Source: an uncultured Clostridia bacterium
GTDB taxonomy: Bacteria; Bacillota; Clostridia; Oscillospirales; Ruminococcaceae
Reading direction: 5' to 3'
Assembly: GCA_947627205.1 (NCBI GenBank)
Contig: CANQVE010000020.1
Location: 1 to 38,877, forward strand
Length of the DNA stretch: 38,877 nucleotides
Made by a program: the position numbers and the translations under genes. Shown one piece after another: positions 1 to 38,877 of the stretch (position 1 is the stretch's first letter; every line of letters starts with the position of its first letter). Under the pieces are notes generated by a model. The model made no database searches. It had not been told where the DNA came from and was given only the letters and a program-made list of their open reading frames with translations.

Positions 1-287
1 TGCATAAGGTAGTGCGTTTCGCCGTCAAAGCGTTTGCAGATTATCCCCAAATATCCTATTTCGTTTTGGAGGATTATGGGTTGGGAGGAAACTATCTCAT
101 TATTCTCTGTTATCTGCAAGCCTTTTATCTGAAAAAAACTTCTGTTTTGATTGCGAATTTCTCCGATTTCGGTGTCATAAAGCCATTGGGTACATTGATC
201 AAGAAAGATCTTATTCAAAGAGACGCTAATCGTTTTATTTTTATCCACAATTCTTTCAAGAAGATATTCTGTTTTATTAAGCGGCAT
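1..287 (-). CDS. NDP-hexose 2,3-dehydratase family protein (partial, N-terminal 95 residues)
   Basis: The minus strand has an ATG at 287 preceded by a clear GAGGTGG ribosome site, and the frame stays open to the window edge, so the 3' end is missing. The translated start (MPLNKTEYLLERIVDK) is followed by FFQIKGLQI, then QPIILQNEIGYLGII and a DGETHYLM stretch. This pattern of an FF-x-(I/V)-x-G segment, then QPII-x-Q-x-E-x-G and a hxYL segment is typical of NDP-hexose 2,3-dehydratases (EvaA/TylX3-like), which remove the 2-hydroxyl of NDP-4-keto-6-deoxyhexoses on the way to 2,6-dideoxy sugars. It starts 9 bp after phosphonopyruvate decarboxylase in the same direction, so it is the last visible gene of the operon. 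The family call rests on remembered motifs in a fragment and is moderately sure. Confidence 0.72.
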   Translation of the reverse strand, partial: MPLNKTEYLLERIVDKNKTISVSLNKIFLDQCTQWLYDTEIGEIRNQNRSFFQIKGLQITENNEIVSSQPIILQNEIGYLGIICKRFDGETHYLM

Positions 288-296
288 TTTTCCACC

Positions 297-1412
297 TCAC
301 TTTATAAAATTAATAAAGTTAAGTTTATTCTCTATTGCCGTAGTTGTAGGTCTGCCTAAGTTTTCTCTCGCACCGATCGAGCATTTTACTTCGATAAGGC
401 TGAGTTCGTTTCTTATCTTTGCAGTTTCCAGCTCCATGTCAAGGCTTTCAAAATTATCTACACTCACTGCGTACGTATAACCGCAGCCCTTGGCAATTGC
501 AACAATGTCAATCTTACCGGCAACAGTTGGCATTCCACCAACCGTTTCATGTGCGCTATTGTTGATAACAATATGGACAATGTTATTCGGAGCATTAGCG
601 CCGATCACTGCCATCGCGCCCATATGCATAAGCGCAGCGCCGTCGCCGTCAATTATCCAGATCTTCTTATCCTGCTTTTGCAAAGCAATACCCAACGCGA
701 TAGATGATGCATGACCCATTGAACCAACGGTCAGGAAGTCACGTTCGTGACCCTCACTACGTGCCTCTCGTATCTCAAAAAGCTCACGGCTTGCTTTGCC
801 TGTCGTAGATACGATCGGGTCATTACCCGTATGCTCAACAATATGCTTAATTATTTCCTCACGGGTCATGCTGTTATCGTTCTCGTATTTAACTTTGCCG
901 TCAAACTCAAGCGTACCTTTTCTGACAACAAAAGCTACCTGTTTGCCTATTGCAAGGATCTGCTTAAACTCTTCCATTTTAGCAGCAAGCTCGTCCTCGG
1001 TAGTTTCCTTTGATATTACAAAATATGCAATATCCATATCTTCAAGCAGTTTAAGAGTTACTTCACCCTGATAGATGTGCTGCGGCTCATCGTGAACTCC
1101 CGGTTCACCGCGCCAGCCGATTATGAATACGCAAGGGATAGCGTAAACTTTGTCATTCATAAGACTTGCAACGGGGTTAATTATGTTTCCCTCACCACTG
1201 TTCTGCATATAAACAACAGGAATTTTGCCTGTTGCAAGGTGGTATCCTGCGGCAAGGGCAGTACAATTCCCCTCGTTCGCGGCGATAATGTGATGTTTAG
1301 GGTCTATGCCGTACTGAGACATCAGGTAATTACACAGTGCCTTCAACTGACTGTCGGGTACACCCGTGTAAAAATCTGAGCCTATTATTTCGATAAGTGA
1401 AGTTACTCTCAT
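297..1412 (-). CDS. aepY: Phosphonopyruvate decarboxylase (TPP-dependent)
   Basis: This 371-residue enzyme decarboxylates phosphonopyruvate to phosphonoacetaldehyde, the step that makes PEP mutase chemistry irreversible. The N-terminal pyrimidine-binding domain carries the catalytic glutamate context ANEGNC (E47). The C-terminal TPP/Mg domain has the GDG...NN motif (GDG at 256-258, NN at 284-285) after the SMGHASSIALGIAL segment typical of the family. Length fits known phosphonopyruvate decarboxylases (about 370-400). The ATG at 1412 overlaps the end of the acyltransferase by 4 bp (ATGA), so translation is probably coupled. Its partner is the PEP mutase domain at 5717-7726. No 2-aminoethylphosphonate transaminase follows in the visible operon, so what happens to the aldehyde is open. 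Confidence 0.92.
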   Translation of the reverse strand: MRVTSLIEIIGSDFYTGVPDSQLKALCNYLMSQYGIDPKHHIIAANEGNCTALAAGYHLATGKIPVVYMQNSGEGNIINPVASLMNDKVYAIPCVFIIGWRGEPGVHDEPQHIYQGEVTLKLLEDMDIAYFVISKETTEDELAAKMEEFKQILAIGKQVAFVVRKGTLEFDGKVKYENDNSMTREEIIKHIVEHTGNDPIVSTTGKASRELFEIREARSEGHERDFLTVGSMGHASSIALGIALQKQDKKIWIIDGDGAALMHMGAMAVIGANAPNNIVHIVINNSAHETVGGMPTVAGKIDIVAIAKGCGYTYAVSVDNFESLDMELETAKIRNELSLIEVKCSIGARENLGRPTTTAIENKLNFINFIK

Positions 1413-2452
1413 TTTCTTTTACCTACTCTCCCGTTTAATATTGGAAATTTGTCATTTATAAATTTACATACAGGTAAATAAATAATGGCTAAAATAATTG
1501 CAAATATAAATGCTATAATGCTGTAAATATAGGTATTATCCAATTGAAGTCGTGTCATTATCATGCTGAAAGCAGTGGTCGCAATTACATGGGTTCCTAT
1601 TATAAATACTGTATTTGGTGCAAATTTTCTGAATACAGAGATCCGTTTATCAATAATTCTACATATTTCAAAGTATACTATACTTCCGGTGATCCCTGAA
1701 ACAATAAACATCCAGTATTTTCCCAAATGCATTCCATACATGGTGACATTATCATTTAATAATATTCCTGAAACAGCCCAAGCAGTAAAACAAATAAATA
1801 TTATAATAGTCTTAAAACATTTCTTGCACGAGCTAAACTTTAAGTCTATATCATGAAGTATATTTCCGAATACAAAAAAGCCGTAAGCGATTATCGCCTT
1901 ATGTACTCCGAAGAAATCAAAGAACAATTGGGACCTATATAATACATATCCTAACAAAAAGCTTAAAGCTGCATATAACCACTTCAAATGAAACTTTTTT
2001 GCCGTAACTGACAGCAGCCCTTCTATAGCCATGACTTCAAATATGACAATGAAGAACCAATATGCCAATCCTAATATAACGCTTCCCCTAAAGAAAAACA
2101 TATTCAAGAATATATTCGCAAGATCAAATTCATTTTTTCGGATCCTTAAAATTATATTGAGCGGTGAAAATATAAGCATTATCAAAAATGCAGGCAACAA
2201 AAGTCTTTCAGCTTTCCGCTTAATAAAAACGCCATAGGAGACATTCTCTTTCTTTGAAAAAACATATCCTGAAAGAATAAAAAACATTGGGACATGAAAA
2301 GAATATATTATCCTATTCATTATAGGTATATTGCTGAAGTATAAAAGATGACCGATTATAGTCAGTATAACTCCGATACCTTTAGCAGTATCTACCCAGG
2401 GCATGTACCCCCCCCCCGGAGTTAATTTACGACTTTTGTTATTTTCTTCCAT
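1409..2452 (-). CDS. Acyltransferase 3 family membrane protein with in-frame poly-G tract
   Basis: A 347-residue multi-pass membrane protein of the Acyl_transf_3 / fucose 4-O-acetylase type. After a 16-residue polar lead comes the family start WVDTAKGIGVILTIIGHLL with the conserved histidine, then SFHVPMFFILSGY and about ten membrane helices. Family members O-acetylate sugars of surface glycans on the membrane. The ATG at 2452 has a strong AAGGAG site 7 bp upstream. A run of ten G at codons 12-15 (PGGGY) sits between this start and the domain. At G10 the gene is open. Loss of one G gives a stop eight codons past the tract region (GGG TAG), and gain of one also stops within about a dozen codons (TGC TAA). 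An ATG directly after the tract could allow a weak restart. The gene therefore looks phase-variable and ON here. Confidence 0.88.
   Translation of the reverse strand: MEENNKSRKLTPGGGYMPWVDTAKGIGVILTIIGHLLYFSNIPIMNRIIYSFHVPMFFILSGYVFSKKENVSYGVFIKRKAERLLLPAFLIMLIFSPLNIILRIRKNEFDLANIFLNMFFFRGSVILGLAYWFFIVIFEVMAIEGLLSVTAKKFHLKWLYAALSFLLGYVLYRSQLFFDFFGVHKAIIAYGFFVFGNILHDIDLKFSSCKKCFKTIIIFICFTAWAVSGILLNDNVTMYGMHLGKYWMFIVSGITGSIVYFEICRIIDKRISVFRKFAPNTVFIIGTHVIATTAFSMIMTRLQLDNTYIYSIIAFIFAIILAIIYLPVCKFINDKFPILNGRVGKRK
2408..2417 (-). repeat. Poly-G (G10) homopolymer inside acyltransferase
   Basis: Ten consecutive C on the plus strand (G on the coding strand) lie 36 bp inside the acyltransferase gene. 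Such a run is far out of character for this AT-leaning operon. Runs of this length in coding regions slip during replication and act as ON/OFF switches in surface-glycan genes of other bacteria. Slippage here is inferred, not observed. Confidence 0.9.
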
Positions 2453-2463
2453 AATAACGCTCC

Positions 2464-3423
2464 TTATTGCAACAAGTTCTTGATGTTCATATATATTTTT
2501 TCCGAAGTCAGTCCATATTTATTTAAGAGATTTTCATATGTGTCAGGCTTAGGATATTCGTCGATTATGCCTATTTTTACAAGCTTTTGCGATTTTGAAT
2601 GTGCCGCCAGAACATCTGCTACAGCACTGCCTAATCCTCCTATTACGTTGTGTTCCTCTATACTTATGGCTAAACGTATATCAGAAAGACTGCATATCAT
2701 TTTTTCATCTATAGGTTTAATTGAGCTCATATTAACTACGGTGCAGCCTATACCATCATTTTTTAGCATCTCAACCGCCTTGACTGAACTGTAAACTTGC
2801 ATACCTGAGGCATATATAACAACATCTCTGCCTTCTTCTGCTACTATATCAGCTTTACCTATTCTGTAGTCGAAATCTTTATAATAAATGCGAGGAATAT
2901 TAATACCGCCTGTCAATCTTATATAAAAAGGGCCGTCCAGAACAGAGGCGGTTTCGATCATTTTTGCTGCTTCAAAACAATCGGCAGGTGAAAGTACCGT
3001 AATATTAGGAATTGCCCTCATCATGGCTATATCGTCAAGTGCCATAGAAGCAGCCCCTAAATTCCCAGATACCAATCCGGCGGATCCTCCTATAAGTTTA
3101 ATTCCTAAACCCATTTCGCCAATACTCATTCTTATTTGATCGGCTGCTCGCATGGTTATGAATGGAGCATATGCAACTCCAAAAGGAATAAAACCTTCAT
3201 GGCAAAGTCCACTTATTATTCCTATGAGACTTTGCTCTGCAATACTTACTTGCAGACCCGACCCGTTCATTTTCTGTATCAGTCCAAATCGGCTTCCTAC
3301 GTCCGCATAAGCAGCTATAATGCGAGGATCCTGCTTACTCAATTTCTCAAGCATAAATCCTACAATACCCCTGCTTCCCTGCGTGTGTATTCCGTTTATC
3401 ACTTTTTCATCATAATGCATCAT
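2464..3423 (-). CDS. Transketolase, C-terminal (pyrimidine/TK-C) subunit
   Basis: About 320 residues matching the second half of a split transketolase: the pyrimidine-binding domain with ADVGSRFGL, the catalytic glutamate region VSIAEQSLIGIISGL and GFIPFGVAYAPFITMRAADQIR, then the TK C-terminal domain ending near residue 319. Together with the adjacent N-terminal subunit it would move two-carbon ketol units between sugar phosphates or onto another aldehyde. I place the start at ATG 3423, which has GAGGT 7 bp upstream. Longer reading frames upstream lack a ribosome site. The gene overlaps the N-subunit by 14 bp, so the subunits are translationally linked. Its place inside a phosphonate and capsule operon points to a specialised role rather than the pentose phosphate pathway. 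Confidence 0.88.
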   Translation of the reverse strand: MMHYDEKVINGIHTQGSRGIVGFMLEKLSKQDPRIIAAYADVGSRFGLIQKMNGSGLQVSIAEQSLIGIISGLCHEGFIPFGVAYAPFITMRAADQIRMSIGEMGLGIKLIGGSAGLVSGNLGAASMALDDIAMMRAIPNITVLSPADCFEAAKMIETASVLDGPFYIRLTGGINIPRIYYKDFDYRIGKADIVAEEGRDVVIYASGMQVYSSVKAVEMLKNDGIGCTVVNMSSIKPIDEKMICSLSDIRLAISIEEHNVIGGLGSAVADVLAAHSKSQKLVKIGIIDEYPKPDTYENLLNKYGLTSEKIYMNIKNLLQ

Positions 3424-4246
3424 AATTGTTACCTCTGATTTCAAGCATAGCTTTTTTATAAAGCTCATCGGTCAGAACATTCTGATGCCATTCTGCCTCG
3501 TTTTCGGCAAAACTTATTCCCTTGCCTTTTATGGTATCTGCAATTACGGCATATGGTTTGCCATGACTTGTAAACGACAGCGCTCTGTCTATTTCGCTGA
3601 TGTTATGACCATCTATTGTAACGGCATTAAAGCCAAACGCCGACCATCTTTCTTCCATCATGTTCATTCTGTTTATGGTACAAGTAAATCCATCTATCTG
3701 TAAATTGTTTCTATCAACTAAAACTACAATATTGTCAAGCTTCAAATGTCCGGCGAGAGATGCAGCTTCCCATACAGAACCCTCGTCACACTCGCCGTCA
3801 CCTAAAACGATATACACTTTTGATGTATTGTTATTTTTCTTTTTAAGCGCCCAGGCAATACCCACAGCATATGCCAGTCCTTGTCCAAGACTTCCCGAAG
3901 AAAATTCAATACCATAGTTTATATTACGCACAGTCTGCTTATAGTAAATATTTCTTTCTCCAAGCAAGCTGCCTACCTCTGACAGATTTTTAATGATACC
4001 AACACGGTGCATAGCCGAATACATAGCTATTGAGCCCTGTCCTTTGCTCATTATCACTCTGTCTCTGAATTCGCTTTTTAAATCATTTATATCAAATCTG
4101 AGATGCCCATAATACAACACAGCAAGCAGTTCGACCAAGGACATACAGCCGCCTAAATGAGCTGCATTATTTCCTAAACGATAGCACATTTCAACTATAT
4201 CTTCTCTCATGCCATTAGCAATATCTGATATTTTATTGATGTCCAA
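3410..4246 (-). CDS. Transketolase, N-terminal (TPP/Mg-binding) subunit
   Basis: The first half of a split transketolase. Features are the early AAHLGGCMSLVELLAVLYYG segment with a family histidine, SGSLGQGLAYAVGIA, and the TPP/Mg motif GDGECDEGSVWEAA...NN. The start is uncertain: an ATG at 4264 has no ribosome site, while a TTG at 4246 has AAAGGAG with 8 bp spacing, and I favour the TTG. With either start the gene overlaps or abuts the nucleotidyltransferase upstream. It pairs with the C-terminal subunit that follows. The donor and acceptor cannot be read from the sequence. Possibilities include making a pentulose for an activated polyol, or extending phosphonoacetaldehyde by two carbons. 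Confidence 0.87.
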   Translation of the reverse strand: MDINKISDIANGMREDIVEMCYRLGNNAAHLGGCMSLVELLAVLYYGHLRFDINDLKSEFRDRVIMSKGQGSIAMYSAMHRVGIIKNLSEVGSLLGERNIYYKQTVRNINYGIEFSSGSLGQGLAYAVGIAWALKKKNNNTSKVYIVLGDGECDEGSVWEAASLAGHLKLDNIVVLVDRNNLQIDGFTCTINRMNMMEERWSAFGFNAVTIDGHNISEIDRALSFTSHGKPYAVIADTIKGKGISFAENEAEWHQNVLTDELYKKAMLEIRGNNYDAL

Positions 4247-4247
4247 A

Positions 4248-4961
4248 TCATTTTCTCCTTTCATGTGCTAAAATCGCCAAATAATCCTCATAAAAATCAA
4301 ATTCTCTCCAGAAATAGCCCTTGACATCTATGAAGTCGATTTTTTCCTTTTTCTGCATATTAAGAGAAATGACCATGTCTTCAAAATATGTATTAAATTT
4401 CTCGTTCTCAATATATTCTTCAATCGTTTTTTTGACTTCCGCGGTCTTTTCCTTTTTTATACAGGTTATACCCATATATTCAAAATTTCTTTTTTCGTAA
4501 GGAGTATCAGGTCCGTATTCAACTATTATCCCATTATTATCGACAGAGAAATAAAAATCTCCACTATCGATCCTGTCACCGGCGACTATCATAGACAGTG
4601 CTTTCTTTGAATCAGCAACCATATCAAGAAACTCTTTGGGATAATAAAGATCAGCACTTGTAAGCAGAATATCATCATCACCGAATTCTTCTCTTGCAAA
4701 CCAAAGACTTACTATGTTATTTGTGATAGAGTAAAATGGATTTTCATAGTACTTTACCGGAAGTCCTTTTAGTGACTCCTTGATATTCTCCTTTTTATAA
4801 CCGACACATACGACAACCTCGATATTTTTTTCAAGCATATTTATAACGCTGTGTCTTATTATCGGAGTACCATCTTCCAAGGGTAGTGTAGATTTAGGGA
4901 TTCCGTTTATCTTATCTGAAATGCGGCTTCCTTTTCCCGCTGCCATAATAAGTGCTTTCAT
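4248..4961 (-). CDS. LicC/PntC-like nucleotidyltransferase (probable cytidylyltransferase)
   Basis: A 237-residue single-domain nucleotidyltransferase. The N-terminal signature MAAGKGSRI is followed by the conserved lysine in PKSTLPL (K23), then the acidic DLYYP metal-site region. The C-terminal segment (YFEDMVISLN, then WREFDFYEDYLAI) is typical of LicC phosphocholine and PntC 2-aminoethylphosphonate cytidylyltransferases. It would activate a phospho- or phosphonoalcohol as a CDP or CMP derivative for transfer to a glycan. It has a perfect AGGAGGT site before ATG 4961 and lies 9 bp after the SDR. The PEP mutase protein in this operon already carries a similar domain, so there are two candidate activating enzymes, perhaps for two substrates. 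Substrate not assignable from sequence. Confidence 0.8.
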   Translation of the reverse strand: MKALIMAAGKGSRISDKINGIPKSTLPLEDGTPIIRHSVINMLEKNIEVVVCVGYKKENIKESLKGLPVKYYENPFYSITNNIVSLWFAREEFGDDDILLTSADLYYPKEFLDMVADSKKALSMIVAGDRIDSGDFYFSVDNNGIIVEYGPDTPYEKRNFEYMGITCIKKEKTAEVKKTIEEYIENEKFNTYFEDMVISLNMQKKEKIDFIDVKGYFWREFDFYEDYLAILAHERRK

Positions 4962-4970
4962 TTTTACCTC

Positions 4971-5696
4971 CTAACAGTAGCAATACCCACCGTCAATTCT
5001 GATGTTTGCACCATTTATATATTGGTTATTGATAATTTCCCAGCACAAGCTTGCAATTTCCTCCGGAGTTGCAAATCTGTGCAAAGCTATTTTGTCTTCG
5101 ATCCGCTTTCTGTGATCAGGCTGTTTTGTGCTTTGCCAAGGTGTTTTTACAAAGCTAGGTATTACAGCATTCACAGTAATCCTTTTAGGTTCAAAGAATT
5201 TTACAAGTTCTTTTACCATTTGATGAATGGCTGCCTTGGAAACCCCATATGCCAAAGACTGTGCATGAGGAAACACTCCACATATTGAACCAATAAATAT
5301 AATCCTACCTTTATCCTTAGGAATGTTATTAAACAGCCCCTGCGTGATATAAAAAGGTACATTAACATTGGTGTTCATAACATATTCCCATTTTTCCTTG
5401 GTGATTTCTTCAAATGGACTTTTATCTGTAACGGCAGAATTCAACACGAGGCAATCTATGCATGTTGCATTATCAAGAATTTCTTTAACAAACGCCTTAG
5501 CATTGTCATAGCTTGACAATTCACACTTTATGATTTTAAAGCGATTTTTCAGTTCTTTATGGGTTTCTGCAAATTCTTCTGCGTTCTTATCATCTTTGGC
5601 GTAATTAATAAACACGAACCAGCCTTCTCTCAAAAGCTTTTCTGCAATAGCTTTCCCTATACCTTTTGTTGAACCAGTTACAACAGCATATCTCAT
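4971..5696 (-). CDS. Short-chain dehydrogenase/reductase (FabG-like)
   Basis: A 241-residue classical SDR. It has the NAD(P)-binding TGSTKGIG (residues 7-14), the LNSAV variant of the NNAG motif near 85-89, catalytic S137, and YxxxK with Y150 and K154, and ends in the usual NGANIRIDGGY. It has a GGAGG-type site before ATG 5696 and follows the PEP mutase gene by 20 bp. In this context it may reduce phosphonoacetaldehyde, or a ketone made by the adjacent transketolase, or a sugar precursor. A FabG role in fatty acid synthesis is unlikely away from other fab genes. The family is certain; the substrate is inference. Confidence 0.85.
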   Translation of the reverse strand: MRYAVVTGSTKGIGKAIAEKLLREGWFVFINYAKDDKNAEEFAETHKELKNRFKIIKCELSSYDNAKAFVKEILDNATCIDCLVLNSAVTDKSPFEEITKEKWEYVMNTNVNVPFYITQGLFNNIPKDKGRIIFIGSICGVFPHAQSLAYGVSKAAIHQMVKELVKFFEPKRITVNAVIPSFVKTPWQSTKQPDHRKRIEDKIALHRFATPEEIASLCWEIINNQYINGANIRIDGGYCYC

Positions 5697-5716
5697 ATAA
5701 TTGCCTCCATGATGAA

Positions 5717-7726
5717 TTATCTTTCTTCGGGTATAAGCGTTATTATATCCTTAATGCTCATACATTTATCGTCACATTCTTTTGCTCTATGCGTTCTCAG
5801 AATGGTTTCCGCCGCATCTTTCATTGCCGGAAAGCCTGTCCTTGTCAATTGATTTGCATAGATAATTATGTTAGCCCCAAGTTCTTTCCATTCATCCTCA
5901 TAAACAGTGTTGAAAGAAGTAGGCACTAAGACAATAGGTGTTGACTTATCCTGCTCACGGAACTTAGCAATAAACTCCTTTATCTCGCTCGGATCTTTCT
6001 TACGGCTATGTATCATAATCGCGTCAGCTCCCGCTTTTACAAATGCAAAAGCACGGGTGAGAGCATCTTCCATACCTCTTTCGAGAATGAGGCTCTCAAT
6101 TCTCGCGCAAATCATGAAGTCCTTTGTCTTTTGAGCCTTTTTGCCTGCAGCGATCTTCGTACTGAAATTCTCTATGCTGTCCTGAGTTTGTTGAACTTCC
6201 GTACCAAACAAAGAATTTTTCTTCAGTCCTGTTTTATCTTCAATTATTATCATTGAAACGCCCATACGTTCAAGCGTTCTGACAGTATATACAAAATGCT
6301 CGGTCAGCCCGCCCGTATCACCGTCAAATATAATGGGCTTAGTCGTGACCTCCATAATGTCATCAATAGTGCGAAAACGGCTTGTCATATCAACAAGTTC
6401 TATGTCGGGCTTGCCCTTGGCTGTCGAATCGCAGAGCGAGCTTACCCACATTGCGTCAAACTGCCTTGAACCGCCGTCCTCGTGAACAATGGTTTTTTCC
6501 ACGATCAGACCTGTTATACCGCTGTGCGCTTCCATAGCGGTGACAAGCCCTTTCATTTCCAAAGCCTTTTTAAGCCTTGCACGTCGTACATCAGGCAAAG
6601 ACAGCTCTGACCTTGCCCTGTCCTCTATTGCTTTATATTCAGGATTATCCGAATAAGGATATTCCACCAGTTTACCACCGTAAGATGCCAGAACAGATGT
6701 TACTTCATCTCGGATAGGACGCTGAAAACCTGTCACCCAGTCATCGCCATGAACGACGATATCAGGCTTATATTTTTCAAGATTAGGTGTATAAGACATC
6801 GTCTCCTGATCGACGACCTTATATACTCCGGCTATATTTTCAAAGAGTTTTTTCCTTTCTTTTGCCGGAACGAGCGGAAAGCGTTTATATGAAGTGACCG
6901 CCTCGTCGGACAACACACCAATAATAAGTTTTCCGAGACGCTGTGCTTTTTTGATTATTGAAATGTGTCCGCCATGAATTATGTCTGTTGAAAAGCACAT
7001 ATACACGGTACGTTGCTCGACCTCTTTCAGCCTTGCACTTACAACTGCAAGATCATCCGGGTTATCTATTTCAGCACAAAGAAGGTTTCCTACGTCAAGA
7101 GCAGAAATATTCGCAGCGCCATTCAGCTCATTCAGCGCATTTTCCGCATAGACATTTCTCTTATCATTTTCGCAGAACTCAATTATCTTATCAAGCCAGA
7201 TCTTCCAATCTTCATTTTTAAGTTTATATAAGGCCTGCGCTGCCATTGATTCATTGAAAATATCCACGCCGACCTGCATAACCATTCCGTCGACAACTCT
7301 TGCCTTGAAATCTTTTTCCGGCAATGGAAGATTTGAAGATACTGTCATACATGAAACAGGCGATGCAGCTATACGGTCAAAAACTTCATTTTCAAAGACC
7401 AGATCTCCGTGCATAAGTATAATATCGTCATCAAGATAATCTTTCGCACAATAGATACTGTAAATATAGTTGGTCTTGTCATACAGCGGATTCTTTACAA
7501 AAGTAATATGTAACGGCAACTCAAGAGAATTACAATAATTTACAAGAACGCCGTCATAATATCCTGTTGTTATGACAACATCTTCTATACCCGCATCTGC
7601 AAGCTGTTTTAGTTGTCGTGAAAGAATCGTTTCACTTGGCGAAATTTCGGTCATGCACTTTGGGTGCTCTGAGGTCAGAGACCCCATACGAGTTCCAAGA
7701 CCAGAGTTGAGAATTATGGCTTTCAT
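5717..7726 (-). CDS. Three-domain PEP mutase: NTP transferase - TagD-like cytidylyltransferase - PEP phosphomutase
   Basis: A 669-residue fusion. Residues 1-235 form a LicC/PntC-like nucleotidyltransferase (MKAIILNSGLGTRMG, PKCMTEI). Residues about 238-370 form a second, unrelated nucleotidyltransferase of the glycerol-3-phosphate cytidylyltransferase type, with STDIIHGGH (HxGH at 251-254). Residues about 380-669 are a PEP mutase of the isocitrate-lyase superfamily carrying the diagnostic EDK-x5-NS motif (EDK at 496-498, NS at 504-505). PEP mutase converts phosphoenolpyruvate to phosphonopyruvate, the gate to C-P bond chemistry; the decarboxylase at 297-1412 pulls it forward. The start is ATG 7726, with AAAGGA 8 bp upstream, rather than an earlier in-frame codon without a site. 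The 157 bp before it separate this phosphonate module from the flippase and may hold a secondary promoter, but no strong match was seen. Confidence 0.9.
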   Translation of the reverse strand: MKAIILNSGLGTRMGSLTSEHPKCMTEISPSETILSRQLKQLADAGIEDVVITTGYYDGVLVNYCNSLELPLHITFVKNPLYDKTNYIYSIYCAKDYLDDDIILMHGDLVFENEVFDRIAASPVSCMTVSSNLPLPEKDFKARVVDGMVMQVGVDIFNESMAAQALYKLKNEDWKIWLDKIIEFCENDKRNVYAENALNELNGAANISALDVGNLLCAEIDNPDDLAVVSARLKEVEQRTVYMCFSTDIIHGGHISIIKKAQRLGKLIIGVLSDEAVTSYKRFPLVPAKERKKLFENIAGVYKVVDQETMSYTPNLEKYKPDIVVHGDDWVTGFQRPIRDEVTSVLASYGGKLVEYPYSDNPEYKAIEDRARSELSLPDVRRARLKKALEMKGLVTAMEAHSGITGLIVEKTIVHEDGGSRQFDAMWVSSLCDSTAKGKPDIELVDMTSRFRTIDDIMEVTTKPIIFDGDTGGLTEHFVYTVRTLERMGVSMIIIEDKTGLKKNSLFGTEVQQTQDSIENFSTKIAAGKKAQKTKDFMICARIESLILERGMEDALTRAFAFVKAGADAIMIHSRKKDPSEIKEFIAKFREQDKSTPIVLVPTSFNTVYEDEWKELGANIIIYANQLTRTGFPAMKDAAETILRTHRAKECDDKCMSIKDIITLIPEER

Positions 7727-7883
7727 ATGATATATCCTTTCGTAATAAAACATTTAATTGATTTGATCGAAATTAAATATGAATAATTCCATTTTTCTAC
7801 AATAAACTCTTTGTAGGAAAAACTTATATATGGAGAATAAGTTGCTTACGAAAAATTGCTTGTGTTTTAATACATAACCATTA

Positions 7884-9296
7884 TTATTTCATTGATTTGA
7901 TAAAATGTATCGACTCGGTAATATCTTTACGCTTGATGATGAGATAAATGACGTAGCATGCGGCGTATATCAACATTCCTACAAGTCCGAAATACCAGTT
8001 GCAGATTATGAATGCGATGGTCATTGCAAGTTCGATAAATATGTCCTTGACAACATTAACTGAAATTTTTGTTGACAGAATGACTTCGCTTAAAATACAG
8101 CGGAAGATTAGAACGATGAGAATTGAAATTATAGCCGCGGTGACACTGTTCAAAACGAGCGTTGAAACGAGCGTCAGCACAACGCTTAATGCCAACGCTG
8201 CTATGTTGCATTTCATCATAAGATTTTCAAGACGCAAGGTTTTGTAATATGTATTCACAAGCATTGACATTTTGGATTCATATGCGCACATAGGCAACAG
8301 TATAGCCGCATACCTCAAACTCTCAGCGTAATGCGGCAGCCACATTGACAACAACTTGTAAGCGGGATAATAGAAAATGATACCGCCGTAAATGACACCC
8401 ATCAGAATAATACGCATAATTCTGTATATTTTAGGTAGATTGTCAGCGTTTGACCGTCTTAAAGTCGGATACATAACAACTGCTATCGCGTTTATTGCTG
8501 TCATAACCATATTTGAAATGCTTAGCGTCAATGAAACTTTTCCGAATGTGGAAATATCCCAATGATTTTCTATACCGAACCTTACCACTCCAATAATCAA
8601 CATGCTGCACAAAGACGCAAACATCAGCTTTATTCCTGCGGATATATTCTCTTTTACTTCCGGCACAGCTGTTTTGAACGGTACGGCTTTAGAAAAAACA
8701 ATATCTCTGCAATAAAATAGGCCTATGAATAGAGAAATAAATTTTGCGATGACATCAGATAGTATGATAAGATAAAACTTCCGGTAGCCTACTATCATCA
8801 GCAGTAACACAAAGACGATTACAAAGATTTTTTCTGAAACAGTTACTATTGCATATTCCTTGATTCTTGCCGTTGCCTGTAAAATGAATGTGACAAACCA
8901 GCGAAGGCACATTCCCACTGCAACTATACAGGTGCACCCAATTACATACTGTTTATTGCCGTCAGTAACAATAAACATAAATATCGCAAAAAGGAGAGAA
9001 TAGAATATGATCTCAAACAAGCCCAACATTCTGAACTGAGCGGAATACAATGGTTTATTCAGGTCGTTGTAATATTTTCCACCCTCACGGAGATAAATAC
9101 CATCGCACCAGCCAAAATATGACACACCCACATAGCTTATGTAAAATGTATACAGTTGGTAATATCCATAATCTTCTACACCAACAAGCTTTGGAACAAT
9201 CAATACCATGATCGCACCTATCAATGTTGTAAGAAGATTGGAACCCACCGTATATGACATATTTTTGACAAAATCAATTATCTTCTTTTTCGCCAT
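7884..9296 (-). CDS. Oligosaccharide flippase (Wzx-type, MOP superfamily)
   Basis: About 470 residues with some 12-14 predicted membrane helices, starting with the family pattern NMSYTVGSNLLTTLIGAIMVLIVPKLVGVEDYGYY. It would flip lipid-linked repeat units to the outer face for Wzy polymerisation. The ATG at 9296 is preceded by AAGGAG placed unusually close (1 bp); an in-frame TTG at 9323 is an alternative start. Either way it overlaps the upstream glycosyltransferase gene. Together with the polymerase at 11367-12662 it shows a Wzx/Wzy-dependent route rather than an ABC exporter. Substrate specificity unknown. Confidence 0.87.
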   Translation of the reverse strand: MAKKKIIDFVKNMSYTVGSNLLTTLIGAIMVLIVPKLVGVEDYGYYQLYTFYISYVGVSYFGWCDGIYLREGGKYYNDLNKPLYSAQFRMLGLFEIIFYSLLFAIFMFIVTDGNKQYVIGCTCIVAVGMCLRWFVTFILQATARIKEYAIVTVSEKIFVIVFVLLLMIVGYRKFYLIILSDVIAKFISLFIGLFYCRDIVFSKAVPFKTAVPEVKENISAGIKLMFASLCSMLIIGVVRFGIENHWDISTFGKVSLTLSISNMVMTAINAIAVVMYPTLRRSNADNLPKIYRIMRIILMGVIYGGIIFYYPAYKLLSMWLPHYAESLRYAAILLPMCAYESKMSMLVNTYYKTLRLENLMMKCNIAALALSVVLTLVSTLVLNSVTAAIISILIVLIFRCILSEVILSTKISVNVVKDIFIELAMTIAFIICNWYFGLVGMLIYAACYVIYLIIKRKDITESIHFIKSMK

Positions 9297-10311
9297 TCTC
9301 CTTTTTTTCTCTCTCCTCTTCAAGCTCGATTATTTTGTCTATAAGATGTGTAGGCGAAAATCTTCCGTCGTAGTGATAATCTACAGGAATTCGCTCCTTT
9401 ACCCACTCCCAGTCGATATCCTCAGGCTTTTCAAAAACGTGAATGTAGTCGGGGTTGTAGAATGGAAGATTTACAATGTTTTTATTGTTTGTCAGCAGTT
9501 TTTTGTTGTAGCAAATTGCTTCATGATAGCGATTTGTTGCTCCACTTTGACCTGTCGATAAAACTTCTAAAATACAATTGCTTCTAATTACTTCTTTAAC
9601 TACTTCTGGATATTGTATATATTGATTATAAATGATCTCGTTCTTGAATTTCTGATCCTTATTAGGAACATTTATTAATCTATAATTTGCTTTCAAACAA
9701 TATCTTTTCATATCAGCGTAAATTCGATGAAATAAACCTGCCCCGCCTCTTATTGCGGCATTGGCAGCCAAATATATATCATTTTCAATCATACAAGGTT
9801 TACTGTCATATATAATTGAATACGGTGCATCTTCATAGATAAAGTTATACTTTTTAACATCAGACGGATCAAACGAAAAAATATAGTCAAATTTAATTAC
9901 ATCAGCATATTTACGTGCTGATGCAGACATTCTATCACTTTCCCACGGATCAAGCATAAGCAGAATAAACTTTACATTATATTCTTTTTTTATTTTTAAC
10001 AGATAAGTATAATCTATCGGCCATAATGACGACCCTAATAAAATAACATAATATTTTAAATTATAATCCCAATGTATTTCTCTTAATGAACATCCCCATA
10101 CATTTTTAAACGGAAGATTAATCTGGCTATTTATTTTTTTACTTAAATGAACTTTTCTGATCCCTTTTATAATCGGATTTCTGATATTTTTTAAAAAACC
10201 TTTTAAAACAACCGCTCTTTCATCAGAATACAAATCATAAAACAAATAAGGTGAACTTCCTATTTTATTTATTACAAATATGAATTGTTCCGATTTTATT
10301 TTTTTTATCAT
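9274..10311 (-). CDS. Putative glycosyltransferase (GT-B like)
   Basis: A 345-residue soluble protein. It has a middle segment FILLMLDPWES followed by FDYIFSFDPSD, and a later LEVLSTGQSGATNRYHEAI and LLTNNKNI region. These resemble the nucleotide-sugar side of GT-B glycosyltransferases found in capsule and lipopolysaccharide loci (an acidic EAI-type helix near residue 260). It sits in a run of polysaccharide genes between a sulfotransferase and the flippase, which supports the role. The C-terminus is a charged Glu/Lys-rich tail. I do not recognise a specific family member, so sugar and linkage are unknown. Start ATG 10311 has a weak GGTGA site. Confidence 0.6.
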   Translation of the reverse strand: MIKKIKSEQFIFVINKIGSSPYLFYDLYSDERAVVLKGFLKNIRNPIIKGIRKVHLSKKINSQINLPFKNVWGCSLREIHWDYNLKYYVILLGSSLWPIDYTYLLKIKKEYNVKFILLMLDPWESDRMSASARKYADVIKFDYIFSFDPSDVKKYNFIYEDAPYSIIYDSKPCMIENDIYLAANAAIRGGAGLFHRIYADMKRYCLKANYRLINVPNKDQKFKNEIIYNQYIQYPEVVKEVIRSNCILEVLSTGQSGATNRYHEAICYNKKLLTNNKNIVNLPFYNPDYIHVFEKPEDIDWEWVKERIPVDYHYDGRFSPTHLIDKIIELEEEREKKENGEKEDN

Positions 10312-10339
10312 GAACTTTCACCATCCTCATACTAATATG

Positions 10340-11347
10340 TCATACCGGAAAATCATAAAGATATTCCGTTAAATGTTCTTCAATATACTTTATATCATCT
10401 TTGTACTGAGGGTATTTAACTTTTAAATTCGTATTCTTAATAGATATTTCGGGATTTAAATGCGTCTTTGGAGCTGTATGTCTTTTAGGATCTATCCCTA
10501 CAAATTCCATAATTTTCTTACCTGTTTCTTCATAATTATATATCCAATCCTCAAAGTGTACTAAAAATACCTTTTCGACATCATATACTTCTCTTTTTCT
10601 GTGTTCACGAATAATCCTATACCATTCACAAAAATCATGTACATTCTTGGCAGGAATTATTCCTGAACGAAGCTCTACTTTCTCAAACAAATAAACGTCT
10701 CGTGGATCACGTTCAGAAACTATAACCTTTATATCATCAAAATAATTCATATAACTGCTTATGTTAGACGCCGGCAAAAGCTGGTCAACCATGAGATATT
10801 CCGAGTTATTTTTGTTAAGGCAATTTAGTATCTTACCAATATATTCTTTTGTATATTTATAAAATGTTTCCTTGTCTATAGCCGAATAATACGACTGAGT
10901 ATGAAAAAGCTTTAAGAGATTGGTTCCATACGCTTTAGTAAAACAACTAGTAAGTTTATGCACTGCCCCATTAAGATAGTGAAATAATTTACCTTTGTCG
11001 ATAGTATCATATAGCCACCAACAATCTGTTTTAAGCTCAGTAATATTGTTTACATATTCTTTTGTATATTTCATAAAGGCATCACCCATATAATATTTAT
11101 ATCCTTTTATAAACAAATCACCATTTAAATATTTTGCATATTCAAAATATTTTTTTATAGCATATCCTGAATTATGCCTGTCATTCATTTCTATGAGTTT
11201 ATATTCCAAATCACGTATTCCGTTCGGGTCAAATATAAACCTAAACTCATAATCATCGGCGCAATAGCAATTATCAAACTCTGAAAAGAAGTCTGTAACA
11301 GCGCTTGAACCGGTTGCGATATAACTAGCACACGTAATAATTTTCAT
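10340..11347 (-). CDS. Sulfotransferase-like protein
   Basis: A 335-residue protein with the two PAPS-binding hallmarks of sulfotransferases: a 5'-phosphosulfate loop near the N-terminus (SYIATGSSAVTDFF, residues 8-21) and a 3'-phosphate motif SERDPRDVYLF (from residue 211). A downstream VHFEDWIYNYEETGKKIMEFVGI segment is also common in the family. It would transfer sulfate from PAPS to a sugar hydroxyl of the growing repeat unit in the cytoplasm. It lies 19 bp after the polymerase gene and 28 bp before the putative glycosyltransferase. PAPS-making genes are not in the window. A related transferase using another activated group cannot be excluded. Confidence 0.75.
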   Translation of the reverse strand: MKIITCASYIATGSSAVTDFFSEFDNCYCADDYEFRFIFDPNGIRDLEYKLIEMNDRHNSGYAIKKYFEYAKYLNGDLFIKGYKYYMGDAFMKYTKEYVNNITELKTDCWWLYDTIDKGKLFHYLNGAVHKLTSCFTKAYGTNLLKLFHTQSYYSAIDKETFYKYTKEYIGKILNCLNKNNSEYLMVDQLLPASNISSYMNYFDDIKVIVSERDPRDVYLFEKVELRSGIIPAKNVHDFCEWYRIIREHRKREVYDVEKVFLVHFEDWIYNYEETGKKIMEFVGIDPKRHTAPKTHLNPEISIKNTNLKVKYPQYKDDIKYIEEHLTEYLYDFPV

Positions 11348-11366
11348 AAAATTCCCCTATTATAAT

Positions 11367-12662
11367 TTACGCTTTATTTAGCCGTAAATCTGTTATTTCT
11401 CTTCGTTGTGTATGTCCTACCATATAGTAAGCCGCTCCATAATATATCCATATGCTTAAAAATGAAAATTCAGGAACGCTTATCATCATGATGATATTAT
11501 GTATAATTATGTTTATGAACAACACTGACGCCTCTGTTGTTTGAATTTTAAATAGTTTTATTGTTAAAACAATAACAGGTATTAAATAAAGAATTAATCC
11601 CAAAATCCCAATAGAACATAACCATGTTGAAAGTAGATCATAAGAACGTACAGTTCCAAATCCGGTTGGAATAATATTACTAAAAGCAAGTTCAAAATGA
11701 TATTTAAAAGCATAAAGTCTGGCACTTCCCGAAACACCTATGCCATTTATCTTGTCAGTTAAAGTGTCAATCCCCGACATCATACTTGAACTAAAATATA
11801 TTACAAATATTGCCCCTATTACTAAAAAAATTATTTTCAAGAAAAGATTATTTTTCGATATTTTTTTGTTTGATTTCAAACTTATAACGAATATAAGAAA
11901 TATTGACAAGAGTATTCCTATTACTCCGGATGATGAATTGCTATCTAATGTTACAATAATAAACAGTAATGAAAATATGAGATACTTTAATTTAAATCCA
12001 GATAGGAACCGATACAAGTAACCGCCAAAAAGAGGAGCACAATATAAAGAAAGCATTGATGCCTCAAAAAATGTTCCGGATATCCTTGCTTGACCATAAT
12101 TATAGCCAACGTGAACGGCATTTCTCAAATATGTATTCACAAATGTCAAAGGCAAAACATGCTGCAAAAGTGCAATTGATAAAGAGAGAACATAAGATAT
12201 TTCCAAACATTTTTCAATAGCTTTAAGGGATATTTTATTTGCTATAAGTAAAGAATTGCACATAATACATGTAAGCAGCCCGATGAACAAATATCCGTAT
12301 TGTGTAATCTGTTGAAAATTAAATTCAACATAGGTATTTAATCCATCGACATTATGAACAATTGTCTTTCCATGTAACAAAGAAAACGGTATCGTAATCA
12401 AACACCATATAGCAAAAAAATACATGCACTTATTTATTGAAACTGAGATACCATTATTGTACGTATACATACAAAACTTAATTAAGCATATTAAAAAAGC
12501 AATATGCATAACTAAAATACTATTATTGTTGATATTAAAAGCAGCAATAGTTGTCAACGATGATGAAATAATTAAAAATTTAATTGCATTATCAATTTTG
12601 AAAACTAAAAACACTCCTGCTAAAATTATAATCCAAAAGATAGTTCCATCATTTATTTGCAT
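11367..12662 (-). CDS. O-antigen/capsule polymerase (Wzy-like, O-antigen ligase family)
   Basis: A 431-residue, strongly hydrophobic protein with about 11-12 membrane helices and a large extracytoplasmic loop after the middle. The segment ARISGTFFEASMLSLYCAPLF is the ARxxGxFxE-type loop seen in Wzy and WaaL-like proteins, and the late SARLYAFKYHFELAFSNIIPTGFG region (arginine plus GxG) is also typical. It would polymerise flipped repeat units outside the membrane. It is 14 bp downstream of a glycosyltransferase gene. Sequence identity in the family is low, so the call rests on topology, loop motif and context. The gene is among the most AT-rich of the operon, suggesting transfer with the glycosyltransferase block. 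Confidence 0.8.
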   Translation of the reverse strand: MQINDGTIFWIIILAGVFLVFKIDNAIKFLIISSSLTTIAAFNINNNSILVMHIAFLICLIKFCMYTYNNGISVSINKCMYFFAIWCLITIPFSLLHGKTIVHNVDGLNTYVEFNFQQITQYGYLFIGLLTCIMCNSLLIANKISLKAIEKCLEISYVLSLSIALLQHVLPLTFVNTYLRNAVHVGYNYGQARISGTFFEASMLSLYCAPLFGGYLYRFLSGFKLKYLIFSLLFIIVTLDSNSSSGVIGILLSIFLIFVISLKSNKKISKNNLFLKIIFLVIGAIFVIYFSSSMMSGIDTLTDKINGIGVSGSARLYAFKYHFELAFSNIIPTGFGTVRSYDLLSTWLCSIGILGLILYLIPVIVLTIKLFKIQTTEASVLFINIIIHNIIMMISVPEFSFLSIWIYYGAAYYMVGHTQRREITDLRLNKA

Positions 12663-12676
12663 AATGACATAACCTC

Positions 12677-13909
12677 CTATTTGGATAAAATACTTTCATA
12701 TATTCTAATCAAATTATCTAAATGCGTTGACTCTAAGTATAACTTTCTATCAATTTTCTTACAATTATCTGAAAGCTTTTTAATAATTTCGTTGCTTTTA
12801 CAATATTCTATACAATTTATCAATTTTTCTTCGTCGCCTATTTCATATACTAATCCTGTATTTTCTGTTACAATCTTGTCTGCTACTCCACACTTTGTCG
12901 GCACAATACAAGGTATTGCGTAAGAACACTGTAACTCTAAAACATTTAGTGGTCCTGTTTCTATCCAATATGAAGTAACTATTAGACATCTTGCTTTTTT
13001 TATGTAAGGAAGCATTTGTTCAGACGTTAGCCAACCGCGAAATGTAATATTAGGATACTTATCACGCAAGCTTTCTAATTCTTCTCCATCTCCAATAACA
13101 TCAGCTTCCACTCCTGCTGATGACACCGCCTTACAAAACATATCTACGCCTTTTTCAGACGTAAGCCTTCCAATAAAAAGAAATTTTGAATTATTTGAAG
13201 GATTTACATCTTCAAACGGTTGAATTTCTACAGGATTTTGTAAAATATATTTATCACATTTTATTTTAAAGTGACTATTTATAATATTTTCTTCCATGCC
13301 TGTTAGACAAATCAAAAACAAGTCATTAATCTTCAATAAATGTTTTAATATCAAATGTCGTATGCTACGATACAATTTTTGTAGGTATGATCTTTTATCG
13401 CAATTTGTAACCAAGCACCTAAATAATGACGTATTTGATTGGCAAAGCATATGTTTTTTATAATTGTAAAATATCTTCACAGGGCAAAAAACTTCATAAT
13501 CATGACACGTTAAAGCGATTTTGAAATGCCTTTTTGATGTAATGCTAAACAAAGCTTGAGAAAGAGAAAGCGACCAACTATGAAAATGGACTATTGTATC
13601 CTTTGGGCTAAACTCCTTAATAACATTATCAAATTCTATCGTAGCCTTTTTATTCCACAAGCCTTGAATTGCTCCTATAAATTTACCCTTAAATGTTTTA
13701 AGATGATTTTTTAATTCATCTTGAACTAAACATACAACTTTAACGCCTGCATCAACAAGTCTATTATCGACAGGTCCAACACCGCAAAAATATACTACAT
13801 TGATACCATTTTCAGCTAAGGTTATAGCTTCAGTTAAAGCTATCTTCGCTGCACCTCCATTTATATAACAATGATCGCATACAATTATCACGTTATTTAC
13901 AAGTCCCAA
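12677..13909 (-). CDS. Glycosyltransferase family 4 protein
   Basis: A 410-residue GT-B glycosyltransferase. The N-terminal acceptor domain begins VIIVCDHCYINGGAAKIAL. The donor domain begins with FIGRLTSEKGVDMFCKAV, then ADVIGDGEELESLR, and ends in the donor-binding region TGPLNVLELQCSYAIPCI (GT4 ExE-like: the usual EGLPLVILEA is changed to TGPLNVLEL). The start is a TTG at 13909 with AGGGTGA upstream. It is separated from the orphan glycosyltransferase fragment by 77 bp without a gene. It transfers a sugar from a nucleotide donor to the lipid-linked repeat unit; sugar unknown. Confidence 0.85.
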   Translation of the reverse strand: MGLVNNVIIVCDHCYINGGAAKIALTEAITLAENGINVVYFCGVGPVDNRLVDAGVKVVCLVQDELKNHLKTFKGKFIGAIQGLWNKKATIEFDNVIKEFSPKDTIVHFHSWSLSLSQALFSITSKRHFKIALTCHDYEVFCPVKIFYNYKKHMLCQSNTSLFRCLVTNCDKRSYLQKLYRSIRHLILKHLLKINDLFLICLTGMEENIINSHFKIKCDKYILQNPVEIQPFEDVNPSNNSKFLFIGRLTSEKGVDMFCKAVSSAGVEADVIGDGEELESLRDKYPNITFRGWLTSEQMLPYIKKARCLIVTSYWIETGPLNVLELQCSYAIPCIVPTKCGVADKIVTENTGLVYEIGDEEKLINCIEYCKSNEIIKKLSDNCKKIDRKLYLESTHLDNLIRIYESILSK

Positions 13910-13986
13910 AATAAATCACCCTAAAAGTTTGCAACATAAAATTCCAGTTTACAAAAATTTTTTATTATAATTATCCTACCTATAAT

Positions 13987-14370
13987 TTAAATTAAACCAA
14001 AATAGTAATTAATTAAATATTCAACTTTTTGATTTATACTAAACCCACACTCAGTCAAGCATTTTTTATTGTCTTCTCTTATATTTTCAAAGCAAAGGTA
14101 AATTCTTTTTGCCCATTCCTCAGCACCATCACCAATACTCAAAAACTCCGCATTTTCCGTCATTTTCGTTTCCTTTGTCATCTTGTCGGATAACAAACAC
14201 GGAAGTCCGTTTGCCTGAGCTTCTACTCCTACCACCGGCAAACCTTCATATCTTGACGGCAACACAAAAATATCCATAGCATTATAAAGCCTGTGAACGT
14301 CATTTCTGTTGCCGAGAAATAGTATATGCTCCCGTATACCTTTTAGCTTGTCATTTTCCTGATTATTCAT
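13987..14370 (-). CDS. Orphan C-terminal half of a GT4 glycosyltransferase (truncated)
   Basis: A 127-residue frame containing only the C-terminal donor-binding half of a GT4 enzyme: ILFLGNRNDVHRLYNAMDIF, VLPSRYEGLPVVGVEAQANGLPCLLSD. No N-terminal acceptor domain precedes it. It overlaps the end of the frameshifted glycosyltransferase at 14363-15452 by 8 bp and closely resembles that enzyme's own C-terminal half (same LGNRxxVxRLYxAxDIFVxPSRYEGL core), but differs at many positions, so it is not a fresh copy. It could be a decayed glycosyltransferase, a separate donor-domain subunit, or an alternative 3' cassette for recombination. An ATG at 14370 is present without a convincing ribosome site. 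Confidence 0.7.
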   Translation of the reverse strand: MNNQENDKLKGIREHILFLGNRNDVHRLYNAMDIFVLPSRYEGLPVVGVEAQANGLPCLLSDKMTKETKMTENAEFLSIGDGAEEWAKRIYLCFENIREDNKKCLTECGFSINQKVEYLINYYFGLI

Positions 14371-15452
14371 AGGATAACCCTCCGTAAAATTCTGTTAATT
14401 TATCTGCCTGAACAGAAATATCATATTTTTCCGAATAAACAAATGGTCTATCATAATTTTTGTTAGTAAGAATTTTTTCTGCCCAGCTACCTACCCCGTC
14501 CTCCAAAAATAATTGTTCTGTATTTGAAGTCATGATTGCGTCTTTCGGCACAGTTTCCGAAATAATTGTTTTTATTCCACACACCTGTGCTTCTATTGCC
14601 GCTATTCCCAATCCCTCATATCTTGATGGGAAAACGAATATATCTATCGCTTGATAAAGCCTCTCAACATTTGTCCGATTACCTAAAAGAATTACCCCCC
14701 CCCGATAATTTCTTAATTTTTTCTTCAATCTTTTCTCTGTCCGGACCGTCACCGACCAACATAAGCACCGCGTTCGGGTTTTGTTTATAAACTTCCTCAA
14801 AAATATCAACCAGAAACTCCTGATTTTTCTGATAGCAAAACCGTCCGACATGACCTATGACAAACTTTCCCTCAAGTCCTAACTCTTTGCGGACTTCATT
14901 TCGGACATTTTCATCAAATTTAAACTTGTCCAGATCTATAGCATTATTGAAAATTGTGACCTCGCCACGCTCCATAGATTTCTTTCCGAACAGCCATTCT
15001 CCCGCGTATTCTGAGCAAGCAGCGTAATTCGTGGCATAAACTTTCGCAAACGGACGAAGCATATATTTCAAAATGTTTTTCTTTGTTTCACCTTTTGCCG
15101 CTGTCGAATGATTGTGGGCAATTCTCACCGGAACACCTGCGCGTTTTGCTGCGTAAAGCGGGAAAACGCTAAGCGTGTTTATGTGTGAATGTACAATTTT
15201 GTACTTGTTTTCTTTGAACAATTTTATCAGCGCAGGTATGTATTTGTTCAGTTTCTGATACGGCGGGACAATGAAAATTCGTCCGCCGAAACTTTCTATT
15301 TCTTCGCGCGGAATTATCGTCGAATCCTCATCAACTATGAAATCGAACTGAACTTTTTCTCGATCAATGTGTCGATAATAATTCATTACTACGGCCTCGA
15401 CCCCGCCGTTCATCATCTTACCGACAACTTGTGCTACACGAATCGGTTCCAA
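14363..15452 (-). CDS. Phase-variable GT4 glycosyltransferase, frameshifted at a G9 tract (OFF)
   Basis: This is the first gene after the operon promoter. The 5' part (TTG start 15452, GAGGTG site 5 bp upstream) encodes a GT4 acceptor domain (MEPIRVAQVVGKMMNGGVE) and the start of the donor domain (IGHVGRFCYQKNQEFLVDIF, VLMLVGDGPDREKIEEKI). It runs into a nine-G tract at 14695-14703 and stops at 14679. The rest of the donor domain (VILLGNRTNVERLYQAIDIF, FPSRYEGLGIAAIEAQVCG) continues in another frame to the stop at 14363. With G8 the two parts join seamlessly (KKLSGGVILLGNR) into a normal 362-residue enzyme. G9 gives a 257-residue truncated protein, and G10 gives an immediate TAA. The break lies exactly at the homopolymer, which argues for slipped-strand phase variation rather than decay. 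A sequencing error in the tract is the main alternative. Confidence 0.85.
14695..14703 (-). repeat. Poly-G (G9) homopolymer at glycosyltransferase frameshift
   Basis: Nine consecutive C on the plus strand (G on the coding strand) lie in the linker between two conserved segments of the GT4 donor domain. The reading frame changes exactly here. Only this run and the G10 run at 2408-2417 reach this length in the window, and both are in the same operon. Confidence 0.9.
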
Positions 15453-15489
15453 GTTTTCACCTCAAATACATTTTTTAGATTTTATCTTT

Positions 15490-15627
15490 CTTTCGTTTAT
15501 TTATAAAATTACTGATATACGTTACAGGTTTAAACAATAATACATGGATTTTCAGCTTTTTGCATGCCGGTTTAAAATCCTGTTTACTTGCTCTATAGAT
15601 GTAATGTTTCACTTAAATAAACGAAAG
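15490..15627. repeat. 14-bp inverted repeat pair in the operon leader
   Basis: CTTTCGTTTATTTA at 15490-15503 is the exact reverse complement of 15614-15627, enclosing 110 bp with no gene. Both arms lie in the roughly 380-nt untranslated leader between the invertible promoter and the first glycosyltransferase. The arms share only TTTCGT with the recombinase core sites. Inside is a shorter GGATTTT...AAAATCC stem (about 15547-15580). It may be an RNA structure or a second small invertible segment. Confidence 0.6.
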
Positions 15628-15717
15628 GTAACAACAATTTATTGCAAGCACTTTAACTGATAATGTCAAAATTAATAACGCCGATTTATCGTCGAATACC
15701 ATAACTACAGAAAATTT

Positions 15718-15744
15718 TTTCGCAAAAGTAAATCATTGACGAAA
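15718..15744 (+). repeat. Left recombinase core site (27-bp inverted repeat, IRL)
   Basis: The site divides into an 11-bp half-site TTTCGCAAAAG, a 5-bp centre TAAAT and an 11-bp half-site CATTGACGAAA. The half-sites are imperfect inverted copies of each other (TTTCG...CGAAA), as expected for a tyrosine-recombinase core. It matches the reverse complement of 17065-17091 at 25 of 27 positions. Confidence 0.85.
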
Positions 15745-15769
15745 AAACCGATGTACAAAATGGTATAAT
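15736..15769 (+). promoter_or_regulatory. Possible promoter for the recombinase gene
   Basis: A perfect TATAAT at 15764-15769 is preceded by TGG (extended -10). A TTGACG at 15736-15741 is too far away (22 bp) for a standard -35 and lies within the left recombinase site. If used, recombinase binding at the left site would overlap the upstream promoter contacts, giving autoregulation. Two TGTACA palindromes (15752-15757, 15794-15799) flank the -10. Confidence 0.45.
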
Positions 15770-15841
15770 CAGAAGTGAAAAAACGGGAAAGTGCTGTACA
15801 CTTAGTTTAGTCGCAGATTTATTAAACTTATAAACAATTGA

Positions 15842-15870
15842 ATTATATCACAAATTATAAAGGTTGTCAA
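15842..15870 (-). promoter_or_regulatory. Consensus promoter facing the polysaccharide operon
   Basis: On the minus strand TTGACA, a 17-bp spacer and TATAAT match the housekeeping sigma-factor consensus at 12 of 12 positions. The -35 is at 15865-15870 and the -10 at 15842-15847. Transcription would start near 15835 and cross the left inversion site to reach the first glycosyltransferase at 15452, leaving a leader of about 380 nt. It is inside the predicted invertible segment, so its direction would be switchable. Confidence 0.85.
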
Positions 15871-15935
15871 TAGGTTATTGCAAACAGCACATAAATTTCC
15901 GTAAAAATTTGTGAATTATCTACAAGGAGGGCATT

Positions 15936-17015
15936 ATGGTGGGATTTAATATTTATCATCGCAAGGACAATCGCTGGGAGGGGCGTATTAAAAAGGACGG
16001 AGAGAGCGGCACAAAACGCTCTTTCATTTATTTTTTTGCCAAAACCAAAGAAGACGTTCAGTCAAAAATGATAAGTTTCAAGCTTAATAATAAAACTAAC
16101 AATACAAAATGCGATACGCCGCTGAAATGCATTTACAACGAATGGCTACAAAGCATTCAGCTCAGAACAAAAGAATCCACTCGTGCTAATTATCAACTTA
16201 AATGGAATAATCATATTTATCCAGCTTTCGGCGAGCTTGCCATTTCGGAAATAACTACAAATGATATTTATGATTTTATTCATATAAAGCAGAACAATGG
16301 ACTTTCTGACAGGTATATTTCGGATATTGTCGTGCTGATGAAAAGCATTTTTAAATTTGCAGTTAAGCATTATCACATAGAAGATCCACTTGACGGGATT
16401 GTTATGCCTAAGAAAAAGCCTGCGGAAATTAAAATTTTAGATGACAATAAAGATGACCTTAAAAACTATTTGCTAGAGAATTTAAACACTAAAAATCTCG
16501 GCATAATGCTTGCTATGACAACGGGCATAAGAATAGGCGAGCTGTGCGCATTGCAGTGGAAAGATATCGACTTTGAAAAACGGACGCTGACCGTCAGGAA
16601 AACTATCCAGAGGATACAAACGCACTGTAAAACGAACAAGACAAAACTAATCATGACCGAGCCTAAAAGTGAAACATCTAAGCGTTGTATACCATTGCCC
16701 GAAAGTGTTATAAGTTTGCTAAGCAGGTTCAAGGGAAACGACGATTTTTACATATGTTCGGGTAAGGAAAAGCCTGTTGAACCGAGGACGATGCAATATC
16801 GTTTTGCAAAAATCCTCAAAAACGTAAATTTGCCGTCAGTGCATTTCCACGCACTCCGTCATATGTTTGCGTCAGAGTGCGTAAAGCTCGGATTTGACAT
16901 TAAGGCGCTCAGCGAGCTGCTCGGACATTCAAGCGTCCGCATAACACTTGAACGTTACGTTCACTCCGACTTTTCAATTAAACAGGAATACATGAAACGA
17001 ATTGCTTTTGCGTGA
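15936..17015 (+). CDS. Tyrosine-type site-specific recombinase (integrase family)
   Basis: A complete 359-residue tyrosine recombinase. Residues about 1-55 form an AP2-like arm-binding region (RKDNRWEGRIKKDG), about 60-160 the SAM-like core-binding domain, and about 170-359 the catalytic domain. The catalytic set is visible: R199 (TTGIRIGEL), K244 (EPKSETSKR), H305 and R308 (HALRH), H331 (LGHSSV) and the nucleophile Y341 (LERYVH). The ATG at 15936 has AGGAGG 5 bp upstream. The gene is alone, with no excisionase, phage or conjugation genes. It is bracketed by two inverted core-type sites and sits just upstream of a capsule operon, so a DNA-inversion role is more likely than integration of a mobile element. 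Confidence 0.93.
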   Translation: MVGFNIYHRKDNRWEGRIKKDGESGTKRSFIYFFAKTKEDVQSKMISFKLNNKTNNTKCDTPLKCIYNEWLQSIQLRTKESTRANYQLKWNNHIYPAFGELAISEITTNDIYDFIHIKQNNGLSDRYISDIVVLMKSIFKFAVKHYHIEDPLDGIVMPKKKPAEIKILDDNKDDLKNYLLENLNTKNLGIMLAMTTGIRIGELCALQWKDIDFEKRTLTVRKTIQRIQTHCKTNKTKLIMTEPKSETSKRCIPLPESVISLLSRFKGNDDFYICSGKEKPVEPRTMQYRFAKILKNVNLPSVHFHALRHMFASECVKLGFDIKALSELLGHSSVRITLERYVHSDFSIKQEYMKRIAFA

Positions 17016-17064
17016 GGTTTGCTACGACTTTTTAGATCCTTGAAAATTTAATATTTTACCCCTG

Positions 17065-17091
17065 TTTCGTCAATGATTTACCTTTACGAAA
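17065..17091 (-). repeat. Right recombinase core site (27-bp inverted repeat, IRR)
   Basis: Read on the minus strand this site is TTTCGTAAAGG, TAAAT, CATTGACGAAA. It differs from the left site at two positions only, both in the outer half-site. The asymmetric centre (TAAAT against ATTTA on the plus strand) fixes opposite orientation, which predicts inversion, not excision. It lies 50 bp past the recombinase stop codon. Confidence 0.85.
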
Positions 17092-17130
17092 TATCTAAGA
17101 GCATTGTAGTGCCAGCTGAAATAAATAAAA

Positions 17131-17163
17131 AAAGAGGTAAGAATTCAAAATTCTTACCTCTTT
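17131..17163. terminator. Terminator-like hairpin after the recombinase cassette
   Basis: AAAGAGGTAAGAAT and its exact reverse complement form a 14-bp stem with a TCAAA loop. A-run on one side and T-run on the other make it plausible in both directions. It ends transcripts from the recombinase gene and would stop the operon promoter if the cassette were inverted. Confidence 0.7.
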
Positions 17164-17238
17164 GCTTGTATAAAACCTATTTGCAGTTCTTTTCAAACGT
17201 TGTTTCTCTTAATAACGTTATCTCGCCCCAACCCCCTG

Positions 17239-17320
17239 CCCCCTTCCCCGAAGGGGAAGGGGGAGAGAGCGGGGCGCCGGCGCGCCCCGCGCCCTGCCTC
17301 GCGGGGACTTCGTCCCCGCG
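17239..17320. repeat. GC-rich block of three consecutive hairpins
   Basis: Three perfect stems follow one another: an 11-bp stem with GAA loop (17239-17263), a 9-bp stem GCGGGGCGC (17269-17290) and a 9-bp stem CGCGGGGAC with TTC loop (17300-17320). The block is almost all G and C in an AT-leaning genome. It lies between two AGAGGTAAGA hairpins in the 464-bp gap between the recombinase and GH9 genes; no credible gene is present in that gap. It looks like a dispersed palindromic repeat unit. Function unknown. Confidence 0.7.
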
Positions 17321-17406
17321 CCCCTGTTGTCAGTTGACAGGGTACAATGTACAGTATGTAGCAAAAGCCAAACAGTTGTTCGCAGAATATAACGTATATA
17401 AAAATA

Positions 17407-17434
17407 AGAGGTAAGACCATAAGATCTTACCTCT
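17407..17434. terminator. AGAGGTAAGA hairpin downstream of the GH9 gene
   Basis: AGAGGTAAGA and TCTTACCTCT form a 10-bp perfect stem with an 8-nt loop, 46 bp past the stop of the leftward cellulase gene. The stem sequence is shared with hairpins at 17131-17163 and 32299-32330. There is no strong T-run in the leftward direction, so termination efficiency is uncertain. Confidence 0.5.
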
Positions 17435-17479
17435 GTCATTTATATAATGAATATCATTTAAACGCCAAAACTAGCCCGC

Positions 17480-20311
17480 TCACGGCTTTTTTCCGAAGAT
17501 GACGGTTCCGTTGTTTGTTATGCAGAGATTGTCGGCATTGCCGCAGGAGAAGTCGTTCGCGGGATTAAGGGTTTGCAGCCAGTCTTTATCCCTTATATTC
17601 GCCTGAATTTCAACAGTATCTCCGTTTTTAAGCGTTCCCGAGCTTATTTTGATCGCGCACTTCGTGTCTGCGTTTGTTCCGGAAACAGTCGAAAATGTTC
17701 CGCTTACCCTCTTTGTTACTTCTTCATAGCTGCTGCCTTGTATCGCTGCATAATAACATGCAAATTCAAGCGCCTGTGAGTTGTCCTTTGTAAAGAAGAA
17801 GTCTGTTTCAAGCTTTGACAAGTCGATATTAGAACCTGTGTTGTTCGTGACTTTTACCGTGAACTGGATATTGCCCGTTGTTCCGCTCGTCTGATTTTGC
17901 GATAATGTCACCTGCACGCCCTTGTTTACTGGAGGAGTCGAGGGCTTTGACGAGCTTGAAGAACCGGAACTCGGCGTGTTCGGCTTTGAAGAAGAGCTTG
18001 ACGACGGCGTCTGCGGTTTGCTTGACGAACTCGATGAGCTTGATGAACCCGGCGTTACTGCTCCCGAAGATTTCCCGTTCGGCTCTTTTCCGAAAACAAG
18101 TTTTCCGCCCTCGTAAAGCGCGCATGAAACAGCTTTTATAAGCTCCGAGCCGTTCGTTCCGACAAGCTCTTTATACGATGGGTCGTTGTTCGGATTCCAG
18201 CCCGTTGCGCTCATTCTGAACTGAACTTCTTTTTTATAAGCGCTCTGCCCGCCGGGGTATATTTTTGCTCCCGAAAAATCAATGCTCACATAGTAAATGC
18301 CGTTCTTTTCGTCCCACTTGTAAAGACCGCCGTATTTCGCGCCGTCGTTGTAATTGAAATTAACTTTAACGCTCGACGGATCGGACAGCTCCGAAAGGTC
18401 CACAAAATAGCGAAGCTCTAAATTATTTGCAACTCTTGCGGGCCATGCGGACTTGTTGTATATTATAGCTTTTATTTCGGTAAAGCCATTGTCCTCAGTA
18501 TTTTTACGGTATTCGACATACATTTCCTCGCCGACAGGTTCGACCGCGCCGAAGTTTGCTATAGTCTTTCCGCCGTATTTATTGTACATTTTCGCAAGCG
18601 CGCCTGTAAATCCCGCGTTATAGTCGCAAGCAACCTCGTTCGCAGTATAATCGCCTACAGAATCGTTATACCCGTCGGACTGGCTCGGTCCGCCGACAAG
18701 CGCGCCGTAAAGCGTGTGACGGTGATAATTCGGCTCGTTCATATTGTCAGCCCACGAGGCTTGAGCCGTTCTGTGGTGGGGGTGTTCGGGCGGGTTTACG
18801 CCAAAGCCTACTACAAAGCTCCTGCCCGTTGAACCCAAGGCGTAATTTATCTGGCTCTCGCAGAAGTTCATATATTTCTGCACTTTATTTGACGGACACT
18901 TTCCGCCCTCCGCATAGCTCGCCGCAACAAAAGCCGCTGTCGTCGCATATCTTAGACTTCCCCATGTATCGAGCCACGCCAGCCCCTTTGGAGTAAAGCC
19001 CTTTGCGCCGTTGCACCACCAATCAAGGCTCTGTTCGAGCTTTGTCTTATACTTGCTCTCGCCCGTGAGATTTGCGAGCAGGCACTCTACGCCTATAAAC
19101 TTGTCGTCCCAGCAGAGCGTCCATTGAGGATCGCCGTTTAATTTGCTTTCATTGTTTTTAGCTTTTGTCAGCCACGAGCTGTCGTTTGTAGCTATGTAAA
19201 TCCAAGTTGCCGCCCACGCAAGTTCGTCCTGATAACCGCTCCAGCTGTTATAAAAGCCGTTTGCGGCGGTATATCCCGCGTCGCTGTGAGTTGACTCGGC
19301 GAAATTGTAAAGCTCCTTTGCGTGTTTAAGGCACTTATCCGAATACGACTTGTCTACGCTCTTATAGACTGCCGCGCATGCCGCAAGAGCTGCGGCGGCT
19401 TCTCCCGCTACAGTAGAGCCGGGATTGTTTTTGTCTACCTTATATGCAGGTCTTTGCATCTGCATAACTTCAGCAGGTCCCCACCATGCGTGGTCTGCGC
19501 TTCCGTTTCCGACCTGATAATAATAAACGTTTGCCTCGGGGTGGCATTTTATAAGATAATCGCATATCCACTTTATATTTGCAAGAGCATAGCTGAGCTG
19601 TCCGCTCTTTTCATAAGCGTCCTTATCCTCGTATACGCTCCAGGAAAGTACAGTCGCAGTGTATGCCATAGGGAGATTGAACTTTACGTTATCTCCCGCG
19701 TCATAAAGTCCTCCCGTAAGGTCAAGACCGACGTCCGCGCCGTCTTTCATTCCGCTGTCTCCGCGCCAATTTGTCCTTATGGTCTTTTCGTCAATGTCTC
19801 CGCTTCTCTGAAGCTCATAGAACAGAATGGACTTCTGAAGCGCTTCTCCGTAGTTGAATTTTCCCGTAGAAGCGGTACCCGTTGTACCCGTGCCGCTCGG
19901 AGAAAGCCCGCCGCCCGTAGGCTTTGAACTGCTCGAAGAACCCGACGGTCTTGAACTGCTCGAACTTCCGCTCGGGGTGTTACCGCTTGAATTCCCCGAA
20001 CTGCCCGTACTGCCTGTACTGCCCGAACTGTTGTTTGAATTCCCCGAACTGCTTGTATTGCCCGAAGATGACGAATTGTTCCCCGTGCCGTCTGATGATG
20101 AATTTTCGTGATCACTTGGTTCAATGTCCGAACTGTTGTCCGAAGAATTATCATAATTGCCCGAACTGCTTGAACTGTCCGAATTATAGGAATTATCCGA
20201 GCTTTCAGAATAGTCCGAAAAGTCAAATCTTCCAAAACTTCTCTCACAGCCCGAACACAACACCGCCGCCGCGGCTATTAAAGCCAGGACCTTACATTTT
20301 CGTGATATCAT
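17480..20311 (-). CDS. GH9 cellulase lipoprotein (GH9-CBM3c-CBM3)
   Basis: A 943-residue secreted endoglucanase. A signal peptide (MISRKCKVLALIAAAAVLC) ends in a lipobox-like CSGC, so it is probably a surface lipoprotein. A Ser/Asn/Gly-rich linker covers about 30-150. The GH9 catalytic domain (about 151-580) shows YDAGDN with D204 and D207, the HPHHR motif (H512, R514), and D554 with the general acid E559 in the late DYTANEVACDYNAGF segment. A CBM3c-like module (about 596-745) follows, as in processive GH9 enzymes, then a second Ser-rich linker and a C-terminal CBM3-like module (about 805-943). It hydrolyses cellulose at the cell surface. There is no dockerin, so it is not cellulosomal by sequence. 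Start ATG 20311 has GGAGAG 5 bp upstream. It is transcribed alone. Confidence 0.93.
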   Translation of the reverse strand: MISRKCKVLALIAAAAVLCSGCERSFGRFDFSDYSESSDNSYNSDSSSSSGNYDNSSDNSSDIEPSDHENSSSDGTGNNSSSSGNTSSSGNSNNSSGSTGSTGSSGNSSGNTPSGSSSSSRPSGSSSSSKPTGGGLSPSGTGTTGTASTGKFNYGEALQKSILFYELQRSGDIDEKTIRTNWRGDSGMKDGADVGLDLTGGLYDAGDNVKFNLPMAYTATVLSWSVYEDKDAYEKSGQLSYALANIKWICDYLIKCHPEANVYYYQVGNGSADHAWWGPAEVMQMQRPAYKVDKNNPGSTVAGEAAAALAACAAVYKSVDKSYSDKCLKHAKELYNFAESTHSDAGYTAANGFYNSWSGYQDELAWAATWIYIATNDSSWLTKAKNNESKLNGDPQWTLCWDDKFIGVECLLANLTGESKYKTKLEQSLDWWCNGAKGFTPKGLAWLDTWGSLRYATTAAFVAASYAEGGKCPSNKVQKYMNFCESQINYALGSTGRSFVVGFGVNPPEHPHHRTAQASWADNMNEPNYHRHTLYGALVGGPSQSDGYNDSVGDYTANEVACDYNAGFTGALAKMYNKYGGKTIANFGAVEPVGEEMYVEYRKNTEDNGFTEIKAIIYNKSAWPARVANNLELRYFVDLSELSDPSSVKVNFNYNDGAKYGGLYKWDEKNGIYYVSIDFSGAKIYPGGQSAYKKEVQFRMSATGWNPNNDPSYKELVGTNGSELIKAVSCALYEGGKLVFGKEPNGKSSGAVTPGSSSSSSSSSKPQTPSSSSSSKPNTPSSGSSSSSKPSTPPVNKGVQVTLSQNQTSGTTGNIQFTVKVTNNTGSNIDLSKLETDFFFTKDNSQALEFACYYAAIQGSSYEEVTKRVSGTFSTVSGTNADTKCAIKISSGTLKNGDTVEIQANIRDKDWLQTLNPANDFSCGNADNLCITNNGTVIFGKKP

Positions 20312-20368
20312 ATAAACTCTCCGTTCATAATATAAACCTTATATTCAATTATTATTGTCAGTATTCAC

Positions 20369-20377
20369 ATTATAGCA
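20369..20377 (-). promoter_or_regulatory. Extended -10 promoter of the GH9 gene
   Basis: TGCTATAAT on the minus strand gives a perfect -10 (20369-20374) with an extended TG element. It lies about 58 bp upstream of the cellulase start. No good -35 is seen at normal spacing, as is common for extended -10 promoters or activated genes. Confidence 0.5.
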
Positions 20378-20461
20378 TATAACGCTTGAAAATAAAATAG
20401 GTTTTTCAGTATTTTTTAATTTCAAGCGAACAAGCCTTATTTTTTCACATCTGATTATTTG

Positions 20462-20950
20462 GCATAGTATGCAAGTATCAGCTCCGTCACTCTGCGCTTT
20501 TAGAGGTAAGAGATTAGAGGTAAGAGGTAAGATCTAAGAAATCGTAAGCTGTTTTAAAGATAAAGGTTTTGTTTACAGTCTGTAAGCCCTAATTCTTCTG
20601 CGCCGATCATTTTGCATAATATGCAAGTATCAGCTCCGTCACTCTGCGCTTTTAGAGGTAAGAGATTAGAGGTAAGAGGTAAGATCTAAAAAATCGTAAG
20701 CTGTTTTAAAGATAAAGGTTTTGTTTACAGTCTGTAAGCCTTAATTCTTCTGCGCCGATCATTTTGCATAATATGCAAGTATCAGCTCCGTCACTCTGCG
20801 CTTTTAGAGGTAAGAGATTAGAGGTAAGAGGTAAGATCTAAAAAATCGTAAGCTGTTTTAAAGATAAAGGTTTTGTTTACAGTCTGTAAGCCTTAATTCT
20901 TCTGCGCCGATCATTTTGCATAATATGCAAGTATCAGCTCCGTCACTCTG
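20462..20950. repeat. 152-bp tandem repeat, three full units plus a partial one
   Basis: Units begin at 20462, 20614, 20766 and 20918, an exact 152-bp period, with only a few differences. Each unit carries the last codons of the DUF3810 gene (reading LILAYYAK and a stop on the minus strand), about 60 bp of spacer with a TTACAGTCTGTAA palindrome, and a run of heptanucleotides (TAGAGGT, AAGAGAT, TAGAGGT, AAGAGGT). The outermost unit has synonymous changes and TAA in place of TGA. The region 20378-20910 holds no other gene. Confidence 0.9.
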
Positions 20951-22047
20951 TCATAGCTCAGCACTCCGTCCTCTACGCCCTGGACTTTTATAAATGTGTC
21001 ATTCGCGCTTTCCGAAACTTCATTTACAGTTTCTATCACTTGATCGACTACCGTTCCCGTGCCGTGGGAAGAATGGTCGTAGATGTACTTGTTGTTGGCA
21101 TTGAGGTCGGCTATCATTCTGCCGTCAAGAAGCAAATCAGCTTCTCTGCACATTTCGGGGTCGTAGGCGAAAAGCGCGTTTGAACAATATGTATAAGCCA
21201 GCATATACCCCGAGTATCTGTATTCGGGATAGTCGCTGTTTATACAGGATAAAAACGAAAGAAAGTTACATTCGTTTTCAAAAGCAATTCCGCGCGAGTG
21301 TGCGCTTTCATGAGCCGCGGTAGACGGGATAAGATAGGCGGGCTGGGCGGTGTTTACGTTGCACTCTGCGAAAAACGGAAAGTACATTCCCGTTATATGA
21401 GTATAAGACCAAGGCTCCGACAAAAGCACTATCTTCTGTTTGCTGACAGATGTCCACAAAAAAGGATAGTCCTCTATCAGCTTTTCATAACCGTTTCCCG
21501 CGCGTTTAAGCTCGTTTGCATAGCTTTCGGGGAGAACAGTTGAGCCGTCGTCGTTTTGTCCGAGAGTTTCGGAGGCTGATTTTGCCCCTGCTATAAGATC
21601 TTTGCACACTTCGAGCAAAAACTCTGCGTCTTTTGGGGAGGTGTCAAGTTCCATCGTCTTTTCTATCGGCAGTCTGTAATAGTTAGCGCCGTGGCATATC
21701 ATATACATAAGGCAAGCGAACGACAGAAATCCGCAAAGTCTTCTGCCCGCTTTTACAAGCACCTTTTTCTTGTCGTCCTTTACTTCACAGTTTTTCACTT
21801 TTCTTATGAGCAGAACAATGATAAGCACAACAAGCGGAAGCGCGAGTATGACCAGAAGCTCGGTAAATGAAAACGGGAAAAGGCTCGTTATAAAACCTAC
21901 GGGGACGGTCACTACTTTGAAAAGTCCGCGCGAGAAAACATATTCCGTCACTTCGGGCATAAGCGGAAGCAAAAAAAACATAAGCACCGCTATGACAAGC
22001 GGTATCAGAAACCAAAATCTTTTTATTACAGCTAAAACTTTTTTCAT
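20911..22047 (-). CDS. DUF3810 family membrane protein with HExxH motif
   Basis: A 378-residue protein with three N-terminal membrane helices (about 10-30, 50-80 and 105-125), followed by an extracytoplasmic domain. That domain contains a zinc-metallopeptidase-type HESAH (in STAAHESAHSRG) with a second acidic cluster FENECNFLSF downstream. This arrangement matches DUF3810, a family of uncharacterised putative membrane metalloproteases. The start is ATG 22047, with GAGGGG 7 bp upstream; codons before it lack a site. It is divergent from the penicillin-binding protein gene. The last codons are repeated in the 152-bp tandem array downstream. Substrate unknown. Confidence 0.82.
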   Translation of the reverse strand: MKKVLAVIKRFWFLIPLVIAVLMFFLLPLMPEVTEYVFSRGLFKVVTVPVGFITSLFPFSFTELLVILALPLVVLIIVLLIRKVKNCEVKDDKKKVLVKAGRRLCGFLSFACLMYMICHGANYYRLPIEKTMELDTSPKDAEFLLEVCKDLIAGAKSASETLGQNDDGSTVLPESYANELKRAGNGYEKLIEDYPFLWTSVSKQKIVLLSEPWSYTHITGMYFPFFAECNVNTAQPAYLIPSTAAHESAHSRGIAFENECNFLSFLSCINSDYPEYRYSGYMLAYTYCSNALFAYDPEMCREADLLLDGRMIADLNANNKYIYDHSSHGTGTVVDQVIETVNEVSESANDTFIKVQGVEDGVLSYDRVTELILAYYAK

Positions 22048-22067
22048 AGCAACACCCCTCTTAGTTA

Positions 22068-22096
22068 ATTTTAACACATTATTATGTGAATTTCAA
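22068..22096 (-). promoter_or_regulatory. Promoter of the DUF3810 gene
   Basis: TTGAAA (22091-22096) and TAAAAT (22068-22073) with a 17-bp spacer on the minus strand, about 20 bp before the start codon region. Each box matches the consensus at five of six positions. Confidence 0.65.
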
Positions 22097-22155
22097 GTGA
22101 GTTTGCAAATTTTCGGCAATTTTTGAATTTCACAGAAAAAACACAGAAAAAAGTA

Positions 22156-22184
22156 TTCACATTCCGAAATAATTGTGTTATACT
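22156..22184 (+). promoter_or_regulatory. Promoter of the penicillin-binding protein gene
   Basis: TTCACA (22156-22161), a 17-bp spacer and TATACT (22179-22184) give a good housekeeping promoter. The resulting leader of about 130 nt can fold: AATAATGAT at 22196-22204 pairs with ATCATTATT at 22244-22252 around an inner ACCG/CGGT stem. Confidence 0.7.
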
Positions 22185-22319
22185 ATATGATGAAGAATAA
22201 TGATCATCACAAACCGTGTAAAAACAGATATCGGTTTTAAGTTATCATTATTATTCAAGTGTAGCTATTGAAACGCTTTTATTTACATTTTAACAAAGGC
22301 ACAGATAAGAGGTAAAAAA

Positions 22320-24653
22320 ATGAACAAATCAAAAAATAAAAGTCCCGCTAAAACAGCAAAGAAAGTCATAGGAGGCTCGTTTGCCGTTATAGGAACGACC
22401 ATTTCTTCAATGCTGCTGATACTTGTGGTGGCGGTGTGCATAGTCGTTACCGTCATAACGGTGTATATACTCAGCTTTACAAAGACCGATTTCAACGCCG
22501 ATCTTAAAGAAGCGCAGATGGATTTCGTGAGCTTTATATATGCCTATGACAAGGACGGTCAGGAGCAAGAGGTACGCAGACTTATCGCGGGAGAAAACCG
22601 CATCTGGGTGGACTATGAGGATATCCCGCCTATAGTAGTAAACGCGATAGTTGCGACAGAGGACAAGCGCTTCTGGGAGCATGAGGGCGTAGACTGGAGC
22701 AGAACTATCTATGCTCTCGCGGCAGACGTTTTCGGTCTGTCGGGAGAAGGTCAGGGCGGCTCGACCATTACTCAACAGCTTATAAAGAACATAACCAGTG
22801 ATGACGAGGCGACCTGGGAGCGCAAGCTCCGCGAGATCTTCAGAGCATTGTCTCTTGAAGAAAAGTATACGAAGATAGACATTATCGAAAGCTATCTCAA
22901 CCGCGTACCCTACAGCAACAACATAAGCGGTGTCGGCGCGGCGGCTCAGTATTATTTCGGGAAAGACATAAAAGATGTTGACGCGGCAGAGGCGGCTATT
23001 CTCGCGGGAATTATCAAAAACCCCGTAAAACGTTCGCCTTATTATGACCTTGTAAAATGCAAGGAACGCCAGGAAACCGCGCTCTACAACCTCTATGAAC
23101 AGGGCTATATAACGCTTAAAGAATATGAGGACGCAAAGGCAGAGCAGGTAAAGTTTGCGAAAGTGGTATACGGCGACGCGTTCGGATATATCGATCCGCG
23201 CTCTCTTGAAACAGCACCCGACGAAGAGGAAGAACCCGAAGAAGAGGAGACCGAGGGTTATGAGGCTTATAGGTGGAACGAATACGAAGTAACGCAGAAT
23301 TGGTATGTTGACGCGGCAATTAACCAGATAATCAAGGACTATGCCGAGTTAAAGGGAATAACGACCACTGCCGCCAAGAACGAGATATACGGCGGCGGCT
23401 ATAAGATGTATATCAATATGGATATGGAGCTTCAGGACTATCTTGAAGAAAAATATAACGATCCGCATATAGCCGTTACAAAATATGACCCCAACGCAAA
23501 AAAGGAAACGCTGATACAGTCGGCGTGCGTTATAATGGACTATACGGGAACAGTTCTTGCGCTTGTCGGAGGACTTGGCGATAAGCCCGGAAACGGCTGT
23601 TTCAACCGCGCGACAATGGCAGAGCGCGCTCCTGGTTCGACGATAAAGCCCATTTCGGTTTATTCTACGGCGATACAGCAAAATCTCATAACGTATTCGA
23701 CAATGATCCCTGACAAAAAGATTCCGACGCCGTCTGAAGAAGATCCGAAAAAGGTATACTATTGGCCCAGCAACTATTCAAATGCAGGAAACAACGGCGC
23801 GCTTATGCCCGCATGGCAGGCTGTCCAGCTTTCAAGGAACACGGTTGCAGTCAGAGTTACACAGATGCTTACTCCGCAGGTTTGCTTCAATCAGCTGACG
23901 CAGAACCTCGGAATTTCGACACTCTTGCAGAGCGATATAGCTTTGTCGCCTATGTCGTTCGGTGCAATGACAAGCGGCGTTACGCTTATGGAGCTTGCGG
24001 CGGCGTATCAGATATTCGGAAACGGCGGAATATATTACGAGCCGAAGCTGTACAGCAGAGTTATAGACTCAAAAGGAAATGTCGTTCTTTCGCAGGATTT
24101 CTACGGCATTCAGGCAATAGACCGCGACACGGCGTGGATAACTAACCGAATGATGAGAACGGTTATTCTCGATCCGACGGGTTCGGGACGTTATACAAAC
24201 TTCGGAAAGGTCGAAGTTGTAGGTAAAACGGGTACTTCAAATGATGAGAAAAACCTTGTGTTTATGGGACTTACACCCGAACACGTTACAGCGACATGGC
24301 TTGGATACGACGACGGACGGAAGATAACGAGCGCCGACCACCACAGATATTGCTCGCAGATATGGCATGACGTTATGGTAGGTGTTGAGGACACAAAGAC
24401 GGTGAACAAGTTCAAGCCCGATTCCGATACCATAGAGCGCAAATATTGCACGAAAACGGGCTTGCTTGCAAGCGAGGACTGCGAATCGACGAACGTGGGA
24501 TATTACAGGAGAGAAAATCTTCCCGATTATTGCACGGGCGCTTGCGACGAAATAGCGGCGCAGATACTTGCGCGCTGGAGCGAAATGGACTCCGAAGCTG
24601 CAAAGAGAGTACAAAACGGAACTTGGTCGCAGGAAGAACCGATAAGGTACTAA
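22320..24653 (+). CDS. Class A penicillin-binding protein (GT51 glycosyltransferase-transpeptidase)
   Basis: A 777-residue bifunctional murein synthase. One N-terminal membrane helix (about 25-52) is followed by a GT51 domain with the catalytic glutamate in EDKRFWEHEGVDW (E114) and GGSTITQQLIKN. After an acidic Glu-rich insert (about 300-315) comes the transpeptidase with the SxxK nucleophile S440 (GSTIK), the SRN motif, and KTGTS (K636). It polymerises and crosslinks peptidoglycan outside the membrane. Length and motif order are normal. ATG 22320 has AGAGGT 6 bp upstream. It is transcribed alone from the promoter at 22156-22184. Confidence 0.95.
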   Translation: MNKSKNKSPAKTAKKVIGGSFAVIGTTISSMLLILVVAVCIVVTVITVYILSFTKTDFNADLKEAQMDFVSFIYAYDKDGQEQEVRRLIAGENRIWVDYEDIPPIVVNAIVATEDKRFWEHEGVDWSRTIYALAADVFGLSGEGQGGSTITQQLIKNITSDDEATWERKLREIFRALSLEEKYTKIDIIESYLNRVPYSNNISGVGAAAQYYFGKDIKDVDAAEAAILAGIIKNPVKRSPYYDLVKCKERQETALYNLYEQGYITLKEYEDAKAEQVKFAKVVYGDAFGYIDPRSLETAPDEEEEPEEEETEGYEAYRWNEYEVTQNWYVDAAINQIIKDYAELKGITTTAAKNEIYGGGYKMYINMDMELQDYLEEKYNDPHIAVTKYDPNAKKETLIQSACVIMDYTGTVLALVGGLGDKPGNGCFNRATMAERAPGSTIKPISVYSTAIQQNLITYSTMIPDKKIPTPSEEDPKKVYYWPSNYSNAGNNGALMPAWQAVQLSRNTVAVRVTQMLTPQVCFNQLTQNLGISTLLQSDIALSPMSFGAMTSGVTLMELAAAYQIFGNGGIYYEPKLYSRVIDSKGNVVLSQDFYGIQAIDRDTAWITNRMMRTVILDPTGSGRYTNFGKVEVVGKTGTSNDEKNLVFMGLTPEHVTATWLGYDDGRKITSADHHRYCSQIWHDVMVGVEDTKTVNKFKPDSDTIERKYCTKTGLLASEDCESTNVGYYRRENLPDYCTGACDEIAAQILARWSEMDSEAAKRVQNGTWSQEEPIRY

Positions 24654-24685
24654 AGGAACAAAGAACGCAAGGGGAAAAACCCATC

Positions 24686-24945
24686 TAGAGGTTAGAGGTT
24701 AGAAGTAAGAGGTTAGAAGCTGTTTCGAGCGTCGAAGTGCTTTTCCGTTCAAACCACAAAACAGGCGTCGCACGAAAGTTTTTTGAAAAGGAGTTTGAGG
24801 GAAAACTTTTTTACAAAAAAGTTTTCCCTCAATATCGCTTCAAAAGCGCATCAGGTTAAATGCCTACGGCATTGAACCTGGGGTGTGGGGAAAACAAGAG
24901 TTTTCCCTTCTAGAGGTTAGAGGTTAGAAGTAAGAGGTAAGAAAT
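24686..24945 (+). repeat. Two heptanucleotide repeat runs around hairpins
   Basis: 24686-24720 reads as five 7-mers (TAGAGGT, TAGAGGT, TAGAAGT, AAGAGGT, TAGAAGC). 24911-24945 repeats almost the same series (TAGAGGT, TAGAGGT, TAGAAGT, AAGAGGT, AAGAAAT). The same 7-mers occur in the 152-bp array. The 565-bp gap 24654-25218 has no credible gene; it holds these runs, several hairpins and a terminator. Confidence 0.8.
24795..24832. terminator. 16-bp-stem hairpin downstream of the penicillin-binding protein gene
   Basis: A perfect 16-bp inverted repeat starting TTGAGGGAAAACTTTT with loop TTACAA. It is followed by two smaller hairpins at 24852-24880 (CAGGTT...AACCTG) and 24888-24907 (GGGAAAAC...GTTTTCCC). 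It may terminate the gene or be a palindromic repeat; the T-rich part is inside the stem rather than after it. Confidence 0.5.
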
Positions 24946-25166
24946 CAAAGGTTGTTTTGGAGATAAAGTTATTTGTATTTCAGAGAAAGAGGCTGGAGGC
25001 TAGAGTTCAAGAGGAAAAGTTGTTTTCCGCTCAAAACAAATTCTAGCCTCTAACTTCTTCTTTGTGGCCATCAAAAAACTTTTGAGCGGGAAAGAAAGAG
25101 CGTTAAGGCTTTTCAAAAGTGATGAATGAGCGCGAACTGCCTTTCCCTTCTGCTGCACCATAAACA

Positions 25167-25193
25167 AAAAAGAGCGCAAAATGCGCTCTTTTT
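25167..25193. terminator. Bidirectional intrinsic terminator
   Basis: AAAAAGAGCGCA and its exact complement TGCGCTCTTTTT form a 12-bp stem with a 3-nt loop, ending in T-runs on both strands. It lies 26 bp past the stop of the leftward zinc-ribbon gene and also faces rightward transcripts. Confidence 0.85.
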
Positions 25194-25218
25194 GACTGTG
25201 ATGTTATCCGAAAAATGA

Positions 25219-25617
25219 TCACTCTGCGGGCTTTTCTTCCTCAACGGGCTTTTCCTTTTCGGGGAGCTTTGTGCCGCACTTGGGGCAATAGAAGTTCTCC
25301 TTAGAGGTCTTTGCTCCGCAGCTCGGGCAAGCTACAACATTTCTCAGCTCATCGACCTGCTTCTGGATATCGTTTATCTCAGCATAAGCCGCGTCGATCT
25401 CAGCTACCAGCTTGTCAAACTCTTCGTCATTCTTCTCGCCCGACTTTACCGCTCCATAAGCGATCTCTCCGAGTTTCGCATACTTTACCTTGATATCGCT
25501 GCGAAGCTGGGAAACTCTGAGTTTGAATTTTGAAAAGTTTACGGCATCTTTACCCTTTGTACCTGCGGTAGAAACCACATTTTTACCCGTGTTTACAACA
25601 TCATCTAAAAAACTCAT
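25219..25617 (-). CDS. Zinc-ribbon protein with coiled-coil region
   Basis: A 132-residue soluble protein. Residues about 28-90 are a charged helical, probably coiled-coil region (SQLRSDIKVKYAKLGEIAY, EINDIQKQVDELRN). Residues about 95-117 are a zinc ribbon with CPSCGAK...YCPKCGTKL, two CxxC knuckles. A Glu/Pro/Lys-rich tail ends the protein. It belongs to a group of small zinc-ribbon proteins widespread in Clostridia with no settled function. AAAGGAG precedes ATG 25617 by 10 bp. It has its own promoter and terminator, so it is a single-gene unit. Confidence 0.82.
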   Translation of the reverse strand: MSFLDDVVNTGKNVVSTAGTKGKDAVNFSKFKLRVSQLRSDIKVKYAKLGEIAYGAVKSGEKNDEEFDKLVAEIDAAYAEINDIQKQVDELRNVVACPSCGAKTSKENFYCPKCGTKLPEKEKPVEEEKPAE

Positions 25618-25667
25618 TGCTAAAACGCTCCTTTCATTACTGACAGACGAATACTGCCTTGTAAAGA

Positions 25668-25696
25668 ATTATAACATATATTTCATAATTTTTCAA
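25668..25696 (-). promoter_or_regulatory. Promoter of the zinc-ribbon gene
   Basis: TTGAAA (25691-25696), 17 bp, TATAAT (25668-25673) on the minus strand, matching the consensus at 11 of 12 positions. Confidence 0.75.
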
Positions 25697-25753
25697 GAGA
25701 TAACTTATACAAAGATGTTTCAGCAAGTGCTTTAACAAAAAAATCGGCATCCT

Positions 25754-25781
25754 GCACAAATTATCCAATGATAAATTGTGC
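25754..25781. other. Hairpin in the gap between zinc-ribbon and kinase-like genes
   Basis: GCACAAATTATC and GATAAATTGTGC pair at 11 of 12 positions around a CAAT loop, followed by ATATTTTGTTT. It lies in the very AT-rich 451-bp divergent gap 25618-26068, which otherwise holds two promoters and no gene. Could be an operator or a terminator for antisense transcripts. Confidence 0.4.
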
Positions 25782-25989
25782 ATATTTTGTTTAAATTTTT
25801 ACAAAAAATAAGTTTAAGTTACAAAATCGGACCTATTAAAGGTTCTTGAATGACAATTTCGGGAAAAATGATTTGTGATTTTGCACAAAAAAGTTTTCTT
25901 TATAAATAAATGTTTAATCAAACTCACAAACGCAAAATTCTCACAGTGAGTACGATATTAAAAAAATAATTACAATGTTGTCATAATTG

Positions 25990-26018
25990 TTGACTTTTAC
26001 AAAAAATTAGAGTATAGT
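25990..26018 (+). promoter_or_regulatory. Promoter of the kinase-pheA-ispDF run
   Basis: TTGACT (25990-25995), a 17-bp spacer and TATAGT (26013-26018), about 50 bp before the kinase-like gene. Confidence 0.7.
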
Positions 26019-26068
26019 AATATAGTGATAAGCTATGAAATTATTTTGGAATTAAGTCTTTTAGGACG

Positions 26069-27787
26069 GTGAATGATTTGCGGAAAGAAACCAATCTTTG
26101 TATGGGATGTATGAATGAAAAGGACTATGATGGTCCCTGCAAGTTCTGCGGATACAGCGACAACGATCTGTGCATACCGACTTATCTTCTGCCTCGGACA
26201 TTTTTAAACGAGCGCTATATAGTAGGAAAACTCATGTCATATAACGGCGAGGGCGCCGTATATATCGGCTATGATACCGCGACGGAAACAAAGGTCACTA
26301 TAAAGGAGTTTATGCCCGATACGCTCTGTTCGCGCAAAAAAGGCGAGGAGGAAATTACTGTAAACAATGCGGACAGCGCACTTTATAAAACGTATATGTC
26401 GGAATTTGCCGATCTCTATCGTTCTCTTATAAAACTGCGCGGAATGGCACATATACAGGCGGTTCTCGATGTATTCTATGAAAACGGGACTTGCTATGCC
26501 GTGTCCGAATTTATAAACGGCATAACGCTTAAAACTTATCTCGTAAATTCGGGCGGAAACCTTTCGTGGGAACAAGTAAAAGAGCTTTTCCCTCCCATTT
26601 TCACAACGCTTTCTCTTATACACGCGGCGGGAATAATCCACAGAGGCATATCCCCGCAGACAATTTTTGTCACCGATAAAATGGAGCTGAAGCTCTCGGG
26701 TTTCTGCATTTCCGCAGGAAGAACAACAAACACGGAAATTGCCTGCGAGATATTCAGCGGATATGCCGCGCCCGAGCAGTATTCAAACGAAGTAAACGGG
26801 ACATGGACGGACGTATACGGCATTTCGGCGGTTTTATATAAAACGCTCACGGGGACCGCTCCCGCAGAAGCAATAGCGAGAACGCCGGGAAGCCTGCTCG
26901 AACCGATGATGATAAACCGCAATATCCCCCAGCATGTTTCAAAGGTCATAATGAGCGGTATGCGGCTGTCGCCCGAAAAGCGCATAAGCACTATAACCGA
27001 ATTTGTCGATAAACTGTTTTCTCCGCCAAAATATGCGGTAGAAAGTCCGGGCTCTCCCATGAGCAAAAAAGAGGAAAAGATCCAAGAAAAGAAACAGAAA
27101 GAACGCCTTAAAACGCTCATTGCGCTTATTCTTGTCGGAGCGGGACTTATTTTGTTCGCGCTGGCGTTTGCGCTTACCCTTTCGGGAGTTTGCGCGCCCT
27201 CACAGCCGATACAGTCCTCTTCTCAGAGTTCTTTTTATGTTCAGAGTTCTGCACCTGCCGAAAGCTCCGATATTTCGGACAGCACCGACAGCACGGAAAG
27301 CGAACCTGCAGACAACAGCGAGGAGAACAGCTCTTCAGAGCCGTCAGCGGATATTGTCGTTCCCGATTTTACAGAGGCAATATATGAGCTTACGGCGGCT
27401 AAATATCAGGGTACGTTTGTATTTATCCCGACCTATGTTTATTCCGATGAATTTATGGCGGGAGTTATGTTCGACCAGTCTGTCGAAGCAGGAAAGGCTG
27501 TCGCATCCGGAACGCAGATAAAAGTCAAAGTCAGCAAAGGTCCGAGCATTGTTCCTCTGCCCGACTATACGGGAAAAACAGAAGCGGAATATGTAGCCGA
27601 GCTTGAAAAGCTGAATATAAAATATGACGTTATGAGGGAACGGAGCAACACAGTTCCTACGGGCAATGTTCTGAGATGCAGTAAGGAAATAGGCGATACG
27701 GTCATAGTAGAAACGGAAAAAGCGGAAACGGTCATTGTCTTTATTGCCGAAAACTATGAGGAAAACTCTGACATCACGGAGGTTTAA
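26069..27787 (+). CDS. PASTA-domain Ser/Thr kinase-like protein, probable pseudokinase
   Basis: A 572-residue membrane protein. An N-terminal Cys-rich knuckle (CMGCM...CKFCG, residues 11-27) is followed by a kinase fold (about 40-320), a membrane helix (about 348-376), a Ser-rich linker and two PASTA domains (about 430-505 and 505-572) outside the cell. The fold keeps the glycine loop, the ATP lysine K79 (TIKEF) and APE (A234-E236). The catalytic HRD is HRG (G193), the following K/N are replaced (ISPQT), and DFG is SGF (S210). Both aspartates needed for catalysis and Mg binding are missing, so it is probably a pseudokinase sensing cell wall fragments. No PP2C phosphatase is adjacent. The start is GTG 26069; TTG 26078 is a fair alternative. 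pheA follows after 3 bp. Confidence 0.87.
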   Translation: MNDLRKETNLCMGCMNEKDYDGPCKFCGYSDNDLCIPTYLLPRTFLNERYIVGKLMSYNGEGAVYIGYDTATETKVTIKEFMPDTLCSRKKGEEEITVNNADSALYKTYMSEFADLYRSLIKLRGMAHIQAVLDVFYENGTCYAVSEFINGITLKTYLVNSGGNLSWEQVKELFPPIFTTLSLIHAAGIIHRGISPQTIFVTDKMELKLSGFCISAGRTTNTEIACEIFSGYAAPEQYSNEVNGTWTDVYGISAVLYKTLTGTAPAEAIARTPGSLLEPMMINRNIPQHVSKVIMSGMRLSPEKRISTITEFVDKLFSPPKYAVESPGSPMSKKEEKIQEKKQKERLKTLIALILVGAGLILFALAFALTLSGVCAPSQPIQSSSQSSFYVQSSAPAESSDISDSTDSTESEPADNSEENSSSEPSADIVVPDFTEAIYELTAAKYQGTFVFIPTYVYSDEFMAGVMFDQSVEAGKAVASGTQIKVKVSKGPSIVPLPDYTGKTEAEYVAELEKLNIKYDVMRERSNTVPTGNVLRCSKEIGDTVIVETEKAETVIVFIAENYEENSDITEV

Positions 27788-27790
27788 CAG

Positions 27791-28930
27791 ATGGACTTAA
27801 AAGAAATTCGCGTAAAGATAGACGATATAGACGACAAGATACTTGAATTGTTTGTGGAGCGAATGGAGCTTGCGACCGATGTCGCAAGATACAAAGCGGA
27901 AAACAATATGGTCGTTTATCAGGGCGACCGCGAAAAAGCTATCATAAACGATATCTGCGGGAAAACTCCCGATAGTCTGAAAAAGAGCGCGGCTTTTTTG
28001 TTCTACAATATCATAGACATTTCCAAATGCTCGCAGATAAATGAAATAACGCCCGACGAGCCGCTCGACTGCAAAAGAAAAATTAAAAGCGATCCGGTCG
28101 TAGCAGTTCAGGGTATAGAGGGCGCATACGGCCACGCCGCATATAAAAAACTGTTTACAAAAGGCACTCCGCAGTTTTATGCGTCATTCGGCGAAGTCTT
28201 TACGGCAGTTGAAGAAGACGCGGCGGACTATGGCGTTATCCCCATTGAAAATTCAACGGCGGGCGAAGTTGCCGCGAATATGGATCTTCTCGAACAGCAC
28301 AAGGTCTTTATAACGAGGACGGTGGACGTTGAGTGCGCGCATGTTCTTGCGGCTAAAAAAGGTGTAAGCGAAAATGACGTTAAGATAATTTTCGGTCATG
28401 AACAGGCTATACGCCAGTGTTCGGAGTATCTCGGCACAAGAGACGGCATTACCGTTATCCCCTATCACAACAACGCCGCCGCGGCGAAAATGGTATCCGA
28501 AAATCCGAGCGACAGTTTAGGCTGTATCTGCTCGGCGGAATGTGCGAATTTACACGGTCTGGATATAGTTCATCCGGACATAGCCTCCGATCCAAACAAC
28601 CGCACCCGCTTTATCTGCATAGCAAAACAGCCCGAAGTCTACGATGGCGCGGACACTGTTTCCGTTTCGCTTTCTATCCCGAATATTTCGGGAGCGCTCT
28701 ACAGGCTTCTTACAAAATTTGCGGTAAACGGCATTTCCATGTCAAAGATACAGTCAAAGCCTCTCCCGACTCAGTTTAAGACGCCGCGCTTTGAGGACTG
28801 TATGTTCTACATTGAATTTGAGGGAAGCATAGACGATCCCGTTATACGAAAGCTCCTTAAAAATTTCGAGCAGGAGCAGAACTATTTTAAATTCCACGGA
28901 AACTTCGGAAATATAAGCCGAAAGGAGTAA
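27791..28930 (+). CDS. pheA: Bifunctional chorismate mutase / prephenate dehydratase
   Basis: A 379-residue P-protein for phenylalanine synthesis. Residues about 1-85 form an AroQ-type chorismate mutase ([20 protein letters not shown]). About 105-280 is prephenate dehydratase ([23 protein letters not shown], and the catalytic NRTRFICI). About 290-375 is an ACT regulatory domain ([20 protein letters not shown]). It makes phenylpyruvate from chorismate. It is tightly packed between the kinase-like gene (3 bp) and ispDF (1 bp), so the three are co-transcribed. All domains look complete. Confidence 0.94.
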
Positions 28931-28931
28931 A

Positions 28932-30086
28932 ATGGTCTCGGTCATTATTCTTGCGGCAGGAAGCTCCTCGCGGATGAACGGCATAAACAAACAGCTGTCG
29001 GAAATAGGCGGTATGCCCGTGTTTATTGCGGCGGCAAGGGCGTTTGAAAAATGTGAAAGCGTCGGGGAGATAATTATTGCCGCGCCGAAAGAAAATTGCA
29101 AACAATTTGAAGAACTTGCAAAAACGTATGATATAAAAAAACTTTCGGGAATTGTCAGCGGAGGAAGCTCGCGTTTTATGTCAATGAAAAACGCACTTTC
29201 AAAAGTAAGCCCCTGCGCGGAGTTTGTCGCTTTTCATGACGGAGCGCGTCCGCTTATAACGCCCGAAGAAATCGAAAAGGTAATAGCCGACGCAAAGAAA
29301 TACGGCGCGGCTGTTGCGGCGGTAAAAGCGGTCGATACGGTAAAGGCCGTATCCGACGGCTTTATAAAAGCTACTCCCCCTAGAAGCTCGCTTTATTATG
29401 CTCAAACTCCGCAGGTGTTCGGAAAAGAGCTTTTTTTGTCCTGCCTCGAAAAAATAGGAGAGCGCGGCGAAAGTATTACTGATGACAGTCAGATACTTGA
29501 GCTTTGCGGGGAAGATGTAAAGATAACCGAAATCTCCTGCTGTAACATGAAAATAACACGGCAGGAAGATCTTATTATGGCAGAAGCAATTTTTCCGCAC
29601 AAAACGCTAAACGGAAGTGATAAGATGAAAATAGGCTTCGGATATGATGTTCACAGGCTTGTCGAGGGCAGAAAGCTCGTATTATGCGGAGCGGATATTC
29701 CCTGCGAAATGGGACTTTTGGGACATTCGGACGCCGATGTTGCCGTTCACGCGCTTATGGACGCAATACTCGGCGCGCTTGCGCTAGGCGATATAGGAAA
29801 ACTCTTCCCCGACAGCGACATGCAGTATAAGGACGCTGACAGCATGAAACTGCTCGCTAGGGTAATTGAACTGATGAAAGAAAACGGTTTTGCGCTCGGA
29901 AATCTTGATATAACGATAGTCGCGGAAAAGCCGAAGCTCGCGCCTTATATAATGCAGATGAGAGAAAATTTAGCGGACGCTTTCGGCTGTGACTTATCAA
30001 AAATATCCGTAAAAGCTACGACAGAGGAAAGTCTGGGGCTTGCGGGAAAAGGCATAGGGGCGTATGCAGTCGTTATTATTGAATAA
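28932..30086 (+). CDS. ispDF: Bifunctional IspD-IspF (MEP pathway)
   Basis: A 384-residue fusion. Residues 1-225 are 2-C-methyl-D-erythritol 4-phosphate cytidylyltransferase (Isp[27 protein letters not shown]). Residues about 232-384 are 2-C-methyl-D-erythritol 2,4-cyclodiphosphate synthase (Isp[18 protein letters not shown], and late [19 protein letters not shown]). They catalyse non-consecutive steps of isoprenoid precursor synthesis; IspE is not in the window. The fusion is known from several bacterial groups and is a minority arrangement in Firmicutes. ATG 28932 lies 1 bp after the pheA stop with GGAG inside the pheA end. Confidence 0.94.
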
Positions 30087-30124
30087 ATAATGCTTTTTCA
30101 TAATGCCAAAGGATGGTGAGCAAA

Positions 30125-31672
30125 ATGAAACATTTAAAGTTATTTGTTACAATAACTGCAATAACGGCAGTTTTGCTCCTTTCGGCAGGGTGCGATAATA
30201 CCTCGGGCACGGATAATTCAAACGGCAATGCCTCGAATTCTCACAACACGGGTATTTTCGGGAGCGGAAACCGCTATGAAACAGTCTATCCCGAAGAATA
30301 CAGCGAGATGTGGGAGTATATTCCCGAAGCGGAATATACCTCGGCAGATGAACTTGTTTATACATATAACGCAGACGAGCGCGGGATAGTTGTTTCAGAC
30401 TACAGCGGAGAAGCGGAAGTATTAAGAATTCCCGATGAAATTGAGGACAAGCCCGTGGTCGCGGTAGATTTAAGCGAAACTCAAAAGGAACTGACCGAAG
30501 TGATCTTGCCGAACAGCGTGCGTTCTTTTAAACTTTCGGGAGCGATAAGCGTAGCGCTGAAATATGCAAATGTTCCTGCGGCGGCGGAAACATTTTCGTT
30601 CGGTTATTGTGAAAAGCTCGAAAGCATTTTTATTTCCTCGGGCGTTTCGGAAATAAACGAAGAAGCTTTCGCTCATTGTACGAGCCTTAAAAACATCAGA
30701 ATGTCCGAGGGCTTAAGACAGATAGGAAACAACGCCTTTAGCTATTGCACGGGTATTACTTCTATAAAACTTCCAGAAAGCCTTTCGGCAATAGACGGTT
30801 CTCCTTTCAGTTTTTGTACAAACCTCACGGCAATTGACGTTGACGAAAACAATCCCTATTTTGCCGCGCAGAACGGCGTTTTGTACAGCAAGGATATGAC
30901 AAAGCTCGTTCAGTGTCCCGCGGGGAAAAAGGGAAAGTTTTCAATAAGAAACGGAATAACGGAAATAGGCTCCGCGGCGTTTTTCGGCTGTACGGGCATA
31001 ACGGAGATAACAATTCCCGAGAACGTAGAAAAAATAGGCGACTGGGCGTTTGCCTCGACGCAGATAACCTCGGTCAATATCCCGAAGAAACTTACGAAAA
31101 TAAACAGCGGCGTTTTTTATTCAACAAAGCTGAACTTCGTTGAAATACCCGAAAATGTTACTTCCATAGGCGATTATGCTTTCAGCGGGTGCAGTGAGCT
31201 TAGCTCTATAGTTATTCCCGAGGGCGTAAAGGAGATAGGCAGCGGCGCTTTCAGCGATTGTACAATGCTTTCGGCGGCGGAGCTTCCGAATAACCTTGAA
31301 AAAATAGGCGAATGGGCGTTTTCTAAGTGCGAGGGGCTGACTTCGGTATATATCCCGAACGGGGTTACTTCTATAGGCGACAGCGCCTTTTACGGCTGTA
31401 CGGGGCTTAGAAATGCAAATGTTCCGAGCGGCGTCACGGATATGGGAGAAAGCGTTTTTGAGGAATGTGCGGGCGTTTATGTTACATACAAGGGCAGGAC
31501 CTATACCACCGAAAATGCCGAAGAAATTTACCTGATGATAAATAACAGCGGCAGCAGCGATATTGACAATAACAGCGACAGTAAGGTTGACAGCAGCGCT
31601 GAGATTGAAAGTGAAATTGACAGTGGCAATAACAGTGACGACAGCGATGAAAGCCAAGCGCAATTATCGTGA
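30125..31672 (+). CDS. BspA-type leucine-rich-repeat lipoprotein
   Basis: About 515 residues. A lipoprotein signal (LLLSAGC) is followed by a low-complexity Asn/Ser/Gly stretch, then about a dozen LRR_5 (TpLRR) units of about 23 residues with the pattern IPexVtsIGdyAFsgCssLssI (for example NNAFSYCTGITSIKLPESL). It ends in an Asp/Ser/Asn-rich tail. Such proteins are surface-exposed and often bind proteins or other cells. I prefer ATG 30125 (GGTGAG just upstream) over ATG 30113, which has no usable site. It follows ispDF by 38 bp and may share its transcript. Its 3' tail is partly duplicated at 32200-32271. Confidence 0.88.
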   Translation: MKHLKLFVTITAITAVLLLSAGCDNTSGTDNSNGNASNSHNTGIFGSGNRYETVYPEEYSEMWEYIPEAEYTSADELVYTYNADERGIVVSDYSGEAEVLRIPDEIEDKPVVAVDLSETQKELTEVILPNSVRSFKLSGAISVALKYANVPAAAETFSFGYCEKLESIFISSGVSEINEEAFAHCTSLKNIRMSEGLRQIGNNAFSYCTGITSIKLPESLSAIDGSPFSFCTNLTAIDVDENNPYFAAQNGVLYSKDMTKLVQCPAGKKGKFSIRNGITEIGSAAFFGCTGITEITIPENVEKIGDWAFASTQITSVNIPKKLTKINSGVFYSTKLNFVEIPENVTSIGDYAFSGCSELSSIVIPEGVKEIGSGAFSDCTMLSAAELPNNLEKIGEWAFSKCEGLTSVYIPNGVTSIGDSAFYGCTGLRNANVPSGVTDMGESVFEECAGVYVTYKGRTYTTENAEEIYLMINNSGSSDIDNNSDSKVDSSAEIESEIDSGNNSDDSDESQAQLS

Positions 31673-31736
31673 GTAATGGCAGTTTATTTAAAGGCTGTGT
31701 CGGTGAACAAATCTGCGTTTTAAAAGGAGTGATAAT

Positions 31737-32192
31737 ATGAAAAAAATAATCGCTTTGATATCTTTGTTGGTTTTACTGCCGAGTTTGGTCGGCTGCAATA
31801 TAAAAACGCACAATATTGACTTTCCATTTGAAACAGAAGAAGTTGAGAATATTGAAATGTATTATTATGAAGGAGTACCCACATCAGCAGAGAAAAAAGT
31901 CGTTACTTCTGAAAGCGATATAAAAACTCTGTACGATATGTTTGAGAGCTTATCGTTGGAGGATAAAAAAGCTGACGACAGCGCAGGAGCGGCTGTGACC
32001 GGTTTTAGATTTAATCTTTCAAATGGAACGAACTACGAACTGATATATGCCTGCAATGGAATTAAGAACGGCAGTTTGAGATCAAAAACAGGCGATTTTC
32101 AGTATTTCACAAGTGCGGACATTGGTTCGTATTGGAATAATCTGAATACAGAGCTTGAAGCAACATCTGTCAGCGAAAGTGAATTGCCATAG
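31737..32192 (+). CDS. Small lipoprotein of unknown function
   Basis: A 151-residue protein with a lipoprotein signal peptide ending in SLVGC (cysteine near residue 20) and an otherwise soluble, acidic body (EEVENIEMYYYEGVPTSAEK) without a domain I recognise. AAAAGGAG precedes ATG 31737 by about 7 bp, so it is expressed. It lies between the complete end of the LRR gene and a copy of that gene's end, which suggests that it arrived or moved by a local duplication or insertion. Its codon use is more AT-rich than that of its neighbours. Confidence 0.75.
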   Translation: MKKIIALISLLVLLPSLVGCNIKTHNIDFPFETEEVENIEMYYYEGVPTSAEKKVVTSESDIKTLYDMFESLSLEDKKADDSAGAAVTGFRFNLSNGTNYELIYACNGIKNGSLRSKTGDFQYFTSADIGSYWNNLNTELEATSVSESELP

Positions 32193-32199
32193 TAACAGT

Positions 32200-32271
32200 A
32201 TGATAAATAACAGCGGCAGTGAAATTGACAGTGACAATAATAGTGACAAAAGTCAAGGGCAATTATCGTGA
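32200..32271 (+). pseudogene. Remnant copy of the LRR lipoprotein gene tail
   Basis: An open 23-codon stretch reading MINNSGSEIDSDNNSDKSQG and ending QLS-stop mirrors the end of the LRR gene (INNSGSSDIDNNSD ... SQAQLS), including the bases after the stop (GTGAGTAATG). It has no ribosome site. It is a leftover of a duplication around the small lipoprotein gene. Confidence 0.75.
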
Positions 32272-32298
32272 GTAATGATGCAAGTTAAATTAAACAAA

Positions 32299-32330
32299 AA
32301 TAAGAGGTAAGAAAAATCTTACCTCTTATT
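32299..32330. terminator. Bidirectional terminator between convergent genes
   Basis: AATAAGAGGTAAGA and its exact complement form a 14-bp stem with an AAAA loop, flanked by A-run and T-rich sequence. It separates the rightward lipoprotein genes from the leftward pfp gene. It is the third member of the AGAGGTAAGA hairpin group. Confidence 0.75.
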
Positions 32331-32355
32331 ATTTTACTTCTTCCCTTTTAGCCTC

Positions 32356-33582
32356 TTAGTCAAGGAACAGATGTCTCGGCAGACCGTCTACCATAAACGG
32401 AGAAAGCTCTCCGATTATAAGCGGGCGCGCATACTCGGCAAATTCCTTTGAAACATAAGCGCCGTCGTTTATTATCCACTCGTCGGGAACCATTTTCGCA
32501 ACATTTGCTACTGCCGACGCAGGACAAGACGAAGTCTTTAACTGATAGGGATTGTTTGAAATTCTCTCAAACGTTATCATCTTTCCCGTTTCGCCGTTAA
32601 GCGCAAGCTGAACGCCGTCTGCTCCCGCCGTAAATGCCTCGGTTATATCGCGGCGCGAAACAAGGTGAGAAGCGCATCTCTGAAGCGTCGAGAATACGAT
32701 ACCTCTCGACTTAACGCCCGTTTCCCCACCGATAAAGTCGGCAAGATAAAGCGCCGTACCGCCGAGCGTCTTATGACCGAAAGCGTCCTCTGTCATTGAG
32801 CGTCTGTTCGCTTCGCAGACATACTTTCCGTCAGCCGTCTTTATACCCTCTGAAACCGCGATAGTAATGACTTTCTTTTCCTTGCGGATATCGGCTATCT
32901 TGTTCATGAACTTATCATAATCGAAAACCTTTTCGGGGAGACAGATTATGTCAGGTCCCGCGCAGTCCTCCGAGCGTGAAAGCGTCGCCGCGCAAGTGAG
33001 CCACCCTGCGTCGCGTCCCATTATTTCAACGACGTTTATGCTGTCCGTGCTGTAAGTCGTGGCGTCGCGGATGATCTCTTTCATTGCCGCGGCTATGTAC
33101 TTTGCCGCGCTTCCGTAGCCGGGAGTATGGTCGGTACAAGCAAGGTCGTTGTCTATGGTCTTGGGGATACCGATAAATGTGATATCGCTCTTTATTATTT
33201 CGGAATATTTCGACAATTTGTCGATAGTATCCATTGAGTCATTTCCGCCGATGTAGAAGAAATGCTTGATGTCCATTTTGTTTAGGATCGCAAAGATCTT
33301 TTTATAGGTCTCCTCGTCCTTTGTAAAATCGGGGAGCTTATAGCGGCACGTTCCGAGGAAAGACGAGGGTGTGCGCTTTAAAAGCTCGATATCGAGGTCG
33401 TTCTTTACATAATCCGACATCTCAATAAAGTTCTCTTTCAACAGTCCCTCAATACCGTTTCTCATGCCGTAAACATGGGGACAACCCGCGTCCTTTGCGG
33501 TTTTGAAAACACCGACAAGGCTTGAGTTGATAACAGAAGTAGGTCCGCCGGACTGACCGACTACAACATTTCCGAGCTGCAT
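32356..33582 (-). CDS. pfp: 6-phosphofructokinase, PPi-type
   Basis: A 408-residue phosphofructokinase. Motifs are VVVGQSGGPTSVIN at the N-terminus, GGNDS (112-116) in place of the ATP-type GGDGS, PKTIDNDL (140-147) with the lysine that marks PPi-dependent enzymes, and IMGRDAGWL. It interconverts fructose 6-phosphate and fructose 1,6-bisphosphate, probably with pyrophosphate as phosphoryl donor, which is common in anaerobic Clostridia. The start is ATG 33582, with GGAGGT 7-8 bp upstream. It has its own consensus-like promoter. ATP use cannot be fully excluded from sequence. Confidence 0.9.
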   Translation of the reverse strand: MQLGNVVVGQSGGPTSVINSSLVGVFKTAKDAGCPHVYGMRNGIEGLLKENFIEMSDYVKNDLDIELLKRTPSSFLGTCRYKLPDFTKDEETYKKIFAILNKMDIKHFFYIGGNDSMDTIDKLSKYSEIIKSDITFIGIPKTIDNDLACTDHTPGYGSAAKYIAAAMKEIIRDATTYSTDSINVVEIMGRDAGWLTCAATLSRSEDCAGPDIICLPEKVFDYDKFMNKIADIRKEKKVITIAVSEGIKTADGKYVCEANRRSMTEDAFGHKTLGGTALYLADFIGGETGVKSRGIVFSTLQRCASHLVSRRDITEAFTAGADGVQLALNGETGKMITFERISNNPYQLKTSSCPASAVANVAKMVPDEWIINDGAYVSKEFAEYARPLIIGELSPFMVDGLPRHLFLD

Positions 33583-33628
33583 GATAATTACCTCCAAAGA
33601 ATTAAAATTTTCGGATCTTACTAAAAAC

Positions 33629-33657
33629 ATTCTATCACAATTATATCTGTTTGTCAA
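33629..33657 (-). promoter_or_regulatory. Promoter of pfp
   Basis: TTGACA (33652-33657), 17 bp, TAGAAT (33629-33634) on the minus strand, matching the consensus at 11 of 12 positions. Confidence 0.8.
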
Positions 33658-33760
33658 GTAAAAAATAGTTAAAATCTACAAAACGACCGATAAATGTAAA
33701 TAAAAGTTGTATATAATGATAGTAAATAATCAAGGTGTGAATTAAGCCTTAAATTTGCTT

Positions 33761-35092
33761 TTACTTTTTGCTTTCATACAATTCACGGGCGCGTGAAATA
33801 AGCGCTGTCTTTTCGTTTTCAACAGTCTCGTCTGCCACTTCTTCGAGCAACTCCGAGAGTATCTCTCCCATAACGGGCGACGGGGGAATGAAACTTTTTA
33901 GGTCGTTTCCGTTTATCGCGAGCTTATGAAGCGAAAGCCCCGGCTGTTCGGAGTTTATCTTTTCCGCGAGCGAAAGCATGTCTTTAAGCATGGGTATGCG
34001 CTCGGCGGCTTTCGGTATCTTCGCGGAATTGTCCGCAATTTCTGCTTGGATAATGTCGCAGAACAAGCCGTAACCGCGTCTCGAAAGCTGTCTGCGGACA
34101 AATTTTTCCGTAGGCTCTATAGGCATATCGTGATATTTAATTATCTCGCAGACGCTCTCGCGAAGCTCGTTGTCACATTTAAGAGCGCGGAGCGACTCGT
34201 CGGCTATCTTTGCGCTTATAAAAGCATGGTCGTAATAGTGGCACTCTCCGTTTTCATCGCTCGTCCTGCAAAGGGGCTTTCCTATATCGTGATATAACAT
34301 AGCTAGCCTGAGCCTTATTTCTTCGGGAGATGCGCCGACAGCTGCGGCAGTATGCTCCAAAAGCGTTCTGTTATGATACTTTGAGCCTTGGTCATAGCCT
34401 ATCTCGGCTTTAAGCTCGGGAATTATCTCCGACAGAACTTCTGCAAACTCCGTTATTACGCCCTCGGCATATTTCCCGCAGATAAGCCTTTTAAGCTCAG
34501 AAAAAACGCGCTCTCTTGAAACGCGCCTTATGTCGCTTTTATGAGCGATAAGAGCTGATTTTGTCTGTTCCTCTATCTCAAACCCCAGCACCGCCGAAAA
34601 TCTAAGCGCGCGAAGTATGCGCAGAGCGTCCTCCGAAAACCGCTTTTCGGGATCGCCTATACATCGTATCGTTTTTGAAAGTATATCTCTTGTACCGCCG
34701 AAAGGATCGGAAAATCCGCGCGAGTGGCTGTAAGCAATGCCGTTTATCGTGAAATCACGGCGCGAAAGGTCGTCGTACAGGTTGACCGAAAACTCAACGT
34801 TTTGCGGGTGCCTGCCGTCAAGATAGTCTCCGTCAATACGAAAGGTCGTTATTTCGACACAACTGCCCTTGTATAAAACGGTAACTGTCCCGTGCTTTAT
34901 TCCCGTTTCAACTACCTTGCAAAAGCCGAAAACGCGTTTTGTGTCCGACGGGAGCGCAGAGGTCGCTATGTCATAATCATGGGCGGGGATACCCATAATG
35001 CTGTCGCGGACGCACCCTCCGACAACATACGCTTCAAAACCTGACTGTTCCAAAAGCTCGATTATTTCCGAAACAGACTTTGGTATTATCAT
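33761..35092 (-). CDS. cca: CCA tRNA nucleotidyltransferase with HD domain
   Basis: A 443-residue class II tRNA nucleotidyltransferase that adds or repairs the 3' CCA of tRNAs. The poly(A) polymerase head has GGCVRDSIMG and the metal-binding DYDIAT, then RRDFTINGIAYS and GDPEKRFSEDALRILRALRF. A C-terminal HD domain (YHDIGKP and a later H...D pair) is present, as in many bacterial CCA enzymes. ATG 35092 has GGGAGGTGAGG upstream. The gene is downstream of yfhO but separated by a terminator. Confidence 0.94.
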   Translation of the reverse strand: MIIPKSVSEIIELLEQSGFEAYVVGGCVRDSIMGIPAHDYDIATSALPSDTKRVFGFCKVVETGIKHGTVTVLYKGSCVEITTFRIDGDYLDGRHPQNVEFSVNLYDDLSRRDFTINGIAYSHSRGFSDPFGGTRDILSKTIRCIGDPEKRFSEDALRILRALRFSAVLGFEIEEQTKSALIAHKSDIRRVSRERVFSELKRLICGKYAEGVITEFAEVLSEIIPELKAEIGYDQGSKYHNRTLLEHTAAAVGASPEEIRLRLAMLYHDIGKPLCRTSDENGECHYYDHAFISAKIADESLRALKCDNELRESVCEIIKYHDMPIEPTEKFVRRQLSRRGYGLFCDIIQAEIADNSAKIPKAAERIPMLKDMLSLAEKINSEQPGLSLHKLAINGNDLKSFIPPSPVMGEILSELLEEVADETVENEKTALISRARELYESKK

Positions 35093-35122
35093 GTGACCTC
35101 ACCTCCCGTTGTCTTAAAACAA

Positions 35123-35162
35123 ACAGGCTGTCGATAAAAACTTCATCTGCACAACAGCCTGT
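35123..35162 (-). terminator. Intrinsic terminator of the yfhO-like gene
   Basis: On the minus strand ACAGGCTGT and ACAGCCTGT form a 9-bp stem with a 22-nt loop, followed by TTGTTTT. It is 24 bp past the yfhO-like stop codon and ahead of cca. Confidence 0.65.
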
Positions 35163-35186
35163 AATTTGATTTGAAAGTTTATAATA

Positions 35187-37823
35187 TCACTTAACGCTCT
35201 TTCTGTTCTTAAGTTTACTCTTAACCACTACCATGACCGTAAGCATCATAACGCCCGCCACGGTGAGCATTACGCCCGTTTTAAGCCCCGCAGGGAAATA
35301 ATTAAGCTCTATGGTGTGTTCGCCTTTCGGAACATCAAGGCACAGAAGCGTTTCATTCACTCCTGAGCATATTTCCGTTGGAACTCCGTCTATTACCGCG
35401 GTCCAGCCCTCTTCAAAGGGAATGGACGTAAACAGCGCGCTGTCCTCGTTTGCGTTTACCTTTATTGTAAAGGAAGTGTTGCTGTTTTGCGTTACTTCCG
35501 AATTTCTATTGCGTATGCCCGCCGTAAACCTTTCGAGAGCCTCGCTGTCGAGAACATAAAACTCGGGATCTTTTATATAAAGATCGTCTCTGCAAAGCCT
35601 TAAAGTAACGTCAAAACACTCGCCCACCCTGTAAGTGCCGAGATAAACTATACTGTAGTTTTCGTTTTCATAATAGTTTTTGATATACTCGCCGTTTATA
35701 TAAAGGTTGCATTCGCGCTCGTAATAGCTCGGGAAATAAGCATAGACCGCTCCGCTCTGCTGCGGGTAGACGGTATAGGTTATTTCCGCGTCGTCGCTTC
35801 TTTTCTTATATGAAGCGTGATTGTCGGTAGTAGAGCCTATATTTACGTTCATGCTGTCGAAGATCGTATCGGTCACGGGAACGAAGATATCCTGTTCTTC
35901 GCCCGCAAGGAGCGACGCCAAAGTCTGCTGAAAACCGAAAGGCGAGCTGTCGGAAATATATGAGTTTATTATGCCCTTGTCGGCTAAAAATGCAACTTCA
36001 AGCGCATCGGGATTTTCATAGACTTCTATGCCGTTCTCCGCGTCAATGGGAACAACGCTGTCATAAGGCGTCAGTATCTCGCGCTTTGACAGAACGTATT
36101 TTATGCCGAGGATATCGTCCGTCAGCATTGTCGCGCCGTCATATCTCGAATAATGGTCGCGGGAGCCGAAGCCCAAGTCTCTGAGCAGCTGGAGAACGCG
36201 AGAATTGAACGTGCTTGTAGAATGTGAAACGCCGTAAATTCCGAGAGCCATATTGTCGTTTACGGTGCGGTGGTAGGTCTTTTCCATGCGGTAAAAGCCG
36301 TCGTCGTATTCTTTGAGCTTTTGTACGGCGTCTCTTGTCGGCAGTATCTCGCCGAAATAATCCTCTCTCGGAGAATAATAAACGTCGCTGTGTATAGAAC
36401 TCATATAGCTTCTGCAGCTTATAAAAAGCTCAAGGCATACCGCCGCTCCCGCGAGAATTTTCAGTATCCTGTTGTTCCTGCTAATTCTGTATGCAAGGAC
36501 AATGCAGGTCATTGCACAAAGAGAAATAAGCGGGATAACGATAATAAGCGACGTGTCAAAATGTTCTCCGCCCGCATAATAGTCCGCCAGCACCAGACCA
36601 AGCGTAAGCAAGCCGAACGCTTTTCCTATCTGCTTTCTGCGCACGTCCGAAATATCCTCAAAAGCCTCCGCGCCAAAGGTTATAAGCAGAAAAATAATCG
36701 TAAACGAATATCTGTACGGCATCCACACGGGAACTTGTCCGCCGTGCCACAGCATATCAACGGGCTTTATATACATCGACAGCGTCATAACGCCGAGCAA
36801 TGCTCCCCCGCCTATGCGTTTTATAAGCGGTATCTTTTTCATCATGAAATAAATGACAGCAAATATAAGCGCGAGCGTTCCGCAATACAGCATCGGAAGC
36901 CCGTCGGGGCGCTCCGTGTCATAAGTCGCGGGGAAAAGTTTTATATAGATATCGCCTATATTAAAGTTTTCGGCAAAGGAAAAATCCGCGGTCGCGTTAT
37001 AGTCCATTTTGCCGTTCTGCAAAGCCTTGTATGCGGGGAGAATAATTACCCCCGACATAAGAATAGAGCTTATTGACGCAAGACCGAAAGTTATTGACGC
37101 ATAGAGATATTCTTTAAATTTTTTGAGAGCTCCGCAGGCGAGGAGATAATAAACGAAATAAAGCGCGGAAAAAATGCCGACCATATAGCCGATATAATAA
37201 TTCGCAATGAAAATATACAACAGCGAGAGCGAATAAAGCAAAAATCTGCGTTCTTTTACTATCCTCTCTATCCCCGCCAGTACGAGCGGAAGCGCAATCA
37301 GCCCGTCCAGCCACATCGGGTTTATGGTATGTGCCGTAAAATATCCGCAGAGCGCGAACATGCACGAAAACAGCACCGCCGTAAAATCCGAATAACCGCG
37401 GTGTTTTTTAAGGAAAAAGCACGACGAAAGTCCGACCGCTCCCGACTTTACGAGAAGCATAGCCATTATTCCCTCGGTTATCATATCCCGCGGGAACATT
37501 ACGATTATGAGGTTAAAAGGGCTCGCGAGATAATATGCGAAAAGCCCCAAAAAACCCTCCGACAGAGAACCCGACCAATTATAGAACAGGCTCGCCCTGC
37601 CCGAAAAAACGTCATGCAGGTAGTCAAAATATGTCACATACTGTGCATTTAAATCAAGTGCCAATACCGAGCGTTCTCCGAAAGGATATACTTCAAACAG
37701 CGCATACGCCGCAAAGAGAACGATCTGCGGCAAAAAGAACACGAGAAAATACGCATAGTTTTTCTTAAAAAATCCGCGTATTTTCTCCCAAGTTCTTTTT
37801 TCGTTTCCTGAAATTTCAGTCAA
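35187..37823 (-). CDS. YfhO family membrane protein
   Basis: An 878-residue integral membrane protein with about 12 membrane helices over residues 1-460, a large extracytoplasmic part (about 460-840), and a last helix (about 845-868) before a basic tail. The start region (FLPQIVLFAAYALFEVYPFG, then DLNAQYVTYFDYL) and the late FTSIPFEEGWTAVIDG segment are characteristic of YfhO, a GT-C-like family linked to glycosylation of lipoteichoic acid in Bacillus relatives. It would move a sugar from a lipid carrier outside the cell. The start is TTG 37823, with GGGAGC 8 bp upstream. Transcribed alone; specific acceptor unknown. Confidence 0.88.
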   Translation of the reverse strand: MTEISGNEKRTWEKIRGFFKKNYAYFLVFFLPQIVLFAAYALFEVYPFGERSVLALDLNAQYVTYFDYLHDVFSGRASLFYNWSGSLSEGFLGLFAYYLASPFNLIIVMFPRDMITEGIMAMLLVKSGAVGLSSCFFLKKHRGYSDFTAVLFSCMFALCGYFTAHTINPMWLDGLIALPLVLAGIERIVKERRFLLYSLSLLYIFIANYYIGYMVGIFSALYFVYYLLACGALKKFKEYLYASITFGLASISSILMSGVIILPAYKALQNGKMDYNATADFSFAENFNIGDIYIKLFPATYDTERPDGLPMLYCGTLALIFAVIYFMMKKIPLIKRIGGGALLGVMTLSMYIKPVDMLWHGGQVPVWMPYRYSFTIIFLLITFGAEAFEDISDVRRKQIGKAFGLLTLGLVLADYYAGGEHFDTSLIIVIPLISLCAMTCIVLAYRISRNNRILKILAGAAVCLELFISCRSYMSSIHSDVYYSPREDYFGEILPTRDAVQKLKEYDDGFYRMEKTYHRTVNDNMALGIYGVSHSTSTFNSRVLQLLRDLGFGSRDHYSRYDGATMLTDDILGIKYVLSKREILTPYDSVVPIDAENGIEVYENPDALEVAFLADKGIINSYISDSSPFGFQQTLASLLAGEEQDIFVPVTDTIFDSMNVNIGSTTDNHASYKKRSDDAEITYTVYPQQSGAVYAYFPSYYERECNLYINGEYIKNYYENENYSIVYLGTYRVGECFDVTLRLCRDDLYIKDPEFYVLDSEALERFTAGIRNRNSEVTQNSNTSFTIKVNANEDSALFTSIPFEEGWTAVIDGVPTEICSGVNETLLCLDVPKGEHTIELNYFPAGLKTGVMLTVAGVMMLTVMVVVKSKLKNRKSVK

Positions 37824-37882
37824 TTATTTTAGCTCCCATTTTTATTTAGTAAAAGAGGTTGTTTTCGGAATATAAAGCATTA

Positions 37883-38064
37883 CAGTCTGTATAAAAAGTC
37901 CTGCTCCAGACTGTAGAGAAAGTCCCAGATACCGCATTGAACGCTACGCGTGCAACGCTGAAGAAGTCCTGCGGCTAGGCTTTGTGCCTGCCGTCTGGAG
38001 CTTCCGCATTATCCGCCCTTGGCGGATAACGCTACGACGTAGATGGGGCTTTATCTACAGTCTG
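37883..38064. repeat. MITE-like structured repeat
   Basis: A 19-bp motif CAGACTGTAGAGAAAGTCC occurs at 37907-37925, as a variant direct copy at 37883-37901 (CAGTCTGTATAAAAAGTCC), and as an inverted copy at 38046-38064 (17/19). The enclosed 120 bp contain a 9-bp perfect hairpin TTATCCGCC...GGCGGATAA (38009-38029) and a CTCCAGAC...GTCTGGAG pair. No gene is present between 37824 and 38067. Terminal inverted repeats without a transposase suggest a miniature element. Confidence 0.55.
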
Positions 38065-38067
38065 GCA

Positions 38068-38661
38068 TTATTTGCCCTTGTCCGTTTCAACTATCTCGGT
38101 AGAGTTTTTAAATGCTTTTTCTGTTTCCGATGCGCCCGCGAAAAGGAAAATGTCCGTTGCACAGTCGCCTATAAGCGAAACTCCGAGAAGCACGGAAGTA
38201 ACTATCGGGTTATCGCCGTAAGGTTTGAGACCGATAATAATGCCGAGCGCAACCGTAATTGCGATAGGAATAAGCACAAACGCCCACTTTTTATATCCCG
38301 CTTTTTTAAGCGCAAAGACATGCGGGAGCTTCATAATAGCCAAAACCGCCGCGACAATGCCGAGAATGAGCGTAAGTATCATCTTTATATGCTCCTCATC
38401 TCTGAAGAAAATGAGGAACGCCGCGACCACAATTCCTAAAACAAGCGTAACAATAACAGAAACCGTGTTTGACTTTTCTTTCTTTACCAGCCACACAAAA
38501 AACGACACAATGCCGTAAGCCGCCGCCACAACGCCCAAAGTTATGGCGATAATGTCAAGCGTATCGGTATGATAGATTATCATAAACAATCCGCCGATAA
38601 GCTCTATCATTGCAAGGAAAATAAGATTTTTTCTGAGTGCTTTTATTTTGTCGAGTTCCAT
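38068..38661 (-). CDS. DUF308/HdeD-like membrane protein
   Basis: A 197-residue protein with six predicted membrane helices in three hairpins, each with the pattern of a Gly/Ala-rich helix pair (IELIGGLFMIIYHTD, ITLGVVAAAYGIVSFFVWLV, VIVTLVLGIVVAAFLIFF). This resembles the DUF308 (HdeD-type) family of small membrane proteins with poorly known roles. The start is ATG 38661 following GGCGGGAA; a TTG six codons earlier lacks a site. It has a perfect promoter upstream. Its stop codon abuts the MITE-like repeat. Confidence 0.7.
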   Translation of the reverse strand: MELDKIKALRKNLIFLAMIELIGGLFMIIYHTDTLDIIAITLGVVAAAYGIVSFFVWLVKKEKSNTVSVIVTLVLGIVVAAFLIFFRDEEHIKMILTLILGIVAAVLAIMKLPHVFALKKAGYKKWAFVLIPIAITVALGIIIGLKPYGDNPIVTSVLLGVSLIGDCATDIFLFAGASETEKAFKNSTEIVETDKGK

Positions 38662-38722
38662 AAAATTCCCGCCTTTCAAAAACCTGAAGTTTTAAATTTG
38701 TACTAACAGTACCCTAATATAA

Positions 38723-38751
38723 ATTATAACTCATAATCTGTTATTTGTCAA
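38723..38751 (-). promoter_or_regulatory. Consensus promoter of the DUF308-like gene
   Basis: TTGACA (38746-38751), 17 bp, TATAAT (38723-38728) on the minus strand, a 12 of 12 match. A second, weaker pair lies upstream (TTGACA 38813-38818, TTAAAA 38790-38795). The stretch 38752-38877 holds no gene. Confidence 0.8.
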
Positions 38752-38877
38752 TATTTTTTATCTTTTTTACGGTTCAAGCGATTTTTTCTTTTTAATTCGC
38801 AAAATGTACTTTTGTCAATGATGTGAGACAAAAAATATAAAAAAATAAGGAGATCAAAATAAAGTTGAGGATAGGAA

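Follow-up and report, generated by a model that had tools for sequence, protein, structure and literature searches.

A probable self-contained invertible promoter cassette, with its own integrase-type tyrosine recombinase, beside a polysaccharide operon of an uncultured Clostridia bacterium

The window, a stretch of 38,877 nucleotides, contains a 1,374-bp cassette (15718-17091, repeats included) in which a tyrosine recombinase gene and a promoter are bracketed by inverted repeats (Table 1). The preliminary description had reported two 27-bp repeats in opposite orientation, and they are found at the same coordinates: 25/27 positions are identical (93% complementary), with 1,320 nt between the arms. 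Their flank-comparison score of 21 lies beyond all 400 dinucleotide shuffles (maximum 16, one at 15 or above, none at 21 or above), and no comparable repeats surround the 28 other tyrosine recombinases used as controls, none of which scored above 12. The proposed division of each site into 11-5-11 holds as one possible reading, but centres of 5 and 7 are not separable: over 60 sites, odd centre lengths fit best, and a centre of 9 fits less well. The window contains no tRNA genes, and a scan of 14500-18500 against Rfam gave no matches.

Table 1. Features of the cassette and its surroundings in the window.
Feature	Coordinates	Strand	Basis
Polysaccharide operon, predicted to be read by the outward promoter in the assembled orientation	297..15452	-	ORF list, profile matches
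Poly-G tract G10 near the start of an acyltransferase-like ORF (1409-2452)	2408..2417	-	
Poly-G tract G9 interrupting the first glycosyltransferase ORF	14695..14703	-	Same length and interruption in L089
Left 27-bp recombination site (inverted repeat arm, putative)	15718..15744	+	Near-identical pairs in 7/7 close cassettes, window included
TGGTATAAT, possible extended -10 of the recombinase's own promoter	15761..15769	+	Kept in the 7-cassette alignment; good -35 absent
Outward promoter TTGACA-17-TATAAT with TG before the -10 (extended -10), towards the operon	15842..15870	-	12/12; also 12/12 in 7 close cassettes
Tyrosine recombinase, 359 aa, within the cassette	15936..17015	+	Phage_integrase (E 1.4e-29) and Phage_int_SAM_3 above cut-off; conserved catalytic residues
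Right 27-bp recombination site (inverted repeat arm, putative)	17065..17091	-	Near-identical pairs in 7/7 close cassettes, window included
Hairpin beyond the right site	17131..17163	.	Terminator by the looser scan, minus strand only; missed by the stricter scan
Hairpin	17407..17434	.	Terminator by the looser scan, both strands; beyond the 250-bp reach of the stricter scan

The recombinase gene inside the repeats is complete, as originally claimed, with an intact ORF encoding an integrase-type tyrosine recombinase with a SAM-like N domain. Residues R199, K244, H305, R308, H331 and Y341, which we take to be the catalytic residues, are invariant across 24 aligned members. The solved structures nearest by sequence are the ‘Int protein’ entries 6en0, 6emy and 6emz (E 3e-28 with the family profile); 6en0 and 6emz are presumably the Tn1549 integrase. 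As regards an arm-binding N-terminal domain, residues 1-65 have no Pfam match at 0.001. Membership of the serine recombinase family of Hin, which works with helper factors, was rejected, as Pfam assigns the enzyme to the tyrosine recombinase family Phage_integrase and a resolvase match is absent. Assignment to the small Fim-type tyrosine DNA invertases was likewise rejected, as the NCBIfam models PRK09871 and PRK09870, whose cut-offs are 222 and 221 bits, score 26.7 and 23.5.

As in invertons, the inverted repeats surround a promoter. It points outward at the polysaccharide operon, confirming the preliminary description, and is the sole 12/12 match in 14500-18500; the best match in 1-15720 reaches 11/12. 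The operon encodes glycosyltransferases, proteins with weak Wzy-like and Sulfotransfer matches, a flippase-like protein that falls slightly short of its cut-off, a PEP mutase fusion (TIGR02320) and a phosphonopyruvate decarboxylase (TIGR03297). The last two exceed their cut-offs, and a phosphonate-bearing surface polysaccharide is the likely product; within 297-7753 they occur together with split transketolase-like genes. Overall the genes resemble a polysaccharide operon, for which the narrower name given earlier, capsule operon, may be apt. Terminator-like sites within the operon are about as frequent as chance predicts, with 8 on the two strands together where 7.9 are expected.

Two of the six poly-G tracts of at least nine residues in this genome (G000) fall within the operon. 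The others are located at C25 1644-1653 and 19145-19153, in or beside polysaccharide genes, at C28 19035-19043, in a histidine-kinase-like ORF, and at C21 331-341, just outside an ORF. After the G9 tract the first glycosyltransferase ORF resumes in another frame and is followed by a second C-terminal glycosyltransferase half (14679-15452, 14363-14851, 13987-14370); the interruption at the tract is common to the window and L089 of genome G040. The placing of tracts in or beside polysaccharide genes suggests slippage-type phase variation as a possible second layer of control.

Phage_integrase matches mark seven places in the genome (54 contigs, 2.25 Mb), two of which are self-bracketed cassettes: that of the window and L088, on contig C23 (4063-5435). 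The L088 recombinase is 94% identical to that of the window, and both L088 sites are identical to the window's left site. Each of these cassettes holds two copies of the site core, and the genome has no others beyond these four. Among 43 genus genomes, 5 have the core, with 13 occurrences in all, of which 12 lie in cassettes and one is a lone match in G036; the reversed core, used as a control, has no matches in the same genomes. The search for the same sites in related genomes that had been proposed returned near-identical pairs in all seven close cassettes, that of the window included, and the arrangement named as refuting, with recombinase and promoter kept and repeats absent, was not seen in the cassette's six close relatives.

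Both orientations, as in invertons, occur between related genomes at two orthologous loci. At locus A, the right flank of the window (17065-20346) runs parallel to G041 C23 1497-4715 (92%), and the cassette is antiparallel (window 15718-17094 against G041 C23 1523-136); contig C26 of G031 is arranged as in G041, at 85%. At locus B, L088 and L089 have a 7.7-kb right flank in common (96%) with the cassette reversed between them, and L090 is oriented as L089, so that the second cassette is opposite to its counterparts in G031 and G040. Judged from gene order, the window cassette, L089 and L090 would be ON relative to their polysaccharide genes and L088 would be OFF. L091 and L092 also appear OFF; their contigs stop just past the left site, where a phosphohexomutase-like ORF starts. 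Each of the two genomes with two such cassettes, G000 and G031, has one facing its operon and one facing away, although two cases prove nothing; cross-control between paired cassettes is a testable idea. Matches to 20432-20952 of the window, upstream of the GH9 gene, overlap at ∼150-bp steps in L091 and L092, which suggests a tandem repeat.

These observations point to a self-contained invertible promoter cassette, to which we assign a probability of roughly 0.85. The recombinase encoded inside would act on the two 27-bp inverted sites and invert the 1.37-kb segment. As assembled, the strong promoter on the minus strand would read across the left site and transcribe the polysaccharide operon (ON); in the inverted orientation it would point rightward to the hairpins and the convergent end of the GH9 gene (OFF). 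Flipping would presumably continue in a population, giving both expression states. The self-contained ON/OFF switch of the preliminary description is thereby supported, by the opposite orientations at two loci and by the repeats and outward promoter conserved across the recombinase clade.

The same layout extends well beyond the close relatives. Within the genus, all 14 more distant recombinases (L062-L075) are bracketed by repeats scoring at least 17. At the family level, a threshold of E 1e-45 gives 115 matching places in 68/297 genomes. Among 40 regions drawn from the best 50 of these places, 36 have repeats (score of at least 15) enclosing cassettes of 1.24-1.59 kb. Five of the best 50 were already covered (two in the own genome, one each in G041, G009 and G019), and five were omitted (both G069 places, G278 C71, G180 C9 and G253 C14), including L153 (G069 C11), with a repeat score of 16, and L156 (G278 C71, at a contig end), which gave none. 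The other 4/40 regions (L175, L182, L196, L201) have no repeats at threshold 15, although L196 and L201 show shorter matches.

A set of 60 cassettes was assembled from the seven close ones, 17 others (L123-L135, L067, L139, L141, L016) and the 36 family regions; it admits repeat-bearing regions only, and L015 was dropped with a score of just 14. In a tree of 91 rows (58 of the 60 cassettes, two with short ORFs being left out, plus 33 others), all 58 repeat-bearing rows fall in one 65-row branch (98/87), and 26 of the 33 other rows lie outside it. Support for a narrower 64-row branch is weak (84/49), and parts of the tree are unsure owing to long branches.

Throughout this set the outward promoter is favoured: the best match averages 10.7/12 outward, 9.0 inward and 8.7 in shuffles, with the outward score higher in 48 cassettes, tied in 11 and lower in 1. 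At least 11/12 positions match outward in 35/60 cassettes and on the inward strand in 1/60; in L124 and L125 the best outward match does not exceed chance. Within 250 bp, strict terminator-like sites are enriched on the non-target side (12/49 with enough flank, against 2/52 on the target side; p 0.003). This count covers 52 of the 60 cassettes, L125 and seven with genes facing away on both sides being omitted and L088, L089, L091, L092 and L132 being assigned by hand. Its cases are not independent, since three of the 12 are locus-B orthologues, and neither are the terminator and promoter counts in general, since near-copies are included. The window has no strict terminator within 250 bp on its own non-target side; at locus B a terminator-like hairpin begins 3 bp beyond the site on the non-target side, and further out lies an MMPL gene with a 12/12 promoter in front of it. 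Simple neighbour rules class 33 cassettes as OFF, 14 as ON, 9 as facing genes on both sides and 4 as unclassified. The excess of OFF over ON (p 0.008) counts against the switch reading; it could mean that OFF is the usual state or that the promoter is misread for some cassettes.

The genes beside the cassettes differ widely in function. Early genes encode glycosyltransferases (L174, L067, L168), a Wzz-kinase (L180), UDP-galactopyranose mutase (L088), LytTR response regulators (L190, L194, L189), AgrB (L131), a dockerin protein (L198), a LamG protein (L172) and a protein kinase (L129); further agr-type neighbours were recognised by eye from protein starts (L130, L170, L193, L195, L199, L200, L202 and L184 among others). 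Most of the agr-type-adjacent cassettes L131, L189, L190, L193, L194, L195, L199, L200 and L202 face away from these genes (OFF); L189 (and L184) face them. At L172 (G180 C48), two large divergent surface-type ORFs flank the cassette, their first ∼180 bp nearly alike on both sides, as if inversion picked between two proteins.

Named plasmids contribute 20 records with a match. Ruminococcus albus 7 pRUMAL02 has three long recombinase matches, one with perfect 20-bp repeats (cassette at 197850-199146), one with imperfect repeats (21/24, by eye) and one with none at threshold. A Vescimonas fastidiosa MM35 plasmid has perfect 29-bp repeats, with an annotated dockerin protein further upstream. In Enterococcus, one cassette of an E. 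raffinosus plasmid precedes an HTH gene and accessory Sec genes, cassettes of an E. gilvus plasmid stand before WxL proteins (repeat scores 12 and 17), and the repeats of an E. faecalis plasmid agree at 24/25 positions (by eye). Recombinase matches also occur in 91 phage records; of 80 loci returned from viral contigs, 15 were tested and two (L226, L235) had repeats scoring at least 15.

Such occurrences at differing loci, on plasmids and in phage records would also suit a small mobile element, namely a transposon with a tyrosine recombinase and terminal inverted repeats that came to lie upstream of operons, its promoter incidental and its orientation set at insertion. Operons and cassettes do occur in differing combinations, and a tRNA cluster comes after the GH9 gene in G040 and G037, where no cassette was seen. 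However, the same flank and the same sites occur with the cassette in opposite orientations, the outward promoter is conserved, target genes start near the cassette in 56/60 cases by the neighbour rule, and the site core is present in the own genome solely as cassette pairs. These features make the transposon reading improbable.

In G040, a window-like operon start (95%) adjoins the locus-B right flank. The phosphohexomutase gene next to the locus-A cassette of G031 and G041 corresponds in G000 to a gene on contig C25, on which no Phage_integrase place was found. Operons sit at different switch loci across genomes. The cassettes of the window and L088 are themselves sisters in the tree (99/88), with identity ranging from 81 to 100% per 200 columns, which suggests exchange between loci. 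We consider it somewhat more probable than the contrary that integrase-type tyrosine recombinases with an outward promoter and their own inverted sites form, in Oscillospiraceae relatives and perhaps in Enterococcus, a widespread family of portable one-gene phase switches, plasmids included, upstream of unrelated operons (for polysaccharides, agr-type quorum sensing, accessory Sec and surface proteins, dockerin proteins among them), and that whole polysaccharide operons have been exchanged between switch loci. A lineage could therefore change its phase-variable operon.

A cassette that changed orientation in the past and no longer flips in this strain is a still less probable account. The arms differ at 2/27 positions, this assembly shows no direct sign of mixed orientation, and two comparable pairs of E. 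raffinosus strains (L307/L325, L321/L326) each hold one orientation, which also weighs against the switch reading in general; against the fossil account, the ORF is intact with its catalytic residues invariant, the centre is common to both arms and relatives retain the sites and promoter. A contig end lies within 250 bp outside a site in 6/60 cassettes, which might fit mixed orientations. Least probable of all is a conjugative element or phage that left its integrase behind, beside chance or unrelated repeats: the nearest solved structures and SAM-like domain of the enzyme are of integrase type, but the repeats are far above chance, inverted and conserved along with the gene.

Among known systems, the Hin switch of Salmonella is the closest in layout, with the recombinase gene and promoter in one invertible segment whose inversion joins the promoter to an operon or not (PMC5903667, PMC11868660). 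Hin is a serine recombinase (PMC11868660) and the window enzyme a tyrosine recombinase, so the label ‘Hin-like’ in the preliminary description is true of the layout only and fails for the enzyme class. In Bacteroides fragilis, promoters before polysaccharide operons (capsule promoters) also invert, but PMC5903667 describes one serine master recombinase, Mpi, for at least thirteen regions, whereas here each cassette has its own tyrosine recombinase and site. The RecV switches of Clostridioides difficile and hCom2 inverton group 139 are clostridial invertible DNA with tyrosine recombinases near by; the enzymes described there are located elsewhere or near the segment, unlike the internal gene of the window (PMC5903667, PMC11892184). 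Two group-139 examples given by coordinates span ∼260 bp, too short for a 1-kb gene (PMC11892184). Fim-type switches invert a promoter segment by tyrosine recombinases (PMC9993118, PMC5763102), but fimS is 314 bp and the enzymes are encoded outside it. Conjugative-element integrases (PDB 6en0/6emz) are the best solved relatives of the enzyme, but in the window the enzyme's own gene is flanked by inverted sites. The cassette is thus like Hin in layout without belonging to the Hin enzyme family, an integrase-type variant of the inverton kind. The cassette family was not found described among the best-matching papers of the open-access full-text literature, outside which lies subscription work such as the inverton survey that Jiang and colleagues published in 2019.

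The chief interest of the cassette is that it appears modular and widespread. If so, gut Clostridia would have a common modular bet-hedging device, recognisable by a single gene with its repeats; agr-type quorum sensing and dockerin proteins would be predicted to be phase-variable; and recombinase-site pairs would be individually testable, including in cultured Ruminococcus albus 7.

Two minor observations concern the assemblies. In the 3.7-kb contig L012, the two ends are inverted copies of one another, and so are the flanks next to the sites; the contig is possibly chimeric, or else a true rearrangement, and its cassette alone was used. Just beyond the window cassette, a GC-rich intergenic stretch of ∼130 bp (17169-17298) has many copies in the own and close genomes and is perhaps a small interspersed repeat.
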